IMG/VR virus record: IMGVR_UViG_3300044731_000783
Location: 1 to 63,770 of that record
DNA: 63,770 nt
Origin: a virus
Strand: one strand, 5' to 3'
In this document: positions 1 to 63,770 of the stretch, in pieces
How the letters are laid out: the number at the start of each line of letters is the position of its first letter
Position numbering within the stretch: position 1 is the stretch's first letter
Notes under the pieces: generated by a model
The model's input: only the letters and a program-made list of their open reading frames with translations
Database searches by the model: none
Told to the model about the DNA's origin: nothing
Program-made: the position numbers and the translations under genes

Positions 1-287
1 ATACCTTCTAAGTCTTTTTTAGATTTTTGTTTTGTTGATTTATCGGCAACTAAACTTTTGATTTTTTCGTATGAATGTTTAAAAATGTCCTTATCTTCAT
101 TAGAAAATGCGGCTTTAAATCTTTCAAATGCGGCAATTGTTTTTCTAATCTCATCTTCTGTTTCTTCAGTTTCTTTTGAATATTTGTCAACAAGTTTTTT
201 AACTGTTGATTCAGGGTATTCTAATAATATTTTTTTTGTATTATAATTCTCGTTTACAACTTTAGAAAGTACTTTAATTAATTCCAT
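1..287 (-). CDS. Hypothetical protein, C-terminus cut by window edge
   Basis: Open frame of 95 complete codons starting at an ATG at 285-287 and running off the left edge without a stop. The visible part is charged, rich in Lys and Glu and predicted helical, beginning MELIKVLSKV and continuing with a Glu-rich stretch (KETEETEDEI). I recognise no catalytic motif. It could be a DNA-binding or core-binding helical domain, but that is a guess. A TATTTATAA motif lies 12 bases upstream of the start (300-308), on the coding strand. The gene is divergent from the small membrane-protein gene at 376. Confidence 0.6.
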   Translation of the reverse strand, partial: MELIKVLSKVVNENYNTKKILLEYPESTVKKLVDKYSKETEETEDEIRKTIAAFERFKAAFSNEDKDIFKHSYEKIKSLVADKSTKQKSKKDLEG

Positions 288-375
288 AACGTTTTTTCTT
301 TATAAATATTAGATTGTGGTAAAAAAAATGATAATAAAATCTTTAAATGTCAATATACTATATTTATTTTTAAGT

Positions 376-537
376 ATGGAAAAAAAAGAAGCAACAAAAG
401 TGGGGTGTCAGTCATGTAAAACAAGTAAAAAAATAAAAAACACACAAAAAGTAGTTTTTGTTTTTGGTGGTTTAATATTTTTATTATCGGTATATGGTAC
501 TATTAGATTAATACAAGATATATCATCTTTATTTTAA
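376..537 (+). CDS. Small single-pass membrane protein with CxxC
   Basis: A 53-residue protein starting MEKKEATK. It has a CQSC pair near residues 11-14, a Lys-rich stretch, and one strong hydrophobic segment (VVFVFGGLIFLLSVYGTI) at about residues 26-43. An in-frame start at 316 exists, but 376 is preferred because TATTTATTT ends six bases before it, as in front of many other genes here. It converges on dnaJ with a four-base overlap of the ends. The function is unknown; a membrane anchor with a metal- or redox-active pair is possible. Confidence 0.55.
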   Translation: MEKKEATKVGCQSCKTSKKIKNTQKVVFVFGGLIFLLSVYGTIRLIQDISSLF

Positions 538-1469
538 TCTCTATCATATTTTACAAATTGATTTATTAGTAAATCACCATTAATCTCAAGTTTAAAACCT
601 TTTCCTTTTACTCTTAATGGTTTTGATGTATCAAACTTTTTTGGGAATTTAATTGTTAATTCACCATCAGGATGTGGTATTGAAAATGAATCTTCTTTTA
701 AATCATCAAGATCAAAAAAAGTATTATAAATTAAATTATTTCCAAATTTTTCAAACCCATTTTCTTTCTCAATCTGAACTCTAACTATTAAATCACCAAA
801 AATTCCATTTCTATAGTCTCCCATTCCTTGTAACCTAAAAAATTGACCATCATCAATACCATGTGGAATTTTAATTTCAATACTTTTCATTTCATCTTTA
901 CCCCCACTACCATTACACACAAAACAAGGATTTGGATTAATGGATCCGGAACCAGAACAAACCGGACATGCCATTGCAATCATTTGAATGAACATACCGC
1001 TACCCATTTGTTGCATAACTTGACCCATACCATTACACTGTGTACATACTTTTTTATCACCACCGGTACCACTACAAGTATCACAACTTGTTTTTCTTTT
1101 ATATGTAATTTCTTTTTTAGGTGAAAGGTATGATTCTAAAACACCAATATTTACATTAATATTTGTTGTATGTGTTCTTTGTTGTTGTCTTTGTTGACCA
1201 AAAACACTATTGAATAAATCACTCATAGAACTCCCAAACCCACCTCCACGCATTCCGGCAAATGGGTTTTTTCTTTCCGTATCGTATTGTCTTCTTTTTT
1301 CCTCATCACCTACTGTATCATAGGCTACAGATATTTTCTTGAACAGTTCTTCGTCGCCACCTTTATCCGGGTGATTTTCTTTTGCTAGTTTTCTATAAGC
1401 TTTTTTAATTTCGTCTTGTGTTGCAGTTTCTTCAACCCCTAATATTGAGTAATGTGTATCAGTATTCAT
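534..1469 (-). CDS. dnaJ: DnaJ (Hsp40) co-chaperone
   Basis: A 311-residue type I J-protein. The N-terminal J domain carries the HPD tripeptide at residues 33-35, needed to stimulate DnaK ATPase. A Gly/Phe-rich linker follows (FAGMRGGGFGSS). Next comes a zinc domain with four CxxCxGxG-type repeats (CDTCSGTG, CTQCNGMG, CPVCSGSG, CFVCNGSG) and a C-terminal substrate-binding region. It is shorter than bacterial DnaJ (about 375 residues), mostly through a truncated C-terminus. No DnaK or GrpE gene is present, so it presumably recruits host DnaK, perhaps for replication complexes or virion protein folding. Phage J-proteins are known but uncommon. Confidence 0.95.
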   Translation of the reverse strand: MNTDTHYSILGVEETATQDEIKKAYRKLAKENHPDKGGDEELFKKISVAYDTVGDEEKRRQYDTERKNPFAGMRGGGFGSSMSDLFNSVFGQQRQQQRTHTTNINVNIGVLESYLSPKKEITYKRKTSCDTCSGTGGDKKVCTQCNGMGQVMQQMGSGMFIQMIAMACPVCSGSGSINPNPCFVCNGSGGKDEMKSIEIKIPHGIDDGQFFRLQGMGDYRNGIFGDLIVRVQIEKENGFEKFGNNLIYNTFFDLDDLKEDSFSIPHPDGELTIKFPKKFDTSKPLRVKGKGFKLEINGDLLINQFVKYDRD

Positions 1470-1514
1470 TTATTTTTAAATTTTGGTATTTTTATATAAT
1501 ATAGGAAATTGTTT

Positions 1515-2153
1515 ATGAAATATCTAATTGTTTTATTTAAAAATAAAGAAAGAAAACGAATAATCAAGAAATTTAAAACCTATGAGAGGGCAATAAACTT
1601 TTTTGATTCACAAATTTTAAAAAATAAAGAAATCATTTTTGATAAAGCAATAGAGAATGGTACTTATTGTTCATTTGAAATTGGTTTACTAGAAAAGGAT
1701 TCAAATAATTTTGATTTATACTTTGTTAAAGATGATATGGGTAGAAACTTAAAAATTAATCTTGACGATCCGGAATACAAAATATTAAACATTTCAAACT
1801 ACCTGGTTGAGGAGTTGATATTCGATATTTCAAAAAATAAAAAAATATCTTTTAATAAATTTGTTATAAACTATCTACCAAAAGGTTCAATAAAGTTAAT
1901 TTCTAAATTAAATAATAAGGTCGTTGTCCAGGATGATGATGTTGTGAATTTATTTTCACTAAAAAGTGATGAAGATTGTTATAGGTTTCTGGGTATTTTA
2001 GAAAATTATATGTTTAACAAAAAAAGGTCAGATTGTATCATAGTAACTGATGGTAATATAGCACAAAAAAAATACCTTTATAATCTATTACAATCAAAAG
2101 GTATTTCTAAATCAATTTTATACAAACAATCAACAACTCATTTTAAAGGTTGA
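1515..2153 (+). CDS. Hypothetical Lys-rich protein
   Basis: A 212-residue protein starting MKYLIVLFKN. The ATG at 1515 is chosen over a TTG at 1509 because an AGGAAA Shine-Dalgarno-like sequence (1503-1508) sits at proper spacing for it. The protein is basic and Asn-rich with alternating hydrophobic strands; no motif is recognised. It is one of few plus-strand genes, divergent from dnaJ (45-base intergenic region) and convergent with the next gene, overlapping its end by 11 bases. Confidence 0.7.
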   Translation: MKYLIVLFKNKERKRIIKKFKTYERAINFFDSQILKNKEIIFDKAIENGTYCSFEIGLLEKDSNNFDLYFVKDDMGRNLKINLDDPEYKILNISNYLVEELIFDISKNKKISFNKFVINYLPKGSIKLISKLNNKVVVQDDDVVNLFSLKSDEDCYRFLGILENYMFNKKRSDCIIVTDGNIAQKKYLYNLLQSKGISKSILYKQSTTHFKG

Positions 2154-2469
2154 AAAGTCTTTTAAAGAATCCTTTTTTGGGTTCTTCGACTTTCTCAACC
2201 ACTTCCTCAACAACTTCATCAACAACTTCATCTTCAAATTTATATGAATTTTCCAAAATAAAAATTATTTCTGTACCAGAAATATCAATTTTTATTTGGT
2301 TTTCATCAATTTTTGTATTTTTTAAATTTCCTTTAATATAATTAAAATCCGCATAATCAACTTCGTATATTAAAACAGATTTACTTTTTGGGAATATTGC
2401 TTGGGCACCATCAACAATAAGTGCCAATTTTGTTAAGATATCCTCAAAACCGTTTTGATTCGTTTCCAT
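2143..2469 (-). CDS. Hypothetical acidic protein with basic amphipathic tail
   Basis: A 108-residue protein. The first about 75 residues look like a small alpha/beta domain. A Glu/Val-rich low-complexity segment follows (VVDEVVEEVVEKVEE), and the protein ends in a basic-aromatic tail (KKGFFKRLFNL). A similar type of tail closes the neighbouring 2433-2597 product. Its start overlaps that gene by 37 bases. The function is unknown. Confidence 0.6.
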   Translation of the reverse strand: METNQNGFEDILTKLALIVDGAQAIFPKSKSVLIYEVDYADFNYIKGNLKNTKIDENQIKIDISGTEIIFILENSYKFEDEVVDEVVEEVVEKVEEPKKGFFKRLFNL

Positions 2470-2597
2470 AATGTTTGTTTTTTTGGTTTTGGTATTATTT
2501 CATCTTTTTTCATTCCCTTTATTTCTTGAATGAATTTGGTTTTTTCTTTCTCTAGAGTTTCTTTGTCTTTTTTAATCTCGTTCAACAACCACTCCAT
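2433..2597 (-). CDS. Small coiled-coil protein
   Basis: A 54-residue protein starting MEWLLNEIKK. An upstream in-frame ATG at 2621 exists, but the 2597 start has a good AGAGGA Shine-Dalgarno-like sequence four bases before it. The protein is a single charged helix (heptad pattern of Ile/Leu with Lys/Glu) followed by a basic tail (LWKRIKTVLR). It overlaps genes on both sides by short stretches, in the style of a translationally coupled operon. The function is unknown. Confidence 0.5.
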   Translation of the reverse strand: MEWLLNEIKKDKETLEKEKTKFIQEIKGMKKDEIIPKPKKQTLWKRIKTVLRIS

Positions 2598-3006
2598 CGT
2601 TTCCTCTTGTTTGGTCTTCATCTTCTATTGTTAAATTAAATTCTTTTATGTCAAATTTTAAAGTCTGTAGTTTATCTAAATTTTGTTTTTCAAATATTTT
2701 TTTTAACTCTTCAACTTTATTAAAAAATAATACTTCTTTTTCTTCCAACTCTTTATTATAATCTATAATTGATTTTAGATTTTGAATTGTTTTTGAAAGC
2801 TCTTCATCATTAAAATCAGAAACAAAAGATATTAACCTAGTACCTGGTTGTGATTTTTCTTGTTCTACAACCTTTCCTTCTATTGTATATTTTTTTGGTA
2901 ATTTCCAATTTTCGGGCAATTCAACATCAAAAGACAAATAATTTTTTAATTTTCTTATTGATTTTAGATATGGGAAAATTTTTTCAGTTTCAGTATAAAA
3001 AGTCAT
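2572..3006 (-). CDS. Hypothetical protein, coiled-coil C-terminal half
   Basis: A 144-residue protein. The N-terminal 60 residues look like a mixed domain (FDVELPENWKLP), and the rest is Lys/Glu/Leu-rich and predicted to be a coiled coil. The C-terminus (GVVVERD) overlaps the start of the next gene. No catalytic motif is seen. It belongs to the operon 3196 to 2143, with spacing of four bases from the membrane-protein gene upstream. Confidence 0.65.
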   Translation of the reverse strand: MTFYTETEKIFPYLKSIRKLKNYLSFDVELPENWKLPKKYTIEGKVVEQEKSQPGTRLISFVSDFNDEELSKTIQNLKSIIDYNKELEEKEVLFFNKVEELKKIFEKQNLDKLQTLKFDIKEFNLTIEDEDQTRGNDGVVVERD

Positions 3007-3010
3007 AATT

Positions 3011-3196
3011 TTAGTTTAATAGATAAGTTAATACATAAGAAATAAAAAAACCAAAAATAATAGTTTCTCTTTTAGAAATTACCATTTCTTTAGGTGGATT
3101 TTGTAAAAGAGAAACTATAAACATTGATAAAATTCTTAGAATACCAAGTAGTGAAAATATAAAAATAAATAAAAATAAATTGTTAATATCTAACAT
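3011..3196 (-). CDS. Small two-helix membrane protein
   Basis: A 61-residue protein with two hydrophobic segments: residues 6-31 (LFLFIFIFSLLGILRILSMF) and about 46-60 (IIFGFFISYVLTYLL). A short polar loop (QNPPKEMVISKRE) separates them. It sits two bases after the stop of the Hc1-like gene and four bases before the next, so it is part of one transcript. It could be a small holin-like or accessory membrane protein, but it is not beside the lysis genes and nothing else supports that. Confidence 0.6.
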   Translation of the reverse strand: MLDINNLFLFIFIFSLLGILRILSMFIVSLLQNPPKEMVISKRETIIFGFFISYVLTYLLN

Positions 3197-3198
3197 AA

Positions 3199-3378
3199 TT
3201 AATTTTTTCTAGCTTCTAAAATCTCACCTCTTAATGTTTTTAAAAATTCTCTCAATTCTTGTGATGTTTTTCTAGCTCTTGTTCCGGCAGTCTTATTACC
3301 AGCTTCAAATTTTTCAACATCAACAGTTAGTGAATCGACTAATGTTTTAATTTTTTGGATTGTTTTTTCTTCCGTCAT
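3199..3378 (-). CDS. Histone H1-like Hc1-type DNA-binding protein
   Basis: A 59-residue protein too short for routine ORF cut-offs. It starts MTEEKTIQKI and carries VEKFEAGNKTAGTRARKT, which matches the core of the short Hc1 family common in Bacteroidota (pattern DAEKF-GNKAAGTRARKALQEL). In hosts it is an abundant nucleoid-associated protein. In the phage it may bind phage or host DNA. The start is the ATG at 3376-3378 and the stop is TAA at 3199-3201. It is strong evidence for exchange with a Bacteroidota host. Confidence 0.8.
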   Translation of the reverse strand: MTEEKTIQKIKTLVDSLTVDVEKFEAGNKTAGTRARKTSQELREFLKTLRGEILEARKN

Positions 3379-3432
3379 TTTAATAAAAAATAAAAGTTTA
3401 TTGTTAATAATATATGTGATTTATTTAGTTTG

Positions 3433-3906
3433 TCAATACATTAATACCATATTACTATCTATTGATCGATAAATCGTCAATAACACATCTAAATCAGATT
3501 TTGTAAATGGTTTTTTTCTGTCAAACATTTCTGTAAAAAAATCCGGTATTGATTTTTTTACTTTATCTTCTGAATGTTTGTAAAAAATTTCAATAAAAAA
3601 ATCTTTAAAATAATCGTAATGATCTCCGGTTTCATTTATTAAAATATTTTCTTTTTCAAAATTTTTAAGATTTTCTTTCCAACACCAATTAAAATGGTTT
3701 AAATTATCATCTTCAGACATTGTTATTTTACTTTCGTTATCATCTGAAAAACCACCTAAATACGTGTCATAAATTATCATAGATAATGAATATGTGAAAT
3801 CATAAAATAATTCCATTTTTTCAAATATTATATTGTTGGTTTTGAACCATATATCAACCTCATTATATTCTAATGGTTTACTGATATAATTAAAAAAATT
3901 CTCCAT
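3433..3906 (-). CDS. Hypothetical acidic protein
   Basis: A 157-residue protein rich in Asp, Asn, Phe and Trp, with no recognised motif. Its start codon lies inside an inverted repeat (3901-3925), so translation may be controlled by a hairpin. It follows the EF-hand/zinc-ribbon gene by about 50 bases. The function is unknown. Confidence 0.6.
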   Translation of the reverse strand: MENFFNYISKPLEYNEVDIWFKTNNIIFEKMELFYDFTYSLSMIIYDTYLGGFSDDNESKITMSEDDNLNHFNWCWKENLKNFEKENILINETGDHYDYFKDFFIEIFYKHSEDKVKKSIPDFFTEMFDRKKPFTKSDLDVLLTIYRSIDSNMVLMY

Positions 3907-3925
3907 AAGACTATATCCTATGGAG
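3901..3925 (-). repeat. Inverted repeat over a start codon
   Basis: Seven-base arms CTCCATA and TATGGAG are separated by 11 bases. The right-hand arm in transcript order contains the ATG of the 3433-3906 gene, and AGGA lies in the loop. It may act as a translational switch or as a weak terminator after the 3955-5229 gene; there is no U-run, which argues against the latter. Confidence 0.5.
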
Positions 3926-3954
3926 AATTATAAGTTCATTTAAGATTTTGTAAA

Positions 3955-5229
3955 TTATTGAGTCTTTTGACTATACCCCATTAATTGTTGTATTCTACTA
4001 AACTCCTCGTTTAATTTTTTATTTTCAACACTTTCTGTTTTTATTTTAATTCCATTACCACCATTTTCACCAACACCATCAGTTACAGGTTGTTTTGATT
4101 TACGATAAGCAGTCATTTTTGCTTTATGATATTTTTGTTCTTTTCTTTTTTTGTTAATTCTTTCACCAAGTTCAGTTTCTTCAGCATTAGCCCATTCTGG
4201 ATTATTACCAGTTCTTGATGAACCAGCAATATTATCGTCCATCCATTTATTATCGTATTGAACTTCGTCTGGCACTAAATCCTCCATTCCTGGGTGCATA
4301 AAATCATCTAAAAATTCTTTACCATCATCAGACATTGTATATTTTTTTGTGTTCATCTTAGCTAACTGACCATTTCCTTTAGGAAAATGTTTAGGGTTTG
4401 TTTCATACTTACCTTTAGAACCATCTTTTAGATAGTCTGTAAGTTTTTTGGCAACAGAGTCAAGGTATTCTTTATTTTCTTTACCAGATCCTTTATGTGC
4501 TTTTTCATATGCTGAAAGTCCTTTTGGTTGTACACCTTTTTTAATATTATCTTTTTTCTTTTCTTCATTAACAATTCCTTCGATGATATCAATAATTTCA
4601 TTTTCAGTAAACAATGCTGATTCTTCGCCATCAACTAATCTATATAATGTTTCTTCTAAATTTGAGTTATCAGTATATTCTCTATCACCAAATTTAAATT
4701 TACCACCTTTTTTAGTTTTTAATAAGGCACCAGTGAAAGCATTTCCTTCCTCAACTTCTTCATCCATTCCTGCGGTAAAATCTGAAGCTCCGGTACCAAA
4801 TTCTAAAATATCACCTTTTTTCATTCCACATTCAACACACTGTCCTTCATAAAATTCACTAGAACCACATTCACAAACATTATCTTCCATATATTCACCT
4901 TTATTACCGCACTCCATACATTCTTTTTCTTTCATCTCACCTCTTAATCGTTTGAAGTCTTCTCTATCTAGTCTACCGTTTTTATTTGTATCTAATTTAC
5001 TTTGTTTACCATACAATTTTTCCATAACTTCAGCTGACATATTTCCACATTCCATACATTCCCCTTCAACCATAGGTGAACCACATTCACAAGTTTCACC
5101 TTCAGCAACATAGTCAAATGAGGTTGGTGCATTTTTAAGTTTTGCGTAAATTGAATCTGCTTTTTCTTCAAGTGTTTCTGTTAAAATTCGATTTACCAAT
5201 CTATCTAAATAATTTTTACTACTATTCAT
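3955..5229 (-). CDS. Putative head-internal/structural protein with zinc ribbons and an EF-hand
   Basis: A 424-residue protein. The N-terminal amphipathic helix ends ILTE, a T4-type prohead-protease site (cleavage after residue 18). Paired CxCG/CxxCG knuckles follow (about residues 47-62, 104-122 and 131-135). A canonical 12-residue EF-hand loop (DTNKNGRLDRED, residues 80-91) lies between them. The remainder is Lys/Asn-rich and ends in a MGYSQKTQ tail. I infer a Zn- and Ca-binding virion or head-core protein, from the cleavage-type N-terminus and its position in a structural operon; no enzyme motif is seen. A TATTTATTA motif is 14 bases upstream. Confidence 0.7.
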   Translation of the reverse strand: MNSSKNYLDRLVNRILTETLEEKADSIYAKLKNAPTSFDYVAEGETCECGSPMVEGECMECGNMSAEVMEKLYGKQSKLDTNKNGRLDREDFKRLRGEMKEKECMECGNKGEYMEDNVCECGSSEFYEGQCVECGMKKGDILEFGTGASDFTAGMDEEVEEGNAFTGALLKTKKGGKFKFGDREYTDNSNLEETLYRLVDGEESALFTENEIIDIIEGIVNEEKKKDNIKKGVQPKGLSAYEKAHKGSGKENKEYLDSVAKKLTDYLKDGSKGKYETNPKHFPKGNGQLAKMNTKKYTMSDDGKEFLDDFMHPGMEDLVPDEVQYDNKWMDDNIAGSSRTGNNPEWANAEETELGERINKKRKEQKYHKAKMTAYRKSKQPVTDGVGENGGNGIKIKTESVENKKLNEEFSRIQQLMGYSQKTQ

Positions 5230-5253
5230 AATATATTTTTTTATAATAAATAC

Positions 5254-5961
5254 TTACAAGTTTTTGTTTATTTTGATTTCCTGTAATATTATTTCTTTAA
5301 TATTATCTTCACTTAAACCATACTTCATTGACATTTTTTTGATAGTAGTTTTAAGAGTTTCATTTTCAAAAATATTAAGAGCTTTAATATCACCTTGATT
5401 ACAATATGGAAATCTTTTACATTTTTTTTTAACCTGGACGAATTTACCTCCTGGAATTTGTGTTTTTGATTTACCTCTCCAATCTTTTTTACTTGTTGAT
5501 TTAGCCCAAGCTTTAGGTGTTACATAAACACCAACACCAGCACCAGCACTGGTAGCTTCTTTAGTTTCAACTTTCTTTTTTTCTCCTAATGATAACATAG
5601 GTTCAAAAGTTCCTGACATGCCACCAGTTGACATAGCCTCTTTATTTTCTTCTTTTTTACCTCGACTATTAAGAATAGAATTTAAAAATTCATTCACTTG
5701 TTCGGAATCTTTTAGATGTTTTTTTATTTCTTGTCTTATTTTTGTATTAGACAATTTTTTATTTTTAACCAATTTAAGAATCTCAAGTATTGACGATTCT
5801 TTTTTTAAGAATTTCAATGGTTCGTAATCCATATCTTCTTCTCTTAATTCTTTAGCATTATTCATCACTGAAGCTCTGGCTTTTGCGGCATCTGGTCCTA
5901 GAACTTGATTGTCAGTTAAAGCAGCGTTTAATGATTTTTCAAAATTATTTATTAAATCCAT
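5254..5961 (-). CDS. Putative virion-associated protein
   Basis: A 235-residue protein. The N-terminal half is helical; a Gly/Ala/Thr-rich middle (EATSAGAGVGVY) and a basic stretch with two cysteines (KKKCKRFPYCNQGD) follow, then a helical C-terminus. Similar Gly/Ala-rich linkers followed by the lysine-cysteine segment are, from memory, common in uncharacterised phage structural proteins, but I cannot name a family. It shares one base with the next gene upstream (5961), indicating coupled translation. Confidence 0.6.
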   Translation of the reverse strand: MDLINNFEKSLNAALTDNQVLGPDAAKARASVMNNAKELREEDMDYEPLKFLKKESSILEILKLVKNKKLSNTKIRQEIKKHLKDSEQVNEFLNSILNSRGKKEENKEAMSTGGMSGTFEPMLSLGEKKKVETKEATSAGAGVGVYVTPKAWAKSTSKKDWRGKSKTQIPGGKFVQVKKKCKRFPYCNQGDIKALNIFENETLKTTIKKMSMKYGLSEDNIKEIILQEIKINKNL

Positions 5962-6209
5962 TACATACCTTTAAATTTAGACTCCCAGAAACTTCTTTGT
6001 TGATACATTATTGTATAAAATTCTCTGAAAGATTTGATTATCAAGTCTTTTAACTGACCGTCTAATTTACCACCTCTTTTCATCTCTTTTGAAATCCTTT
6101 CAACAAGTTTATCCTCAAATTGTTTTGTTGTATTTGAGTTTAGAAAATCTTTAATTTCTTTTCTAACTAACGTTTCAATTTCCCTTTTATCTGATTGACT
6201 TAGTGGCAT
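5961..6209 (-). CDS. Hypothetical helical protein
   Basis: An 82-residue protein starting MPLSQSDKRE; almost entirely amphipathic helix, ending in an aromatic-rich segment (FREFYTIMYQQRSFWES). It overlaps both neighbours by one base, so it is translated together with them. No family is recognised. A small structural or adaptor protein would fit the position. Confidence 0.65.
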   Translation of the reverse strand: MPLSQSDKREIETLVRKEIKDFLNSNTTKQFEDKLVERISKEMKRGGKLDGQLKDLIIKSFREFYTIMYQQRSFWESKFKGM

Positions 6210-6619
6210 TATTTAAATAATTGTATATAGGTTATTGTTGCAAAAACAAATCCTGAAACAATCTCAATGATGTTGTTTTTGATTTTAATTTTTTTTAATT
6301 GATCTCGTAAATCTTTATTATCCTCTTCAATCAATTTGTATTTTTCTTCGGTACTTTTTATAAGTACTTCACTATTACGATCTTTTTCTTCCAAATCTTT
6401 AATTACTGTATCTTGTTTGTTTGTTTTTTTAACTAATTCATCAATTTCTTTTTTATCTAAAATTGATAATTTTTTTAATTTATCTAACTCATTTAAATCC
6501 TTTAAGACTTCTCTTCCAATCTCGGATGGAAAACAAATAACACTAGTATCTTTTATTTCTTTTTGACCAAAAGTCAAAAATGAGAATGTTAAAAAAATAA
6601 ATAAAATTAAATTTTTCAT
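6209..6619 (-). CDS. Spanin-like secreted coiled-coil protein with C-terminal anchor
   Basis: A 136-residue protein. A signal peptide (residues 1-18, LILFIFLTFSFLTFGQ) has the flavobacterial FGQ-type cleavage end. A short CFPSEIGREV segment comes next, then a long coiled coil (about residues 40-110) and a C-terminal hydrophobic segment (IIEIVSGFVFATITYIQLF). A periplasmic coiled coil tethered to membrane is the architecture of Rz/spanin proteins that disrupt the outer membrane. Its neighbours are another coiled-coil membrane protein and, two genes on, the amidase. The assignment is by topology and context only. Confidence 0.6.
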   Translation of the reverse strand: MKNLILFIFLTFSFLTFGQKEIKDTSVICFPSEIGREVLKDLNELDKLKKLSILDKKEIDELVKKTNKQDTVIKDLEEKDRNSEVLIKSTEEKYKLIEEDNKDLRDQLKKIKIKNNIIEIVSGFVFATITYIQLFK

Positions 6620-6621
6620 AA

Positions 6622-6975
6622 TTAATATTTGTATCTAGCTTTAAAGGCACTATCAATTTGTTTATTTGTCCATTTAGGAATTTCCTTATCTTTTATCTCA
6701 TAATAGTTATTAACTGTTGTTTTTTGTGATTTAATATTTTCAATATTTTCATCAATTCTTTGTATATCTTTTTTACTAACCGCTATTGAGTCGTCTAGGT
6801 CTTTTTGTTTCTTTTTTAAATCTGTAATTTTTAAATCCAATTGATCTAATTTATATTTTAATAAATCACTTTTATCTGGTGCTGGAGTAAAAATTTTAAT
6901 TAATAAAAAAATTGTGGTTATTGTTAATATAACCAACATAATTTCTTTAAAGTATTTTAAAAAAAATTGTTTCAT
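6622..6975 (-). CDS. Spanin-like (Rz-type) N-anchored coiled-coil protein
   Basis: A 117-residue protein with an N-terminal transmembrane helix (residues 12-31, IMLVILTITTIFLLIKIF). A periplasmic heptad-rich coiled coil follows (about 37-85), then a C-terminal segment (NNYYEIKDKEIPKWT). This N-in/C-out coiled-coil layout is that of inner-membrane spanins. The gene is two bases from the 6209-6619 gene and overlaps the upstream gene by four bases. Together with the amidase it suggests a lysis cassette. Confidence 0.6.
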   Translation of the reverse strand: MKQFFLKYFKEIMLVILTITTIFLLIKIFTPAPDKSDLLKYKLDQLDLKITDLKKKQKDLDDSIAVSKKDIQRIDENIENIKSQKTTVNNYYEIKDKEIPKWTNKQIDSAFKARYKY

Positions 6976-7607
6976 TTATCACTTGTTTTTTTTCTAACGG
7001 CAATAACTTTTGACCATTTTGTTTTAAACTTCTCATAATAAGTTTTAAGTTTTTGAATCATTTCAAGGAAATCTTCGTCTATTTGCATCATTGTTCCATT
7101 TATATAAACGCCGTTATTTTCTCCTATTGAAAAGAAGAATTCAACGTCATATTCCGTTATTTTTCCGGACCATTCTACATTATTTGGGTATAGATTTAAT
7201 TTGTTGAAGTCAACAATTTCTGAAACCTCTGAAACAAATTCATCCATACTTTCTTGAAAAGCGGTTTTGTCATCAGTTGTTAGTTGTAAATCTTTTGTTT
7301 CTTTACCATGAATGTATAATATTCCACCTGAAATTCTATAACCCTTTTTTTTGTCTGATTTTATACTATCACTATCGTCTTTTTCTTCGTCATCAGCTGT
7401 TTCATATTCAATATCTCTTTCAATACTTTTTTTAGGATTATCTCTTTTAGTTATATTATTTGGTGTGTCGATTTTACCATCTTCACCTTGTTCTAAAATA
7501 AGTCCATATCTTTTTTTAATTTCGGTAGATTCCTGAATTAATTTTTCACCACCTAAAATTGCTCTAGATTTTTTTAATAAATTTCTAATTTCTTCACTAT
7601 TACTCAT
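6972..7607 (-). CDS. Hypothetical protein
   Basis: A 211-residue protein in three parts. A basic N-terminal helix (residues 1-35) is followed by an acidic low-complexity linker (about 60-90, EYETADDEEKDDSDS). The C-terminal part is an alpha/beta domain (about 90-205) with a beta-rich core (YRISGGILYIHGKE). It overlaps the amidase gene upstream by eight bases. No family is recognised. By position it could be a virion or lysis accessory protein. Confidence 0.65.
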   Translation of the reverse strand: MSNSEEIRNLLKKSRAILGGEKLIQESTEIKKRYGLILEQGEDGKIDTPNNITKRDNPKKSIERDIEYETADDEEKDDSDSIKSDKKKGYRISGGILYIHGKETKDLQLTTDDKTAFQESMDEFVSEVSEIVDFNKLNLYPNNVEWSGKITEYDVEFFFSIGENNGVYINGTMMQIDEDFLEMIQKLKTYYEKFKTKWSKVIAVRKKTSDK

Positions 7608-8196
7608 TGTCTAATTTTTTAATAAAATATTCAAAATCAAAAGCCGGACTTAAATCTGTAGCATCTTCATCAATATTTGATCTTGTTATGATACCACTAA
7701 ATGTTTCCAATCTATTTGTTTTTGTGTTATGTCCGATACAAATTGGACTGATTTTAAATTTTTCGGAGAGTTTTATACACAAATTTGCAGTTTCATCTAA
7801 CTGTTTTTTTGTATATGGTTCCCAGAAAAAATAATCTCGCCATTTTTTATCAAAAACCTTTTCCTTATAAATACTTCCTAACCAATTAATGTGATAACTT
7901 TTTAATGGTTGTTTTTCCAACCAACCTAAATTTTCTAAAGAAATTATTATCGATTGTTTATCGTATATTGGGTTGTTTAATAATTTACCGTAATTTTCAT
8001 CATCCATTGTTTGTAATATAATACCTTCTTTTGTTATTATATAATGCGGTAATTTATTATATTTGTTGTTAAACCTATGTCTTAAACTTGTTAAGTACTC
8101 GTCACCATTTCTAGAAGTATGTGTTAATATTATTTGGATTTTCTTATCTTCTTTACCGATATGATTATAAATTTTTTTGTCAAGTATTTTAGACAT
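7600..8196 (-). CDS. N-acetylmuramoyl-L-alanine amidase endolysin
   Basis: A 198-residue Amidase_2/T7-lysozyme-fold enzyme that would cleave the amide bond between muramic acid and the stem peptide. The first zinc ligand is likely His26 (ILTHTS). Other conserved pieces are HYIIT, the IGHNTKTNR segment near residue 153, and the terminal TDLSPAFDF motif, equivalent to the family's DPGPxFDW. No signal peptide is visible, so export would need a holin or the neighbouring membrane protein. It overlaps both neighbours by eight bases. Confidence 0.85.
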   Translation of the reverse strand: MSKILDKKIYNHIGKEDKKIQIILTHTSRNGDEYLTSLRHRFNNKYNKLPHYIITKEGIILQTMDDENYGKLLNNPIYDKQSIIISLENLGWLEKQPLKSYHINWLGSIYKEKVFDKKWRDYFFWEPYTKKQLDETANLCIKLSEKFKISPICIGHNTKTNRLETFSGIITRSNIDEDATDLSPAFDFEYFIKKLDNE

Positions 8197-9229
8197 TTTT
8201 TGTATATGTTAATCTTTTTATACTTGATTCAAGTGGTAAGGACTCAGTTGGTATAAAATTTTCTTTTGTTGTTGTGGTTGTTTCTACAACCCAATAATCC
8301 TCATTCTCAAAATATTCTTCATCATTAGCTTGGTCGGTACTTGGTCGGTGGTTAGTCGGTACTTGGTCGGTTTCTTGTACGGTAACTTGTATGGTATCAT
8401 GTATGGTATCATGTATGGTAACTTCGTCTTTCCGTTTCCCTTTAAATGCTTGATTTGTTGCAATAACTAAAGTAATTGCCAGTGGATCAAAAACAAAAAT
8501 TAAAATCAAGATAAAAAGGTTTGCGGTTCTTTTAACATTCCAATCTAATAATTCACTAATATATTTAATAGCACCTAACTCACTTCCGGATATCTCCTGG
8601 GATTGCATATCAAGAATCTTAACATCAAGTTTTGTAATACTATCATTAAACGTATCAATTTTTTTAGATATTGTGTCACGTCTTACTTGAGCTTCTTTTA
8701 GTTGTCCTTCAAATGATTTTCTATTTGCATTATTTGCTCTTGTAATTAATTGACCAGTTTTTTGATCGACAGTTTGTGTTGTCGTGTTATTAGAAAGACC
8801 ATCTCTTAATTTTGTTATATCACCATCAAGAGTTGTTTTTTCTTTTATTAATTCAAGTTTTATCTCTTCAAATCTTTTTTTCTTTACTTCGACATTTTTT
8901 ATTTGTTTTTCACCAATTTCAAGTTTTGCGATATTCCCTTGAAACCCGGTACTTAATAGTCCGTAAATACCAAGTGATGTTATTACAGATAAAGTAATTA
9001 GTGCTATTGTCATATAGATTTTTAATGCACCATACGTTTCTTTCCACTTGTCGTGAAGATATGTTGCTATCGCTATCTTTGATATTTCAAGGAATGTTCC
9101 CATAATAATGACTGGTATTGCAACACCAACAAATACAACTGATAGACCAACAACACTATAATATGCGGCGGTTCCGGATAAACCTAAAGCACAAAATAAT
9201 AAAAACCAGGGTAAAAATTTTTCTTTCAT
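8189..9229 (-). CDS. Multi-pass membrane protein with central coiled coil (DUF4407-like layout)
   Basis: A 346-residue protein with about three N-terminal membrane segments (within residues 5-100), a long coiled coil (about 110-215) and one more helix (about 235-258, LFILILIFVFDPLAITLVIA). A hydrophilic Thr-rich tail follows. This layout resembles DUF4407-type membrane proteins. It lies directly upstream of the amidase (overlap eight bases), so a role in lysis timing is possible but unproven. The tail is encoded by short tandem repeats. TATTTATAA lies ten bases before the start. Confidence 0.65.
   Translation of the reverse strand: MKEKFLPWFLLFCALGLSGTAAYYSVVGLSVVFVGVAIPVIIMGTFLEISKIAIATYLHDKWKETYGALKIYMTIALITLSVITSLGIYGLLSTGFQGNIAKLEIGEKQIKNVEVKKKRFEEIKLELIKEKTTLDGDITKLRDGLSNNTTTQTVDQKTGQLITRANNANRKSFEGQLKEAQVRRDTISKKIDTFNDSITKLDVKILDMQSQEISGSELGAIKYISELLDWNVKRTANLFILILIFVFDPLAITLVIATNQAFKGKRKDEVTIHDTIHDTIQVTVQETDQVPTNHRPSTDQANDEEYFENEDYWVVETTTTTKENFIPTESLPLESSIKRLTYTKNV
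8330..8422. repeat. Short tandem repeats within the membrane-protein gene
   Basis: Two kinds of repeats adjoin. A 16-base unit (TCGGTACTTGGTCGGT) occurs twice, at about 8334-8349 and 8356-8371. A 12-base unit (GTATGGTATCAT) occurs in tandem at 8389-8412, followed by a partial third copy. They encode the HDTI/QVTVQ-type hydrophilic tail. All length changes by one 12-base unit stay in frame. Confidence 0.8.
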
Positions 9230-9239
9230 ATTTTATATA

Positions 9240-9779
9240 TTATAAATAAACAACTTGTATATTTAAAGTATTAAATTGTTCAAGGGTAACTCTTTTAGCA
9301 CTTTTATTCTGATCTTTGGTTTTTAAAAAATTACCATTTTCCGAAAATGCTGATGTTATTATATTAAAAAAATTCCCATCTTTACTAATTAAAAATTCCA
9401 TATAATCAAAATTTTTATCATCTTCATTATCATCTCTTTTTTTTATGAAAATTAGTTTATTATTTTCTGGGTTTATTTTATTAAAACTTTCATAAACTTT
9501 GTTTAATTCAGACCTAAAAGTATTTCTAACCATGCTATCTGGTACCGCCAATCTTGGTTGAGCTTGAAATTTAGAACGTCTTGTTTCGATATATTCTTTA
9601 TATAATTCAACTATTTCATCATATGAAAGATTTCCAAATCTTTCCTCTCTCTGGTGATATGTAGATTTTAACTGAATTAACTTATTATCAATTAATTCTG
9701 AAAAAATTAATTTACCGCTTTCTTTTTTTCTACCACTTTCAAATAAAATAGTATTTTTTAATACGTTAATAAGTTTCAT
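9240..9779 (-). CDS. Putative head-packaged protein with prohead-protease-type N-terminus
   Basis: A 179-residue protein starting MKLINVLKNT. An upstream start at 9815 lies inside the terminator hairpin and is rejected. The N-terminal amphipathic helix ends ILFE, fitting the L/I-x-E cleavage pattern of T4-type prohead proteases (after residue 14). The body is mixed alpha/beta and charged, with no catalytic motif seen. I infer that it is packaged in the head; its function is unknown. A TATTTATA motif lies immediately before the start. Confidence 0.65.
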   Translation of the reverse strand: MKLINVLKNTILFESGRKKESGKLIFSELIDNKLIQLKSTYHQREERFGNLSYDEIVELYKEYIETRRSKFQAQPRLAVPDSMVRNTFRSELNKVYESFNKINPENNKLIFIKKRDDNEDDKNFDYMEFLISKDGNFFNIITSAFSENGNFLKTKDQNKSAKRVTLEQFNTLNIQVVYL

Positions 9780-9792
9780 ATTTATAAATATA

Positions 9793-9932
9793 CAAAAAGG
9801 TGGGTTTTGGCCCACCTTTCTGATTTTCCAATAATACGACTTGAGGAATTTAAACCCGACACTCTAACCGCGGTATCACGACGACTTACGACCCTAGGAG
9901 TAAGCTTCCCAGTCTTTGTGTTAACCACATTG
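9793..9932 (-). ncRNA. Candidate structured non-coding RNA
   Basis: This block has no open frame of note, and about half its bases at 9829-9930 are G or C, whereas its surroundings are about 30%. A host-type promoter lies just upstream and a strong terminator closes it. On the minus strand it contains a stem-loop (TGGGA/TCCTA, extended by C/G) and tRNA-like pieces (GCGGTTAGAG and GGGTTTAAATTCC). An AAGTCGT heptamer occurs twice. I could not fold it as a normal tRNA: there is no matching acceptor stem and no U at position 33. It may be a degenerate tRNA or a phage-specific regulatory RNA. Confidence 0.45.
9796..9819 (-). terminator. Rho-independent terminator
   Basis: A perfect nine-base-pair stem (AAAGGTGGG/CCCACCTTT) with a six-base loop, followed on the minus strand by a T-run. 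It ends the candidate non-coding RNA and separates it from the 9240-9779 gene. Confidence 0.85.
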
Positions 9933-9938
9933 ACAATA

Positions 9939-9969
9939 CAAAGATATAAATATTTTTTAATCTACCAAA
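9939..9969 (-). promoter_or_regulatory. Bacteroidota-type promoter for the candidate ncRNA
   Basis: On the minus strand TTTG (9966-9969) is followed after 19 bases by TATCTTTG (9939-9946). This matches the TTTG-N19/21-TAnnTTTG consensus of Bacteroidota housekeeping sigma promoters. Transcription would start near 9932, just after the upstream methyltransferase gene ends. Confidence 0.7.
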
Positions 9970-10808
9970 ATTTCTTGACGAATATTTTTAAAAATATGTG
10001 TAATTACATCTACGGTCCAACCATTTCCTAACATATTAAACCTTTGTGTATTTGATACCATTGATGAGTAATTATCTGGGACCGTCTGTAATCTTTCACA
10101 TTCAAGTGGTGAAAATAACCTATCCTCACCAGTTACAGCTTTTATCTCCAAATAACATTTTGGTGTTATATTTTTACCCCATCCGTGTGCCAATTCACGG
10201 GTAAGTGTTGGTGCCTTGCCAGTTGCTTTATAATTTTTAGCATAATAAAGTTGTGCTTGTATTGTTTTTGGTGGTAGTATTTTATGTTCTCCAGAATAAT
10301 CAATAATATCTTTAACTAAGATTCCCTTATCTTCCGGTTGTTCAATGCCTGGTATATTTGTCCAGTATAATCTTTCTCTACTTTGAGCTGAAACCAAATT
10401 ACTATTTATTCTTATTGGTTCAACACCCATATGTTCTGTAATTACTTGTTCGTGTTCTTTTTTCATTTTAACATTTTCAAGTAAAAAATATTTTGGGTTT
10501 AATTCTTCTTTTAATCTAACAAATTCAAAAAACAACTTACTTCTTGGGTCGTCAAAATTTAATCTTTTGCCGGCAAATGAAAATCCTTGACAAGGTGAAC
10601 CACCAAACATAATATCAATTTTTGGTAAATCACTTCCTTTAACATCTAAAATATCACCAATCTGAATTGTTTCCGGATAATTGTGTTGTGTTACCTGGAT
10701 AGCGTATTTATCAATTTCTGAAGCAAAATACTTATCATACTTTATCCCAACTCTATTAAGAGCAATCTGTCCACAGGACATTCCATCAAATAAACTTAAT
10801 ACATTCAT
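9957..10808 (-). CDS. DNA (cytosine-5) methyltransferase, copy A
   Basis: A 283-residue C5 methyltransferase that transfers methyl from SAM to cytosine in a specific DNA site. Motif I is FDGMSCGQIAL (residues 7-17). The catalytic Pro-Cys-Gln is in GGSPCQGFSFAG (Cys73). Motif VI is ENVKMK, motif VIII QSRERLYWTN, and motif X GNGWTVDV near the C-terminus. The short target-recognition region is typical of orphan phage enzymes. It overlaps copy B by four bases (ATGA) and is clearly its paralogue. It probably protects phage DNA from host restriction. Confidence 0.93.
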   Translation of the reverse strand: MNVLSLFDGMSCGQIALNRVGIKYDKYFASEIDKYAIQVTQHNYPETIQIGDILDVKGSDLPKIDIMFGGSPCQGFSFAGKRLNFDDPRSKLFFEFVRLKEELNPKYFLLENVKMKKEHEQVITEHMGVEPIRINSNLVSAQSRERLYWTNIPGIEQPEDKGILVKDIIDYSGEHKILPPKTIQAQLYYAKNYKATGKAPTLTRELAHGWGKNITPKCYLEIKAVTGEDRLFSPLECERLQTVPDNYSSMVSNTQRFNMLGNGWTVDVITHIFKNIRQEILVD

Positions 10809-11689
10809 AGTCCTTTAAATATATGTGAAATTACATCAACTGTCCACCCATTTCCAATCATTTTTTTTCTTTGGTTTAAAGAAACTAATGAAGTGTAATT
10901 ATCTGGTAGTGTTTGTAATCTTTCATATTCAAGAATGTTGAGTTCCCTCATAATATTATTAACAATCACACCATAATTACAAGCAGTGTTTAATGTGTTT
11001 GTTTTTCCGTTACTAACACGACCTCTTCTATTTTTACTACTTGGAAATTCCAAATTTACACAATCTCCGTGTTTTGCAAATAAATACCCTATTTTTGTTC
11101 CGTTTTTTATTTTAAAAATGTTATCTTTAATATCAAGAATAATTCTATTATCATCTACTATTTTTTCATCCCCATTTGACTCTAAAATATCAAGTATATT
11201 AATATTTTTATCCTCTATATTTTTATCGAATGGGATATTGGTCCAATACAATCTCTGTCTTTTCTGTGCTGAAAAAAACTTACTATCAATCATAACTGGT
11301 TCAAAACCAATTGTATCTGTTATGATTTTTTCCCATTCTTTTTTCATTACAACATTTTCAAGAAGAAAATATTTTGGTTTAACTTCATTTAATACTCTAA
11401 TGTATTCCCAAAATAAACCACTTTTACCATCAAATCCAGAATTATCACCAGACCTACTAAACGATTGACATGGAGATCCACCAATTACTAAATCTATCTT
11501 TGGTAAATTTTTTGTGTCTAAACCAACAATACTACCCAACTGTATTGTATCTGGGTAGTGGTTTTGTGTTACGGTAATCGCGTGCTTATCAATTTCTGAT
11601 GCAAAATATTTATCATACTTTATACTGGCTCTATTAAGAGCAATCTGTCCACAGGACATCCCATCAAAAAGAGAAAGTACATTCATCAT
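10805..11689 (-). CDS. DNA (cytosine-5) methyltransferase, copy B
   Basis: A 294-residue paralogue of copy A. It has the same first motif, the catalytic Cys74 in GGSPCQSFSRSG, ENVVMK, QKRQRLYWTN and GNGWTVDVISHIF. The middle section, which should set sequence specificity, differs strongly from copy A, so the two probably methylate different sites. A 31-base segment is identical between the copies (10751-10781 and 11629-11659). Two Met codons in tandem start the frame, which overlaps the sigma gene by four bases. Confidence 0.93.
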   Translation of the reverse strand: MMNVLSLFDGMSCGQIALNRASIKYDKYFASEIDKHAITVTQNHYPDTIQLGSIVGLDTKNLPKIDLVIGGSPCQSFSRSGDNSGFDGKSGLFWEYIRVLNEVKPKYFLLENVVMKKEWEKIITDTIGFEPVMIDSKFFSAQKRQRLYWTNIPFDKNIEDKNINILDILESNGDEKIVDDNRIILDIKDNIFKIKNGTKIGYLFAKHGDCVNLEFPSSKNRRGRVSNGKTNTLNTACNYGVIVNNIMRELNILEYERLQTLPDNYTSLVSLNQRKKMIGNGWTVDVISHIFKGL

Positions 11690-12486
11690 AGATAGTCAAA
11701 TAATTCAGATGATTCATTACGAAGTCTACGAAGTGCTTTCTCTTTAATCTGTCTAACTCTTTCTTTTGTTAGATTGAAATCTGAGCCGATGTCTTCAAGT
11801 GTTCTTGGTGTTCCTGTAAGACCAAAGTAATCCCCTATGATAGATTTTTCACGGTCATCTAAAACATTTAACAATGATAATAACTTATCTTTTAAAATAT
11901 CTTTTGTATCAAATCCCGCATCTGGTGCTACCGCATCCGGATTTTCAATTAGGTCAATAAGCGTATCACCTTCCTCATTGATATTCATATCAAGATTGAT
12001 AATCGAAGGTAGTGATGTGAACTTATCGTCAAGTTTTTTACCAGATTGTTCAACTTCTTTTTTGGCTTTTTGTAAGTCTTGTACAACATTAACCGGGAGT
12101 CTAATTGTTCTAGCATTGTCATTTAGTGACTGGATGATTGATTGTTTAACCCACCATACTGCGTATGATATAAATCTTAAATCCTTATTCCAATCAAAGT
12201 TTTTAATTGCTTTCATAAGTCCTAAGTTTCCTTCAGCAATTAAGTCTGGAAGGTCAAGGCCTTGATTTTGATACTGTTTTGCAACTGTAATTACAAAACG
12301 TAAATTTCCTTCCAATAACTCACCTTCTATTTTTTTTCTTTCTCTTTCTGAAATCTCATCAGATTTCATTTTTACGGCTAATTCTTTTTCACGATCAGGT
12401 GTCATAACCTTAATCTTTCTAATGTCTTTTAGGTAGTGATAAATCTCTTCCTGGTTAATTGGTACTCCGGTGTTTTTTTCTTTCAT
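11686..12486 (-). CDS. Sigma-70 family factor of Bacteroidota housekeeping type
   Basis: A 266-residue sigma factor with region 1.2, region 2 (NLRFVITVAKQYQNQG, LPDLIAEGNLGL, FISYAVWWVKQSI), region 3 and region 4.2 (TLEDIGSDFNLTKERVRQI). It lacks region 1.1, like the short RpoD of Bacteroidota, and the motif spelling is close to that protein. It would direct host RNA polymerase, probably to host-type promoters like those found in this window. T4 gp55 is much more divergent, so this is not a simple late-sigma homologue. It is transcribed with the methyltransferases (ATGA overlap). Confidence 0.92.
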   Translation of the reverse strand: MKEKNTGVPINQEEIYHYLKDIRKIKVMTPDREKELAVKMKSDEISERERKKIEGELLEGNLRFVITVAKQYQNQGLDLPDLIAEGNLGLMKAIKNFDWNKDLRFISYAVWWVKQSIIQSLNDNARTIRLPVNVVQDLQKAKKEVEQSGKKLDDKFTSLPSIINLDMNINEEGDTLIDLIENPDAVAPDAGFDTKDILKDKLLSLLNVLDDREKSIIGDYFGLTGTPRTLEDIGSDFNLTKERVRQIKEKALRRLRNESSELFDYL

Positions 12487-12490
12487 ATAT

Positions 12491-13009
12491 TTATGCTTGT
12501 TTTGAATATTCGTCTAATTTATCTTTCTCTGCTCTTGTAAGCGAGTCTATACCTTGATCTACAATTTTATCTAAAATTTCGTCAAGAGTCAAATCACAAA
12601 CGTTATTTTTTAAAAACTCATCAACCCTTTTTCTGTGTTCTTCCATAAATGCAGCGACATCAAAAGTAAGTTTTGGTTTTTGGTTTGTTACTGTTGGTTT
12701 ACGTCCTCTTTTTTTCTTACCAATAAGGTGTTCAAAATTATTTTTGTCCATATCGGATGAAACGCTTTTTGCGTTTTGGACTAAAACAAACATAAACTCT
12801 GGAACATCATCTTTTATAAGATTGACATATTCTTCTACTTCACTTTGTGACAAATTACTCTCAAAGTTAAAGATGGTGTGGTTTTCACCGTAAACAAATT
12901 TAAGTTGTTCTTCTTTTATAATGTGAACTAATTCGTGTGCAAATTTTTGGTTTGACTCGGTTTCATCCCAGTTATCATTACAGGGGTAGACAAATAGTAA
13001 GTATTTCAT
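12491..13009 (-). CDS. Hypothetical protein with AT-hook
   Basis: A 172-residue protein. The N-terminal domain (about residues 1-90) is alpha/beta, followed by an AT-hook-like KKRGRKP (about 98-104). The C-terminal helical segment (DEILDKIVDQGIDSLT) resembles the short DEIL-K-GxxSL tail seen in Bacteroidota proteins. DNA binding in the minor groove is inferred from the hook. It lies four bases from the sigma gene and may be co-regulated with it. TATAAATA (13018-13025) and TATCTTTG (13029-13036) lie upstream on the coding strand. Confidence 0.7.
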   Translation of the reverse strand: MKYLLFVYPCNDNWDETESNQKFAHELVHIIKEEQLKFVYGENHTIFNFESNLSQSEVEEYVNLIKDDVPEFMFVLVQNAKSVSSDMDKNNFEHLIGKKKRGRKPTVTNQKPKLTFDVAAFMEEHRKRVDEFLKNNVCDLTLDEILDKIVDQGIDSLTRAEKDKLDEYSKQA

Positions 13010-13017
13010 AGAGTTTT

Positions 13018-13036
13018 TATTTATACGACAAAGATA
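13018..13036 (-). promoter_or_regulatory. Possible promoter elements upstream of the AT-hook/sigma operon
   Basis: The minus strand reads TATCTTTG (13029-13036), a good Bacteroidota -7 element, and then TATAAATA (13018-13025), the T4 late consensus, eight bases before the start codon. No TTG element lies at the expected distance upstream of the first motif, so either element alone is only suggestive. Confidence 0.4.
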
Positions 13037-13066
13037 AGAAAAAGTTTCTGATATTTTGTTTTTTTA

Positions 13067-13984
13067 CTAGATTAAATTTTTTATTCTTTTTTGTGTTAAA
13101 TCAAAATAATTCTTGTCTAATTCACAACCTATAAAATTTCTTTCATTATTAATACAAGAAATAGCAGTCGAACCTCCACCCATAAATGGGTCTAAAATTA
13201 TATCACCCTTATTTGAACATACATTGACTAATCTTTCTATCAATTTTAAAGGTTTTTCTGTTGGGTGAATTTTTTCTTCTTTTGGTATATAAAAATTTAT
13301 ATCATCAAAAACATCTGTTAATCCCATTGGTAGATTAAAAGTATAAACAATGTCTTCATATTTTGGTAAACCCCCAAATAAACTACTTAATTTATCCCAA
13401 TCCTCTTTAGTTGGTTCTTGTAATTTTTTTTGTTTTTTGCCAGCAATTGAAGACCATGTCCCACCACCATTAGTTGCCTTACCTAAAAAAGTATTAATTT
13501 CTTTTGCGTTTAAGCCCTTTTCATTTGCTTTTGATTGTAATAAGTCTCTAATATAATCATTACTATCTTTAACAAAATAATAAATATGTTCAGTAGTTGT
13601 TGGGAACATTTTTAATTTTGGGGATATCCTACCGGCCGCACTCTTCATTCCTTTCCAAATAACAATTTGTTGTCTAAATTTAAAACCATTTTCTTCTATT
13701 ATTGGTAATAAATTAGCTAATTGGTAACTGTAACCAAAAATAAAAAATGAAGCGCTTTTTTTTGTTATTCTAGATATTTCAACAATCCACTCTGAACACC
13801 AATTTTTATATTCATCAATTGTTTTCCATTGTTTATCCCATTCTTCATCAACAACACCCCAATATGGTGGATCTGTTATACAAGAGTCAACACACTCATC
13901 TGGTAAATTTTTTAAAAATTCAACACAATCTTGATTATATATTTTATTTAATTCTACGAATTGTTTTTCCTCTTTCTTTTCCAT
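13067..13984 (-). CDS. DNA amino-methyltransferase, DPPY class (N6-adenine or N4-cytosine)
   Basis: A 305-residue SAM-dependent methyltransferase of the beta order. The catalytic DPPY is at residues 38-41, and the SAM-binding DPFMGGGST is near the C-terminus (265-273). LDKNYF follows, the usual motif II acid region. The DPPY form usually means adenine-N6, though N4-cytosine cannot be excluded. The start overlaps the end of the upstream gene by 41 bases, which may make the two a restriction-modification pair. Confidence 0.9.
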   Translation of the reverse strand: MEKKEEKQFVELNKIYNQDCVEFLKNLPDECVDSCITDPPYWGVVDEEWDKQWKTIDEYKNWCSEWIVEISRITKKSASFFIFGYSYQLANLLPIIEENGFKFRQQIVIWKGMKSAAGRISPKLKMFPTTTEHIYYFVKDSNDYIRDLLQSKANEKGLNAKEINTFLGKATNGGGTWSSIAGKKQKKLQEPTKEDWDKLSSLFGGLPKYEDIVYTFNLPMGLTDVFDDINFYIPKEEKIHPTEKPLKLIERLVNVCSNKGDIILDPFMGGGSTAISCINNERNFIGCELDKNYFDLTQKRIKNLI

Positions 13985-14735
13985 GTGTTGTTTTTTTATT
14001 TTTTATATCAATAAATTCAAATATTTCATTGTATTGATAAATATCTTTAATTATTTTAAAATCTTTATTTAAAACCTTGGACATTTTTTTTAAAATTTTT
14101 TCATCATATTCGATTTTTTTAGTTTCATTTCTTTCAACAACAATACCAAAATCATCATCAAATTTTATTGTAATTGATGTTGTTTCAATTGGGTTTGATG
14201 CGTAAAAATCAGCAGAAAAGGGTAAAAAATTTTTATTTTTAGATTTACCAAGTTTATTTTGTGTTTTTAATATTTGAATAAAATGTTCATTATTAGCATC
14301 AATAACATATTGTTTTAAATAAAATGTGTTACACTCATAAGAATTTTTTTCTGGATATAAAACCCATAAATGATATAATGGTATTCCATATTCAAAATTA
14401 GCCTTAGTATCTATTGACCATCGTGAATCCGAAATATATTCAAAATCTGTTGAACTACATAAACATTTTTCAGCAAAAAAATGTAATTTTCCACCACAAT
14501 TAATACACTTTTTTGGTTGTACCAAGGACGTAGCTTTAGTCTCATCTTTATTATCGTGGTCATATCCATGGGATATCGAACCGGTACCTTTTATGTCGTG
14601 TTCAATACATGTTAGTAATTCAAATTCATCATCAGAAAAACCAATAGAAATTGGTGTGTTATATTTCTTACCAAGTTTGATTTTTTCAAACCAATTACTG
14701 GTTAAATTTTTTATTGTTATTAATGTTTTGTCCAT
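13944..14735 (-). CDS. Zinc-finger protein, possible restriction endonuclease partner
   Basis: A 263-residue protein. A zinc-knuckle segment (CINCGG ... CLCSS, about residues 76-93) is followed by DSRWSIDTKANFEYG and PLYHLWVLYPE. The strand-acid-x-Lys pattern could be the core of a PD-(D/E)XK nuclease. The C-terminal 41 bases of the gene overlap the DPPY methyltransferase start, the arrangement of many R-M operons. It has its own host-type promoter, with a nearly leaderless message. The function is inferred; a regulatory DNA-binding protein is an alternative. Confidence 0.5.
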   Translation of the reverse strand: MDKTLITIKNLTSNWFEKIKLGKKYNTPISIGFSDDEFELLTCIEHDIKGTGSISHGYDHDNKDETKATSLVQPKKCINCGGKLHFFAEKCLCSSTDFEYISDSRWSIDTKANFEYGIPLYHLWVLYPEKNSYECNTFYLKQYVIDANNEHFIQILKTQNKLGKSKNKNFLPFSADFYASNPIETTSITIKFDDDFGIVVERNETKKIEYDEKILKKMSKVLNKDFKIIKDIYQYNEIFEFIDIKNKKTTHGKERGKTIRRIK

Positions 14736-14740
14736 AACAA

Positions 14741-14772
14741 CAAACTTACAAAAAATATTTTAATTTACCAAA
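14741..14772 (-). promoter_or_regulatory. Bacteroidota-type promoter, nearly leaderless
   Basis: The minus strand has TTTG (14769-14772), a 20-base spacer, and TAAGTTTG (14741-14748). A transcript would start at or within a few bases of the ATG at 14735, implying a leaderless or very short-leader message. The TTTG lies within the last codons of the upstream gp46-like gene. Confidence 0.65.
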
Positions 14773-17138
14773 ACTTTTGAAATATTTTCTTCTTTTTTAA
14801 TCTTCACAGAAAAATCACACCATTGGTTAATTAATGGGTTATGCGAAATAATGAATATCTTATCAAAATAATCTTTAATTTTAACAAAAAACTCAAACAC
14901 CATTTCCAAGTTATCGTTACTAATTTTCCCAAAAACTTCATCAAATACAACCGAATTTGGTTTTGGTAAACTACATATTTTGCTCAATACCGATCTTAAT
15001 GCAAGAGAGGCTAAAGTCCTCTCGAAACCTGATCCGGAAACCATTAATTTCTCAATACCGGTGCTATTATCGATCATTAAAAATTCAACTTCACTTTTGT
15101 CATTAATTCTAATTTCCATTTTAAAATGACAACTATCTTCCATCAATCTTTGTAATTCAGAGTTAATTAGTGGCATCATAGTTTTCATAATAATTTTTGA
15201 AACACCGTTCTTACCGTAAGATTCAAGATATATTTTGTAAATTTTATCTTTATCTTCTTCTTCCTGGATTTTCACAATCATTTTTTTATTGTGGTCAATT
15301 TTTTCATCGGTTGTTTTAATACTGTACTCGGTTGAAGAAATTTGTTGGTTCTTATTTTTTTTCATTTGTTCAAGTTCGTCAATTCTAATGTCAGCCTTAA
15401 TTAACATTTCGTCAATTTTCAAATTAGATTTGATTTTATCCTGTACTTCATTCCATCTTTCCAACTTACTATTTAACCCGGAAATTTTTAAATCACAACT
15501 TTCAATACTTAAATCATATTTTTCTTTGATAAGTTTGTTTTTTTCATACTCATCAAACTGTCTTTTAGTTTCAACAAATTCTTTTTCTTTGACCGATAAC
15601 TCATTCAATAATACCTCTTTATGTGCTTTTTGAGTGATAAGTCCTGCAAGTTCCGAAATTTTTTGTTGGGTAATTGCAGCGTTCATTAGTTCAATTCCAC
15701 AGTGTTCACACTTAATCCCACCTTTAACCGAACTTTTTAATTTTTCAATTTCAGTTATTTTTGTATCAAGTGTAATCTTTTCGGTATTAACTTTTTTGTA
15801 TTCTTCCTTGACCTCATCATGCTTATCTTCATAATAATAGTTTTCCGGCTCAACAACATTTAATTCATTTAATTTTTCCTGGAATGATTCTTTTTGACCA
15901 TTTAAATTCTGGATTTCAATTTGAGTTTCTTGTGGGTTCATAAGAGCAATTTCCTTATCAATGTCTGTATGTTTTTTCTTTAACATATCATCACGATATT
16001 CTTTACCCTTACTTAATTTTTGTTCGATATCCTTTAACTCATTCTTATACTCAACAATTGATTCATTATAACTAACGATTTGGTCCTCATAAGTTTTAAT
16101 ATCCGATTTTAACTGTTCAGAACTATAAAGATTTGATAGTTTTGATTTGTTAAAGTCCGAATAAATTTCTTTTGCAACCTCCTCTTTCCGTTTTAAAAAC
16201 TCAAGACCCATAAATCTTGAAAGGACTTGTCCTCTGGCTGTTGGTTTTGACTCCAATAGATCTTCAAGATTTGTTGCTGTTGTTAGAATGGTCATTAAGA
16301 AATCCTCCTTTGTTCCAATGGAATTTTTAATGAACGCTTCAGTTTCCCTTCTTTGTTCTCCGGTGAAGTTTTGTAGTGATCCGTCGTGTAATTTTTTAAA
16401 GAAATCTAATTCTGTTTTTACATTCCAGTCACCCTTTTTAGATTTTTTTCTTTCAATCTTTCTCAAGATAATATAATCTTCACCATCAATTGTGATTTCA
16501 CCTTTAACCGATACTACATCTTTATCTGTAAACCGGTTAAAGATTTCCTCAGCTTTTGATGTTTTTGTTGTCTCATTGAAAAATAAGAACATCAACAAAT
16601 CCACCGTAAGAACCGTTTTTCCACCAAAATTAGGTGGATTAGATTCAACAACGACTAAACCATTTAGTTTGTCAAAATCTAATCTTTGGTTTTCGCCATA
16701 TGATAAAAAATTTGAGAACTCAATGTTTCTAATATACCATTTTTTAAATTGTGTTATATCAACATCACCTTCTTCCATTTTGTTTTCAACCATTCGGTTT
16801 AATTCCAAAACTTTATCTAGACTTTTTTCATAATTTTTTGATTCCAAAAATTTCTTTAATAAATCCAATTGATAATTTGTGTCAGTAATATTAACTGAAA
16901 CGTCAACTGTTTGCATTGTTTCCTGGTCTACATTCTTAACTTTTGTTAACACATTAACATTAGTTGTGTTGTATTTCTTTTGGAAATAATGTTTAACACT
17001 TTTAATTTTATCTTGTGTAAAATTTTCTTGGAAATCTTCCCATACTACTTGTATAGATGGGTTTTCAAACTTTGAAAAGTCCAAATCTTTTATCATAATA
17101 TTGTAATTGTATAATCTTGGTGGATTAAATAAATCCAT
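14760..17138 (-). CDS. 46: Recombination endonuclease subunit gp46-like (Rad50/SbcC ATPase)
   Basis: A 792-residue SMC-type ATPase, partner of gp47, which processes DNA ends for recombination-dependent replication. The family start (IRNIEFSNFLSYGEN) lies only at residue 136, so there is an N-terminal extension of about 130 residues. The Walker A region is unusual (PPNFGGKT, about 168-175). A long coiled coil is broken by a zinc hook CEHC (477-480). The C-terminal part has a SGSGFERTLASLAL signature and a Walker B SVVFDEVFG. T4 gp46 is about 560 residues. It lies three bases after the preceding gene. Confidence 0.92.
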   Translation of the reverse strand: MDLFNPPRLYNYNIMIKDLDFSKFENPSIQVVWEDFQENFTQDKIKSVKHYFQKKYNTTNVNVLTKVKNVDQETMQTVDVSVNITDTNYQLDLLKKFLESKNYEKSLDKVLELNRMVENKMEEGDVDITQFKKWYIRNIEFSNFLSYGENQRLDFDKLNGLVVVESNPPNFGGKTVLTVDLLMFLFFNETTKTSKAEEIFNRFTDKDVVSVKGEITIDGEDYIILRKIERKKSKKGDWNVKTELDFFKKLHDGSLQNFTGEQRRETEAFIKNSIGTKEDFLMTILTTATNLEDLLESKPTARGQVLSRFMGLEFLKRKEEVAKEIYSDFNKSKLSNLYSSEQLKSDIKTYEDQIVSYNESIVEYKNELKDIEQKLSKGKEYRDDMLKKKHTDIDKEIALMNPQETQIEIQNLNGQKESFQEKLNELNVVEPENYYYEDKHDEVKEEYKKVNTEKITLDTKITEIEKLKSSVKGGIKCEHCGIELMNAAITQQKISELAGLITQKAHKEVLLNELSVKEKEFVETKRQFDEYEKNKLIKEKYDLSIESCDLKISGLNSKLERWNEVQDKIKSNLKIDEMLIKADIRIDELEQMKKNKNQQISSTEYSIKTTDEKIDHNKKMIVKIQEEEDKDKIYKIYLESYGKNGVSKIIMKTMMPLINSELQRLMEDSCHFKMEIRINDKSEVEFLMIDNSTGIEKLMVSGSGFERTLASLALRSVLSKICSLPKPNSVVFDEVFGKISNDNLEMVFEFFVKIKDYFDKIFIISHNPLINQWCDFSVKIKKEENISKVLVN

Positions 17139-17141
17139 TTT

Positions 17142-17486
17142 TTATTTTTCTAATTCTGAAATTTGGTCTTCAACTTGTGATTCTTCTCTGTCTGCAATTG
17201 AAAATCCGGCACTATCAAATTCTGGTTCTTCCACTTGGAACATACCTTGGTTGTTTTCTTTAAATTCAACAATTGAGTTTAATTCAGTATCGTCAATAAC
17301 ACTAAATGGTGTTTCATTGCCCCCAACAGTTACATTTAATTGTTGTTCAAGACTTTCAGCATCTTTTTGTTCTGCCATTTGTTTCATCATCTTGTTTAGT
17401 GCGTTTTGCATTGCATATCTTTCTTGTGCAATTCTACGGTTTTTTTTTTCTACTTTTGCTCTATGAGCTTTTGCTGCTTTTCCCAT
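17142..17486 (-). CDS. Hypothetical helical protein
   Basis: A 114-residue protein. The N-terminal 45 residues are strongly basic and helical (AKAHRAKVEKKNRRIAQ). The C-terminal half is acidic and ends in a Glu-rich helix. It lies between gp46 and the membrane protein gene in the recombination operon. TATAAATA (17490-17497) lies just upstream on the coding strand. No family is recognised. Confidence 0.65.
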   Translation of the reverse strand: MGKAAKAHRAKVEKKNRRIAQERYAMQNALNKMMKQMAEQKDAESLEQQLNVTVGGNETPFSVIDDTELNSIVEFKENNQGMFQVEEPEFDSAGFSIADREESQVEDQISELEK

Positions 17487-17498
17487 TTTTATTTATAT

Positions 17499-17891
17499 TT
17501 AATCGTTTAAAATTTCTTCTTTAGTTTCTTCTATATAAACTTGTTGTTTTGTTGGTCTATTTTCTTCAAACCATTCAATAATTGCATTTATTGCCCAAAC
17601 TGAACCGGCCGAAAACATTCCATCAAAAAATACACAATAATATTCATCAAGTCCAATAAAACAGTATGTTGGTGAAAACATTGTTAATGATAAAAAAAAT
17701 CCAACCCAGGTCCCGGTACATAACATACACTGTATTAATTCGGATATAAATTTACCTAAGAAATTAAATGGTGTATTTTCATTGTTACCCCAATTATGGA
17801 TTTTTTGTCTTAATCCATTAAATATGGATCCATAAACAAGTATGGTTGTCATTCCGTAAGCCGCAATCATAAAAATTAATAACTCTATCAT
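17499..17891 (-). CDS. Membrane protein, DUF1360-like
   Basis: A 130-residue protein. An N-terminal membrane segment (LLIFMIAAYGMTTILVYGSIF) is followed by a CMLCTGTWVGFFLSL motif at about residues 55-70, and a third segment follows near residue 95. The CxxCxGxWxG pattern in a membrane-spanning context resembles DUF1360 proteins found in phages and bacteria, with no known function. The C-terminus is acidic. It overlaps the upstream gene by four bases. Confidence 0.65.
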   Translation of the reverse strand: MIELLIFMIAAYGMTTILVYGSIFNGLRQKIHNWGNNENTPFNFLGKFISELIQCMLCTGTWVGFFLSLTMFSPTYCFIGLDEYYCVFFDGMFSAGSVWAINAIIEWFEENRPTKQQVYIEETKEEILND

Positions 17892-18469
17892 ATTGTATCA
17901 TTTAAATTTGAACCTCTCATAAAAAACCCTTTTAATGGATTTTTAGTTACTTTCAGTTCTTGGTTTATTCTTTCTAATTCTTTTATTTTTTCATCTCGAT
18001 CCAATATCTCCTTTCTTAATTTTTGGAGTGTTTCCTGGAGCATTTTTGTTTGTGTGTCGTCTAACTTTATGTCTAAATTACGTCTAAGTTCGTCTAACTC
18101 TTCATCTTTTTTAGACATTTCGTCTTCTAACTTGGTAATTTTTTCGCCAAGTTCATTTACTTGGTTGTCATCAGTAATGTATATTTCTTTTTCAATAATT
18201 CTATCAACTGGGACTTCCCTTATAACCTCAACAATTTTTTCAACTTCTTTTATAACTTCAACCGGTATTTCAACTCGTTTTTCAACAATTACTTCTTTTA
18301 TTAAGTCTTTTTCACCTTCATTAAGTGGTTTTTCCAAAAGTCCGTACTTTTCAATGTTAAAACCAGTGTCAAAACATTTTTTAATAAACCCATCAACATC
18401 TTCAATGTTATTTAGTTTACAATAACTTTCAACACTTTTACTAAAAATTTTTGAGTACTTCGGTTCCAT
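17888..18469 (-). CDS. Coiled-coil protein
   Basis: A 193-residue protein starting MEPKYSKIFS; the ATG at 18469 is preferred to a TTG at 18484. A Val/Glu/Ile repeat segment (VEKIVEVIREVPVDRIIEKE) spans about residues 75-95. A heptad-rich coiled coil follows (about 105-175), then a short basic tail. It overlaps the gp47 gene by 29 bases. A scaffold or adaptor role is possible; nothing enzymatic is seen. Confidence 0.65.
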   Translation of the reverse strand: MEPKYSKIFSKSVESYCKLNNIEDVDGFIKKCFDTGFNIEKYGLLEKPLNEGEKDLIKEVIVEKRVEIPVEVIKEVEKIVEVIREVPVDRIIEKEIYITDDNQVNELGEKITKLEDEMSKKDEELDELRRNLDIKLDDTQTKMLQETLQKLRKEILDRDEKIKELERINQELKVTKNPLKGFFMRGSNLNDTI

Positions 18470-19220
18470 TTTCAATATCTTCAAATGATTTTATGGAAAA
18501 CTTTAAAAATGGTTTTGGGTTGAATAAATCGGTATATGTGTATTCTTTTGTTTCAATATCATAAACACCATATCCGTGTCTTCCAATACTTTCTCCTATA
18601 TTATTTTGGATTGTTGATCCAATCATATAACCTTTTCCAGTTTTAAACTTGAACTCAGCTCTTTTATGAATATCTCCACACAATACAACATCAAGACCAT
18701 CAAACTTTTCAACATCATACGCATCCTCACCAAATTCAAATCCTAAGTCGGTTTTTAACCCAGATATTGGTCCGTGGAATAACCCAACTTTAATTCCGGT
18801 TGCAACATTTAAATCTGGTGGAATATTTCCTTGGTATTGCGAATAAACACACCAACTAATATTCTCATCTTCGTACACACCACGGTCCCTATAGTAAACA
18901 ATGTTTTTATTATTTAATGAATTTATAATTGGTGTTAAGGCATCTAATCTTTCGGTATTATTAACCAAAAAGTCGTGGTTTCCAGGAATAATAATAGTTT
19001 TAGCAACAAAAGAACATTCTGTTAATATCCAAGAAACCATTTCAATAAGTTCTGGTGTCATTTGATTCTTTGAATGTACCAAATCACCGGTAAATACAAT
19101 TCGGTCCGGTTCCATCTCTCTCCATTGTTCAATTGCAGTTTCCAAAATTGATTTATACAAATCGTGATCTTTAAAAAGACGAATATGTAAATCGGAAAAG
19201 TGTACTATTTTTTTAATCAT
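18441..19220 (-). CDS. 47: Recombination endonuclease subunit gp47-like (Mre11/SbcD nuclease)
   Basis: A 259-residue metallophosphoesterase nuclease, partner of the gp46-like ATPase. All metal-binding motifs are visible: FSDLHI (residues 8-13), FTGDLVHSK (about 43-51), PGNHDF (about 79-84), LFHGP and the final GDIHKR. It is shorter than T4 gp47 (about 339 residues), mainly at the C-terminus, where the capping and Rad50-binding regions usually lie. It overlaps the small upstream gene by one base. Confidence 0.93.
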   Translation of the reverse strand: MIKKIVHFSDLHIRLFKDHDLYKSILETAIEQWREMEPDRIVFTGDLVHSKNQMTPELIEMVSWILTECSFVAKTIIIPGNHDFLVNNTERLDALTPIINSLNNKNIVYYRDRGVYEDENISWCVYSQYQGNIPPDLNVATGIKVGLFHGPISGLKTDLGFEFGEDAYDVEKFDGLDVVLCGDIHKRAEFKFKTGKGYMIGSTIQNNIGESIGRHGYGVYDIETKEYTYTDLFNPKPFLKFSIKSFEDIENGTEVLKNF

Positions 19221-19450
19221 TACATTACAATTTTTGGGGGTGTTCCTAAATCATCATACCCATCATCTTTGAATGGGTTTTTTGGTGCTGGTATTTGAAT
19301 TGGTATTGTGGTTCTTGAATTTGGAAAAAGTGAGCTAACCTCTTTAACTTCATTCATTTTTTCAATAATTGGTGACATAGAGATATGTTCATCTTCTAAT
19401 CTGCCGTGTAAATAACCTTCTAACCAAAAATAAAATTCTTTGTGTGTCAT
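19220..19450 (-). CDS. Hypothetical small protein
   Basis: A 76-residue protein starting MTHKEFYFWLEGYLHG. The N-terminal half is a helix with aromatic residues; the C-terminal half is Pro-rich (IPIQIPAPKNPFKDDG). It shares one base with gp47 and four bases (ATGA) with the upstream 48-residue gene, so it is translationally coupled. No family is recognised. Confidence 0.7.
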   Translation of the reverse strand: MTHKEFYFWLEGYLHGRLEDEHISMSPIIEKMNEVKEVSSLFPNSRTTIPIQIPAPKNPFKDDGYDDLGTPPKIVM

Positions 19451-19593
19451 GCTAATTCTCTGTTATAAAGATTTACTAAAATAATTCTTGCAAATCTGAA
19501 ATCTTTTGTTTTATTTAATTTTAAACCATACGCGTTTGCAATAGTTTTGAGGTGCGGATAAGCCTCACTAATTGTCATTTTACCAATTTCCAT
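19447..19593 (-). CDS. Hypothetical 48-residue protein
   Basis: A very short gene with its ATG at 19591-19593 and TGA at 19447-19449. The sequence MEIGKMTISEAYPHLK is followed by a helical, basic segment ending NLYNRELA. It has ATGA overlap with the next gene and two-base spacing from the zinc-ribbon gene upstream, which fills the operon exactly and supports it as real. The function is unknown. Confidence 0.65.
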   Translation of the reverse strand: MEIGKMTISEAYPHLKTIANAYGLKLNKTKDFRFARIILVNLYNRELA

Positions 19594-19595
19594 AA

Positions 19596-19811
19596 TTAGT
19601 CAATAAAAAGTTCAAAATCTTTATTTACGTGTCCACAGTCATTACACATATATGTTGGGAATGGTACTAATGTGTCTTCAGAACTTCCAGTTAATAATTT
19701 TGGTACTTTTTTTAACATCGTAACTTCTTTGAAGTATTTTGATTCACATTTTTCACATTTTACAGTTTCCTGTTCTCTTAAATGAATTTTTGGTTTAATA
19801 ATGTCATCCAT
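19596..19811 (-). CDS. Small zinc-ribbon protein
   Basis: A 71-residue protein with a split CxxC pair: CEKC at about residues 19-22 and CNDC near 55-58. This is a classical zinc ribbon with a hydrophobic loop between. Such phage proteins often act in transcription or as adaptors, but no specific role can be assigned. It is two bases from the 48-residue gene. Confidence 0.7.
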   Translation of the reverse strand: MDDIIKPKIHLREQETVKCEKCESKYFKEVTMLKKVPKLLTGSSEDTLVPFPTYMCNDCGHVNKDFELFID

Positions 19812-19835
19812 AATTTTTTTTATTTAAAATATAGT

Positions 19836-20699
19836 TTATTTTTTTAGTTTTGTCAATTGTGATTTTATATCCATTTGGAGTATTGCGTCAATTGTATTTT
19901 TATCAACTCTATACTCAACATATTCCCTATCTTCTGTTAGTCTCACAATAATACAACCAAGTAGTTTTATATCTTCATATTTGGACCCTTCAAGCATTTT
20001 AATAAGTAGCTTACCATAAAGTGGTAATTGTGTTTTATAGTGACCGAGCGCGTTATTTGGTAGGTACTGGAAAGGTGGTCTCATTGGTTTTATATACTTT
20101 TGGACAATGAAGTTTTTCTCCTGGTTTGTTTTCCAGTCTGTTATTAAAATACCAATTTCACCTTTTGTACTTATAATCAACCAAACCTTATCTGGTTGAC
20201 CGGTATATCCAAGTTCTGGATGTCCTAATACAATCTCCGTATCAAGTAAAACACAACCTCTTTGTTTTAATAATTCAATGTAATTTTTACCAGCAACAAT
20301 CATAGTGTCACTCACAACAAGTTGTTGCATATCACATTTAAATATTGGTTGTCTTACTTCTTTATTAATATTAAATTCTTTTAATACGTGTTCTTCCAAG
20401 AAATAATGAACACGAGAACCCATATTTGTTGATCTTACACCTTTTTCAGCCCATTCAGCTAAAAGTCGTTCAGTTTCTTCAGGATTACCTCCGGACATCT
20501 CATATGCTTTCTCTTCTGTTGGGAACTCATCATAAAAAAGTTTCATAACCTTTGATACAGATGGGAAATCAGTTCTCAAATTTCCGTCAATGTCCAACAT
20601 TGTATATTTATGGGCTTCTTCCTCAAATGTTAATTGTAGTTCTTCTCTTTTTCTATTTAAAATTTCTCTTATTTCTTCTGCTATTTTATTTAAATCCAT
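19836..20699 (-). CDS. PD-(D/E)XK nuclease (RecB/Cas4-like)
   Basis: A 287-residue protein with the RecB-family nuclease signature. There is an early His (GSRVHYFLE, near residue 97), then GYTGQPDKVWL with the Asp, LITDWKTN as the D-x-K element, and QLPLYGKLL as the QxxxY motif. Such nucleases in phages usually have 5'-3' exonuclease or end-processing roles. No cysteine cluster of the Cas4 iron-sulfur type is seen. The gene shares its first base with the primase stop, within the recombination-replication operon. Confidence 0.85.
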   Translation of the reverse strand: MDLNKIAEEIREILNRKREELQLTFEEEAHKYTMLDIDGNLRTDFPSVSKVMKLFYDEFPTEEKAYEMSGGNPEETERLLAEWAEKGVRSTNMGSRVHYFLEEHVLKEFNINKEVRQPIFKCDMQQLVVSDTMIVAGKNYIELLKQRGCVLLDTEIVLGHPELGYTGQPDKVWLIISTKGEIGILITDWKTNQEKNFIVQKYIKPMRPPFQYLPNNALGHYKTQLPLYGKLLIKMLEGSKYEDIKLLGCIIVRLTEDREYVEYRVDKNTIDAILQMDIKSQLTKLKK

Positions 20700-21604
20700 T
20701 AGTCTCTTATTTCATAATAATAATCATTTATTTGACCTTTTAAGTCACAAACATCCCTATCATTTGGGAGTCTTACAATTTTAACTTTACCCCACAGTTC
20801 ACCACCATTTAATTCGTGGTATAATCTTACAGCATTTTCCCAAGCATCACCATCAAGACAAATTATAACATTTCCTTTTGCATTATTGTAGATTGTTTCA
20901 AAAAGAAGTTCGGACATATGTTTTCCAAGCATCACAACCGGATTATCCAAAAACATCCCATCAAAAGCACCCTCAACCAAATATATATCCTTATTCCAAT
21001 CAATCAAATTTTCCCAAAATATAATTTGGTCTTTTTCAGCTTCCGGATTACGGTATTTGGCTCTACTATTAACATCCCAACTTCTCCCAACATAATAGTT
21101 GAGTTTACCGTTTTTATCATAAGATGGTATTACAATTCTTCCAGCGTGACTTCCTTTATCACAAAATCCAATACCAAACCTTTCAATTATTTCATCGGTT
21201 ATTCCACGACTTTTAAGGTAATTATATGCTTGTTTTCTAACCGGGTATATTGGGTGGGAATCTTTAAATAATGTGAAATTTTCCGGAAGAACTACTTTTG
21301 GTTTTTTTGTTTTTACAACTTTCTCTGTTTCATCCGGTCTTAAAATGTTGTATAGTTTTTTTTGTTTTTTGGTCCCAAATTTCCCAAACAACTTTCCTAA
21401 AGATCCATGAGTTCCTTCACTATCACCACAGGACCAACATTTATAAACGTCGTTGAAGTAATTTACCTCAAGATTGTGTTTATTTCTATCTTCGTCACAC
21501 ACCGGACAATTAAAAGAAATTTGACCACGATTTGGGTAATGTAATCCGTGGTCACCTAAAACTTCTTCTAATAATTCAACCAATGCTTCTGTTGTATCTT
21601 CCAT
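20699..21604 (-). CDS. DnaG-like DNA primase
   Basis: A 301-residue primase making RNA primers for lagging-strand synthesis. The N-terminal zinc finger (CPVCDEDRNKHN ... CWSCG, about residues 33-60) is of the CHC2 type. The Toprim domain has YLVEGAFDGMF (catalytic Glu) and IICLDGDAWENA (DxD). It is small and lacks a helicase-binding C-terminal domain, like T4 gp61, and presumably acts with the DnaB-like helicase encoded at 56.5-57.9 kb. Confidence 0.88.
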   Translation of the reverse strand: MEDTTEALVELLEEVLGDHGLHYPNRGQISFNCPVCDEDRNKHNLEVNYFNDVYKCWSCGDSEGTHGSLGKLFGKFGTKKQKKLYNILRPDETEKVVKTKKPKVVLPENFTLFKDSHPIYPVRKQAYNYLKSRGITDEIIERFGIGFCDKGSHAGRIVIPSYDKNGKLNYYVGRSWDVNSRAKYRNPEAEKDQIIFWENLIDWNKDIYLVEGAFDGMFLDNPVVMLGKHMSELLFETIYNNAKGNVIICLDGDAWENAVRLYHELNGGELWGKVKIVRLPNDRDVCDLKGQINDYYYEIRD

Positions 21605-21632
21605 TTACTACAATATAAATGAAAAATATCAC

Positions 21633-22157
21633 TTAATCAAATATTAATTTTTTACCGTTTCTTTTTGATTCATAAAAATCGGAAACATTAAGATAGTGCT
21701 TTAGAAATCTTTTATCTTCTATTTTATTTGCATCTATCGCAATATTTTCATCCTTGTGTTCACATTTTGAAACCATAATTGTTGACCAAATCCAAAGACT
21801 TTCATATAACCAGGTATTAACCATATAGTCATAATCCCAATTATATTTTTCACATTCTCTATGTACGTGTCTACCAATTTCAACAGTACCAATAACGTGA
21901 TCACCTAATTTTTTATTTGTTTCTTTTGATTTTTCAGTTCTAATTGCAAGACTTAATCCGGCTTGTGTTCCAATACCCATATATCCTAACCAACGATATG
22001 TGTCTAGTTTAAGGTCTGTTTCTGGTGTATCTAAATCTACAGCGGTTTTTAAATTAATTAAATGTCGTCTAAAAAACTTTTGATATTTTTCTTTATTTTC
22101 ATTCCAATAATGGTCTCTACGATTTTTATTAAAATACTCTTTAACGTCTAACCCCAT
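21633..22157 (-). CDS. Hypothetical protein
   Basis: A 174-residue protein starting MGLDVKEYFN; an upstream TTG at 22178 is rejected since it lies within promoter elements. It is rich in Trp, His and charged residues. The segment GDHVIGTVEIGRHVHRE could be metal-binding, but no known family is recognised. It is the first gene of the operon toward primase and has a host-type promoter in front. Confidence 0.6.
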   Translation of the reverse strand: MGLDVKEYFNKNRRDHYWNENKEKYQKFFRRHLINLKTAVDLDTPETDLKLDTYRWLGYMGIGTQAGLSLAIRTEKSKETNKKLGDHVIGTVEIGRHVHRECEKYNWDYDYMVNTWLYESLWIWSTIMVSKCEHKDENIAIDANKIEDKRFLKHYLNVSDFYESKRNGKKLIFD

Positions 22158-22175
22158 AAATTTTAATTTTAAAAA

Positions 22176-22206
22176 CAAATATAAATAAAATATTTTAATT
22201 AAACAA
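22176..22206 (-). promoter_or_regulatory. Bacteroidota-type promoter for the primase/recombination operon
   Basis: The minus strand has TTG (22204-22206), a 20-base spacer, and TATATTTG (22176-22183). The predicted start of transcription is about 10 bases before the 22157 start codon. The site is in the divergent region between 22157 and the plus-strand island; TATTTATAT overlaps it on the same strand. Confidence 0.65.
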
Positions 22207-22243
22207 CTTCAAAAGATTTTTTTATTTTCTATATTTATTTTAT

Positions 22244-22465
22244 ATGGAAATAGATATTACAATTAATGACGTTACCGGTCAAACACCATATGACGTTTAC
22301 ATATGTGATACCGGTTCAACAACTTGTATATATGTTTCAACAATTAATACCGGTGACTTACCATACACATTTAGTGTTCCACCATTTTTTACAAACTTGG
22401 ACCGGTTTAATTTAAGAATAATAGATGACAATAATTGTCAAATTAATGAAATTTTATTAACATAA
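22244..22465 (+). CDS. Small structural-type protein
   Basis: A 73-residue beta-rich protein, paralogous in pattern to the 34597-34893 product: ITINDVTGQTP ... YDVYICD ... CIYVSTI ... LRIIDDNNCQI. Both end with a strand-turn-Cys segment. It is likely a small fiber- or adhesin-associated subunit. It is followed by the poly-Thr adhesin gene in a TAATG stop-start overlap. TATTTATTT lies three bases upstream of the ATG. Confidence 0.65.
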   Translation: MEIDITINDVTGQTPYDVYICDTGSTTCIYVSTINTGDLPYTFSVPPFFTNLDRFNLRIIDDNNCQINEILLT

Positions 22466-23505
22466 TGGCCTGTATTACATCAACATTTTGCGTATCAACT
22501 AATGTCTACCCCTACGATGGTGAGTATGATGTTGCCGGTACCTATAATTCCGAAGATTATTTTACAGGTGGTTCTTATTTTATATATTTTTCCACAATAG
22601 AAAATAGATGGTGTTTATCGGATTCGTTAGGAGGTACTTGTTATCAGTTTGGTCCAACCGGATTATTTTCAAGTTGTCCGGATTTAGATGAATCTTTTTT
22701 CTCTTCTGGAGCTTGTCCAACAACAACCACAACCACAACCTCACCTTGTGATGTTTTTGATTTTGAGGCGATTTTTGATTGTTTGGTCCCAACAACCACA
22801 ACCACAACTTCAACATCAACAACCACAACAACCACAACAATACCACCTTTTAATCCTTGTTCTGGTGTTTCAGTTAATGTTTCAATAAAAACATACACAA
22901 CAACAACCACAACTATTTTACCAACAACAACAACGACCACAACTATTAATCGTCCTTGTAATTTTGACGGTAATGCGCAATTCAATATATTTGATGAATA
23001 TATGAGATGTGGTAATAGTAAGAAATTCAGAGATTGTTTAACTGGTATTGACTATTACTCATCAGATGTAGTTTTATCACCAGTTGGTGTTTCGCCAACA
23101 CAAGGATATGTTTATAAAGCAGATGTTAATGGTGTTTCAGTTTGTATTACATTTGTTGGGCTTGTTGAAACTACAAGTGGTGTTGATAATATCAATTTAA
23201 TAGAAGAAATTGGTCTGGAAAATGAAGGCGGTTGTCTTGAATGTTTGCCGGATCCACCACCAACAACTACCACAACATCTACCTCAACAACAACCACAAC
23301 AACAATACCACCGTGTATTTTATCCGAATATTTGATAACAAATAATAATTTCTTACCAGCTGAGTTTAGATATACTGATTGTGATGGTAATACAATTAAC
23401 GACTTGTTACCTGGTAATTATGGAAATAAAACGGTTTGTTCACCAACAATTCCAATTGTTTTTGGTAATGCAACAATACAAGATACTGGATTTATTTGTA
23501 ATTAA
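22465..23505 (+). CDS. Poly-threonine linker adhesin/tail-fiber protein
   Basis: A 346-residue beta-rich protein made of small cysteine-containing modules. The modules are joined by four Thr tracts (Thr7; Thr6-Ser-Thr-Ser-Thr7; two Thr6-7 tracts; Thr5-Ser-Thr-Ser-Thr6). Such mucin-like linkers are extended and are good candidates for O-glycosylation. Cysteines occur in each module. With the neighbouring tail genes it suggests a surface-exposed virion adhesin. It is on the opposite strand to the related tail genes and ends at a hairpin shared with ruvC. Confidence 0.75.
   Translation: MACITSTFCVSTNVYPYDGEYDVAGTYNSEDYFTGGSYFIYFSTIENRWCLSDSLGGTCYQFGPTGLFSSCPDLDESFFSSGACPTTTTTTTSPCDVFDFEAIFDCLVPTTTTTTSTSTTTTTTTIPPFNPCSGVSVNVSIKTYTTTTTTILPTTTTTTTINRPCNFDGNAQFNIFDEYMRCGNSKKFRDCLTGIDYYSSDVVLSPVGVSPTQGYVYKADVNGVSVCITFVGLVETTSGVDNINLIEEIGLENEGGCLECLPDPPPTTTTTSTSTTTTTTIPPCILSEYLITNNNFLPAEFRYTDCDGNTINDLLPGNYGNKTVCSPTIPIVFGNATIQDTGFICN
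22720..23304 (+). repeat. ACN-repeat (poly-Thr) tracts in the adhesin gene
   Basis: Thr-coding tracts at 22720-22740, 22792-22839, about 22895-22948, and 23263-23304 are built from ACA/ACC codons. Similar tracts occur in the opposite orientation at about 24760-24835, 26090-26140 and 27775-27815 in minus-strand genes, so they form inverted repeats. Confidence 0.8.
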
Positions 23506-23509
23506 AAAA

Positions 23510-23535
23510 AAATATCGTCTAAAAAGACGATATTT
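23510..23535. terminator. Bidirectional rho-independent terminator between convergent genes
   Basis: An 11-base-pair stem (AAATATCGTCT/AGACGATATTT) with a four-base loop. On the minus strand it is followed by nine T residues, a strong terminator for the RuvC gene; on the plus strand only a short T-run follows, giving weaker termination for the adhesin gene. Confidence 0.85.
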
Positions 23536-23560
23536 CAAATTATCGGTATTTTAAACGATA

Positions 23561-24169
23561 TTATTTCCAAATCTCTTTTGACCTCATATAACCCAGAGCA
23601 CAAGTATAAGCATCAGTCTGGTCAAAATTTTCTTTTTTAAGAGTGTTGTTTTTTGTATAGTGCCAAGTAATTTGGGGTTCTCTTTTTGCAACTTTTTCCC
23701 AAATTAACATTTTCTTATCAATGTCTTTTGGTAAGCCACCAAATAAAACGTACTTACCTTTATCGTTTTCTTGAACAAGGTCTGGCCAAGCATACTTTCT
23801 TGAATTGTATGTTGAGATAAACTCTGGTACTATACCTAAAATATTATAGATTTCTTTAAACACAAAACTATTAAATCTTAATAAAGTTTGTATTGTGTAT
23901 ACATTATTTGAATTTAAAAGTGGTTCTTCGATTATAACTTTAACTATACCGAGATTTAAATATTGTTTTAATTTTTCAGCAAATATTTCAGATTTCAATA
24001 ATAATTCTTTTATTTTATCATCTTCATCTTTACCCATTTTTGGTCTTGGCGAAATGTGCGTAAGTTCTAATAGCTCTTGTGATTGAATGTCAAATAAGGC
24101 CCAACCAATTGTTTTGGTTGAAATGTCTAATCCCAAAACTTTTGGTGAGTTTTTAATTTGTTTTCCCAT
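23561..24169 (-). CDS. RuvC-like Holliday-junction resolvase
   Basis: A 202-residue RNase H-fold nuclease. The first acidic residue is Asp15 in VLGLDISTKTIGWALF, the second is in VIIEEPLL (about residue 80), and the last is in FDQTDAYTCALGYM near the C-terminus. This is the pattern of RuvC and related phage resolvases. It may replace T4 endonuclease VII (gp49) in resolving branched DNA before packaging. It lies between two groups of poly-Thr genes facing each other. Confidence 0.85.
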   Translation of the reverse strand: MGKQIKNSPKVLGLDISTKTIGWALFDIQSQELLELTHISPRPKMGKDEDDKIKELLLKSEIFAEKLKQYLNLGIVKVIIEEPLLNSNNVYTIQTLLRFNSFVFKEIYNILGIVPEFISTYNSRKYAWPDLVQENDKGKYVLFGGLPKDIDKKMLIWEKVAKREPQITWHYTKNNTLKKENFDQTDAYTCALGYMRSKEIWK

Positions 24170-24218
24170 AAAATTTCTTTTATTTAGAAAATAAACAATG
24201 TTAATAAAAATTAAAGTT

Positions 24219-26717
24219 TTAGAAATCTATTTTTACAACATATTGTTGGATTCCTTGTCTTAATGTTGGTGATTGTAGTTTAGACATAACAAGGACATCT
24301 TTATTATCATCAAGTAAAGCAATTTCAGTAATGTATGATTTTGTTCCACCACTCCAAGATGGATTTGTTGACACCTGAAATTCACTAGAACTTAAATTTA
24401 TTTTATATTTCATCTCATAAATTGTTGCTTGTATGTCTGTTTCAAATGCACCATAAAAATAATACTCGTCACCAAAATTAAGTTTTTTTCCAGTTGTGTT
24501 ATTTGGTGTTAATGGTATATAATCATTTAAATTATAGTATGGAGCAATATCATAATTGTCTGGTGATATTATAAATGTAGTTCCAGTTAATGATGACTGT
24601 GTAACATATCCATTATTAAAATTGTTACTAATTTGACTTGTAAAATCAATTAATCTCCATTGAGTTGGGTCTGGTCTTTCACCTGTATTTACTTTTTGTG
24701 CTAATATTTGGAATGTATCGGCGTAATAACCAAATGGTAAATCACAAGTTGGACAATAAATACTTGTTGTAGTTGTTGTTACCGGATAAAAAGTTGTAGT
24801 TGTTGTTGTATAAGGAAATGTTGTTGTGGTTGTTGTTGGCGAACTTCCTGGTTGTACCAAACAATTAAAATCACCCCCAAATCTTACAGCAACATTCTTT
24901 GATACCTCTGGGTTACACTCATTATTATTACCAACAATGTATGGATAATAATTACAATGTAGTGAATTTGTAAATCCAAATTTGTTTGATAAACGATATG
25001 TTATAAACATAGTTTGACTGTTTCCAGTAATAATACCTTGTGATGTTGTTGTTGTATCACAAGTATTTGGTGTGATTAAAGAAAGTTGTGGTGCTGGTAA
25101 TGTCCAGTTTCTATTTGCTTTATATGACATTGCCGCAATAATTTCTTCATCATCAATTATAATCATTTTACTATCCGGAAAAACTTTACCAACTCTACTT
25201 GGTATTCCATCAACATTTGGGTTTGTATCCCATAAATGATAATACCTAATTCCAGGTTGGTTCATATCTTCGTTCTTTTTTGATTTGATAAAATGAACTT
25301 GGAATAATTCTTTATCTTCAAAACCTGGAGGATCGACCCAAAATGTTTGTCCAAAACAACAATCTGGATTTTTATGCCACATTAACCAAGGAATGTGTAA
25401 TTTAAAATTTCGTGCTTGACCGGTCGTATCTGTTGGGTTTGTTGGGTTATAGGGTTGTAATGCAAATTTTTCACCATAAAAGAAATCTATTGTTTGGTTT
25501 GTGTAGTGAATAATTGCAATTGCTTTTTGTTCTTCCGGTTTAACTTGTACTATCTCACCAAAAGAATTGTTATAATAAGTCATACTTGTATCTGTTTGAC
25601 CCTTACTTGAGTTGTAACCAAAATATTCTTTAGTTCCAATGTAATCTACGGATCCAAATTTCGTGTAGTCTTCATATAGGTTTGATATTAATCCGGCAGG
25701 ATTTTCAGTCCAAGGAATATTCATATTCCAAACTTTTACATCAAATTGATCGGTATCACAAATAGATTCAAAATCAATAACTTGTTCACCCCAATGTGGC
25801 ATCGGTGTTACACTATCATATATTTGTTTCATATTTGATGGATAAATAATTACCCTAGAATAACAATTTAACTGAAAATATGTGAAATCTGGTGTTGGTC
25901 TATCTAGTGTTATTGTGTTTAAACAAACATCAACAATTCGATATGTTAAAATTGTATAACAACTATTTGCCGGCATAAAACATTCTGGTTCCGGAGGCAA
26001 TGGACACTGTGGACTAGGTGTTGGTGTAAAACAAGGTGTCTTACTTGGTGTGGGTGTTGGTGTAGGACTAGCACAAGGATCTGTTGGGTTAATAGTTGTT
26101 GTCGATGTTGTAGTTGTAGTACCAGTTGGTGTTGGTGTTGGTAATGGAACATTTACACATTCATAATTATATTTTGCTCTACCATCATAATATATTGTTA
26201 TAATATCACCAATCTGTGGTTTTGATTCATTAACATTACTATTACCTGAATAAATTAACTCAATTTTATTTGACCCATTTAATGTTGACATATCAACAAT
26301 ATAGTTTGGGCTTACAACATATTTGTTACCAACTAATACATCCCAATTTATTGTTGTTGCTGTTGTATTACCGGTAAAAAAACCTCTAAGTGGTGCTCTA
26401 TTAAAAACCGGTTCAATTACAGAATCCATAAATGGAATACCATAAGTGTTTGACTGATTTGAGTCGGCATAGTACGGATATTTAATATATTGTTTGTTTG
26501 ATTCTGGAACGCCACTTGAGTTTTGACTATTAAACTGTGGTTCCAAAACCATACTATTTGACTGATTGTAAGTTGATGATACTTTATCATAAGAAACTTC
26601 ACTATCTCCAACTTGGAAATATGAAATTTTAAAATTACCTTGTGATAATTTTTGTCTTCCTGTATCTGTAACTCTTGTACTTACAAGTCCTGATGTATTT
26701 TTAAGTATATATGCCAT
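24219..26717 (-). CDS. Large virion structural protein with poly-Thr linkers
   Basis: An 832-residue protein. Its N-terminus (TSGLVSTRVTDTGRQKLSQG) resembles that of uncharacterised virion proteins of T4-like phages. The middle is beta-rich with a Pro/Thr segment (TPTPTGTTTTTSTTTI, with PTPSKTP-type repeats) near residues 190-240. Several Thr6 tracts occur near residues 620-650, followed by a cysteine pair (YCPTC). It is predicted to be a surface-exposed tail fiber or baseplate-associated protein. TATTTATTA lies four bases before the start. Confidence 0.75.
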   Translation of the reverse strand: MAYILKNTSGLVSTRVTDTGRQKLSQGNFKISYFQVGDSEVSYDKVSSTYNQSNSMVLEPQFNSQNSSGVPESNKQYIKYPYYADSNQSNTYGIPFMDSVIEPVFNRAPLRGFFTGNTTATTINWDVLVGNKYVVSPNYIVDMSTLNGSNKIELIYSGNSNVNESKPQIGDIITIYYDGRAKYNYECVNVPLPTPTPTGTTTTTSTTTINPTDPCASPTPTPTPSKTPCFTPTPSPQCPLPPEPECFMPANSCYTILTYRIVDVCLNTITLDRPTPDFTYFQLNCYSRVIIYPSNMKQIYDSVTPMPHWGEQVIDFESICDTDQFDVKVWNMNIPWTENPAGLISNLYEDYTKFGSVDYIGTKEYFGYNSSKGQTDTSMTYYNNSFGEIVQVKPEEQKAIAIIHYTNQTIDFFYGEKFALQPYNPTNPTDTTGQARNFKLHIPWLMWHKNPDCCFGQTFWVDPPGFEDKELFQVHFIKSKKNEDMNQPGIRYYHLWDTNPNVDGIPSRVGKVFPDSKMIIIDDEEIIAAMSYKANRNWTLPAPQLSLITPNTCDTTTTSQGIITGNSQTMFITYRLSNKFGFTNSLHCNYYPYIVGNNNECNPEVSKNVAVRFGGDFNCLVQPGSSPTTTTTTFPYTTTTTTFYPVTTTTTSIYCPTCDLPFGYYADTFQILAQKVNTGERPDPTQWRLIDFTSQISNNFNNGYVTQSSLTGTTFIISPDNYDIAPYYNLNDYIPLTPNNTTGKKLNFGDEYYFYGAFETDIQATIYEMKYKINLSSSEFQVSTNPSWSGGTKSYITEIALLDDNKDVLVMSKLQSPTLRQGIQQYVVKIDF

Positions 26718-26736
26718 TATTTAATAAATATATCAT

Positions 26737-28989
26737 TTATATTTTTGATATTGAAATCTCCGTTTTAGGGTTTTGTATTTTAACCGGACAACAATCACAA
26801 TTAATAACTTTAGCGTTTGTTATAAACATTTGATAATTTTTACTAGCAGAACTACAAGGACCTATTGGCTGATTCACTAATAAATTTGTAAACGAACCGG
26901 TTATTGTTTGTCCATAAGTTAATGTAAAAGTGTTTTTATATTCTTTCTGACTGTTACTTTTAATAATTGGTGAATTTGAGCAAGGTAAACTGATTACAGA
27001 AGTTGTATTTGTTGTGTTAATTTGAGTTAATGTTCCAAAACCATTAACTGTTACTAAATTGTTATATTGTGGTTGTGGATTTAGATTTGATGGATAATAA
27101 TTTAAAATACTAATATGGTTAAGATCAAATTCTATTGAGTAACCTGGTTGTAAATTTGAGCCAATAATAAATGTATTATTATTTGTATTTGCTGATAGTG
27201 CAATACCAAATGCTGGGACTTGTTGTACTTGTATAACAACTGTTTGGATTGATATTGTCCCATTTGAATCTTTTACAAAGACAACATAAGTTCCTGCCTG
27301 TAGATTTTGGAATATTGGGTTAGGTGAATATGTTATACCATTATCAATTGAGTATTCATAAACTCCGGAACCACCATAAGCCTGTATTATAATACTACCA
27401 TCATTTTTACATTTAGCCGCATTTGTTGTTACATTAAAACCAACAATATTATTAACACTACAATCACCACTTAACACTGTTAAACTATAAACTTCTGGTG
27501 CTCCAAGTACTTGCCAACCAGTTAGTGGTGGTATTGATGTTGTATTATTTACAATTGTCGCATAACTTGATGGATAACCAGATAAAACCCAATTATTTGT
27601 ATTTCCTGTCGACCAATAAATATTGTATTGTGAATCATTAGATAACCAATTTGGTTTACCATTAAAATAATCGTTATATTCCAATTGGACTTGAGTTGTT
27701 TGGAAAGGTTCTGTACTACTACCACTTCTTAATGTAAAAATTACACATAAATTACCGTATGTTAATATTGGTTTAATTGTTGTTGTAGATGTTGTTGTAG
27801 TAGTTTCACCAGTTAAAACACAAGTTGTGTTTATTATAAAATCACCATAATAATCTGTAACTGTTGCTGTATATTCACCAACATTTAAATTTGTAATTAC
27901 AGGTGCAACACTTCCAATACCCCAAACAATCTCATATGGTGGAGTACCACCAGTTATTGATAATGATGCTTCACCATCATAAGAATAAGGTGTTGATGGG
28001 TGTGTTACAATACAATCAACACCCATTGGGAATATTGTAAGTACATCACATTCATTTCTTGGTTCTATTGTTATTGCTGGTGGTTGTGGACAATCACCAT
28101 TAACACATAAGCCACCTAATTTTATAGCAAATGGTCTTCTTATATTAAAAATTGGTCTTACTAAACTACAAATGCTTGTTGTTTGACCGGTTGGTAAATA
28201 AACCTCTAATAAGTTATAATCACAATCAACATATGTTGTTAAAAAAGGTTCTGAAGGTGTTTTAAAAGTATAACATTCACAATTACAAGTTTCTGCACTA
28301 GAAACAATTGTAAACTCATACTCTGTTGAGCAATCAATAATACCTAAATCTTTAACTAAAAATGGTGTTGTTGGTGTTTCTGGTGATGGTAGATCAATAT
28401 CAATATAAACAAATGTATCAACATAACCTGATAAACTATTATCAGTTGATGTTATCATTTTATAACCACCGTCACAACTTAATAAACCATAACATTGTTT
28501 CAAACAAGGGTGTTTTTGAACACATTGTTCACAACCAAATTCTTCATATTTTTCAAAGCCATTTATTACTGGAACATAATTACTTGTTGGTGGTGGTAAA
28601 ACTTTTGATATTGTTTTATTAAAAACAGTAATACATTGTAAATCAATAATTTCACCAGTTTCACTTTTAATATATTCTAAACCATATATAGCATCGTCTA
28701 TTGATAGTATTTTTTCATTACCATATATTGTATAAACTTCACTACTCTCACAACAAGAACTAAAACTATATGTAGAATTTGGTTTAAAAAAATCACTAAA
28801 CTTTAAATCTTCAATTGTGTTACCACTAAATGGGTAAGTATTACAAAAATTTATAAACGATGTTGTACCGGATTCTATAAATATTGTTATGGTATTACCA
28901 GAACAATCAACAAAAATTAAATCATTTTCTGTTGATCCGGTATTTGTAACAATCGCTACCCTACAATTGGTTAAACAAGTTCCTGCCAT
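26737..28989 (-). CDS. Cys-rich adhesin with SprB-type repeats
   Basis: A 750-residue protein of beta modules rich in cysteine. Two modules match the SprB repeat: GGTPPYEIVWG ... LNVGEYTATVTD (about residues 330-380) and GGSGVYEYSID ... LQAGTYVVFVKD (about 530-580). A Thr5-Ser-Thr3 linker is near residue 395. SprB repeats are known from the flavobacterial gliding adhesin, so this phage tail protein uses host-type adhesion modules. TATTTATTA lies five bases upstream. A 19-base spacer separates its stop from the gene after it. Confidence 0.8.
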   Translation of the reverse strand: MAGTCLTNCRVAIVTNTGSTENDLIFVDCSGNTITIFIESGTTSFINFCNTYPFSGNTIEDLKFSDFFKPNSTYSFSSCCESSEVYTIYGNEKILSIDDAIYGLEYIKSETGEIIDLQCITVFNKTISKVLPPPTSNYVPVINGFEKYEEFGCEQCVQKHPCLKQCYGLLSCDGGYKMITSTDNSLSGYVDTFVYIDIDLPSPETPTTPFLVKDLGIIDCSTEYEFTIVSSAETCNCECYTFKTPSEPFLTTYVDCDYNLLEVYLPTGQTTSICSLVRPIFNIRRPFAIKLGGLCVNGDCPQPPAITIEPRNECDVLTIFPMGVDCIVTHPSTPYSYDGEASLSITGGTPPYEIVWGIGSVAPVITNLNVGEYTATVTDYYGDFIINTTCVLTGETTTTTSTTTIKPILTYGNLCVIFTLRSGSSTEPFQTTQVQLEYNDYFNGKPNWLSNDSQYNIYWSTGNTNNWVLSGYPSSYATIVNNTTSIPPLTGWQVLGAPEVYSLTVLSGDCSVNNIVGFNVTTNAAKCKNDGSIIIQAYGGSGVYEYSIDNGITYSPNPIFQNLQAGTYVVFVKDSNGTISIQTVVIQVQQVPAFGIALSANTNNNTFIIGSNLQPGYSIEFDLNHISILNYYPSNLNPQPQYNNLVTVNGFGTLTQINTTNTTSVISLPCSNSPIIKSNSQKEYKNTFTLTYGQTITGSFTNLLVNQPIGPCSSASKNYQMFITNAKVINCDCCPVKIQNPKTEISISKI

Positions 28990-29004
28990 TTAATTAATAA
29001 ATAA

Positions 29005-29985
29005 TCAAATATTTGTTTTTTTAATGTATGATTTCATAACATCAATATATTTTATTGTTGAGCTGTTTTTATCAACATAATCAAAATGATTTTTATCTTG
29101 TCGTAATTTTTCAATTGGGTCAACACTAATATATTCACCTTTGTAAAATTTTGTTAATTTCAAGTCGTCTGTGACTCCAGCCATATGAAGTATTGGTTTT
29201 TGTTCATAAATTTTAATATCGTCTGTAGCCCAAGAAAATGCCAACTCTTCTGATATTTTTGTTTGTACGTTTTTTTTCCATAAATTCCATAATAATGACC
29301 ACATTTCCGCTGTCCAAAATTGTATTTGGCCTGGATTAATTGGGTATCTTCTTTGGTAGTCCAACATCTGATTATAGAGTGGTGTACAATCTTCATATAT
29401 TTTATTCCAAAGTTTATAATTAGTATTTTTTATAAGATATTGTCCTCCACCTGAATTTTCTTGGTTGTCCTTTATTTTATTTACATCAATACCAACAACG
29501 TCGGCCATTTCTTCAATTAGTTGTCCTTTTCTTGAGTTTGGGTGTCTTTTCTCATATCTATCACAACAATCCATAATATAGTTGTAACCAATGTAACCAA
29601 TTGTGTCGGATAAATATGACACATCATCATTTAATAATTTTTCAAAATCTGGTAATTCCCTAAATATAATATCAGCATCATGTAAAAAAATTACTTTACC
29701 TAATTCTGGTTTTTCTTCTAATAATTTAGAAATTAAATATGGTTTTATACTTGGAATATATGATTTTTTATCTCTATTATCTTCGTAAAAATGAATATTA
29801 ATTCCTAATTTTTTTAATTCTAGTGCACCTTCAGATGGTTCTTTAACGCCGTGAACTAATGCTAAAATTACGTGAATTTGATTTGGGTCAATTCCTTTTT
29901 CTATAAAATTGTGAACATATAGTTTAATTTGCCAATGAAAATACGGAACATCCGGTTGTGCTGTTACAAATACAATATCTTTCAT
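29005..29985 (-). CDS. Glycosyltransferase (GT-A-like)
   Basis: A 326-residue protein with a Rossmann-like start (DIVFVTAQPDVPYFHWQ) and the DxD-type LHDADIIF (Asp103, Asp105), used to bind metal and nucleotide sugar. LSDTIGYIGYN and SGGGQYLIKN follow, as in glycosyltransferases acting on glycans. It lies in the midst of tail-fiber genes, between the SprB/poly-Thr protein and a 406-residue structural protein. It may glycosylate virion Thr-rich linkers or modify a surface glycan. The exact family is not certain. Confidence 0.75.
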   Translation of the reverse strand: MKDIVFVTAQPDVPYFHWQIKLYVHNFIEKGIDPNQIHVILALVHGVKEPSEGALELKKLGINIHFYEDNRDKKSYIPSIKPYLISKLLEEKPELGKVIFLHDADIIFRELPDFEKLLNDDVSYLSDTIGYIGYNYIMDCCDRYEKRHPNSRKGQLIEEMADVVGIDVNKIKDNQENSGGGQYLIKNTNYKLWNKIYEDCTPLYNQMLDYQRRYPINPGQIQFWTAEMWSLLWNLWKKNVQTKISEELAFSWATDDIKIYEQKPILHMAGVTDDLKLTKFYKGEYISVDPIEKLRQDKNHFDYVDKNSSTIKYIDVMKSYIKKTNI

Positions 29986-30030
29986 ATTGAAAATATATTC
30001 GTAAAAGTAAAAAAGTGAATTTAATATATC

Positions 30031-31251
30031 TTATATATAATACAATACCTCCGCAGTACCTAAAAATGTTGCTGTGTTGCTTAGTGGTGTTATACACACC
30101 CACATTTCGTCAAGTGTTCCGTTAACATTAGAACCAACCCTAATTTGATTATCATCCACTTTAACGTCAGTAACAGCCGTTGTTCCAGCTTGACCAATTA
30201 ATGATGTCATAATGTGTCCTGGTGATGTTATTGTTGTTGTGACAGTCCCGTTATATACTGAATACTGAAATGGTGAATTTGGTATGTCAGTCCAACTTGG
30301 GGTTACGGATAATGTAGGGTTAAATTCAATGGTTAGTAAGAAATTATCGTTTGAGGTGTTTAAAATGGATAAACTACTATATTGTGATGTCACTGATTTA
30401 TAACTTTCTTTAAGCCTATAACCAATATACGGATATTTTGTACCTGAAGTTCCTAAATTTGCGGTTGTTGAGTTTTGAACACCAACGGTTGAATAAAGTC
30501 CGTTTAACGCTCCTTCGGTTGATACTTGACTACATAACATATCAAAGTATCCTGAACCAACACCTACTTGTCTTATTTCATACCTAATTGGTTGATTTGG
30601 TGATGACATGTAAACGGTAGGTATATTATTTGCCGCAGTATAGTCTAAAAAATAAAATGTTTGACCCGATAATACCATTCCAAACCTCATCCTACCAACA
30701 CCTAACCATTGATAATCTACTGTCATTAGATTTGTGTTACTCCAATCAAAATTGTTTACGTCAAAGTCTGTATTATTCCAAGTTGTTGTATCGGCACTAT
30801 AAGTGCAAGAACCACTTAAATAAATGTTAAATGTTATAGCACTTGTTACACCATTACTTTCTAAAAAGAACCCGTCAAATACCGAATTGTACGTGGATGC
30901 CGTTGTTGATGTGAAACATCCAATTCGTTTAATTATATTTGTTTCTATTTGGAAGTTTGAAAAACTACCTTCAAATAGTTGACTTTTACCTGGTTGATAA
31001 ATTGGGTGTGTTTTAGTTTGTCTAATAACCAAATCATTATTTGCTGATGTTGACATTCTAACTCTTGCATATTGTTGGTTAAAAACTGATGTTGCAGTAC
31101 CTGCGGTTACTTCATTAACCTGTAAAGGATTTTTATCGTAAACGTGTTTAATGTCTAATAAATTTTGAACCGCTGCGGTTCTTAGTCTACCGAAAGCGTC
31201 CATATTTGGTCCGTCCGCGTACTTTATTGAGTTGTTAAAAATAAATGACAT
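30031..31251 (-). CDS. Virion structural protein (tail fiber/appendage)
   Basis: A 406-residue beta-rich protein with FNNSIKYADGPNMDAFGRL at its N-terminus. The DAFGRLRT motif recurs in phage structural proteins that attach to fibers. The C-terminal part (GSNVNGTLDEMWVCITPLS) also looks like a fiber or receptor-binding domain. It lies five bases from the YadA-like repeat gene upstream, so they are likely co-transcribed and may assemble together. Confidence 0.75.
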   Translation of the reverse strand: MSFIFNNSIKYADGPNMDAFGRLRTAAVQNLLDIKHVYDKNPLQVNEVTAGTATSVFNQQYARVRMSTSANNDLVIRQTKTHPIYQPGKSQLFEGSFSNFQIETNIIKRIGCFTSTTASTYNSVFDGFFLESNGVTSAITFNIYLSGSCTYSADTTTWNNTDFDVNNFDWSNTNLMTVDYQWLGVGRMRFGMVLSGQTFYFLDYTAANNIPTVYMSSPNQPIRYEIRQVGVGSGYFDMLCSQVSTEGALNGLYSTVGVQNSTTANLGTSGTKYPYIGYRLKESYKSVTSQYSSLSILNTSNDNFLLTIEFNPTLSVTPSWTDIPNSPFQYSVYNGTVTTTITSPGHIMTSLIGQAGTTAVTDVKVDDNQIRVGSNVNGTLDEMWVCITPLSNTATFLGTAEVLYYI

Positions 31252-31255
31252 AATA

Positions 31256-34200
31256 TTAAATTAAATACCAATTTCCGTTTCTCACCATAATGGTAAGAGA
31301 CATATAGTTTATATTCATATCAACATATGAATTTCCGTCAATCAAACCCGATGCCGGTGTTAATCTTATTCTAAAAAACCCGGAAGTTCCGGCTTCGTCT
31401 TTTATGACTAAATAATACCCGTCTCTTGACGTTGTTGTTGGTAATGTTAAATCAACATTTGATGATCCACTAACACCCCAATATACTTTATCCCAAGTTA
31501 AGGTTTGTGAGGATGTTATAGCACTTGTTGAGTAGTTTGCTGATTGAGAAATATCTCTTGTTTTTAAAATACCTGTTGATGTGTCTCTAACCAAGAAATT
31601 GTTATTAGTACTATCTGTTTCTGGCGTATTTTGTAATGCCAAATAATTTACGTGGAATGTACAAGCTGATACCGATACAACATCTTTACCATATGTTGCC
31701 GACATTATGTGATTAACCGTATTTCCACTACCACCTAAAATTGTTCCGAAATTAGAAATTGATGTGTTATTTATACCGCCTAATATTGATGAACCATTAC
31801 CAAATGCCGAATTACATCTACCACCGCCAATAAAATTACAAAGACCTATGGCTCTATTTGAAACTCCCCCAACTACGCTTGAGTGTGCTCCACATGTTGT
31901 ATTGCATTGCCCACCACCAATAAATGTGTAGTCACATCTTGTTGTATTATTTTGACCGTTACCTATAATTGAATAACAACCGGAAGTTGTATTTAATTTC
32001 CCATTGTTTACAGTACTAAAACAATCAACAGCAGTATTCCTATCACCATTATTAATAAATGAATACACACCAGATGTGGTATTACAATTACCATTATTAA
32101 TTGATGATTTAAAACCTAATACTGTATTATAAGTGCCGTTATTTACAGTTGTAAAATTTGTACACAATGCTTTATTAAATGCCCCATTATTAATAGTCGT
32201 CCAAGTAAGGTTTGCTGTATTACAAGTACCGTTATTTACAGTTGAGTAACCACCAGATGCGGTATTATTAAAACCATTACCAATAAACGAATATTGCCCA
32301 GTTGTTGTATTACCACAACCATCTCCAATTATCGAATAACAAGCATTTACCGTATTTCCAGAACCACCAATTATCATTGAGTAATTACAATTTGATTTAT
32401 TTATAGTTCCACTACCAATAAATGAATAATTACCATTTGACGTATTTTGACAACCACCAACAATTACAGAATATGTTTGTTGTGTTTTATTTTGGGTACC
32501 ACCACCAATAGTTGAGCCAAAACCATTTGTTGTGTTTTGATTTCCACCATTAATTGATGAGTAAAAATCTAAAGCGGTATTTGAATCACCTCCAGTAACA
32601 ACTGAAGATGAGTTTGCACTAACGTTAAGTCTACCTCCACCAACAAATGAACCATAGGCTGAACTAGTATTACGTTGCCCCCCACTAATTGTTGAGCTAT
32701 AACCACTTGATGTGTTACATACTCCACCACTTACAGTTACTGAATTATTATTTGTTGTGTTACAAGAACCACCACCAATAACAGAACTATCACCTAACGA
32801 CGTGTTAAGTATACCACCACTAATAACTGAAACATAACCACTTGATTTGTTACAAAGACCTCCACCAATTGTTGCATAATTGGCAGAGGCTGTATTACTA
32901 CCACCACCAGCAACTGTAGATCCACTACCAAAAGACCAATTATTAGTGCCACCACCAATTGTTCCATAAATAAAATTTGTCGTGTTACAATAACCACCAC
33001 TTATTGTTCCATAATCAGAACTATATAAAACACTATTATAATACCCACCCCCAATTACAGCACCACCACAACAATATAAACTATTTGTTAATAATATTTT
33101 ATTTTGAAGTCCTCCATTAATTGTTGAGTAACTTCCAGATGATGTTGTATTAACAATTAATTCAACACCATCATTAAGATTTAAAGAGCCAAAACAAGTA
33201 TTATCAAAAAATAATTTATCGCCATTTTGATAATTAAGACCTTTATTATTTATATATACATTACTTAATGTCCCTATTGGATTAAAATAAAAACTAAATG
33301 TACCATTTGTTCCATAAAGTGAGTCTGTTGATGTTGGCCCAAATGGACCATAATACCCACTAATAGTTGAACCAGTCCAATTGCAACTTGAAAATCCACC
33401 TATAAGTCCAGGTACACCAATTGTGTTTGCCTGACCGGCACCAATTATTGAACCAAACCCAAATGTTCTATTTATACTACCACCACCAATAAACGAATAA
33501 CAACCACAACTGGTATTATCAAGACCACCGGTTACAACAGAATACTTACATTGGACGTGATTAGCACCTCCACCACCGATAAACGATCTACCAGCTACTG
33601 TAGCATTACTATTTCCTTTACCACCAACAATTATAGTGTACGGACTACTTACAAAATTATTTTCTCCACCACCGATGAATGAATATAATCCGCTTGCAGT
33701 ATTGTTATGACCACCACTTACGGTTGATATGTAACCACTTGACGTGTTGCAAAGTCCGCCACCAATTGTTGAAAAATTACCATTTGATGTGTTACGTCGT
33801 CCACCACTTACGGTTGAATCTTGACCACTTGATGTGTTACAAAAACCACCACTTACGGTTGAATAATCACAGCTTGATGTGTTATTTAAACCACCACCTA
33901 TTGTTGAACCTTGACCACTTGTTGTATTACAATATCCACCACTTAATGTTGAGTAGTTTCCACTTGATGTGTTTTGACGACCGCCACCAATAAATGAATA
34001 ACCTTTAGTTGATGTGTTACAAAAACCACCGCTTATTGTTGAATAATCATTGGATACTGTATTATAACTTCCACCACCGATAAAATTACCATAACCTTGT
34101 TCTACAGTATTTGAAAGTCCGCCAACAATTGCAGATCTAGTTGTTGTTAAATCTTTAATAATATTACATTCTCCACCACCAATAAAAGAACCGCTTTGTT

Positions 34201-34564
34201 CTGAAATATTAAAATTCCCACCACCAATAAACGACCCAGGTCCAGAAGTTGTGTTAAAATACCCTCCACCAACAAATGAATAAAATCCACTTGCCGTATT
34301 TCCAGTACCTCCACCAACAAGTGAATAAATACCACTTGCGTCAGCATTAACACCAACTCTTTGTGTTGAGTAATTTCCGGATCCAGTTTCATACAATTGT
34401 GTTGCACCTGTAAAACCAGAAAAAATTGCATCAGATACTTGTTGTATTGTTGCTTTATATGATGATCCTGCCGGATTTTGAGAAGTATCACCAGTTATCA
34501 CAATATGAATTAAATCTTGTAATGTTACTCCGGTTGCTAATGTTCTATCGGTAAGAAATCCCAT
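31256..34564 (-). CDS. YadA-like repeat tail fiber (trimeric autotransporter-type beta roll)
   Basis: An 1102-residue protein in which roughly fifty copies of a 15-residue unit (NTxSGxYSxIGGGxx) fill about residues 75-960. An insertion of about 80 residues lies near 395-475. The pattern resembles head repeats of YadA-type trimeric adhesins, which form left-handed beta rolls. The N-terminus (GFLTDRTLATGVTLQDL) would be the virion attachment part; the C-terminal 130 residues, with no repeats, may bind the receptor. TATTTATAAATA is 11 bases upstream. Confidence 0.85.
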   Translation of the reverse strand: MGFLTDRTLATGVTLQDLIHIVITGDTSQNPAGSSYKATIQQVSDAIFSGFTGATQLYETGSGNYSTQRVGVNADASGIYSLVGGGTGNTASGFYSFVGGGYFNTTSGPGSFIGGGNFNISEQSGSFIGGGECNIIKDLTTTRSAIVGGLSNTVEQGYGNFIGGGSYNTVSNDYSTISGGFCNTSTKGYSFIGGGRQNTSSGNYSTLSGGYCNTTSGQGSTIGGGLNNTSSCDYSTVSGGFCNTSSGQDSTVSGGRRNTSNGNFSTIGGGLCNTSSGYISTVSGGHNNTASGLYSFIGGGENNFVSSPYTIIVGGKGNSNATVAGRSFIGGGGANHVQCKYSVVTGGLDNTSCGCYSFIGGGSINRTFGFGSIIGAGQANTIGVPGLIGGFSSCNWTGSTISGYYGPFGPTSTDSLYGTNGTFSFYFNPIGTLSNVYINNKGLNYQNGDKLFFDNTCFGSLNLNDGVELIVNTTSSGSYSTINGGLQNKILLTNSLYCCGGAVIGGGYYNSVLYSSDYGTISGGYCNTTNFIYGTIGGGTNNWSFGSGSTVAGGGSNTASANYATIGGGLCNKSSGYVSVISGGILNTSLGDSSVIGGGSCNTTNNNSVTVSGGVCNTSSGYSSTISGGQRNTSSAYGSFVGGGRLNVSANSSSVVTGGDSNTALDFYSSINGGNQNTTNGFGSTIGGGTQNKTQQTYSVIVGGCQNTSNGNYSFIGSGTINKSNCNYSMIIGGSGNTVNACYSIIGDGCGNTTTGQYSFIGNGFNNTASGGYSTVNNGTCNTANLTWTTINNGAFNKALCTNFTTVNNGTYNTVLGFKSSINNGNCNTTSGVYSFINNGDRNTAVDCFSTVNNGKLNTTSGCYSIIGNGQNNTTRCDYTFIGGGQCNTTCGAHSSVVGGVSNRAIGLCNFIGGGRCNSAFGNGSSILGGINNTSISNFGTILGGSGNTVNHIMSATYGKDVVSVSACTFHVNYLALQNTPETDSTNNNFLVRDTSTGILKTRDISQSANYSTSAITSSQTLTWDKVYWGVSGSSNVDLTLPTTTSRDGYYLVIKDEAGTSGFFRIRLTPASGLIDGNSYVDMNINYMSLTIMVRNGNWYLI
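31700..34340 (-). repeat. About fifty 45-base in-frame repeats
   Basis: The repeat units of the fiber gene are near-periodic 45-base segments with GGTGGTGG-type cores and AATACC/AACACA units. They are degenerate at the DNA level but keep length, so recombination between units would change fiber length without breaking the frame. Confidence 0.85.
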
Positions 34565-34596
34565 TTATCTTTTATTTATAAATACATTAACTTTTA

Positions 34597-34893
34597 TTAT
34601 TGGAATTGATAAATTTCGTAATCCATAAAGAAGAAATCATCTCCGTCTTGGTATTGTTTTTCAACTGTCCCTTCATCAATACAAATTAATGTTGTTAATT
34701 TTTCACAACCAGTAGAATCAATTAATTTTAAACCAATTGCTGGTGCCATATCAAATTGACTTGGTAATGTTATTGTTATTGGTGTTGTTGTTATTTCACC
34801 AATATAAACACACTGATTTCCATAAACATCACAAGCAAACCCACTAAAAGGTGGTATAAGACCAACAATAGAATTTATAATTACTTGTGTCAT
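34597..34893 (-). CDS. Small structural-type protein
   Basis: A 98-residue beta-rich protein (IINSIVGLIPP ... CDVYGNQCVYIGEI ... LKLIDSTGCEKL) sharing the strand-turn-Cys layout of the 22244-22465 product. The two may be paralogues that accompany adhesin genes. It lies three bases from the SprB-repeat gene and 32 bases after the fiber start region. The function is unknown. Confidence 0.65.
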   Translation of the reverse strand: MTQVIINSIVGLIPPFSGFACDVYGNQCVYIGEITTTPITITLPSQFDMAPAIGLKLIDSTGCEKLTTLICIDEGTVEKQYQDGDDFFFMDYEIYQFQ

Positions 34894-34896
34894 TTT

Positions 34897-37110
34897 TTAA
34901 TCACATTCAACACAAGAAATATTATATTGTATTACCATATTAACAATAAATCTTGTATCATTTAAAAGATTGTAGGTTTCTTTTCTACAATTTTTATTTA
35001 TTTCATCACAGTCATTTGTTATTTTAACTGTGTTATTTTCGTAATCAATTATAACATCTCCAACACCAACAAAACCTTCTAAAATTGTTTGTAGTGTTTC
35101 ACCCCATAATAAATCGGAAGGGTAATCTTCTAAACTGTTAGAATAATAAAAATTACTTTCACTTAATTCATCACCAACTTTTACACTTAATATAAAATTT
35201 GCTTCATTTAAAACACAATTTGTATCACCAGATGTTAAATCACCAAAACCTTCATTAAACATTTGTTTAATACCTCGTTTACCCATAATTGTTGTGTTTT
35301 CAAATGTTTTTTGACAAATTGTTGTATATGAATAATCACCAAATAATTGAGTACCCAATAGTTTTATTACCCTATCAAAAGAACAACCATTATTATCTAT
35401 TACTTGTAATGAATAAAGACCATTTGTTAATCCGGTAACAAATAATCCAGTTTGACCACTTACATTTGGTGACCAATTATATGTAAATGGTGGTTCACCA
35501 CTAGTTATAACAACACTAATTTGACCATCGTTACCAAATACCGGATTAAAACCAATTAGATCAAAATACATTTGATTTGATGGTGTAATATAAACCGCAA
35601 CAAATTGTTGACATCCAGTTGCATCTGTTGTTGTTAATGTGTAATTACCTGGTTGTAAATTTTGAAAATTACCACTAAATTGTGTTATATTTTGTGGTGA
35701 GGTTGTTGGTCCAAATAAATTATAAGATATTGGTAATGTTGCACCAGTTGTTACTGTAGTAGTTATTGATCCATTATTCAAACCACAAGAAGTCCCAATG
35801 TTTATTGTGTTAATAGTGTATTTATCTTCATTAATTACTGATGTTGTTCCGGTATATATACAACCAGTACCATTATCAATTGTTATAATATAATCACCAG
35901 ATGAAACATTTGTGAAATTTTGAACTTGTCCATTAGGTACTGAAATTGCTGTTTGACCTGTGTTTCCAGAAAGTGTATATGTGTACGTACCAAGACCAAT
36001 ACCGTTATTAATTGTTATTAAAATACTTCCGTTATTTGAATTACAATTTGAATTTGTTGTTGATAACACAACGGTACCGAATGAACCAGGTGTCACTAGT
36101 GTTGTTTGTGTTGTAAAATTACATAAACCAGCATCAGTAACTGTAATATTATATGAACCACTTGTTAAACCAGTAAATGTATGTGTTGTGTCAAAAGAAA
36201 CAACTGAATCACCATTAGAACAATAATAGTAAAAAGGTGCAGTACCTCCGGTTGTAATTACCGTTATCTCACCATCATTTTGAAAACAAGATGGTTGTGT
36301 TAGTATTAATGAGCCGAGTCCAATTGTTTCTACAGTATCTATTTGAATTGAGTCTGTTTGTATACAACCATTTTGATTTGTTATTTCAACTGTGTATAAA
36401 CCTTGTGTTAAACCAGTAATGGTTGTTCCAGTTTGTCCGTTTACATTTGATAACCAATTTATTGTATAGGCACTTGTTGGTGTTGTTAGACCGGTTATAT
36501 ATATTTTTCCACTACCTTGCCCTTGGACACAACTAGCATCGTCTACTTTGTAATAACCAAAATTAAATGATGTGCTTGGTTTAATTATTACTGATTCACT
36601 AATTCCTTGACATCCACCACCATCATCACCAATTATAAAATAACTATCTGCTTGTAAATTGTTAAAGATAAAATAATCTTCACCAAATGATGTTTGACCA
36701 CTTGTTATAAATGTTGATGTTAAATCATACAATTCAAATGTTGATTGACCATAATTAAATTCAGTATAGGCGGTAATTGAACCACTTGGTAAATTACAGG
36801 TTGTATCATCACTTACCGCAAAAATTGTTGTTCCTGTTGAAATAACAAAGGATCTGATTATTGTTTGTGGTGGTGTTGGTGGTACAGTGGTCTCAACTAC
36901 TTGGAATGAATAATTCCCAAACGGTAGTCCACCAACATAGTATGAGTTTGATCCTGGTGATAAAATAGTTGTTGGTAATAATCCACTGCCTGAAATTTCA
37001 CTTACAACCCAATTTGGTGAGTTACCAGAAATTTCAAAATATAATTCACCAGAAGATGTGTTACCACAGTCACCGGTTATAGAAAAATCATATATATTAA
37101 GCCAACTCAT
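34897..37110 (-). CDS. SprB-repeat virion adhesin
   Basis: A 737-residue protein with about five clear and two weaker SprB-type repeats. Examples are TSAYTINWLSN ... GLTQGLYTVEIT, GGTAPFYYY ... GLTSGSYNITVTD, NLQPGNYTLTTTD and GEPPFTYNWSPN ... GLTNGLYSLQVID. Each ends in a Gly-Cys pair. The last about 150 residues form a separate domain with Cys residues (NCVLNEANF ... CDEINKNCRK). A virion surface position is inferred from its neighbours. SprB repeats in hosts act in adhesion and gliding. Confidence 0.85.
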   Translation of the reverse strand: MSWLNIYDFSITGDCGNTSSGELYFEISGNSPNWVVSEISGSGLLPTTILSPGSNSYYVGGLPFGNYSFQVVETTVPPTPPQTIIRSFVISTGTTIFAVSDDTTCNLPSGSITAYTEFNYGQSTFELYDLTSTFITSGQTSFGEDYFIFNNLQADSYFIIGDDGGGCQGISESVIIKPSTSFNFGYYKVDDASCVQGQGSGKIYITGLTTPTSAYTINWLSNVNGQTGTTITGLTQGLYTVEITNQNGCIQTDSIQIDTVETIGLGSLILTQPSCFQNDGEITVITTGGTAPFYYYCSNGDSVVSFDTTHTFTGLTSGSYNITVTDAGLCNFTTQTTLVTPGSFGTVVLSTTNSNCNSNNGSILITINNGIGLGTYTYTLSGNTGQTAISVPNGQVQNFTNVSSGDYIITIDNGTGCIYTGTTSVINEDKYTINTINIGTSCGLNNGSITTTVTTGATLPISYNLFGPTTSPQNITQFSGNFQNLQPGNYTLTTTDATGCQQFVAVYITPSNQMYFDLIGFNPVFGNDGQISVVITSGEPPFTYNWSPNVSGQTGLFVTGLTNGLYSLQVIDNNGCSFDRVIKLLGTQLFGDYSYTTICQKTFENTTIMGKRGIKQMFNEGFGDLTSGDTNCVLNEANFILSVKVGDELSESNFYYSNSLEDYPSDLLWGETLQTILEGFVGVGDVIIDYENNTVKITNDCDEINKNCRKETYNLLNDTRFIVNMVIQYNISCVECD

Positions 37111-37112
37111 TA

Positions 37113-40109
37113 TTAATTACATAAAATTGTGAAGTTTATTCCAACATTTATTTCAAATGTATCATCAACACTAATTGGTATACAATTAACATTATAGACC
37201 GTAACAGTATTATTTACCTCATCAATAAAATAAGTATAACCATCATTTTGTAAATTTGTTAAAGAACTATTTAAACCATCAATCCATTGTTGGTTTGTTG
37301 GGTAATTTTGATATCCGCTTGTTATTGTAAATGGTTCAATAATTAATGGTACACCATTATATCTGATATCAACATACCACTCACATACAATGGTATTTAA
37401 AAGGCAATCATTAGTTGTTAAATTATTTATTTCTAAATAATTGTTTAACGCGTTTGACAATATTGTTCCAAAAGAAACATTTGATGGGTTTGAATCCCAG
37501 GGGTATAAAGGACATTCAACAAATTGTACCGGACAATCATAAGCAAATAATTGTGTTGTAAGTTCACAAGGATTACAAGGTACCGGAACAATTCTACAAC
37601 CATATTGTCTTCTCCAAACAAACTTTTGTCTATGAAATATTGAGTTCTCAAGTCTAACGCCTGTGTTCCAAATTGTTGTTGCTGGTACCATTTGTTCTAT
37701 TAAACGAATCCAATAATCTCCCATACCATTTACATAATCAATTAATGGTTGGTATGTAAAATTATCATTTGGTATTCCGGCAATTTCTCTAGATTCTAGA
37801 TATTTCCAGTATATCGATTGTAGTGTTGGATAACCACCGGTTTTTCCGTCTGTTATAAATTGTCTATTTCTAACATTTATTGTGTTATGCCAAAATGTTT
37901 GTAAAAATTCAAAAAATGTTTTTTCTTTTGGTTTTGGGTTAATTTCAGTCCAATCAATACCACCTCTTTGTGGGTATGGAGTATTTGGATTTGGATTACA
38001 ATAGGTTGGTTCAATATAATTAAGTCCTTCATTTGGTATTGGGTAATTATACTGTCTAGACATTGTCCAGACATCATATGCCAAACCTAAACTTGGGTTT
38101 AACATAATGTCAACATTTTTAACATTTAATACTAAACAATCTTCCGATGTTGGGTAATAAGCGTTAAAATTACCATCAAAACTTGTTCTAAGTCCGGTCT
38201 CATTATCTGTCCAACTTTTTTTATTATCTTGAATTCTCCTTAATTTGAATCCTAAATTCATAAATGGAAAATATCTATATCTATCTAAATATTCTTCACC
38301 ATAATTAAATGGTCTTAATTTGGTTTGGTACGTTGGGTTTGTACCGGTAAACACCGAGGTTGTTAAATCAATTTTTTCCGGCATTCTATGTTGTGGTGTT
38401 GATTCAAACCAACCACCTCCAATTTGGAAAAAATAACTTTCACTTTCAACCGGCATACTAGGACAACCGAATTGATCTAACGGATAGTCAACAGATGTAA
38501 CACTAATATCTTTAGTCACACTAGATAATGTAACTCCAGTATATTGTACACCCATAATTGAATAAACGTCTGTTTGGTCTAAGACTGGTGTTTGTTGAGT
38601 ATAGGTACCCCCTGAAATTTTAGCATATTGGGTATCAAAATCATTTACATTAATTTTTTGATCCGCTAAATACACATATTCATTAAAATCAACCAAAAAA
38701 TCCGGAGCACCAATAAATCTTAAAAGTGTTTCAATAGATCTTCTTGTTCCTTTTGATTTAAAAAGATACGCGGAATTCATTATCAAATTTCTATAGAATT
38801 GATAATTTAACTCATCTGGTGTTTTACCAACTGGTAACCCACTAAATTGACTTTTTTCTGAAACAAAAACAGAATCCAAAAAGTCTTTATCGCTAATTGG
38901 TGAAATATTTATTTTCCAACCTAATGTTTGTGCTAAATTTTTTAAAAGTTGTGATGGTATATCATCTTTAATATTGTAATTAACAGAATTTATATTTGCT
39001 AACGCACCTATAAATTTTTTAGTTTCGTCAAAACTTCTACCATATATCTGTACAACTTTTTCAAATTTTCTATCAATAGTATCAAATTCTTTTAGTGCTG
39101 ATGTTGTATAAAATCTTGATATTAAATTTGTTGTGTAGTTATCTAAACTTACGGCAAAACTATTTAACGATGTTATATAATTTTCAAATTGATTTGATTT
39201 TATATCTAAATTCCAACTACCATCTAACGGAAATCTTAATGTTTTATTTGTAATTTTAAAAGTTCCATCATCATTTTCAACAGGTACTTTAAAATATGAA
39301 GTGTATATTGGTTGTATTTGTCTATTTAGTAAAAAATTTTCAACAGTATCAAAATTTTCGTTAAAAACTTTATTTACATAATAATCTGTTGGTCTTATTA
39401 AAAAATTTGATTGACTAAAGGTTTGATTTGGGAAAGGTTCACCTTCTAAATAAATCTTAAACGTAGTATCAGTCGGTTTTATCGGTACAATATCATTTAT
39501 TGGGTATTGTTCTTTGTTTATGAATAATGAATATTTTTGATAATTCTTTTTCATATTTCTCAATTCTGATGTTGTAACCTCATATGAAGCAGTATTTCTA
39601 TCTGCGTTAATTGAGAAGTCGATTGAAAATGGATTTTTAATTGTGTCTAAATAGATTTCCAACGTAGTTTCATTTTCAACTTTATCATATGATATATTTG
39701 TAATAGTATATCCAGTACTAAAATCTGATTTAAGACTACTAATTTGTAAAGCCGCTGGAAAAAAATTTATAATCCTTGTCAATGCGGCAGAAATTCTTAA
39801 TGATAAAGAACCGTATAGTGTGAAATTTGTAACTTCAGATAAATCATAATTTGGGTAGACCTGAAAGTTGTTTGCTAAAATCATTTTAGATTGTTCAACA
39901 CTTTCGATTTTTAAAGTATCTAAAGATATTGGGTCTGAAAATGTACCAATTTCAAAATTTCTATCTTGTTTTTCTGATATACCAGTTGTAAATTCAAAAT
40001 TTCCTTGGGTAAAACCACCACCGTCAACAAGTTGGAACCCAACTAAATTGTCAGAAAATGTGTTTTGTCCCGATGCCTGTGGTGGACAAGTAAATTTGTT
40101 TATTGCCAT
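37113..40109 (-). CDS. Baseplate/tail structural protein with P2 gpI-like region
   Basis: A 998-residue protein. The region near residues 415-470 (DELNYQFYRNLI ... YLFKSKGTRRSIETLLRFIGAPDF) resembles the tail protein I family, which links baseplate to fibers. The N-terminal 400 residues are mostly beta-rich, and the C-terminal end carries several cysteines (CNPCELTTQL ... CPVQFVECPL). The size suggests a fused baseplate wedge component. It is three bases from the SprB-repeat gene and shares one base with the upstream gene. Confidence 0.75.
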   Translation of the reverse strand: MAINKFTCPPQASGQNTFSDNLVGFQLVDGGGFTQGNFEFTTGISEKQDRNFEIGTFSDPISLDTLKIESVEQSKMILANNFQVYPNYDLSEVTNFTLYGSLSLRISAALTRIINFFPAALQISSLKSDFSTGYTITNISYDKVENETTLEIYLDTIKNPFSIDFSINADRNTASYEVTTSELRNMKKNYQKYSLFINKEQYPINDIVPIKPTDTTFKIYLEGEPFPNQTFSQSNFLIRPTDYYVNKVFNENFDTVENFLLNRQIQPIYTSYFKVPVENDDGTFKITNKTLRFPLDGSWNLDIKSNQFENYITSLNSFAVSLDNYTTNLISRFYTTSALKEFDTIDRKFEKVVQIYGRSFDETKKFIGALANINSVNYNIKDDIPSQLLKNLAQTLGWKINISPISDKDFLDSVFVSEKSQFSGLPVGKTPDELNYQFYRNLIMNSAYLFKSKGTRRSIETLLRFIGAPDFLVDFNEYVYLADQKINVNDFDTQYAKISGGTYTQQTPVLDQTDVYSIMGVQYTGVTLSSVTKDISVTSVDYPLDQFGCPSMPVESESYFFQIGGGWFESTPQHRMPEKIDLTTSVFTGTNPTYQTKLRPFNYGEEYLDRYRYFPFMNLGFKLRRIQDNKKSWTDNETGLRTSFDGNFNAYYPTSEDCLVLNVKNVDIMLNPSLGLAYDVWTMSRQYNYPIPNEGLNYIEPTYCNPNPNTPYPQRGGIDWTEINPKPKEKTFFEFLQTFWHNTINVRNRQFITDGKTGGYPTLQSIYWKYLESREIAGIPNDNFTYQPLIDYVNGMGDYWIRLIEQMVPATTIWNTGVRLENSIFHRQKFVWRRQYGCRIVPVPCNPCELTTQLFAYDCPVQFVECPLYPWDSNPSNVSFGTILSNALNNYLEINNLTTNDCLLNTIVCEWYVDIRYNGVPLIIEPFTITSGYQNYPTNQQWIDGLNSSLTNLQNDGYTYFIDEVNNTVTVYNVNCIPISVDDTFEINVGINFTILCN

Positions 40110-41017
40110 TATCCGGTTATATTATTAAATGCCTTACTAAAATCTATATTAGTCCCACGATCTTGTCTAACTTCATAAAGAAGTTCATTAAACTGATCTT
40201 TAATTTCGTATAGATTGTATTGTTTATAGATATTATTTTGATTATCATAAATTGTGTAAATTCCATCATCAATAGATTTGGTTTGATTACCATAAAGTGC
40301 TATTGCTAGTGTTGAAATATCCTGGTCAACAATTTCAATTTCTGTTGTTATTGGATTGAAGAAGGTATTTGTGATAATAACATTCTGGTTTGGTTGACCA
40401 ATAAATGGTGTTGCACTTGGTTTGTTTGTTGGTGACGCCGAAGGTGATAGTGTACAGAATATTAAATTTGTAGCACTTTCAACATATCTATATCTAATAG
40501 ATTTTTGTGATGTGTTTGTTAAATTTTGATAAACCGGTTCGCAATAAAAAGATGAGGTGATTATTCTAAAAAAGTTTGGTATTTTTGTACCATTATCATT
40601 TAAATATTCAACTCTAAAACCAACTAGCCCTTGATTAACAAATTTATTTCTAAAGTCTGCCGGAACATTATTAATATCAATAACAATACCCTTAACATTT
40701 GGTAGTGCTGATAAAATACCACAATCGGTAATCTTTGTTCGTATTTCCGCTGGTCTAATATAAAGAGTATATATACCTAACCTATTAAATTGATCAGCAG
40801 GTAATTTTAAATTGTATAAACCACCGAGTATTTCTACATTAGCATTACCACCTGTATTATTGTTATGAAAATACGGTTTTAATACGTTTTTAGCGTCTAA
40901 TTTTGTTAGTAAAAAATTATCAGTATCATCCCTAGTTGGGGTATAATTTAATATGATTTCAACATCATCTGGACTAACGTCCGCTGGTCTTATTGTTCCG
41001 TAACTTCCTGTTGCCAC
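40109..41017 (-). CDS. Structural protein with GTG start
   Basis: A 302-residue beta-rich protein (TGSYGTIRPADVSP), probably a baseplate or tail component. The start codon is GTG (plus-strand CAC at 41015-41017), one of few non-ATG starts in the window; no good in-frame ATG is near. TATTTATAA lies 28 bases upstream (41046-41054). A Ser/Pro-rich linker (TLSPSASPTNKPSATP) is near residue 190. No named family is recognised. Confidence 0.7.
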   Translation of the reverse strand: MATGSYGTIRPADVSPDDVEIILNYTPTRDDTDNFLLTKLDAKNVLKPYFHNNNTGGNANVEILGGLYNLKLPADQFNRLGIYTLYIRPAEIRTKITDCGILSALPNVKGIVIDINNVPADFRNKFVNQGLVGFRVEYLNDNGTKIPNFFRIITSSFYCEPVYQNLTNTSQKSIRYRYVESATNLIFCTLSPSASPTNKPSATPFIGQPNQNVIITNTFFNPITTEIEIVDQDISTLAIALYGNQTKSIDDGIYTIYDNQNNIYKQYNLYEIKDQFNELLYEVRQDRGTNIDFSKAFNNITG

Positions 41018-41060
41018 AATTTAAAATTTAATTATGTTTATCTTTTTATAAATACAGAGT

Positions 41061-42233
41061 TTAGTATTTTTTGACTTTAAAATAACCATATCCATATTTA
41101 CTTATATCACCCAAATTATCAACTTCACCCAATCTTTCTATTGCTTCAAGTCCGGATATTTTACCTCGTTCCACAAATAACTCTGATTGGATTTGTGGTT
41201 CGTCAATAACATTTAGTAGTGCTTCATTTTTTGTTAATGCCGATAAAACATATTCATCTTTATCAATACCGTAGGATGAAATAAAATAAATTGTGGTACC
41301 ATCATTTATATCCCAATATAATATATCATTAACTGTGTACGCAGTGTAAGTATCTGTTGGGTCCGGACCATAAACAATACCATAACTTCCAGATGTCCCA
41401 GTAACCGGGACATTTAGTTTAAATTTACCACCATATAAATTAAATTTTGGTCCATATTGTGTTAAATCATTTAAGTTACTTTGTGTATAACCGGTTATTA
41501 AAAATGGTACAGTAGTGAATGTACTGCTATCATAATCATCAATGTTTGTATTAGAATCCCCAGTAAATATGTAATCATAACTCACTGGAGTTCCTGTCCA
41601 GTTACACCCGGTTGCTGTAAAATATGCAGTACCCGCCGAATTAGGTATATTTACATTGTCATATGGTAAATTGATTGGTTTTGTAACATTGGAGATTCCC
41701 CAAGGTGAATAACAAATTAATTTTATTTCATATTGTGTTGTTGCCGCTGGATATGTGTGTGTTAATGGATTACTATTTGTTAAAGTAACTAGAGGTGAAC
41801 CATCACCCCAATCTAAAACAAATGTACATAATTCTAAAAATTTTTTAACATCTGTTTCTGATGTATTATAAAATACAATAGTATATGGATTTAGTGTATT
41901 GGCTGACCATAAAAAATTAGTTATCACATCTTTTTGTAACACAGCACCATCAAATGGTGTATAGTAACCAAAATCAACTGTATTTTCCGTAAATAAAATT
42001 GGTAATGTTAAACAAGTTAAAAGTGATTCACCGTTTGTTCCACCACTTAAAACTAAATTCATTGGTAAATAATAACCCGTATCACCAGTTAGTGTTGTTA
42101 CTGTTGTCGCAGTAATTGGACAACAGGGGTCAATTAAAACTGAAACATCTGTTACACCAGTATATGGGACCGTAATTAAATCGCCTTTTATATTTTCTGG
42201 AGAAATTTTAAAGTAATACCTTTGTTCTTCCAT
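41061..42233 (-). CDS. Structural protein with PKD-like domain
   Basis: A 390-residue protein. A PKD-type beta sandwich is visible near residues 130-170: LDWGDGSPLVTL ... NPLTHTYP. PKD domains occur in many bacterial extracellular adhesion and hydrolase proteins and in phage tail proteins. The C-terminal part (RGKISGLEAIERLGEV) is helical. It shares one base with the upstream gene and probably forms part of the baseplate. Confidence 0.7.
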   Translation of the reverse strand: MEEQRYYFKISPENIKGDLITVPYTGVTDVSVLIDPCCPITATTVTTLTGDTGYYLPMNLVLSGGTNGESLLTCLTLPILFTENTVDFGYYTPFDGAVLQKDVITNFLWSANTLNPYTIVFYNTSETDVKKFLELCTFVLDWGDGSPLVTLTNSNPLTHTYPAATTQYEIKLICYSPWGISNVTKPINLPYDNVNIPNSAGTAYFTATGCNWTGTPVSYDYIFTGDSNTNIDDYDSSTFTTVPFLITGYTQSNLNDLTQYGPKFNLYGGKFKLNVPVTGTSGSYGIVYGPDPTDTYTAYTVNDILYWDINDGTTIYFISSYGIDKDEYVLSALTKNEALLNVIDEPQIQSELFVERGKISGLEAIERLGEVDNLGDISKYGYGYFKVKKY

Positions 42234-43045
42234 TATGGGTTAATATATTCGTACCAAGCAATTGGGTTTATTTCGTCACCGACTCTATTATTTGTCACAG
42301 TTGAGATTACCTCATATGTCTTGGTTGGATAATCCAGTTTTACTTTATAATAGAAATAATCAGAACTATCAAATGTAAAATAATTACCAGAAAGTGTTGA
42401 TTGTGGTCTATTCATCATTCTCACAAAAACACCAAGACGAGCATCAAAAAATTTCGCACTCATATAGAATTCATCTAAATTTATATAATCTCTACTTTTT
42501 AACCAATAAATAAAAAATCCTTCTTTATCTCCAATATAATCTAACCCCATTTTTGGTTTTCTAATTTGAACATTTGTTAAATATGGTGATATTGTTACGG
42601 TCTCAAAAAATCCTTGTTGCACCGGTAAAATTATTGTAAAATAATTTTTTTGACTAACCTCATCTCTTGTGTCATAAAAATCAATCTTAAAAAAAGATTT
42701 TGTGAATGGTTTAGAGTATGAATATATTTCTTGTTTGGTAAATCCTTCGTATTGATAACTATTAATCCAGGCGGCCGGATTATTTATTGTTTGTCCACTA
42801 TCAAAAAAATTAAATTCATAAAATATTTTTGTAACCAAATCATTTGTATTAGCCGACAAATAGGTATTATGTGCAAATCTTGATAATTCAAAATCATTAG
42901 GTGAACCAATTAAATCAATTAAAACTTGATCCTGGTATTCGTCAATTGCTTGATCACGTTCTGTAAAATCCCATTTTATTTCAATTGGAATATCAATCTG
43001 TTTATCAACAGTTGGTAATAATATTTTATACTTACTCACACTCAT
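42233..43045 (-). CDS. Structural protein
   Basis: A 270-residue beta-rich protein (KYKILLPTVDKQIDIPIEIKW near the N-terminus). Its C-terminus is next to the PKD-like gene, and its first bases overlap the 585-residue gene by 14 bases. No domain is recognised; the operon context indicates a tail or baseplate component. Confidence 0.65.
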   Translation of the reverse strand: MSVSKYKILLPTVDKQIDIPIEIKWDFTERDQAIDEYQDQVLIDLIGSPNDFELSRFAHNTYLSANTNDLVTKIFYEFNFFDSGQTINNPAAWINSYQYEGFTKQEIYSYSKPFTKSFFKIDFYDTRDEVSQKNYFTIILPVQQGFFETVTISPYLTNVQIRKPKMGLDYIGDKEGFFIYWLKSRDYINLDEFYMSAKFFDARLGVFVRMMNRPQSTLSGNYFTFDSSDYFYYKVKLDYPTKTYEVISTVTNNRVGDEINPIAWYEYINP

Positions 43046-44789
43046 CTATAGTTGGGTCTGCGATTTCTGTTATGTTTTGAACACCGGTACCTTCAGAAAA
43101 TACTCTAAATATTGTATTTCTAAAGGGATAATGTGAACCGTTGGTAAATGGATAATCCACACCTAAACCTTCATTATCAATAAATCCATATGGATAAATA
43201 TCTCTCCATCTAAATCCACCTGAAAGGTTTGAATAGAACGAGTAATTGGGAATATCAGTAACCGTGTTTGGGTCACCTTCTTCAACATAATCCGAATAAA
43301 CACTCAATGTTAATGGTGTTAATGGAAAATAATAATAACCAAATTTGTTATTTAATGGTGAATTATCAATTGTTGTAAAATAGTTTTGGTTAAAAGTAAA
43401 TTTATGTATTTTTTTTGACACAATTCTTTCTTTTTGTTCATAGTCATTCCATTCACAAAAGTCCCCATCAATAGTATCACCAGAAACTAAATCTTGAGTA
43501 TAAAAACAAGGAAATAAACCATTTGGGTTATTTGGAAAATATGTTGAGGATGGTATTGTAGTATTAGATAATGTATTATTTATATCCCACCAAGGATTTG
43601 GTACTTGACCATCTAAATAAACATTAAAATAGTAACCTTCTTTTAATTTATTTGTCCAACCATAATAACCTTTCCAAATTGTTGTAAAAAATAATTCAGT
43701 TATTGGTCTTTTTTGATTATCAAGTAATGGACTTATATCTATATCAACATTAAATGATAATGTATAATTTTGACTTCCCTCTAATGTTGATGTTCTTGGG
43801 CAAGACGGTGGTGTCAAGATTGTTAAAGGAGTTCCACCAGACAATGTTTTTTCATATTGTGTTTTTAAATTAAAAATATTTTGTTCAAAACCACTATTAA
43901 CTAAAACTGCGTTTTCAGGATTGGTTAAAATTTTATGTCTTCTAATATAATATTTTGAGGTTGTTTCACCGGTGTTTGAAGTATCTAACATTCTTCTAAA
44001 TGTCCCTATTACACCAGTACTAAATATACCGCCGATAAAACCTATGTTGTCAATATTAAAAATATACTCATCACTACCAGACCCACTATCACCAAGTGAT
44101 GTTACCTGGAAAAAGTTATTTCCATTATAACTTAATGATAATTTAACATATTCACCAACATTTAGTCCGTGTTTCATAGGACATTTAAATGATACATAAT
44201 CACCAGTAATTTCTTTTATAAAGAACGGTATACCATCACTAGCAGTCCAATACCAAGTTATTATATATTCCGGATCAGTAGTATATAAAACTTTATTATA
44301 ATCATTTTCAAATGGATAGCTAACATAGTGGTTCCAATTGTATGTCGATGCACTTTGATTAACAAATAATTGATGATTTGGTAATCCGGATGTGTAACCA
44401 ATTTTATTATTGTCTGTTCTTATAAAGTCAAATTCACTATACTGTGGAAACCCAGACCAAGCTGGAGTTGTATTTGGGTAACATAAAACATTTTGTACGT
44501 TTTCAACTAAATTTGAATAATATAAATAATTGTAATATGGTTCATAGGTTGTTATTCCGGAATAAGCATTTTTAAAAATGTAAGCAAATTTTGTTGTTGG
44601 TCTAAATATAGAAGATCTTTGTCTTTCTTCGTCAAAAACTTGTTCTAAACTAATATCAATTGTTCTATCATACTCAACTTGTTCATGTGAAGTTTGTTTT
44701 AATATGATTTTTTCAGAACTATCAATATCACTAGCCCCTTGGAATCTTTTATTTCCTAATATTATTTTATTTGAGTCGTCAATTCCCAT
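43032..44789 (-). CDS. Structural protein
   Basis: A 585-residue protein, mostly beta-rich with many Tyr and Asn residues (YEPYYNYLYYSNL). The N-terminal segment (GNKRFQGASDIDSSEKI) is of the type seen in virion proteins. It overlaps the next gene by 14 bases and shares its first base with the end of the 1981-residue gene. No named domain is found. It is likely part of the same baseplate assembly as its large neighbour. Confidence 0.65.
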   Translation of the reverse strand: MGIDDSNKIILGNKRFQGASDIDSSEKIILKQTSHEQVEYDRTIDISLEQVFDEERQRSSIFRPTTKFAYIFKNAYSGITTYEPYYNYLYYSNLVENVQNVLCYPNTTPAWSGFPQYSEFDFIRTDNNKIGYTSGLPNHQLFVNQSASTYNWNHYVSYPFENDYNKVLYTTDPEYIITWYWTASDGIPFFIKEITGDYVSFKCPMKHGLNVGEYVKLSLSYNGNNFFQVTSLGDSGSGSDEYIFNIDNIGFIGGIFSTGVIGTFRRMLDTSNTGETTSKYYIRRHKILTNPENAVLVNSGFEQNIFNLKTQYEKTLSGGTPLTILTPPSCPRTSTLEGSQNYTLSFNVDIDISPLLDNQKRPITELFFTTIWKGYYGWTNKLKEGYYFNVYLDGQVPNPWWDINNTLSNTTIPSSTYFPNNPNGLFPCFYTQDLVSGDTIDGDFCEWNDYEQKERIVSKKIHKFTFNQNYFTTIDNSPLNNKFGYYYFPLTPLTLSVYSDYVEEGDPNTVTDIPNYSFYSNLSGGFRWRDIYPYGFIDNEGLGVDYPFTNGSHYPFRNTIFRVFSEGTGVQNITEIADPTIDECE

Positions 44790-47700
44790 TATTGTTTTGC
44801 TGTATCAACATATAATTTTATGAATTTATCAATTGCTGTTTTCCCATTGTTAAGTCCAAAATAAAAGAAAAATGGTGCACCAACTAAAATTGCTTTACCA
44901 TTCGGTATTCCAGTTACAACACCTGTAGTTCCTGTTAATGGTTGGTTATTATTATCAAAATTTGTTATAAAACCAAAATTAGCTGTGTTTGTTAAATAAT
45001 ATTCGTTAGTATCTTCAAAGTCTAAATTTTGATAATAGTTTGAATAGAACCCGTTACTGGTTTGATTTTGATCTGCTGTTGTTAACCAATTATTATTTTC
45101 AGTTCCAAATATGTTTGGTGTTGGTCCAGTTATTTGCCATTTATAGTGTGGTACTTCTTGGTCTGATGAGTACCCAAAATAACTTACAACATCAAGACCA
45201 CAAGATGATGGATAAGTTTCAATACCAGGTGTTAATCTTCTTCTATATTGATATTCTTCTGTTGATGATGAAAAGAAAACACCAAATACCGGTCTTTGTT
45301 CTGATGTTGAGTCTTCTCCAATAAACAAAAAATTATTAGGATAATTTTCTTCAATATAAGGATTTATCCTCCATTCTGAATTTATTGATAAAGCTTGAGC
45401 AAAATCACCATCAATCCTATCACCTTTTCGAGTACTATTAAAAAATTGTATTATTGACCTACCTTCTGCCGCACCACCTGTTGCATTAACTGCAAATGGT
45501 AACATTTGGTCTCTAACTGAAGCATTTAATAATCTAGAAATAAAACCCATTTGTATTAAATCTGAATTATCAGAATATGATGTTGCTCTAACTTGGTCAA
45601 CAATATATCCATTAAATTGGTCACTATTACAAATTTGACTTATGAACTTATCTCTAGGTCCTAAATCCATAACAGTTGTTGGAAATTGTATTCTTTGTTC
45701 GTTGTAACCATACCCAGGATAAACATTAACTAAATAAGGTGGTAATGATGTGTTTATTGGTGGTGAATCAACACCGATAAAATTATTTCCATCCCAAGGT
45801 GATGAACGATAATAAAAACCTTTTGTTATTTCATTAAAAATTACAGTATCTTCACAATAATTATAAATTGGTTCATCCGGTTGTTGTAAGGTAAATGTTG
45901 TTGATTTATTAAATGAAAACATATAAAGAACACCATTTATCCAGTTATTTTGAAAAGTTTGTGAAAACACGCCTCTACATGCTGCAAACGTTAATCTAAA
46001 TCTTGTTATCCATTCTAATAATAATCTAGAATCTTTTTGATATTCTGGTATTAAATATATTTTTTTAAAGAATAATCCGGTTAATGGGTCTGGGTTTTCA
46101 ACGTAATTTAATAAACAATAACATCCTTGTTTTATTCTATCTGGTTTAACATCACAATTTGGGTTAACTCCTATATTTGTACCTGAACCAGTATAACATT
46201 GTAATGAAACCATTTGGTCACAATTAAGTGTTGAAGTTAAACTTTGAACAAATTGTGTTTCATCATAAACAGTTTGTCCAGCGTTTTGGTCTGGAGCAAA
46301 AGTTATTGTTGGGTTATTTGTTGTTCCTTCTGTATAATATGTAAAATTATCGTTTTGATGTAGACCGTAACTTGTTTGACCATAATTTTCTTGTGTTTTT
46401 GTTGATGTTGGGATTCTATCGCTTCTCATTACCAAATATTGTGTCGGTAATAAATTAGGGTCTGGATAATTTATTGGTGTTAAAGAATGTTTATGGTATG
46501 CTGTTGAGTACACTACATATTTTCTTAATGAAGATCCTGGTTCAATGTATAGATTAGTGTCATTTTGATTACCCCATAAATCATAAAAATCATATGGTGT
46601 TGAGTCTGTATTAGATGCTGTAAAAGAACCCCCAGCAAAATAGTAATTTGTTGTTGAGTCCACAATTGATGGTGATGGTGATATTATGGGTAAAAGTTTA
46701 TTTCTTTGTGAAGCACCATTTACACTATAATATGTACCAGAACTTAATGTTGATACAGTTGGAAATGATGGCCAAGGAACATATGTATTAACAGTTGATA
46801 CTGAATTATCATCTGTACATAAATAATAATATGGTAAATTAGATGTAAATGCGGTATATTCATTTCTAGTAATACCATTTTGATCAACGTAACTTGGACT
46901 TATTTTAAAATTATACGCTGGAAAATATAAATCTTGTGAAATATTTGTTGGTGTGTTATGACTTTTTGGTTTGTTTCCACCTGAATAACCTTGTATTGGT
47001 ACATTTAAATAATAATCACCCTCAACAATAACAGAACCAAATGATGTTTGTCCGAATAATTTTGATAAATCATATTTGTTTTTATATTTACCAGAATGTG
47101 GGTCAACACCTCTAGTTAATATTAAAATTTCATAACCAGAATAGTCATTTGATTTTGTTATAACATCTGGTATTTGTCCATACAAATAATTTGTGTTGTT
47201 GTATGGGTCACAAGAATTTTCAAATATAAATCTAGCGTCGTGATTTAAATATTTTTTAGGGAAATAGTTGTTTGTTGATGGTGAATAATTTGAATTTAAA
47301 ATAAATTGTGAGTATGTAAATCCTGTTATTACTTGGAAATATTCGATATCTGTAACAAATTTTAAATATGTTTCATTACCAGTATTTCCTGTTAATAAAT
47401 AAGAAGTTGGTGTCGCGTTTGTATTATTATTTGTTGGGTCAGCATAAACAACTTGTATAACCGTTGATGCAGATGTAGTTCCTGTTAAAGCATTATTACC
47501 AAATTGATTAACTGTGTTTGCAGTTATTGAATTATAGAATGTGGCTCCGGTTAAATTTTGATTACACAAAGATAGACTTGAATCTTGGAATGAGAATAAA
47601 TTACCTACACCTATTTGAGCTAAAGTACCTGGTTTTGCTAAAACAACTAATGGTTGGTCTAAATGACCTAGTGAACCAAAATTACTTGGAGTATTGAATA

Positions 47701-50700
47701 CTGTTTTTATTTGATTAACCCCATCAAAATATTTTTGTCTATAATTAAATTCATTTAGTTTCTGTGTATAAGATTCCGTTATTGGATAGGCCAACCATCT
47801 TTGTGAATCTGTTGGGTTATTAAATGTATTTCTAACTCTATCAGCCGCAAATAAAAATGGTTGTGGAGCGTGTAGTAATTTTTTATCTGGAATTCCTTGT
47901 TGGTCATTACCGGTATCTAATGACTCACTACCACTTATTAATCTTTGATAACCTAAACTTGCGGCAACAGCAACACCAGTATCAATATCTTGTTTAAAAA
48001 GACTATAAGATAATGATTTATATTGTTCAAATACGTTTGGTGTTATAGGACAATAATATGGTCCTTCGGATGCTAATAAATTACCATTATTGCTTGGTTG
48101 TTCTAAATTTGGGTGTGTCACATTAAAAGTGGCAATCAAATTCATTGGTGCTAAAAATGATGTTGACGTTGTTGCTGATGTTGGTATTCCTGCTGGTGGA
48201 GTAGCCCCATCAATATTTTGTTCTGAAGCAATTTGATTTGCGGCACCTTCTATTGTACTTGAATCAAAGTCATCTGACATTTCAGCATTTCCACAATCAC
48301 AATCACAAGTAGAACAATCTGGATAAGATAACATTGGTAAACCAAATCTTGGGAAACCCGTAACTTTAATTGCAAATAATATTGACACAGCTAATAATAA
48401 TAATGAAAATCCTAATTTTAATATTGCTGATATTACACTAGCTATTGTTGTTGCAACTAATCTTATTGACTCTAAAAGTGCTCCAATATCAAATACTGGT
48501 CCTGTTGGTGAAATTGTTGTAACAGAAAATCCAGTATTTATTGTTTCATAACCAGATTGTATTGATTCATACACTGCAATTCCAGCATCTATTGATTCTC
48601 TTAATGCTAAATAAATTAATACAAATTTTAAAATTGGCCAAATTAAGGCTATTAAATGGGCGATAAATAAAATTAATAAAAATGGTATTGTTAATATTGT
48701 AATAAACAAATTAAAAATAAAAAATATCCAATCAAAATTTCTAACAATATCATTTACTGGAAAAGTATTTACTGTTGATTTACAAGTTCGATTATCAATT
48801 TCTTTAATACCTAAATGTTTTGCTCTACCAATACCGTTTTTATATCTATCAAGAAACATTGCGGTAGTGTAAACTTTGTTATAATTAAATTCATAAAAAG
48901 TATCTTCACAATTAATTGCTGATTGTTCATCAACATAATCATCCCAATCAAGACTAAAGCTATATGACCTTAATAAGTCAAAATAGTCCTGTTGATAGTA
49001 TTTATATATAACTTCTGATTGTTGATTTGGGTCAACAAAATTTGGTATTATTTCAACTTGATCACCAGAATTTATAGGTATAACTTGTGTATCACCATAA
49101 TATGGTAATGAATTTATATTTACAGAATAAGAACTTATATTTATTGCCTCATCAAAAACTAAACCACCACCAGATGGGAATGTAATTGTAGTACTTATTG
49201 GACCACCCGGTATAGAAAAAAGTGTGTTTGGTGCACCATTAATACCAGTATAAAAAATTGATGAGGGTAATGTTGGGTCTGTTGGTACTATTGTTACAAT
49301 AATATAATTGTTCGCACTTAAACCTGTAATACCATTTAAAGGGTTTCCTAAATATGGTTGTGGTAGTAGTGGAAATAAAGTTGGTGAAATTGCAACTTGG
49401 AATGAATTTACGTTTGTTAATACTGGGTTTACTAAATCACCATTTGATGGTATTATAAAATCATCAGTTAATACTAATGGTTGTACTGTAAAATTTACCA
49501 ATGGTACTGGTGTTGTTGCAGTTTTTAATGGGTCGTTAGTATAACTCGATGAGTTCCACCCATGTTCTTTTACGTTTGGGACAAAAAAGTTTGCTCTCTG
49601 TATCTCATTTTGTAAACCACCCTCATTATTCCATTTGAATTTGAAGCGGTATTTTGCTTTTGTTGGGATACCAATTTTTGGGTCGTCTGAAATTGCCTGT
49701 TCACCAAATTCATTAGTGTAAATATAGTCCAAATTCATCGGTAAATTAACCAAGTATGAACCATCACCATCAATTACCTTACCATCTTGTTCTAGTCTAT
49801 ATTCCTCTAGTGTTGGTCTACCTAAATCATCAATATTTATTGTTTGTCTAATAGACAATATTTGTCCAGGACCCGCAACTAATTCACATAAATTTCCAGT
49901 ATTATTTTTTGGTTTACAACTAACTCTAATTGCATCATCATCATTTGTTGAAATTACTGAACCCATAAAAACAGCTTTCGGTTCTATACTAATGTTAGCT
50001 TCGCTTGTTAAATCAAAATCAACCCTAGTAATTCCCAATTGACAAATTTCCGGTTCACCCCATAATGGTGCAATATCAATAATTTTATTTAATGTTTTAA
50101 TTTGTGGTAATTCGTTTAGATTAGTCGATGATTTAAATTTTGAACCATTAACTTGTGTTTCATTGGCAACGCCAGCTTGGATTAAGTCTTGTGGTGTTAA
50201 TGAAAAACAACCCATATCAGATAAATCAATATCTAAAAATATTGTTTGGGTTCCAAGTGGAACACCAAAAATCATATAATCACCACTATCATTTGTTCTT
50301 GTTGTATATTTATAATACTTGTCATATACCTCAATATAACTTTGGTCTAATAAAACTTCTTTTCTTGTCGGGAATGTACCGGTAGCAATGTGACCATCAT
50401 ATGATTGTTCTTTTGGTAATAAATTATATCTATAACCTTCCTCATCAACATCAGCAATTGATGTGTAAGGATATATGTCTGTAATTACTGGATTTGTTGA
50501 GTCTTCATCTGACAATGGTATAAAAACAGAAATTCTCGCATTTGGTAATCCAAAACCACCATTTACAAATACTCTACCTACAACAACGCCATAGTCGGAA
50601 CATCGTCTATTATAAACATCACTTTGTAAAATTTTTAGTGATAATATGTTGATACTTTCAAAATCTTGTTCAAGATTAACTTTAATTGATTTATCAACAC

Positions 50701-50734
50701 CGACCTGGGTTCTTATTCTATGTGATTTTGGCAT
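44789..50734 (-). CDS. Giant virion structural protein with internal membrane helices
   Basis: A 1981-residue protein, the largest in the window. The N-terminal about 650 residues have a beta-rich, carboxypeptidase-regulatory-like flavour (GGFGLPNARISVFIPL). A very hydrophobic region follows near residues 663-708 (WIFFIFNLFITILTIPF, LLILFIAHLIALIWP), another near 766-788, and a Cys cluster (CSTCDCDCG) near 805-815. Over 1100 residues of beta-rich sequence come after. TATTTATG lies 16 bases upstream and AAAGGA nearer the ATG. Position implies a tail or baseplate protein; the helices suggest membrane insertion. Confidence 0.75.
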   Translation of the reverse strand: MPKSHRIRTQVGVDKSIKVNLEQDFESINILSLKILQSDVYNRRCSDYGVVVGRVFVNGGFGLPNARISVFIPLSDEDSTNPVITDIYPYTSIADVDEEGYRYNLLPKEQSYDGHIATGTFPTRKEVLLDQSYIEVYDKYYKYTTRTNDSGDYMIFGVPLGTQTIFLDIDLSDMGCFSLTPQDLIQAGVANETQVNGSKFKSSTNLNELPQIKTLNKIIDIAPLWGEPEICQLGITRVDFDLTSEANISIEPKAVFMGSVISTNDDDAIRVSCKPKNNTGNLCELVAGPGQILSIRQTINIDDLGRPTLEEYRLEQDGKVIDGDGSYLVNLPMNLDYIYTNEFGEQAISDDPKIGIPTKAKYRFKFKWNNEGGLQNEIQRANFFVPNVKEHGWNSSSYTNDPLKTATTPVPLVNFTVQPLVLTDDFIIPSNGDLVNPVLTNVNSFQVAISPTLFPLLPQPYLGNPLNGITGLSANNYIIVTIVPTDPTLPSSIFYTGINGAPNTLFSIPGGPISTTITFPSGGGLVFDEAINISSYSVNINSLPYYGDTQVIPINSGDQVEIIPNFVDPNQQSEVIYKYYQQDYFDLLRSYSFSLDWDDYVDEQSAINCEDTFYEFNYNKVYTTAMFLDRYKNGIGRAKHLGIKEIDNRTCKSTVNTFPVNDIVRNFDWIFFIFNLFITILTIPFLLILFIAHLIALIWPILKFVLIYLALRESIDAGIAVYESIQSGYETINTGFSVTTISPTGPVFDIGALLESIRLVATTIASVISAILKLGFSLLLLAVSILFAIKVTGFPRFGLPMLSYPDCSTCDCDCGNAEMSDDFDSSTIEGAANQIASEQNIDGATPPAGIPTSATTSTSFLAPMNLIATFNVTHPNLEQPSNNGNLLASEGPYYCPITPNVFEQYKSLSYSLFKQDIDTGVAVAASLGYQRLISGSESLDTGNDQQGIPDKKLLHAPQPFLFAADRVRNTFNNPTDSQRWLAYPITESYTQKLNEFNYRQKYFDGVNQIKTVFNTPSNFGSLGHLDQPLVVLAKPGTLAQIGVGNLFSFQDSSLSLCNQNLTGATFYNSITANTVNQFGNNALTGTTSASTVIQVVYADPTNNNTNATPTSYLLTGNTGNETYLKFVTDIEYFQVITGFTYSQFILNSNYSPSTNNYFPKKYLNHDARFIFENSCDPYNNTNYLYGQIPDVITKSNDYSGYEILILTRGVDPHSGKYKNKYDLSKLFGQTSFGSVIVEGDYYLNVPIQGYSGGNKPKSHNTPTNISQDLYFPAYNFKISPSYVDQNGITRNEYTAFTSNLPYYYLCTDDNSVSTVNTYVPWPSFPTVSTLSSGTYYSVNGASQRNKLLPIISPSPSIVDSTTNYYFAGGSFTASNTDSTPYDFYDLWGNQNDTNLYIEPGSSLRKYVVYSTAYHKHSLTPINYPDPNLLPTQYLVMRSDRIPTSTKTQENYGQTSYGLHQNDNFTYYTEGTTNNPTITFAPDQNAGQTVYDETQFVQSLTSTLNCDQMVSLQCYTGSGTNIGVNPNCDVKPDRIKQGCYCLLNYVENPDPLTGLFFKKIYLIPEYQKDSRLLLEWITRFRLTFAACRGVFSQTFQNNWINGVLYMFSFNKSTTFTLQQPDEPIYNYCEDTVIFNEITKGFYYRSSPWDGNNFIGVDSPPINTSLPPYLVNVYPGYGYNEQRIQFPTTVMDLGPRDKFISQICNSDQFNGYIVDQVRATSYSDNSDLIQMGFISRLLNASVRDQMLPFAVNATGGAAEGRSIIQFFNSTRKGDRIDGDFAQALSINSEWRINPYIEENYPNNFLFIGEDSTSEQRPVFGVFFSSSTEEYQYRRRLTPGIETYPSSCGLDVVSYFGYSSDQEVPHYKWQITGPTPNIFGTENNNWLTTADQNQTSNGFYSNYYQNLDFEDTNEYYLTNTANFGFITNFDNNNQPLTGTTGVVTGIPNGKAILVGAPFFFYFGLNNGKTAIDKFIKLYVDTAKQ

Positions 50735-50817
50735 TAAAAATTCCTTTTTTCATAAATAGTTTATTTCCTATTTTAGAAAAATAATCTTAATTATAAAAAA
50801 GTAAAAATAAAAAATTT

Positions 50818-51210
50818 TTAACACATAACAGACATAACTTTATAGTCTTGTTTGTATTGATTCACATAACAATTATACGTTGCTTTAATTCTATCAGCAT
50901 CAGTTGATGTAGTGTTATTTGTTTTAAGTTCACATAATGAACTAACACATGACAGAATATTTTCCCTATTTGGTTCACCTCTCATTGTTTTAGAACAATA
51001 TCCATTAGGGTCAACACTTTTTAATTCTTTATTTGTAAGACCAACACTGTATTCACCCCAAGCGGTACTAAATTTTTCACCAACAGTTAAACATAAACCA
51101 TATTGATTTTTTTTAGCAAAAGCCTCTTGACTTGTTTGAGTAGTTTCTTTAAGAATTTTTTTAACAATTCTTTTTAAATCAGATTCAGTAAGTTTTATAA
51201 CTTTTTTCAT
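50818..51210 (-). CDS. Small Cys-rich protein with prohead-protease-type N-terminus
   Basis: A 130-residue protein starting MKKVIKLTESDLKRI. The N-terminal amphipathic helix ends LKE, fitting T4 prohead protease cleavage (after residue 22). The rest has six cysteines (at LCLTV, YCSK, SCVSS, LCEL, NCYV and VMC), suggesting a disulfide-stabilised domain. I infer that it is a head-packaged internal protein. TATTTATAA lies ten bases upstream. It is separate from the tail genes in type, but between them in position. Confidence 0.65.
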   Translation of the reverse strand: MKKVIKLTESDLKRIVKKILKETTQTSQEAFAKKNQYGLCLTVGEKFSTAWGEYSVGLTNKELKSVDPNGYCSKTMRGEPNRENILSCVSSLCELKTNNTTSTDADRIKATYNCYVNQYKQDYKVMSVMC

Positions 51211-51237
51211 AATTTTTTAATTATAAATACTTTTTAA

Positions 51238-53076
51238 TTAAGAAAAATTAACACCCTTAAAGTTTAGAACTCTTACATTAATATCTTTGTTTGGATATCT
51301 AACTTGGTATGTTTGAGTTGGTTCAGCAAAAATTGTGTCAGCAATTAATTCAATCTGTTTTGTTTCCGCATCAACATATCTTTGTGATGTTTGTGATGAT
51401 GAATATTGTCCACCAACTTTGTTAAAGACCTGGATATCGGAAATACTAATTACACCATCTAAAGCCTGGATTTGTTTTCTAATCTCAGAGATATAAACAT
51501 TTTCACCCATTTGTCTATTTGATGGTGAAAAATATTTTGTAACAATATCAACAACCTGTGTTACTAGTGCTCCTTGATTTTGGCTAGCATCTAAAACAAC
51601 ATCAACATTTAACCCTAAATCAATTACATTTGCACTTTCAACCGAAATATAGTCATTTATCATTCTGTAATTTGACAAATAATTTGCAATATTTTGTTTT
51701 AATGTGTTTGATGTTATTTCAGTTAATTTACCTTCATTATCATATGAAAGTAATTTAATCTTAATTTTATTATTTTCTTCTGTAATTGTAACTTTTGCTG
51801 GAGCACCAAATTGTGATGGCATTGTTCTAATGATTGACTCATAATCATTTACTGTTACGGCTCTATTTTGGGCGGCAAAGTTAAATGTAACCATTTGTCT
51901 TACCTCTTCAGTTGATGGGTTATTTGCACCACCAATTGCCGCAGTTAGATTATTACATCTTAAAGAATTAATTACCGTTCTATTAACACTATCAGATGGT
52001 CCGTTTACTGCAAACGATACGGTACCAATTTGATTGATAACACCAATACCTAAATTACTTGTTTGTCCGCCACCAACTCTGTATTGTACAAACATTGTTG
52101 TGTTAGGTTTTAATGCACTTCCAAGTGCTAAGTTATTTGAATATTTTGATAAATTAAATCCTAAACCATCTCTTGTAAATTCTCTTAATTGTTCTTCGGC
52201 TGATGTGTTACCACCACCAAATGTCATTTTAAAGAATCCTTCTGGTGTATATTCTGTTATAAATTTATCACTTGTTAATATATATTTTCCAACCTTAATG
52301 CCGGGATTATCAGAAACTTTTGTTGGGTCTTCAACAAATACCCTATCTTCAATTAATGCTTTTACTTCATACCAACGATTATTTAAACCTAAAAATTCTT
52401 GTGGTTGTGGGACTGTGGTATATTGTGTACCTTCTTTTATTAAGACACTAGTAACACCTAGTACATTTTTTTCTGGTAAAAATAATTCAAAAAATGGTTT
52501 TACATCATTTGCTGTTATTACTCTTTTGAAAACCTTTGTTGATCCATTAACAACAACCTCTCTTTTTGTTATTGTATAGTTTATTAATTTACCGGTTGAA
52601 TCAAAATTTGGTGTTTTTAATCTATTTGGGAATCCTTCAGCGTTTATTGCTGATGAAAAATCAATATCATAAACAGTTTCAAATGGTTGTCCTCCACCAT
52701 TAACTTGTGCTCCTCTACGAAGTATACCACAATATCTTAAATCTTCTTTATCACCAAAAGCCGGAACTGTAATTGAGAAATCAACTAAAGCAACTGATGG
52801 TCTTTGTCCTGGTATTTTTAAACCGTACGTTCTTGCTATATCATATACCGATGACTTTTGTTGTGCATATTGTAAAACAGTCTCTTGGATACTTCTATCT
52901 ATATGAAAATGTAGGTTGTCACTAACTGCAGCATTTAAATCCATTAAAACAGAGAAAATACCTGCATCGTTAAAGTTTTGTACTAGTGTTGGGTAATATT
53001 GCCTTGTAAAATTTATTAATTCAGTTCTTAACCCCTGAAAATCCCTTACCGTATACGATATTTTTTTATCTGCCAT
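51238..53076 (-). CDS. 6: Baseplate wedge protein gp6-like
   Basis: A 612-residue protein. Its N-terminus (TVRDFQGLRTELINF ... SVLMDLNAAVSDNLHFHID) matches gp6/gpJ-type baseplate wedge proteins, which form the ring that links wedges around the hub. T4 gp6 is about 660 residues. The C-terminal domain (GVISISDIQVFNKVGG) is also of the family. It lies 12 bases from the gp25-like gene, as in many tailed phages where wedge genes are adjacent. Confidence 0.9.
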   Translation of the reverse strand: MADKKISYTVRDFQGLRTELINFTRQYYPTLVQNFNDAGIFSVLMDLNAAVSDNLHFHIDRSIQETVLQYAQQKSSVYDIARTYGLKIPGQRPSVALVDFSITVPAFGDKEDLRYCGILRRGAQVNGGGQPFETVYDIDFSSAINAEGFPNRLKTPNFDSTGKLINYTITKREVVVNGSTKVFKRVITANDVKPFFELFLPEKNVLGVTSVLIKEGTQYTTVPQPQEFLGLNNRWYEVKALIEDRVFVEDPTKVSDNPGIKVGKYILTSDKFITEYTPEGFFKMTFGGGNTSAEEQLREFTRDGLGFNLSKYSNNLALGSALKPNTTMFVQYRVGGGQTSNLGIGVINQIGTVSFAVNGPSDSVNRTVINSLRCNNLTAAIGGANNPSTEEVRQMVTFNFAAQNRAVTVNDYESIIRTMPSQFGAPAKVTITEENNKIKIKLLSYDNEGKLTEITSNTLKQNIANYLSNYRMINDYISVESANVIDLGLNVDVVLDASQNQGALVTQVVDIVTKYFSPSNRQMGENVYISEIRKQIQALDGVISISDIQVFNKVGGQYSSSQTSQRYVDAETKQIELIADTIFAEPTQTYQVRYPNKDINVRVLNFKGVNFS

Positions 53077-53088
53077 CTTTAAAATTTA

Positions 53089-53550
53089 TTATATATTTAA
53101 TATTACAAAATCACTAGATTCAAAAGCAGAATTTGTAATTCTATAATCAATTCTAACTTTTGCGGTATGTTCTTTTTCAGCTAAACCCGGAACTCTATAC
53201 TCTCTAGTACCATCTGGTGTTATATATGTCGCACCAGGATCTGTATAACTCAAACTAGCGTCTTTAATTTCTATATTAGTGATTAAAATTCCGGGTAAGT
53301 AATTTGCAACACTGTCTCTAATTTCGGATTCAATCTCACTAAAAGTTGGTCCATCAAGTGGTTCAAATAAATACTCGTATAATCTTGTGCCAAAATCTGG
53401 TAAAAAATATCTACTACCTTTTCTTGTTAATAATAAATGAACTAAACTACTTTTTACTTCCTCATTACTACTATTTGTGGTAAACAAATATCTACCATCA
53501 TTAGAATCGTAAAATGGGAAATTTATACCATATGTAAATCCGTTTGCCAT
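53089..53550 (-). CDS. 25: Baseplate wedge protein gp25-like
   Basis: A 153-residue protein of the GPW/gp25 family. LLLTRKGSRYFLPDFGTRLYEYLFEPL (here split: LTRKGSRYFLPDFG, then TRLYEYLFEP) contains the conserved PDFGTRL core. It initiates sheath assembly by forming part of the baseplate inner ring. T4 gp25 is 132 residues, so the length is normal. It is adjacent to the gp6-like gene. TATTTATTT lies four bases upstream. Confidence 0.92.
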   Translation of the reverse strand: MANGFTYGINFPFYDSNDGRYLFTTNSSNEEVKSSLVHLLLTRKGSRYFLPDFGTRLYEYLFEPLDGPTFSEIESEIRDSVANYLPGILITNIEIKDASLSYTDPGATYITPDGTREYRVPGLAEKEHTAKVRIDYRITNSAFESSDFVILNI

Positions 53551-53589
53551 ATCAAATAAATATAGTAACTACGAGTTTTGAATAAAGAC

Positions 53590-54315
53590 TTACATTAAGT
53601 TACTATATTTTTCGTAAAAAATTTTTGGCATTTCTAAATGATTATAAGTTTTTGACGGTATTCTCAATGAAACTTTATTTTGCTCCATAGTTTTTATGTT
53701 TTTTTGATAACTAGGTATGCCACTCCAGTTTTCCCATCTAGAAATCATTTTTGTATTTGATGGTAATTTATTATAAGCTTTTGGTGTTGATGGATCAATT
53801 AAACCAATAAAATCGTAATCACCATTAAGTTGTGACCAAGTATTTATACCACCCCTAGAGAATCCACTAACCGATTTTATTCTAAAATTTTTAATACCAT
53901 TGTTTTTTAAAACATTTTTTAATGTTTCTAATGAATTTTCATAATTACTATATATCACATTTTTATTTCCAAAATAACCTTTAGCCTGATTTTTCATAAA
54001 CTTTGCACCATATTGTGTGCTTGGCATACCACCCCAAATTAAAGTAAAATCTTTTGACTTTGGGTTTTTTATGTCAACAATATATGAATTACTTTTTATT
54101 GTTGGTTGTGTTACTTTTTCATTTTCTGTTTTTTTGTTTTGGTTTGTATTACTTTCAGTCTCTTTTGATTTTATTACTTTATTAATTTTATCTTCAATTT
54201 TATCAACATTAATTTCTTTATTTTTTAATTTGTCTTTATTAACACCTAAAATTTTAGCAATTAGTGATAGAATAAAATCTTTTAATTCTGATTCGGTTAG
54301 TAAAACTTTTTTCAT
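53590..54315 (-). CDS. Putative packaged alpha/beta hydrolase
   Basis: A 241-residue protein. The N-terminal sequence (VLLTESELKDFILSL) is like that of the 50818-51210 product, with a possible L-T-E cleavage site after residue 8. A Lys/Glu/Asn-rich linker (about residues 30-75) is followed by an alpha/beta hydrolase core: nucleophile Ser153 in SGFSRGG, acid likely Asp174 (GLIDPS), and His226 (YNHLEMP), in the S-D-H order. It could be a lipase or esterase injected with the genome. TATTTATCA lies three bases before the start. Confidence 0.65.
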   Translation of the reverse strand: MKKVLLTESELKDFILSLIAKILGVNKDKLKNKEINVDKIEDKINKVIKSKETESNTNQNKKTENEKVTQPTIKSNSYIVDIKNPKSKDFTLIWGGMPSTQYGAKFMKNQAKGYFGNKNVIYSNYENSLETLKNVLKNNGIKNFRIKSVSGFSRGGINTWSQLNGDYDFIGLIDPSTPKAYNKLPSNTKMISRWENWSGIPSYQKNIKTMEQNKVSLRIPSKTYNHLEMPKIFYEKYSNLM

Positions 54316-54343
54316 ATATGATAAATATGAATAGATAAAAAAA

Positions 54344-54365
54344 AATCCCTACTTTCGTAAGGATT
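54344..54365 (-). terminator. Terminator with GNRA tetraloop overlapping a stop codon
   Basis: A nine-base-pair stem (AATCCTTAC/GTAGGGATT, one G-T pair) closed by a GAAA tetraloop and followed by nine T residues on the minus strand. It contains the TAG stop of the upstream DUF5522-like gene (54349-54351). Confidence 0.85.
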
Positions 54366-54576
54366 CTTTTAAGTTTGTACTACCCTTTTCATATAAGGGT
54401 TCATATGGACAATGTTTACATTTTGATCCACAACACTTACCCCTCTTTATATGATAAGATTCAGACATTACAATATTTCCAAATTTATCTTTATAAAAAT
54501 CTGGTTCCGGAGTTTTTTTTGTCGTCTCCTGAACATATAGTTGTTGTATCCAATCTTTTGATGCGTTTACCGTCAT
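54349..54576 (-). CDS. DUF5522-like Cys-rich small protein
   Basis: A 75-residue protein with the cluster RGKCCGSKCKHCPY at about residues 45-58. This resembles the RGYCCGNGCRHCPY signature of DUF5522 proteins common in Bacteroidota. The cluster suggests metal binding; the function is unknown. It lies between the virion genes and the ribonucleotide reductase, and its last codons form part of a terminator. Confidence 0.75.
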   Translation of the reverse strand: MTVNASKDWIQQLYVQETTKKTPEPDFYKDKFGNIVMSESYHIKRGKCCGSKCKHCPYEPLYEKGSTNLKESLRK

Positions 54577-54602
54577 TTTAATTTTGTTTTCTTTGGTTAT
54601 AA

Positions 54603-54632
54603 AACGCTAACAATACTTGATATGTTAGCGTT
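54603..54632 (-). terminator. Rho-independent terminator after nrdJ
   Basis: A ten-base-pair stem (AACGCTAACA/TGTTAGCGTT) with a ten-base loop, followed on the minus strand by TTTTATAA. It lies 28 bases beyond the nrdJ stop and separates the metabolism operon from the structural genes. Confidence 0.75.
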
Positions 54633-54660
54633 ATGTCATTACCCCAGGTTACTTTCATAA

Positions 54661-56520
54661 TTAAACAATTTCACACGCACCACCAGCACAAGCTGCTTCA
54701 CCACGAAGATCGGTGTTATCTTGTAACTCAATTACTTTTGTAAGATCAACATTTTTTAATGTTGTTGATAGTCTTTCAAAATCTTCTTTTGTACAATCTT
54801 CAAAAGGTGCTTGTGTGTAAGTTCCTCCGTTGTATGGTAAAACTGATAATCCATTATAGAATTTTCTATTTTTCCACATCCAATCACCAACTAAATCCCA
54901 CTCGTCTTCTTTAATCGAAACTGTTGCTGATACGTTGTGAGTATTTTGTCCAGTTCTATGTCCAGGTTTAATCCATTCTTGTGATACTTTTTTCACTCTC
55001 TCGAGCATTTGGAATACTGACTCGTATCTCAAAATTGATCCTTCTGGTGCTCTTTGTGGAATTGTAATTACCGCAGTGTCGTGTGGTCTAAAATATTCAT
55101 CTTCAACAAGTTCCGGGTGGTTGATTGCAAGATATGTATAAATTGCTTCATTCTTCCCAACACGGATTCTTCTTAAATAATAATCATTATGCCAAGCGTG
55201 AATTCCAGATGATGTTCCCAGTACTAATGATGAGGTACCAGATGGTTTAACAGTTGTCGTTCTTGCTGACTTGTTAATACCAATAAGTCCGGCAACTCTT
55301 TCATTTTCTTCTTTAACCGCTTGAGCTGCTGCTTTCATATCATAACCTAAAACAACACCTGATCCAATTCCTGTCATTCCAACACCGATAAGTGCATCTT
55401 TCTCTGTTGTTCTTTTCCAAACATCTCTCAAATAATGGAAGTCAGTGTAACCAGCTTGTAGTGTTCCAATAAAGGCCGCACCTTTCACTCTATTTTCAAA
55501 ATCCTCTTGAGATTCTAAATCTGAAGCGTTAACTTCGCACAAGTTACAGAATTGGTAAGGACGAAGTGCAATCTCACAACAAGGGTTTGTTCCCCAATCT
55601 TTATCGTTTGATAAATAGATTCCAGGTTCTCCAGCTCCAGACAATTCAATTCGTTTCCAAAGATCCATAAAATATTCTTGTGTTACTTTATGTCTTAAAA
55701 GAACTGCTGAATTGTTTGCTCTACCTCTTTGTGGATTTGATTCCCACCAGTTTCCGGACTTACAAGAAATCATTTCTTCATCGTCAGCACTAAATAATGA
55801 AATTAAAGCCGCTCTACGAATTCCACCGGCAAGTACAGCGTCAGCGATATGACATACGATGTCGTGTGTTTCAATAGGTGTTAATTTATCGCCATCATTT
55901 TTGTTTTCCATAACCTTTGTGATGTTGTGAATACAATCTTTTAAAGGTTGTGGTCCTGGTGCTTTTCCTCCAGATGTAACAAGAAGAGCTCCTTTTTGAC
56001 GAATGTCTGAAAAATCAAATATAGGTGTTGAAGATTTAGTTCCCATATACGATTCGATTAATACTTTAATTGCATCAGCCCATCCCTCAATAGAATCACC
56101 AATTAGGTATCTTCTTGTTCTTGTTGGGTTTGGTTTTTTAATTTCTGGTAATTTATCAACGTGATGTTTTTGTACTGAAAACCCAACGCCGGTTCCACCT
56201 AACAATAAAAACATTGTTTCTGAAAATGCGTCTGTGTGGTCTACCGGTAAGTAAGCACAGTTATAAACTCTGTTTGGTGAGATTTCAATTGGTTTACCAC
56301 CGAATTGTAATGATCTCATTGATGGTAAGATTTTCTTATCATATACCATTTTGTAGACGTTTTCAATCTCGTCTTTAATTTGTGGGTATTTTTTTTGGTG
56401 CATTTCTTTATTTCTTGTCACCAATTCTTCCCACGTCTCCCTTCTATTTAATTCAGGGACGAATTTAGCGTATTTCATATATACTGTAATATCGCTTAAT
56501 ATTTTTTGTGAAATATCCAT
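54661..56520 (-). CDS. nrdJ: Class II (adenosylcobalamin-dependent) ribonucleotide reductase
   Basis: A 619-residue monomeric-type enzyme that reduces ribonucleotides to deoxyribonucleotides with B12 as cofactor. NPCCEI and FCNLCEVN carry active-site cysteines; PSMRSLQFGGKP and LLLGGTGVGFSVQ are family segments. The C-terminal redox pair is in CAGGACEIV. A class I enzyme would need a separate small subunit, and none is present. The host must therefore supply cobalamin or its salvage. TAAATTTG (56526-56533) lies upstream as a possible -7 element. The helicase gene is 25 bases upstream. Confidence 0.9.
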   Translation of the reverse strand: MDISQKILSDITVYMKYAKFVPELNRRETWEELVTRNKEMHQKKYPQIKDEIENVYKMVYDKKILPSMRSLQFGGKPIEISPNRVYNCAYLPVDHTDAFSETMFLLLGGTGVGFSVQKHHVDKLPEIKKPNPTRTRRYLIGDSIEGWADAIKVLIESYMGTKSSTPIFDFSDIRQKGALLVTSGGKAPGPQPLKDCIHNITKVMENKNDGDKLTPIETHDIVCHIADAVLAGGIRRAALISLFSADDEEMISCKSGNWWESNPQRGRANNSAVLLRHKVTQEYFMDLWKRIELSGAGEPGIYLSNDKDWGTNPCCEIALRPYQFCNLCEVNASDLESQEDFENRVKGAAFIGTLQAGYTDFHYLRDVWKRTTEKDALIGVGMTGIGSGVVLGYDMKAAAQAVKEENERVAGLIGINKSARTTTVKPSGTSSLVLGTSSGIHAWHNDYYLRRIRVGKNEAIYTYLAINHPELVEDEYFRPHDTAVITIPQRAPEGSILRYESVFQMLERVKKVSQEWIKPGHRTGQNTHNVSATVSIKEDEWDLVGDWMWKNRKFYNGLSVLPYNGGTYTQAPFEDCTKEDFERLSTTLKNVDLTKVIELQDNTDLRGEAACAGGACEIV

Positions 56521-56545
56521 ATTTACAAATTTAATTATTTTATTT

Positions 56546-57937
56546 TTAATTTTCTACTGATTTTGTTTTTTCTTTTTGTTGTCTCTTTTCCAACAATTCC
56601 TTAACCCTTTGTCGTTGTCTTTCCTCTTTTTGTTCTTCTAAACCTAAGAATGTTGTTGTAGATTCTGTATCAATATCTAGCATTGCATTATCAAATTTGC
56701 AATTTTCAAATACCACACCGTCATCTCCTATACGAGATTTGGTAATTGCTATTGTGGCAAGTTTCATTTCTTTTTGTTGTAATGACTTTGCTACTGTTAT
56801 AATAACGTGACCTACTTGTGCTTTCTTAATTGATCCACCCATTTGGTCCGTTGTTACAACATCTGATGATATTGATGAACGGTTACCTTGTGTTGCGGTC
56901 CAACCAACTATGCTTAGTTCGTGACACATAGCTTCAAACGCTCTCATTACAGACCCTTCACTCTTCCATTCGTCCCCTAGGTTTTTATCCGGAACAACAC
57001 AATCAATATAATCTAAAATTACCATATCTATCTTTGTTCCGTCAGCAATCATCTTTCTAATCTCATTTTTGATTTGAAGCATTGTTTTGGTGTCAGATGG
57101 TAATTTTTTCAAGATTAGTTCATTTGGCATAGATTCCTTGATTTCTTTTACTTTTTGCATTACCTCATCCCTTTTTTCTGACAATTCGTCAGGATGAATT
57201 TTTGTCCAAAGGGTAAAATGTTTCCTTTGTATCACTTTTGGGTTGTCTTCAAAAAAGATTTGAAGAACGTTAAATCCAAGGTTAAATGCGTGATTCGCAA
57301 TCTTTGTTGTTAGAGTAGATTTTCCAACTCCGGTCGGTGCAAGTATTACACCAATTTCACCTTTAGCTAATCCTCCTTTCATTAGTCTATCGATACCAGG
57401 TATTCCCATTGGGATTGGGTGTCTGTAATCGTCATCTAGCACTTGATCTAGGTTTGAAAAGACATCCATAGCACTTGTGTCTTTTGAACCAACCAATAAG
57501 GCTTCTCTTACTAATTCTTCTAACGTGTCGTAGCTTTCAAACTCTCCACCGTCAATAATTTTTTGTGCCTTTTTCATCACTTTCTGTAACTCTTGTTGTT
57601 TACAGAATTTAAGTGCTTTTTCTTGTACGAAATCCACCCCCTCGATAGGTGCATCCTTGATTTTCTTAACAGTATCAAGGACAACTTTAATAGCAGTTTC
57701 CTGTTGTAATTCAGATTTGGCTACTTGTTCCAGAGTATCAAATGATGGTGTGTGGTCGTATTTTTTATAATACTCTTTTATCATCTGAATGATAATTTTA
57801 AAATACTTATTTTCAAAATAATTATTCTCAATTACATCAATGATTGAATGTGAAAATTCTTTGTCTACAATAATTTGGTTAAGTAATTGAATTTGAAAAT
57901 TGTTTCCGAGATACTCAAAGTTTTTGTTAGTCGCCAT
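56546..57937 (-). CDS. 41: Replicative DNA helicase, DnaB/gp41-like
   Basis: A 463-residue hexameric-type helicase. The N-terminal domain (1-155) binds partners; the RecA-like domain has Walker A LAPTGVGKST (about residues 199-208), Walker B-like MVILDYIDCV and a DnaB-type motif (MGGSIKKAQVGHVIITVAKS). It unwinds DNA ahead of the fork and should work with the primase encoded at 20.7-21.6 kb. It is adjacent to nrdJ and to the exonuclease gene cluster. TATTTATCA lies 21 bases upstream. Confidence 0.93.
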   Translation of the reverse strand: MATNKNFEYLGNNFQIQLLNQIIVDKEFSHSIIDVIENNYFENKYFKIIIQMIKEYYKKYDHTPSFDTLEQVAKSELQQETAIKVVLDTVKKIKDAPIEGVDFVQEKALKFCKQQELQKVMKKAQKIIDGGEFESYDTLEELVREALLVGSKDTSAMDVFSNLDQVLDDDYRHPIPMGIPGIDRLMKGGLAKGEIGVILAPTGVGKSTLTTKIANHAFNLGFNVLQIFFEDNPKVIQRKHFTLWTKIHPDELSEKRDEVMQKVKEIKESMPNELILKKLPSDTKTMLQIKNEIRKMIADGTKIDMVILDYIDCVVPDKNLGDEWKSEGSVMRAFEAMCHELSIVGWTATQGNRSSISSDVVTTDQMGGSIKKAQVGHVIITVAKSLQQKEMKLATIAITKSRIGDDGVVFENCKFDNAMLDIDTESTTTFLGLEEQKEERQRQRVKELLEKRQQKEKTKSVEN

Positions 57938-57976
57938 ATATTTTTCTTATGTTAGTAATGATAAATACTACTACAA

Positions 57977-58420
57977 TTAGATAAATTGTGGATAAAAATA
58001 ATTAAATTTTTTATCTGAAAAAATGTCAGTAAGTTCCGACAATATGCTTTTCAGCTTTGGGCGTAGGTCTACGGTATATCTCACCTTTGGTGGGTATACT
58101 TTTGCGTCAAATGATCTCTGACAAATTGTCATATTATCTACCTTAATATAAAGGTTAAAATTTTCATCTCCCTCCGTAATTGATGTGTTTAACACCTCCG
58201 GATTTTCCATAATTTCATATTTGTTCTCCAACATATAAACTACGGATCTCATTTTTAAATCAGTTTGTAGGGAGTTACAAAAAGATTTGATGTAGTCATA
58301 AAACTCTTCTGATTTGTGGGCATTTTTATTAAACCCTTTAACATTGAAAAATCTTTGTACCACAATGTTGTCATTACACATTAACAAAAATTCAACTTTT
58401 GTTACATCTTGTTCTCTCAT
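57977..58420 (-). CDS. Hypothetical protein
   Basis: A 147-residue alpha/beta protein (TKVEFLLMCNDNIVVQRFF ... MRSVVYMLENKYEIM) with no recognised motif. It lies between the helicase and the exonuclease (four-base spacing), so a replication or recombination accessory role is plausible. It is similar in length to T4 UvsY, but it does not resemble that protein to the eye. Confidence 0.65.
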   Translation of the reverse strand: MREQDVTKVEFLLMCNDNIVVQRFFNVKGFNKNAHKSEEFYDYIKSFCNSLQTDLKMRSVVYMLENKYEIMENPEVLNTSITEGDENFNLYIKVDNMTICQRSFDAKVYPPKVRYTVDLRPKLKSILSELTDIFSDKKFNYFYPQFI

Positions 58421-58424
58421 TTTT

Positions 58425-59441
58425 TTACTTTTTTGGTTTGTTTCTAAAATTTGTTTTTTCTTTTCTCGATAGTTTTAAAAATGGTCTTAAAAAATTTACC
58501 CAGGCGTCGTCACCTTTTGGTAGAAATTTAAAAAATCCGTCCTCCATCATCATTCTAATTAAGTTTCTATGTCCTCTTCCGTCTGGATCCAATGACTCGG
58601 AGTAATATAAACTAACTAGTTCTTTTCCTTCATCTGAAATAAGTGGGTTTGCAAGGTCCACCAATTTCTCATTTATGACAAAAAACTCTTCTCCAAAAAT
58701 CCCTTCTTTGGTTTTACCACTAAGTAGATTTTGTAAGGCTACATTTCCTTTTTGTTCTGTTAACAACTTTTCAGCCTTGGTTAAAATATCGGTATATTTA
58801 ACCTCACTTTCAAGTATTTCTGGAAATAATTTAAGAAATGTTTTTTCACCAAGATAAAAGATACCATCAATATTATCCGAACTATCACCGGTTAATATTT
58901 TGTAGGTTTTAATATTATAGTGGGGGATTTCAGATGAATCCATCTTAATTCCATCCCCCAGTTTATAATATCTCTTATGTTGTGGTGAGTATATAGAGAC
59001 CCTATCGGAAATAAGTTGTGTTAAATCCCTATCTGAAGAAAAAATAGTCTTATCTTCATCCTGTGATATTTGACAATAATAAGCGACCAAATCATCGGCC
59101 TCTGATTGTTCAACTTCTAATTGTCTTACAAACATCTCTTCAAGGTATTGTTTTACCCTCTCTTTTTGTTTTAAAAAAGATTGTTCTTTAAAATCTTCGT
59201 CGTCTTTTTGTTTACGATTTAATTTGTACTTTGGGTATATAATTCTTCTTTGTGATGATCCGGTATCGCTATCCCAAAACACAACAACTTTATTGTAGTT
59301 ATTTTCTTCTAAAAATCGTCTTAGAGTGTTTAAAAAATGCCAAGTACCACCAACGTGTTCACCTTTGTTAAAAAAGTCTCTAACACCGTGGAAACCGATT
59401 TTTAGAAGGTTATTACCATCTACCAATAAAGTTTTAGTCAT
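58425..59441 (-). CDS. rnh: 5'-3' exonuclease / RNase H (T4 Rnh, FEN1-like)
   Basis: A 338-residue nuclease of the PIN/5'-nuclease family. Asp7 lies in LLVDGNNL, further acidic residues in FWDSDTG, EADDLVAYY, SSDRDLTQL and GDSSDNIDG, as needed for two-metal catalysis. It removes RNA primers from Okazaki fragments. T4 Rnh is about 305 residues. The start overlaps the C5 methyltransferase by eight bases. Confidence 0.92.
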   Translation of the reverse strand: MTKTLLVDGNNLLKIGFHGVRDFFNKGEHVGGTWHFLNTLRRFLEENNYNKVVVFWDSDTGSSQRRIIYPKYKLNRKQKDDEDFKEQSFLKQKERVKQYLEEMFVRQLEVEQSEADDLVAYYCQISQDEDKTIFSSDRDLTQLISDRVSIYSPQHKRYYKLGDGIKMDSSEIPHYNIKTYKILTGDSSDNIDGIFYLGEKTFLKLFPEILESEVKYTDILTKAEKLLTEQKGNVALQNLLSGKTKEGIFGEEFFVINEKLVDLANPLISDEGKELVSLYYSESLDPDGRGHRNLIRMMMEDGFFKFLPKGDDAWVNFLRPFLKLSRKEKTNFRNKPKK

Positions 59442-60456
59442 TTAATTCTTCGTTTGATTGGTTTGACAATACTGGTTCTTTTTCAACAATGTAGTCACCA
59501 AGGAATTCACTAAATATTGCTTCCATAACTGGTACACATATTGAGTTACCGGCAAGTGAGACATGTCCTTTTGTTGATAATGATGTTGTTAACAATAAAT
59601 CAATATCTTCGTCACGAACACCCATAAATCTATATCCCTCTCTTGCCGTGATATTTCTTACTCTACCATCTTCAGTCATAATCTGTGGTGAACCACTTGT
59701 TGTAAGACAAGGTGAGCAACCGTCAACAGAATATATTCTTCTTGTTTGGTCATAATTTACATCATCTCTTCTTGCTATTAACTTACATATTGTATTTCCT
59801 TTTGGTTGGTGTGGTGTGTATGGACAGTCAATGAATAATTCTGGGTCCTGTGTATCCTCAATAAAAGACCTCATTGGGATTCTTGTTTTTTTGTAGTTAT
59901 CAACATTCTCCATTCTTGTTGCAACATCAGTATGGTCTCCATTAAGAACTGAAATCATAAATACTCTTTCTCTATTTTGTGGACAACCAAAGTCGGCACC
60001 ATTAAGTAATCTCCAATATGATGTGTAACCAAGACCTCTTAAAAAATAGATATGTTTTTTAAAATTTTCATAATGATTTTTTGAGATAAGGTTTTTAACG
60101 TTTTCCATTAACAAATACTTAGGTCTATTTGTTGATAAAATTCTTTCAACATCAAATAATAACCCACTTCTAGTCCCTTCTTTAATACCTCTTTGAACTC
60201 CTGAGATTGAAATGTCTTGGCAAGGGAATGAATATGTTAATAGGTCACACTCTGGAAAATTATTGTGGTCAATTTTTGTAATATCACCTAAATTACCCAT
60301 TTGTGTTTTATGTAAAACATCATAACACTCATTTGCTTGTTTGAAATTGTCACAGTTAGCAACATTTTCATGGTCAACACCAATATATTTAAGTGCTAAT
60401 TCTTGTGTTCCATACCCGGAAAATAAAGAAACAACTTTTAATTTATTCTTGTTCAT
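59434..60456 (-). CDS. DNA (cytosine-5) methyltransferase, third copy
   Basis: A 340-residue C5 methyltransferase, divergent from the tandem pair at 10-11.7 kb. Motif I is LFSGYGTQELALKY; the catalytic Cys79 is in YSFPCQDISISG; MENVKNL, CPQNRERVFM and AGNSICVPVMEAIF follow. A different motif spelling from the tandem pair suggests independent acquisition. It overlaps UvsX and the exonuclease genes by short stretches, so it is co-expressed with the replication genes. Confidence 0.93.
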   Translation of the reverse strand: MNKNKLKVVSLFSGYGTQELALKYIGVDHENVANCDNFKQANECYDVLHKTQMGNLGDITKIDHNNFPECDLLTYSFPCQDISISGVQRGIKEGTRSGLLFDVERILSTNRPKYLLMENVKNLISKNHYENFKKHIYFLRGLGYTSYWRLLNGADFGCPQNRERVFMISVLNGDHTDVATRMENVDNYKKTRIPMRSFIEDTQDPELFIDCPYTPHQPKGNTICKLIARRDDVNYDQTRRIYSVDGCSPCLTTSGSPQIMTEDGRVRNITAREGYRFMGVRDEDIDLLLTTSLSTKGHVSLAGNSICVPVMEAIFSEFLGDYIVEKEPVLSNQSNEELND

Positions 60457-61453
60457 ATACCTTTTCTTCTTTTAAATCAAATTCACCATCTACACCTATA
60501 ATTGTTTTCCAATATTCGGCATATTCACTTTTGTAAGTCTCAATAGACTTTTTTTCTTCTGTAGCATCTTTTCCAGGTAAGAAACCGTGTGGGGTTACAA
60601 TAATCTTACCATCTTCAAAACCAAGTCCATTGATATGGTTTTTCATAACAGATACCTTTGTTCTTGATGCAAACTTCACAGTTCTTTTATCTTTAGTAGC
60701 TGTAATTTTTGTTGTTCCAGCACCTTTTTGATTTCCGTATAAAAATACCAAAGATGAGTTTAACCAAATTGCTTCACCACCTTTTGCTTTAATTTTTGGT
60801 TGTCCAAATGGATTATCTGGTAATTCAACCCAAGGTTGGTTTACAATAATTAAAGTGTTCTCGTATTTTGAATCTGCTTTTCTTGATCCGGAAATTCTTT
60901 GATTAATACCCATACCAATCTTATCTGCTAAAACACTTGCATTGTGTTGTTTCCCACCTTTACCTTCGTAAGTCATTTTACAAGGGACAGAACCAACTGA
61001 ATCCCACATAATACATAATGAATAGTCTAACTCACCCTTTTCTTGAGCATCTAACAAATCATTAATATAATCTGTAATTTGTTCAATATAACTAAAATTA
61101 TTATTAAATAGAAAGAATCCGTCCCAAGTTAATTCACCAGTTTCTTCATCAACAACTTCCTCACATTCAAAACCCATTAGTCTTGAGTGTTCAAAAGACC
61201 ATTTTTGCTCTGTAATAATGAATACCGGAAGAATTTCTTTTTTCTGTGCATCAACAGCTGTTTTTACAAGTGCTGTTGTTTTACCAGTATCAGAATGTCC
61301 CAAAAACATATTGATATGCCCCATAGCAGGTCCTGGAAGACCAACAGCATCTAAAAATGCTGGACCTAAATCAAAATATCTTTGTGGTTTGTATTTTGCG
61401 TCCGAAGAGAATTTTTTCTTAATCGAACTAAAGTCAGTTTTTTTTATTGCCAT
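60443..61453 (-). CDS. uvsX: UvsX/RecA-like recombinase
   Basis: A 336-residue strand-exchange protein. Walker A is GHSDTGKT (residues 52-59), Walker B-like CIMWDSVGS; KIGMGINQRI and NTLIIVNQPW match the UvsX core. It pairs ssDNA with homologous DNA in recombination-dependent replication, with the gp32-like SSB as partner. T4 UvsX is 391 residues, so it is slightly short. It overlaps the C5 methyltransferase start by 14 bases. Confidence 0.95.
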   Translation of the reverse strand: MAIKKTDFSSIKKKFSSDAKYKPQRYFDLGPAFLDAVGLPGPAMGHINMFLGHSDTGKTTALVKTAVDAQKKEILPVFIITEQKWSFEHSRLMGFECEEVVDEETGELTWDGFFLFNNNFSYIEQITDYINDLLDAQEKGELDYSLCIMWDSVGSVPCKMTYEGKGGKQHNASVLADKIGMGINQRISGSRKADSKYENTLIIVNQPWVELPDNPFGQPKIKAKGGEAIWLNSSLVFLYGNQKGAGTTKITATKDKRTVKFASRTKVSVMKNHINGLGFEDGKIIVTPHGFLPGKDATEEKKSIETYKSEYAEYWKTIIGVDGEFDLKEEKVYEQE

Positions 61454-61466
61454 ATACTTTTTTTAT

Positions 61467-62147
61467 CTAAATATAGTTAATCATTTTATAATAATCATCA
61501 TTAAAGTTTGGATTTAATTCAAAATTACCGAGATTATTTTTAGTCATTTCGTCAATTTTTTTATAAATAATTTCTTTTGGTGTATCACCAAATCCAGAAA
61601 CGTGATATGTATTCATTCCCCATCTATAAATCATAGTTGGTTTACCATTATCTTCATAAATTTTTGCATTATTTTTAAACGTAATATCAAAATCTTCACC
61701 AAAATTTTTGTCCGGAAATTGGATTCTATTTATATAACTTTTAGTATAAACATTTCCATTATTTACGTTTCCACCGATTTTATCAAACTTATTATGTATA
61801 AAAAAATAATGGGTCTTTGGTCTGTATATTTCATACCCAGGATTTGCATTAATAAAACCTTCGGTTATGTTTAAAGCATCCGGACCTAAAAGATCGTCAT
61901 CATCTAATCGATAAATGTAATTATAAGAACATTTACTAAAACCCCACTCAAGTTTTTTGGAAATACTTGTAAACCTCTCTTTTAAGTTAAAAATTTTTAC
62001 TTGTGGGTGATTAAATGTATAAACATTATTAGGGCTATCATTTATTACAACCATCTCACTATTTGAATTATTTTGTAATAAAAAAGACTGTATTGCCTCT
62101 TCAAGTAAGTGGTGTCTTTGGTATGTTAAAGTTAAAACTGAAATCAT
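61467..62147 (-). CDS. Family 2 glycosyltransferase
   Basis: A 226-residue GT2 enzyme. The start (VLTLTYQRHHLLEEAIQSFL) is the typical nucleotide-binding strand-helix, and RLDDDDLLGPDAL (Asp82-85) is the metal/sugar-nucleotide site. It probably glycosylates phage DNA, virion protein or a host glycan; which cannot be told from sequence. It sits between uvsX and ssb, an unexpected place for such an enzyme, after a terminator that would limit readthrough from ssb. Confidence 0.85.
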   Translation of the reverse strand: MISVLTLTYQRHHLLEEAIQSFLLQNNSNSEMVVINDSPNNVYTFNHPQVKIFNLKERFTSISKKLEWGFSKCSYNYIYRLDDDDLLGPDALNITEGFINANPGYEIYRPKTHYFFIHNKFDKIGGNVNNGNVYTKSYINRIQFPDKNFGEDFDITFKNNAKIYEDNGKPTMIYRWGMNTYHVSGFGDTPKEIIYKKIDEMTKNNLGNFELNPNFNDDYYKMINYI

Positions 62148-62159
62148 ATAAAAAAATAA

Positions 62160-62194
62160 AACTTGGACACCTTGTCTAGGTAGATGTCCAAGTT
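62160..62194 (-). terminator. Rho-independent terminator after ssb
   Basis: A ten-base-pair stem (AACTTGGACA/TGTCCAAGTT) with a 15-base loop, followed on the minus strand by TTTTATTTTTTT. It lies just beyond the SSB gene and just before the glycosyltransferase start. Confidence 0.85.
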
Positions 62195-62202
62195 AATTAA
62201 TA

Positions 62203-63069
62203 TTAGAATGGTAACTCTTCATCAACATCATCACCGGCTTGTGGGTCCTCAACTTTTGTTTCAGTTTTTGTTTTTCCACCACCCATTGAGATTTCTTCCT
62301 CAGAAGTATTACTATAGATGTATTTTCCAGCATCAGAATCCCATCTTGGTGTTTCACCACGAGCAATCGCTTCAAGATATTCAGCTGGTTTTTTAGAGTA
62401 TACATCTTCCCAAGTAAGTTCGTCTTCCAACCAAGATGTCATTGTTTCTTCGTCTTCGTGAACTGGAGTTGGGTCATCATACATAACTGTTTGGATTACA
62501 GTGTAGAAAGCTCCTTTTGGAGTTTTTGCTTTTGTTAATTCGAGGATTAAATCTCTTCCTTTTTCACCATCAGCAACATCACCTTTTGCTTTATAGATTG
62601 GAATAATTTTATCAAAAATCCCTTCTTGTTTGTAATTGTGTTTGAATCTCCAGAATTTAGGTCCATCCTGTTCGTTGTCACGGTCAATTACCTTAACAAT
62701 ATAAAACTTACGAGGTTTGTATTGTTTTGCCAATTCTTTGTCAGATTCTTTACCAGTTGACATAAGAACATCATAAACTTCACTTAAAGGTGAACGTTCA
62801 TTGTCATTTTTTCCTGGATCATAGAATTTCTGCCATTTTCCGTCCACAAGAATTTCGTGGAACCATACCTCTTTAAAAGGTGAAGATCCGTCTGGAGTAG
62901 GTAAAATACGGATTTTCTTTTGTGCTTGCTTTTCGTTGTCTTTAAGTATTGCAGCAAAATACTTTTTCATTCTTTCTTCTTGTGACATCTTTGCAGTGGA
63001 AGAAGAACCACTTTGTTTTGAGCTTTCATACTGAGCCAAAACCGCATCTAAAACATTGTTTGTCGCCAT
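62203..63069 (-). CDS. 32: Single-stranded DNA-binding protein, gp32-like with SSB-type tip
   Basis: A 288-residue protein. After an N-terminal helix (NVLDAVLAQYES) there is an OB-fold region with IRILPTPDGSSPFKEVW, HEILVDGKW and FWRFKHNYKQ, similar to gp32 homologues. No zinc-binding Cys cluster of T4 gp32 is visible. The C-terminus is acidic and ends DDVDEELPF, like the DDDIPF-type tip of bacterial SSB. It coats ssDNA at forks and recombination sites. It has its own host-type promoter and terminator, so high expression is expected. Confidence 0.85.
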   Translation of the reverse strand: MATNNVLDAVLAQYESSKQSGSSSTAKMSQEERMKKYFAAILKDNEKQAQKKIRILPTPDGSSPFKEVWFHEILVDGKWQKFYDPGKNDNERSPLSEVYDVLMSTGKESDKELAKQYKPRKFYIVKVIDRDNEQDGPKFWRFKHNYKQEGIFDKIIPIYKAKGDVADGEKGRDLILELTKAKTPKGAFYTVIQTVMYDDPTPVHEDEETMTSWLEDELTWEDVYSKKPAEYLEAIARGETPRWDSDAGKYIYSNTSEEEISMGGGKTKTETKVEDPQAGDDVDEELPF

Positions 63070-63097
63070 ATATATATTAATTAAAAGTTTACAATAG

Positions 63098-63128
63098 AAA
63101 ATATAAGTTAAATTAGTGTCGCAGTCAA
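63098..63128 (-). promoter_or_regulatory. Bacteroidota-type promoter for ssb
   Basis: The minus strand has TTG (63126-63128, in TTGAC), a 20-base spacer and TATATTTT (63098-63105), one base off the TAnnTTTG -7 consensus. A transcript would start about 20 bases before the SSB start codon. Confidence 0.6.
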
Positions 63129-63146
63129 TAAGGTATTAAAAAAATA

Positions 63147-63175
63147 GTTTAAGGTCGTAAATTTCGACCTTAAAC
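63147..63175 (-). terminator. Rho-independent terminator after the right-edge gene
   Basis: A perfect 11-base-pair stem (GTTTAAGGTCG/CGACCTTAAAC) with a seven-base loop, followed by a T-rich run on the minus strand. It ends the 63177-63770 transcript, just before the ssb promoter. Confidence 0.88.
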
Positions 63176-63176
63176 A

Positions 63177-63770
63177 TTACATCATATTATTATCCTCATT
63201 TTCGTCATAATCATTAAATGATGTTTTAACTTCTTCCGGTGAATAATCTTCAATATCATCAGATGTTAAAACATATTCATTTTTTCCTGATTGTCTCATC
63301 TCTTCTTGTTTGTCAACAAAAAAGTCAGACAATTTTTGTTTAAATGGCCCAGAATCTAAACTTCTTAATTCAAGTTTTTCTTCTGGAGTTTTTGGTTTAA
63401 ACTGATCAAATTTAGTTTCAAGACTATTAATCTTTTGTACTAACTGATCCATTTCACCTAATTTTGTTTCTAAAGTTGATAATTGGTTAAATAAATTATT
63501 AAAATATTCCTCTTGTTTATCTGACATTGATTTTTGTGTGTCAACAAGATCTGTAATATCTAATTCTTCTTCGCCACCTTCTTCACCTTCAGTTTCTGTA
63601 TCTAATTCTTCAACATCCGCATCTTGTGCAATATCAACTGGTGGTGCTCCTGTTGGAGCTGGTGTTCCTCCCGGTGGTGGTGGAACATCTCCTTCTGGTG
63701 CCGGCGGCGCTCCTCCCGGTGGTGGTGGAACATCTCCACCTGGTAATGGTAAGTCTCCTCCCGGTACTGG
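63177..63770 (-). CDS. Pro/Gly-rich coiled-coil protein, N-terminus cut by window edge
   Basis: The frame is open to the right edge; an internal ATG at 63527 would give 116 residues, but the frame runs another 81 codons upstream without a stop. Those encode Pro/Gly repeats (PPPPGGAPPAPEGDV type), an acidic stretch and then a coiled coil (YFNNLFNQLSTLETKLGEM). A segment with KTPEEKLELRS and an acidic tail follow. The layout fits a virion or prohead structural protein in a Pro-rich flexible arm design. The function is unknown. Confidence 0.7.
   Translation of the reverse strand, partial: PVPGGDLPLPGGDVPPPPGGAPPAPEGDVPPPPGGTPAPTGAPPVDIAQDADVEELDTETEGEEGGEEELDITDLVDTQKSMSDKQEEYFNNLFNQLSTLETKLGEMDQLVQKINSLETKFDQFKPKTPEEKLELRSLDSGPFKQKLSDFFVDKQEEMRQSGKNEYVLTSDDIEDYSPEEVKTSFNDYDENEDNNMM

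What the first reader, a model, noticed from the sequence alone, without database searches (positions are those of the whole stretch)
22465..29985. Poly-threonine virion linkers next to a glycosyltransferase: possible O-glycosylated phage adhesins
Three large tail-type genes carry runs of 5-7 threonines with occasional serine, and a DxD glycosyltransferase (29005-29985) sits among them, with a GT2 at 61.5 kb. Bacteroidota have general O-glycosylation of Ser/Thr in exported proteins. The linkers could be mucin-like stalks modified by phage or host enzymes to evade binding or to shape host range.
Basis: inference. Interest (0 to 1): 0.75.

Follow-up and report, generated by a model that had tools for sequence, protein, structure and literature searches.

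The report
Phage sugar-transferase with poly-threonine virion tags
This phage carries a sugar-attaching enzyme whose gene appears, across unrelated phages of three bacterial phyla, together with strings of threonine on the proteins of the virus particle and is missing when they are missing, which suggests that the phage sugar-coats its own particle at these tags.

Summary
In detail: 11 Thr/Ser tracts lie in three genes (22465-23505 +, 24219-26717 -, 26737-28989 -) beside a predicted GT-A glycosyltransferase (29005-29985, PHROG 4417, 'unknown function'). The interpretation could be tested by asking whether transferase and tracts come and go together. They do. In this phage's own group, 92 of 94 distinct 24219-type proteins from transferase-positive loci come with poly-Thr linkers in that protein or its neighbour, against 0 of 29 without; the linkers are deleted or TPTPTP instead. 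Firmicutes phages and prophages with the same transferase family put poly-Thr tags at the C-termini of unrelated capsid, connector and tail-tube proteins (35 of 35 prophages). When searches started from the virion protein without its tag, tags occurred in 7/7 versus 0/13 (capsid) and 7/7 versus 0/14 (tail tube). All independent tree contrasts that differed went the same way. Best reading: a phage-encoded O-glycosylation system whose acceptor is poly-Thr in virion proteins. The sugar, chemistry and benefit are not shown. The host's general O-glycosylation and the GT2 at 61.5 kb are not supported as parts. Virion glycosylation is known in mycobacteriophages, but with other transferases. A new variant of a known kind, testable by mass spectrometry.

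The parts
29005..29985 (-). predicted GT-A glycosyltransferase, PHROG 4417, 326 aa; DxD (D103-A-D105) at about 29671-29679, invariant H267 and G270
   Evidence: PHROG match E 2.1e-69; AlphaFold pLDDT 92.7, pTM 0.91; Foldseek to UGGT, XXYLT1, glycogenin and LgtC at E about 1e-6 to 1e-5; conserved columns
24219..26717 (-). 832-aa protein, probable virion component, with the most consistent poly-Thr region
   Evidence: tracts; 94 GT-positive against 29 GT-negative homologues
24762..24836 (-). C-terminal linker array TTTTTT-FPY-TTTTTT-FYPV-TTTTTS (residues 628-652): most likely acceptor in this phage
   Evidence: present in 83 of 94 GT-positive and 0 of 29 GT-negative homologues
26094..26120 (-). 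N-side linker tract TTTTTSTTT of the same protein; TPTPTP in many relatives
26737..28989 (-). 750-aa protein encoded directly after the transferase; one tract TTTTTSTTT at 27778-27804
   Evidence: directly after the transferase in 78 of 81 loci
22465..23505 (+). 346-aa Cys-rich modular protein with five tracts (22720-22743, 22792-22839, 22897-22914, 22924-22944, 23263-23304), opposite strand
   Evidence: the same linkers are TPTPTP in several relatives
22244..22465 (+). 73-aa small protein, partner of 22465, no tract; context only
30031..31251 (-). virion structural protein, PHROG 1645; marks the block as virion genes
   Evidence: E 1.6e-48; relatives in cyanophages

Best explanation
The gene at 29005-29985 encodes a phage O-glycosyltransferase (PHROG 4417) that acts in the host cytoplasm, before or during virion assembly. 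It attaches sugar from a nucleotide-sugar donor to Thr (and Ser) in poly-Thr tracts of virion proteins. In this phage the main acceptor is probably the C-terminal linker array of the 24219-26717 protein, with the linkers of 26737-28989 and 22465-23505 as further sites. In related systems the acceptors are C-terminal tags on capsid, connector and tail-tube proteins. Shown by sequence: transferase family and fold, tracts, and their linked gain and loss. Inferred: that the tracts are the substrate, and that a dense glycan stiffens the linkers and shields exposed surfaces from proteases or unwanted binding.
For: (1) Own group: poly-Thr in 24219 linkers or a run of six or more in 26737 for 92/94 GT+ against 0/29 GT- (Fisher 3.7e-26, not corrected for kinship). 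On the tree GT changes at least 6 times; of 5 well-supported independent pairs, on average 4.7 go the same way and none the other way. The GT is absent from the whole contig in 23 GT- records searched. (2) 7/7 isolate phages with this GT (Enterococcus, Staphylococcus, Lactobacillus, Arcanobacterium, Chryseobacterium) carry poly-Thr in unrelated proteins next to or near the GT; 10/10 GT- phages with homologous capsid and tail-tube proteins have none. (3) 35/35 Firmicutes prophages with the GT carry C-terminal tags on one to three virion-region proteins. (4) Searches started from the untagged virion protein: capsid 7/7 against 0/13, including pairs 82-90% identical, with GT as scattered on the tree as in shuffles and 6 changes; tail tube 7/7 against 0/14 (Fisher 8.6e-6); IMG/VR tail tube 5/5 against 0/3. 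(5) Tag codons are mixed, so selection acts on the amino acid. (6) In 21 of 27 prophages the two large tagged proteins end in the same two residues.
Against: No chemical evidence. Two GT+ exceptions (L156, L293, both with a divergent GT) have no poly-Thr in these proteins. Structural similarity to known GTs is moderate (TM 0.38-0.47 normalised by the query). Within one phage group the coupled traits are inherited together, so the raw Fisher values overstate the evidence; no single tree test reaches p 0.05 on its well-supported branches. The 24219 model is poor (pLDDT 43), so exposure of the tracts is not shown.
Confidence: 0.84

Rival explanations
1. The poly-Thr tracts are only flexible spacers, and the transferase has another target such as phage DNA or a host envelope glycan.
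For: Tracts sit between domains in the window proteins, and other relatives fill the same positions with TPTPTP linkers. Phage glycosyltransferases also glucosylate DNA or modify host serotype (PMC12619734).
Against: Spacers would not come and go with one transferase in three unrelated virion protein families, with 0/56 tags in GT-free relatives (29+13+14). C-terminal tags on capsid and tail-tube proteins link nothing.
Confidence: 0.07
2. The tracts are O-glycosylated by the host's general system, with the phage transferase adding at most an outer sugar.
Against: Motif D[ST][AILMTV] coincides with 1 of 11 tracts. The host system acts on exported proteins, while virion proteins are made and assembled in the cytoplasm (recalled). 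The same pairing occurs in Firmicutes phages.
Confidence: 0.04
3. Transferase and tags are a linked cassette that recombines as a block without a functional link, or the tag is a binding handle for the enzyme and not its substrate.
For: The transferase lies within a few kb of tagged genes in most systems seen.
Against: Tagged capsid and tail-tube genes are separated by several untagged genes; capsid proteins 90% identical differ in tag and GT (L365 and L366); tags occur in different proteins in different groups.
Confidence: 0.05

Closest known systems
Virion O-glycosylation of mycobacteriophages (Freeman et al. 2023, read only through PMC12619734, PMC11652166 and PMC12363180)
   Same: Phage-encoded transferases; glycans reported at the C-termini of capsid and tail-tube subunits, the same kinds of protein and position as the Firmicutes tags here.
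   Different: Che8 has no match to the PHROG 4417 profile and no poly-Thr run in its capsid/tail region. The window system uses internal linkers of large accessory-type virion proteins.
GT8 / GT24 glycosyltransferases (glycogenin, LgtC, XXYLT1, UGGT)
   Same: Predicted GT-A fold, DxD, invariant C-terminal His and Gly; several of these enzymes glycosylate proteins.
   Different: No Pfam match above cut-off and no real PDB sequence match; about 10% identity in the structural alignments.
PHROG 4417 ('unknown function')
   Same: The window gene is a full-length member (E 2.1e-69).
   Different: No function or link to poly-Thr is recorded in the library.
General O-glycosylation of Bacteroidota
   Same: Ser/Thr O-glycosylation idea.
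   Different: Motif not met at 10 of 11 tracts; host-encoded; acts on exported proteins (recalled).

Membership tests
PHROG 4417 | profile match over the full length | tested here: met
   E 2.1e-69, residues 6-319 against 3-290 of 293
GT-A glycosyltransferase, GT8/GT24-like | GT-A fold with DxD | tested here: met
   pLDDT 92.7; 164 PDB matches at E<=0.001, top ones GT24/GT8; D103/D105 invariant
GT-A glycosyltransferase, GT8/GT24-like | membership of GT8 or GT24 by sequence | tested here: not met
   no Pfam glycosyltransferase match and no relevant PDB sequence match
Phage virion glycosylation system | phage-encoded transferase genetically tied to virion proteins with a common acceptor sequence | tested here: met
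Phage virion glycosylation system | glycan on purified virion proteins | not testable with these tools
   needs mass spectrometry
Mycobacteriophage Che8 type | transferases homologous to those of Che8 | tested here: not met
   no match of profile A5 in Che8; Che8 gp108-110 read
Bacteroidota general O-glycosylation | D[ST][AILMTV] acceptor motif at the tracts | tested here: not met
   1 of 11 tracts
Bacteroidota general O-glycosylation | acceptor proteins exported to the periplasm | not tested
   no signal-peptide tool used; phage assembly is cytoplasmic (recalled)

The most novel reading that the evidence does not exclude
PHROG 4417 enzymes define a widespread, undescribed virion glycosylation system with a portable poly-Thr acceptor tag that evolution has placed on unrelated phage proteins (capsid, connector, protease, tail tube, large linker proteins) in Bacteroidota, Firmicutes and Actinomycetota phages, and that is lost when the enzyme is lost. 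The tag would be a simple cytoplasmic O-glycosylation signal.
Probability: 0.75. Interest if true: 0.85.

Novelty: new variant of a known kind. Interest (0 to 1): 0.8.

Why it matters
It gives a specific, testable function to a PHROG of unknown function and to a common but unexplained low-complexity sequence. It predicts from sequence alone which phage virions are glycosylated and where. It extends virion glycosylation, reported in the papers read here for mycobacteriophages, to Bacteroidota and Firmicutes phages and to prophages of Lactobacillaceae, Bacillaceae-type families, Enterococcus, Listeria and Clostridium. A short poly-Thr tag with one small cytoplasmic enzyme could also be a useful protein-glycosylation tool.

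Tried and rejected
GT2 at 61467-62147 as a partner: no match in 16 relatives (no positive control in that search). Host O-glycosylation motif: 1 of 11 tracts. DNA microsatellite as the cause of the tracts: codons are mixed. Structure of the 24219 protein: low-confidence model, so no fold search was made. Sequence relatives of the GT in the PDB: one weak irrelevant hit. Homology to the Che8 glycosylation genes: none found. Papers on poly-Thr in phages: nothing relevant in the held library; PMC6821194 treats prokaryotic and phage low-complexity regions but does not make this link in the passages read. Freeman et al. 2023 is not held. The unqualified [TS]>=5 count was too loose: GT-free relatives have in-domain runs such as SLYITTTTTKIRN, so linker positions and runs of six or more were used.

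Full report
WHAT IS THERE. The window is a 63.8-kb IMG/VR virus record. Matches to RNR, DnaB-like helicase, UvsX-like recombinase, exonuclease and baseplate-wedge families point to a T4-like phage. The block reads, mostly on the minus strand: 31256-34564, virion structural protein 30031-31251 (PHROG 1645), glycosyltransferase 29005-29985, 26737-28989, 24219-26717, 23561-24169; then, on the plus strand, the pair 22244-22465 and 22465-23505. Eleven Thr/Ser tracts lie in three of these genes. Shuffles do not give such runs in 22465 and 24219; the single run of 26737 is reached by 69 of 5000. The codons are mixed, so the property kept is the amino acid.

THE ENZYME. 29005-29985 has no Pfam family above cut-off (the only listed match is a sub-threshold SwrA hit) but is a full-length member of PHROG 4417, function unknown. 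The AlphaFold model is good and Foldseek places it with GT-A enzymes of the GT8/GT24 type: UGGT, XXYLT1, glycogenin, LgtC. TM-scores are moderate, so the fold class is clear and the CAZy family is not. The DxD, a C-terminal HxAG and a K-G are kept from the window to Lactobacillus and Staphylococcus phages.

FIRST COMPARISON, BY ENZYME. Eighty related viral loci have a stable order: the 26737 homologue follows the enzyme in 78 of 81 loci. Aligned homologues show that the same linker can be TTTTTT in one phage and TPTPTP in another, so a plain spacer need not be poly-Thr.

SECOND COMPARISON, BY 24219 PROTEIN. Sampling by the 24219 protein gave phages without the enzyme. Among 123 distinct proteins (window included), 88 of 94 GT+ have poly-Thr in the 24219 linkers; four more (L032, L209, L217, L234) have a long run in 26737 instead; L156 and L293 have neither. 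Of 29 GT- none has any. In GT- phages the C-terminal linker is mostly deleted (for example CLSQPGFTAGTEC...) and the rest is TPTPTP. The enzyme is also absent from the whole contig in the 23 GT- records searched. On a tree of the protein core without linkers the enzyme changes at least six times; five well-supported independent pairs go the same way or do not differ, never the other way. This sample alone gives at best p 0.06.

THIRD COMPARISON, OUTSIDE THE GROUP. The same enzyme family occurs in 74 phage isolate records, mostly of Firmicutes hosts. All seven fetched carry poly-Thr in proteins unrelated to the window's: major head protein and tail protein of phiFL2B, capsid and tail tube of R3.3, tail tube and head protease of SA2 and TPWB06, and two linker proteins just upstream of the enzyme in MA9V-3. 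Ten phages with homologous capsid or tail-tube proteins but no enzyme end without a tag, for example ATCC8014 ...DDNKAAIFSATPKA against R3.3 ...DDNRQAIFTAGTSATTTTTTKAPTTTTTSSHA. In GTDB genomes, 35 of 35 Firmicutes prophages with the enzyme have tags, almost always in the last residues of one to three proteins. In 21 of 27 the two large tagged proteins share their final two residues, as if one tag had been copied between genes or selected alike. Two distant Bacteroidota homologues (29-31% identity, L363, L364) lack tags.

UNBIASED TESTS. To avoid choosing loci by enzyme or tag, untagged capsid and tail-tube sequences were used as queries. Capsid family, 161 genomes: enzyme adjacent in 7, all tagged; not adjacent in 13, none tagged (chance about 1.3e-5 by simple combinatorics). 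On the capsid tree the enzyme is as scattered as in shuffles and changes at least six times. Tail tube, 401 Lactobacillaceae genomes: 7/7 against 0/14 (Fisher 8.6e-6; in one of the seven the enzyme is on another contig). IMG/VR tail tube: 5/5 against 0/3, one further locus too short to judge.

READING. Three unrelated protein families, two architectures (internal linker, C-terminal tag) and hosts in three phyla show the same coupling with no GT- counterexample in the families sampled. The simplest account is that poly-Thr is the enzyme's acceptor. What is shown is coupling, enzyme class and amino-acid-level selection; the modification itself, the sugar and the benefit are inferred. A glycan brush that stiffens linkers and shields exposed ends is the most likely use.

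KNOWN OR NEW. Papers read here say mycobacteriophages glycosylate capsid and tail-tube C-termini with their own transferases (PMC12619734, PMC12363180, PMC11652166). The function is therefore of a known kind. Che8, one of those phages, has no match to this enzyme profile and no poly-Thr run in its capsid/tail region, so enzyme and acceptor are different. No paper linking PHROG 4417 or poly-Thr tags to virion glycosylation was found in the held library, which lacks most subscription journals.

Noticed in passing
L057:9959-11002 (IMGVR_UViG_3300043775_002552): A transferase 71% identical to the window's sits in a different gene context beside genes that look like sulfotransferases and a GT25 (read by eye), near a 1472-aa leucine-rich-repeat-like protein with TTTTTTEAPTTTTTTTVAP linkers.
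   Followed up: partly
22244-23505: This gene pair is on the plus strand inside a minus-strand block, and in relatives it is found on either side of the block and in either orientation.
   Followed up: no
window tract positions and homologues: Homologous linkers alternate between TTTTTT and TPTPTP (ACA against CCA codons), sometimes in several genes of one phage at once.
   Followed up: partly
31256-34564: 1102-aa protein built of about 15-residue repeats (GG..NTSSGxYSxxx), seen as a 45-base tandem repeat at 33709-34046; it looks like a repetitive trimeric fibre.
   Followed up: no
L328-L362: Within one prophage the tags on capsid and tail-tube proteins end in the same residues (SA, GV, GA, SHA, QA) in 21 of 27 cases, suggesting tag copying or selection on the extreme C-terminus.
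   Followed up: partly
L156, L293: Two transferase-positive phages without poly-Thr in the neighbouring proteins, both with a divergent transferase; they may have another acceptor.
   Followed up: no
PV831789.1 (Aeromonas phage AS1): A record labelled Aeromonas phage has a tail protein 75% identical to that of Lactobacillus phages; host label or sample may be wrong.
   Followed up: no
34897-37110: Three SprB-repeat matches above cut-off; SprB repeats are known from Flavobacteriia adhesins (recalled), in line with a Bacteroidota host.
   Followed up: no

What the first reader, a model, noticed from the sequence alone, without database searches (positions are those of the whole stretch)
44789..50734. 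1981-residue virion protein with buried membrane helices
In an otherwise beta-rich tail or baseplate protein, residues about 663-708 and 766-788 are strongly hydrophobic, and a CSTCDCDCG cluster follows. Such a segment would be shielded in the particle and could insert into the host membrane during genome entry.
Basis: partly seen in the sequence, partly recalled or inferred. Interest (0 to 1): 0.65.

Follow-up and report, generated by a model that had tools for sequence, protein, structure and literature searches.

The report
Phage baseplate-cluster protein with hydrophobic hairpin
A very large, uncharacterised protein encoded in the tail-baseplate genes of hundreds of uncultured, mostly large, tailed phages carries a conserved pair of long, greasy helices that would suit insertion into a bacterial membrane during infection, although nobody has yet shown that it is in the particle or that it does this.

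Summary
A 1981-aa ORF fills 44789-50734, on the minus strand, and has two hydrophobic stretches (about 669-713 and 750-793) followed by C-x2-C-x-C-x-C at 807-814. This is well beyond chance: 0 of 5000 shuffles reach its 40-residue hydrophobicity, and neither do any of 997 other large ORFs in related loci. The protein belongs to a superfamily without Pfam, NCBIfam, PHROG, PDB or INPHARED match. It is found in at least 592 IMG/VR contigs (records up to 413 kb), just downstream of baseplate gp25 and gp6. AlphaFold gives a beta-rich body (two immunoglobulin-like sandwiches) and long continuous helices. Helix 1 is charge-free over ~34 columns in 112 relatives; helix 2 is amphipathic with a basic stripe. 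The hydrophobic segment sits at the same place in all 234 members of at least 760 aa, but three shorter members lack it. It is the only strongly hydrophobic large protein seen in the tail clusters examined. Best explanation: a baseplate component whose hairpin is shielded in the virion and enters the host membrane after contraction. Virion location, shielding and insertion are inferred; a soluble buried bundle or an assembly role remains possible.

The parts
44789..50734 (-). ORF of 1981 aa, uncharacterised baseplate-cluster protein (P0001)
   Evidence: full-length relatives; single open frame
49535..50734 (-). residues 1-400: N-terminal conserved domain of the superfamily; in homologue L139 it contains an Ig-like/CnaB/carboxypeptidase-regulatory-like sandwich and the start of a second, transthyretin-like one
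   Evidence: conservation; model of L139 and fold matches; sub-threshold CarboxypepD_reg
48755..48967 (-). residues 590-660: core block ...YNKVYTTAMFLDRYK..KHLGIKEIDN... directly before the hydrophobic segment
48596..48730 (-). residues 669-713: hydrophobic helix 1 (charge-free 669-702 in relatives; conserved N675, N/S/T679, P684, H693, W699-P700; K703)
48356..48487 (-). residues 750-793: hydrophobic to amphipathic helix 2 (polar/basic stripe at 755, 758, 762, 766, 769, 773, 777 in relatives)
48293..48316 (-). residues 807-814: C-x2-C-x-C-x-C, likely metal-binding
   Evidence: 101 of 106; Cys-rich stretch at the same place in other clades
46055..48277 (-). residues about 820-1560: mostly beta insertion present in the window's clade and absent from L138 and L139
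44792..46054 (-). residues 1561-1981: C-terminal core with superfamily motifs FQNNWINGVLY and FYFGLNNGKTAIDKF
51238..53076 (-). baseplate wedge subunit gp6 / baseplate J-like, next conserved gene upstream
53089..53550 (-). baseplate wedge gp25
43032..44789 (-). 585-aa ORF, conserved next gene downstream, function unknown
37113..40109 (-). 998-aa ORF, relative of the 1265-1400-aa ORF downstream of gp6 in Flavobacterium phage immuto, Microcystis phage Mel-JY01 and LR756508; a gp7/gpI-like role is a guess from motif and position only

Best explanation
The ORF is a baseplate component of large contractile-tailed phages, made next to the gp25-gp6 wedge proteins. Its beta-rich body builds into the baseplate. 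Between two conserved core blocks it carries a module of one very hydrophobic helix, one amphipathic helix and a probable metal-binding Cys cluster. In the extended virion the helices are packed away in the baseplate. When the sheath contracts and the baseplate rearranges, the hairpin is freed and enters the host membrane, with helix 1 facing lipid and the basic stripe of helix 2 facing its neighbours or an aqueous lumen. It thereby docks the tube at, or helps open, the cytoplasmic membrane for DNA passage, the job usually assigned to hydrophobic segments of tape-measure or ejection proteins. Shown: the ORF, its hydrophobicity and conservation, and the baseplate gene context; predicted: the helices and the beta-rich body. 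Inferred: presence in the virion, shielding, release on contraction, membrane insertion, pore role and metal binding.
For: Gene order gp25 > gp6 > this gene on the same strand; gp6 upstream in 254 of 257 loci with enough flank. Tail sheath genes in 6 of 9 long relatives tested. The hydrophobic segment is found in all 234 family members of at least 760 aa, at one place after the same motif. KD40 is 2.44 with 0 of 5000 shuffles, and 0 of 997 other ORFs reach even 1.5. Helix 1 is charge-free over 669-702 in 112 homologues. Approximate insertion energy is -4.2 for 676-698 and -3.3 for 771-793 (own simplified scale). AlphaFold gives a 45-residue helix in homologue L139 (pLDDT about 95 there, pTM 0.86) and two long helices, 669-737 and 750-790, in the window protein. 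In the tail module read in L009 (sheath, tube, T4_baseplate-like, 588-, 1703- and 2162-aa ORFs) no protein has a KD19 above 1.5, so strong hydrophobicity in the tail genes appears concentrated in this one. Cys-rich stretches follow the helices in other clades too.
Against: No virion proteomics and no experimental structure. Three relatives, L138, L140 and L223, lack the segment, so it is not essential to the fold. Helix 2 carries a conserved polar/basic stripe, and the helices (41-69 residues) are longer than a bilayer needs, both of which suit a soluble helical bundle. Pore-forming or membrane roles of tail hydrophobic regions are disputed even in a studied case (PMC5099701). The window-protein model is only of medium confidence (pTM 0.58).
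Confidence: 0.45

Rival explanations
1. The two helices form a permanently buried hydrophobic bundle that holds baseplate subunits together (an oligomerisation core) and never meets a membrane.
For: Helix 2 is amphipathic; helices of 41-69 residues are longer than a bilayer span; the helix pair aligns with soluble helical hairpins and coiled coils, though such matches are generic; conserved N, H and P positions inside helix 1 could be packing contacts.
Against: 34 charge-free columns with mean hydropathy near 2.4 is extreme for soluble helices; no other large ORF in the related loci comes near it. The segment can be absent without loss of the flanking core motifs.
Confidence: 0.3
2. The hydrophobic segment serves assembly: it tethers the baseplate precursor to the inner membrane or recruits a chaperone, and is covered in the finished tail.
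For: Deletion work on the TP901-1 tape measure led its authors to suggest chaperone recruitment for its hydrophobic regions rather than membrane insertion (PMC5099701). In the window the adjacent small ORF 50818-51210 could be a helper, but this is speculation.
Against: No membrane-bound or chaperone-like partner is conserved next to the gene; the conserved neighbours are gp25, gp6 and other non-hydrophobic ORFs.
Confidence: 0.15
3. The protein is not part of the virion but a membrane-anchored accessory factor of the infected cell.
For: No proteomic evidence exists; hydrophobic segments are ordinary in such proteins.
Against: Fixed position inside the baseplate gene block in several deep clades, very large size, beta-sandwich body, no hydrophobic signal-like N-terminus.
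Confidence: 0.08

Closest known systems
A0A8S5LA66, uncharacterized protein of Myoviridae sp. ctPuP5 (UniProt, BFVD model)
   Same: Same family: TM-score 0.87, 55% identity to the L139 homologue over about 1000 residues.
   Different: Unannotated; no function known. The window's clade carries a roughly 740-residue insertion and the CxxCxCxC motif, which L139 lacks.
Tape-measure proteins with hydrophobic regions (e.g. phage TP901-1)
   Same: A tail protein with long hydrophobic stretches proposed to act at the host membrane.
   Different: Tape measures are mostly helical and lie in the tail tube (own knowledge); this is a beta-rich protein of the baseplate gene block with one hairpin. No sequence relation found.
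T4-type baseplate wedge (gp25, gp6, gp7)
   Same: Shares the operon position beside gp25 and gp6.
   Different: The phage records with the nearest gp6 (immuto, Mel-JY01, LR756508) lack this gene in the gp6 region and have no tblastn match to it; no PDB match of the whole fold.
CnaB / carboxypeptidase regulatory-like / transthyretin-like beta sandwiches
   Same: Two sandwiches of the body align with these folds, Z up to 6.5.
   Different: A common fold that says little about function; Pfam CarboxypepD_reg stays below its cut-off.
Moraphages and other large aquatic phages of Bacteroidota (PMC12619734)
   Same: Contractile-tailed large aquatic phages with gp25; no tape measure recognised by those authors.
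   Different: Whether the window belongs to this lineage was not tested.

Membership tests
Superfamily of this protein (A0A8S5LA66-like) | Conserved N-terminal domain (GDYM.FG.P region) plus C-terminal core motifs NG.LY and FYFGL | tested here: met
Superfamily of this protein (A0A8S5LA66-like) | Gene downstream of gp25-gp6 on the same strand | tested here: met
T4 gp7 / P2 gpI baseplate wedge proteins | Sequence or profile match to known gp7/gpI families | tested here: not met
   No Pfam, PHROG, NCBIfam or PDB sequence match; the 998-aa ORF 37113-40109 is the better positional candidate
T4 gp7 / P2 gpI baseplate wedge proteins | Same fold as a solved gp7/gpI structure | tested here: inconclusive
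   Not among the listed PDB matches of the L139 or window-protein models, which does not exclude it
Tape-measure proteins | Long, mainly helical protein | tested here: not met
   Models are mainly beta outside the hairpin; the gene follows gp6, not the tube gene
Membrane-spanning proteins | Experimentally shown membrane insertion | not testable with these tools
   Only hydropathy, approximate insertion energy and predicted helices are available
Zn or Fe-S binding proteins | Bound metal at C807, C810, C812, C814 | not testable with these tools
   Motif conserved in 101 of 106; binding not shown

The most novel reading that the evidence does not exclude
Many large contractile-tailed phages carry a membrane-penetrating hairpin in a baseplate protein rather than in the tape measure, so that contraction itself deploys a membrane anchor or pore from the baseplate.
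Probability: 0.35. Interest if true: 0.8.

Novelty: new variant of a known kind. Interest (0 to 1): 0.55.

Why it matters
How the tube of a contractile phage gets its DNA across the cytoplasmic membrane is still poorly understood for most phages. Here a whole superfamily of baseplate-linked proteins, in hundreds of uncultured phages and unnamed in the standard family libraries, has a single, positionally fixed, hydrophobic hairpin, with natural members that lack it. That gives a defined module of about 130 residues to test in liposomes, a clear target for tomography, and a marker family for large uncultured phages.

Tried and rejected
Weak phmmer matches of residues 995-1100 to a Shiga toxin A chain (E 0.006) vanish when a profile of 26 relatives is used: chance. 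Profile searches of Pfam, PHROGs, NCBIfam and PDB with this protein and relatives gave nothing usable. tblastn in 50,697 phage records found no relative for either the window protein or the L139 homologue. Whole-protein Foldseek hits in PDB are single Ig-like sandwiches with low TM-scores. The first hydropathy background mis-sorted family members as 'others' and was redone with BLAST sorting. Plus-strand reading of the interval: no long ORF. Whether hairpin-less relatives keep a hydrophobic tail protein elsewhere was only glanced at and is open. Host: not determined; Bacteroidota is only suggested by a distant gp6 match to Flavobacterium phages and by one relative in a Bacteroidota MAG.

Full report
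Observation. The interval 44789-50734 holds one ORF of 1981 aa on the minus strand; the plus strand is closed. Kyte-Doolittle windows of 19 residues above 1.6 occur only at 663-713 and 750-797, with maxima 2.82 and 2.51; elsewhere the maximum is 1.31. The best 40-residue window has a mean of 2.44 at residue 670, which 0 of 5000 composition shuffles reach. Among 997 non-redundant unrelated ORFs of at least 300 aa in about 300 related loci, none reaches 1.5, while the family median is 2.05. CSTCDCDC lies at 807-814.

What it belongs to. The protein has no match in Pfam, PHROGs, NCBIfam or PDB sequences beyond one chance hit, and no tblastn match in 50,697 phage records. A profile search of prokaryote genomes brought distant relatives L138, L139 and L140 in MAG contigs, and searches with two of these opened further clades, with contigs up to 413 kb. 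The one named relative is A0A8S5LA66, 'uncharacterized protein' of Myoviridae sp. ctPuP5, found by structure (TM 0.87, 55% identity to the L139 model). The searches gather relatives around chosen queries, so counts are not a census.

Gene context. gp25 and gp6 are recognised just upstream in the window. In relatives with at least 2.6 kb upstream, gp6 is upstream on the same strand in 120 of 121, 14 of 15, 120 of 120 and 0 of 1 loci for the groups nearest to the window protein, L138, L139 and L140. Six of nine long records tested have a tail sheath match. Downstream order (585-, 270-, 390-, 302- and 998-aa ORFs) is kept in the window's clade. The phage records with the nearest gp6 (Flavobacterium phage immuto, Microcystis phage Mel-JY01, LR756508) have no relative of this gene next to it; their 1265-1400-aa ORF is related to the window's 998-aa ORF instead. 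So the gene is an addition to, not a replacement of, a neighbouring large tail protein. In the tail module of the L009 contig (sheath, tube, T4_baseplate-like protein, 588-, 1703- and 2162-aa ORFs) none of these proteins has a strong hydrophobic window.

The hydrophobic module. In all 234 family sequences of at least 760 aa, a window of at least 1.6 occurs between residues 380 and 900, right after a conserved block that in the window reads KHLGIKEI. Three shorter sequences lack it: L138 (747 aa), L140 (728 aa) and L223 (753 aa, cut by the contig end but past the insertion point); in L138 and L223 the flanking core continues without it. The 760-aa limit was set knowing of L138 and L140, so 'all' should be read with these three. 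On a tree of the N-terminal domain the three lie near the midpoint root on poorly resolved branches, so ancestral absence and later loss cannot be told apart. Across 112 homologues of the window clade, columns 669-702 are practically free of charge, with N675, N/S/T679, P684, H693 and W699-P700 conserved and K/R at 703. Columns 753-793 instead show an i, i+4, i+7 stripe of polar or basic residues (755 E, 758 R, 762 R, 766 Q, 769 S/K, 773 K/R, 777 S); columns 752-758 are present in only about a third of the sequences. Helix 1 thus looks like a membrane helix, helix 2 like an amphipathic partner. A simplified insertion-energy scan of my own gives -4.2 for 676-698, -3.3 for 771-793 and positive, marginal values for 752-770 and 699-717; this is not a trained predictor.

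Cysteines. C-x2-C-x-C-x-C follows in 101 of 106 relatives of the window clade that cover the site. In other clades the exact motif is missing, but the 60 residues after the hydrophobic stretch hold at least 3 Cys in 76% of the L139 group (mean 4.1, against about 1.2 expected from the rest of those proteins). Metal binding is the natural guess and is untested.

Structure. AlphaFold of homologue L139, residues 1-1040, with 101 sequences has pLDDT 87.7 and pTM 0.86: a beta-rich body, a 45-residue helix at 466-510 (block pLDDT about 95) and a second helix at 521-536. PDB comparison finds only Ig-like (about 45-250) and transthyretin-like sandwiches, Z up to 6.5. The window protein 580-1779 has pLDDT 71 and pTM 0.58, with helices at 669-737 and 750-790 (block pLDDT about 63-87 over the two); the best structural matches of this part are generic helical hairpins.

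Mechanism. The best-supported reading is a baseplate component that keeps a hydrophobic hairpin packed until contraction and then places it in the host membrane. The context and the helices are supported by sequence and prediction; virion location, shielding, release and insertion are inferred. A permanently buried bundle is the main rival, because helix 2 is amphipathic and the helices are longer than a bilayer. An assembly role is the second; the TP901-1 tape-measure study warns that tail hydrophobic regions can serve chaperone recruitment instead of entry (PMC5099701).

Novelty. The family is uncharacterised and widespread, but hydrophobic segments in tail proteins proposed to act at the membrane are a known idea. 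What would be new is finding this in a baseplate protein, as a fixed module with natural members that lack it. I therefore call it a new variant of a known kind and score interest 0.55.

Noticed in passing
window 50818-51210 and 53590-54315, minus strand: Two ORFs beside the baseplate genes begin with a shared N-terminal tag, MKKV..LTES(D/E)L followed by I/V/K-rich residues. The same tag recurs on different ORFs near gp6 in related loci (28 hits by a simple pattern). It could be a virion-targeting or processing tag; unexplained.
   Followed up: partly
window 31256-34564, minus strand: A 1102-aa ORF is built of repeated GGG..NT.SG.YS-type units resembling YadA-like head repeats, probably a fibre.
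   Followed up: no
window 22465-23505, plus strand, and 24219-26717, minus strand: ORFs with long threonine runs (TTTTTT) as apparent linkers; the first is one of the few long plus-strand ORFs. On its reverse strand the runs open a spurious poly-valine ORF (22644-22985).
   Followed up: no
L307 13997-19108, minus strand: A 1703-aa ORF in the tail module of a 224-kb relative has a sub-threshold OmpA match.
   Followed up: no
records behind L241 and L267: Homologues of the 998-aa window ORF lie in open frames of about 2700-2760 aa there, so this neighbour has also grown by large insertions.
   Followed up: no
L140 and L311 (one Bacteroidota MAG): The same MAG holds two phage-like contigs with different members of the family, one without and one with the hydrophobic segment.
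   Followed up: partly
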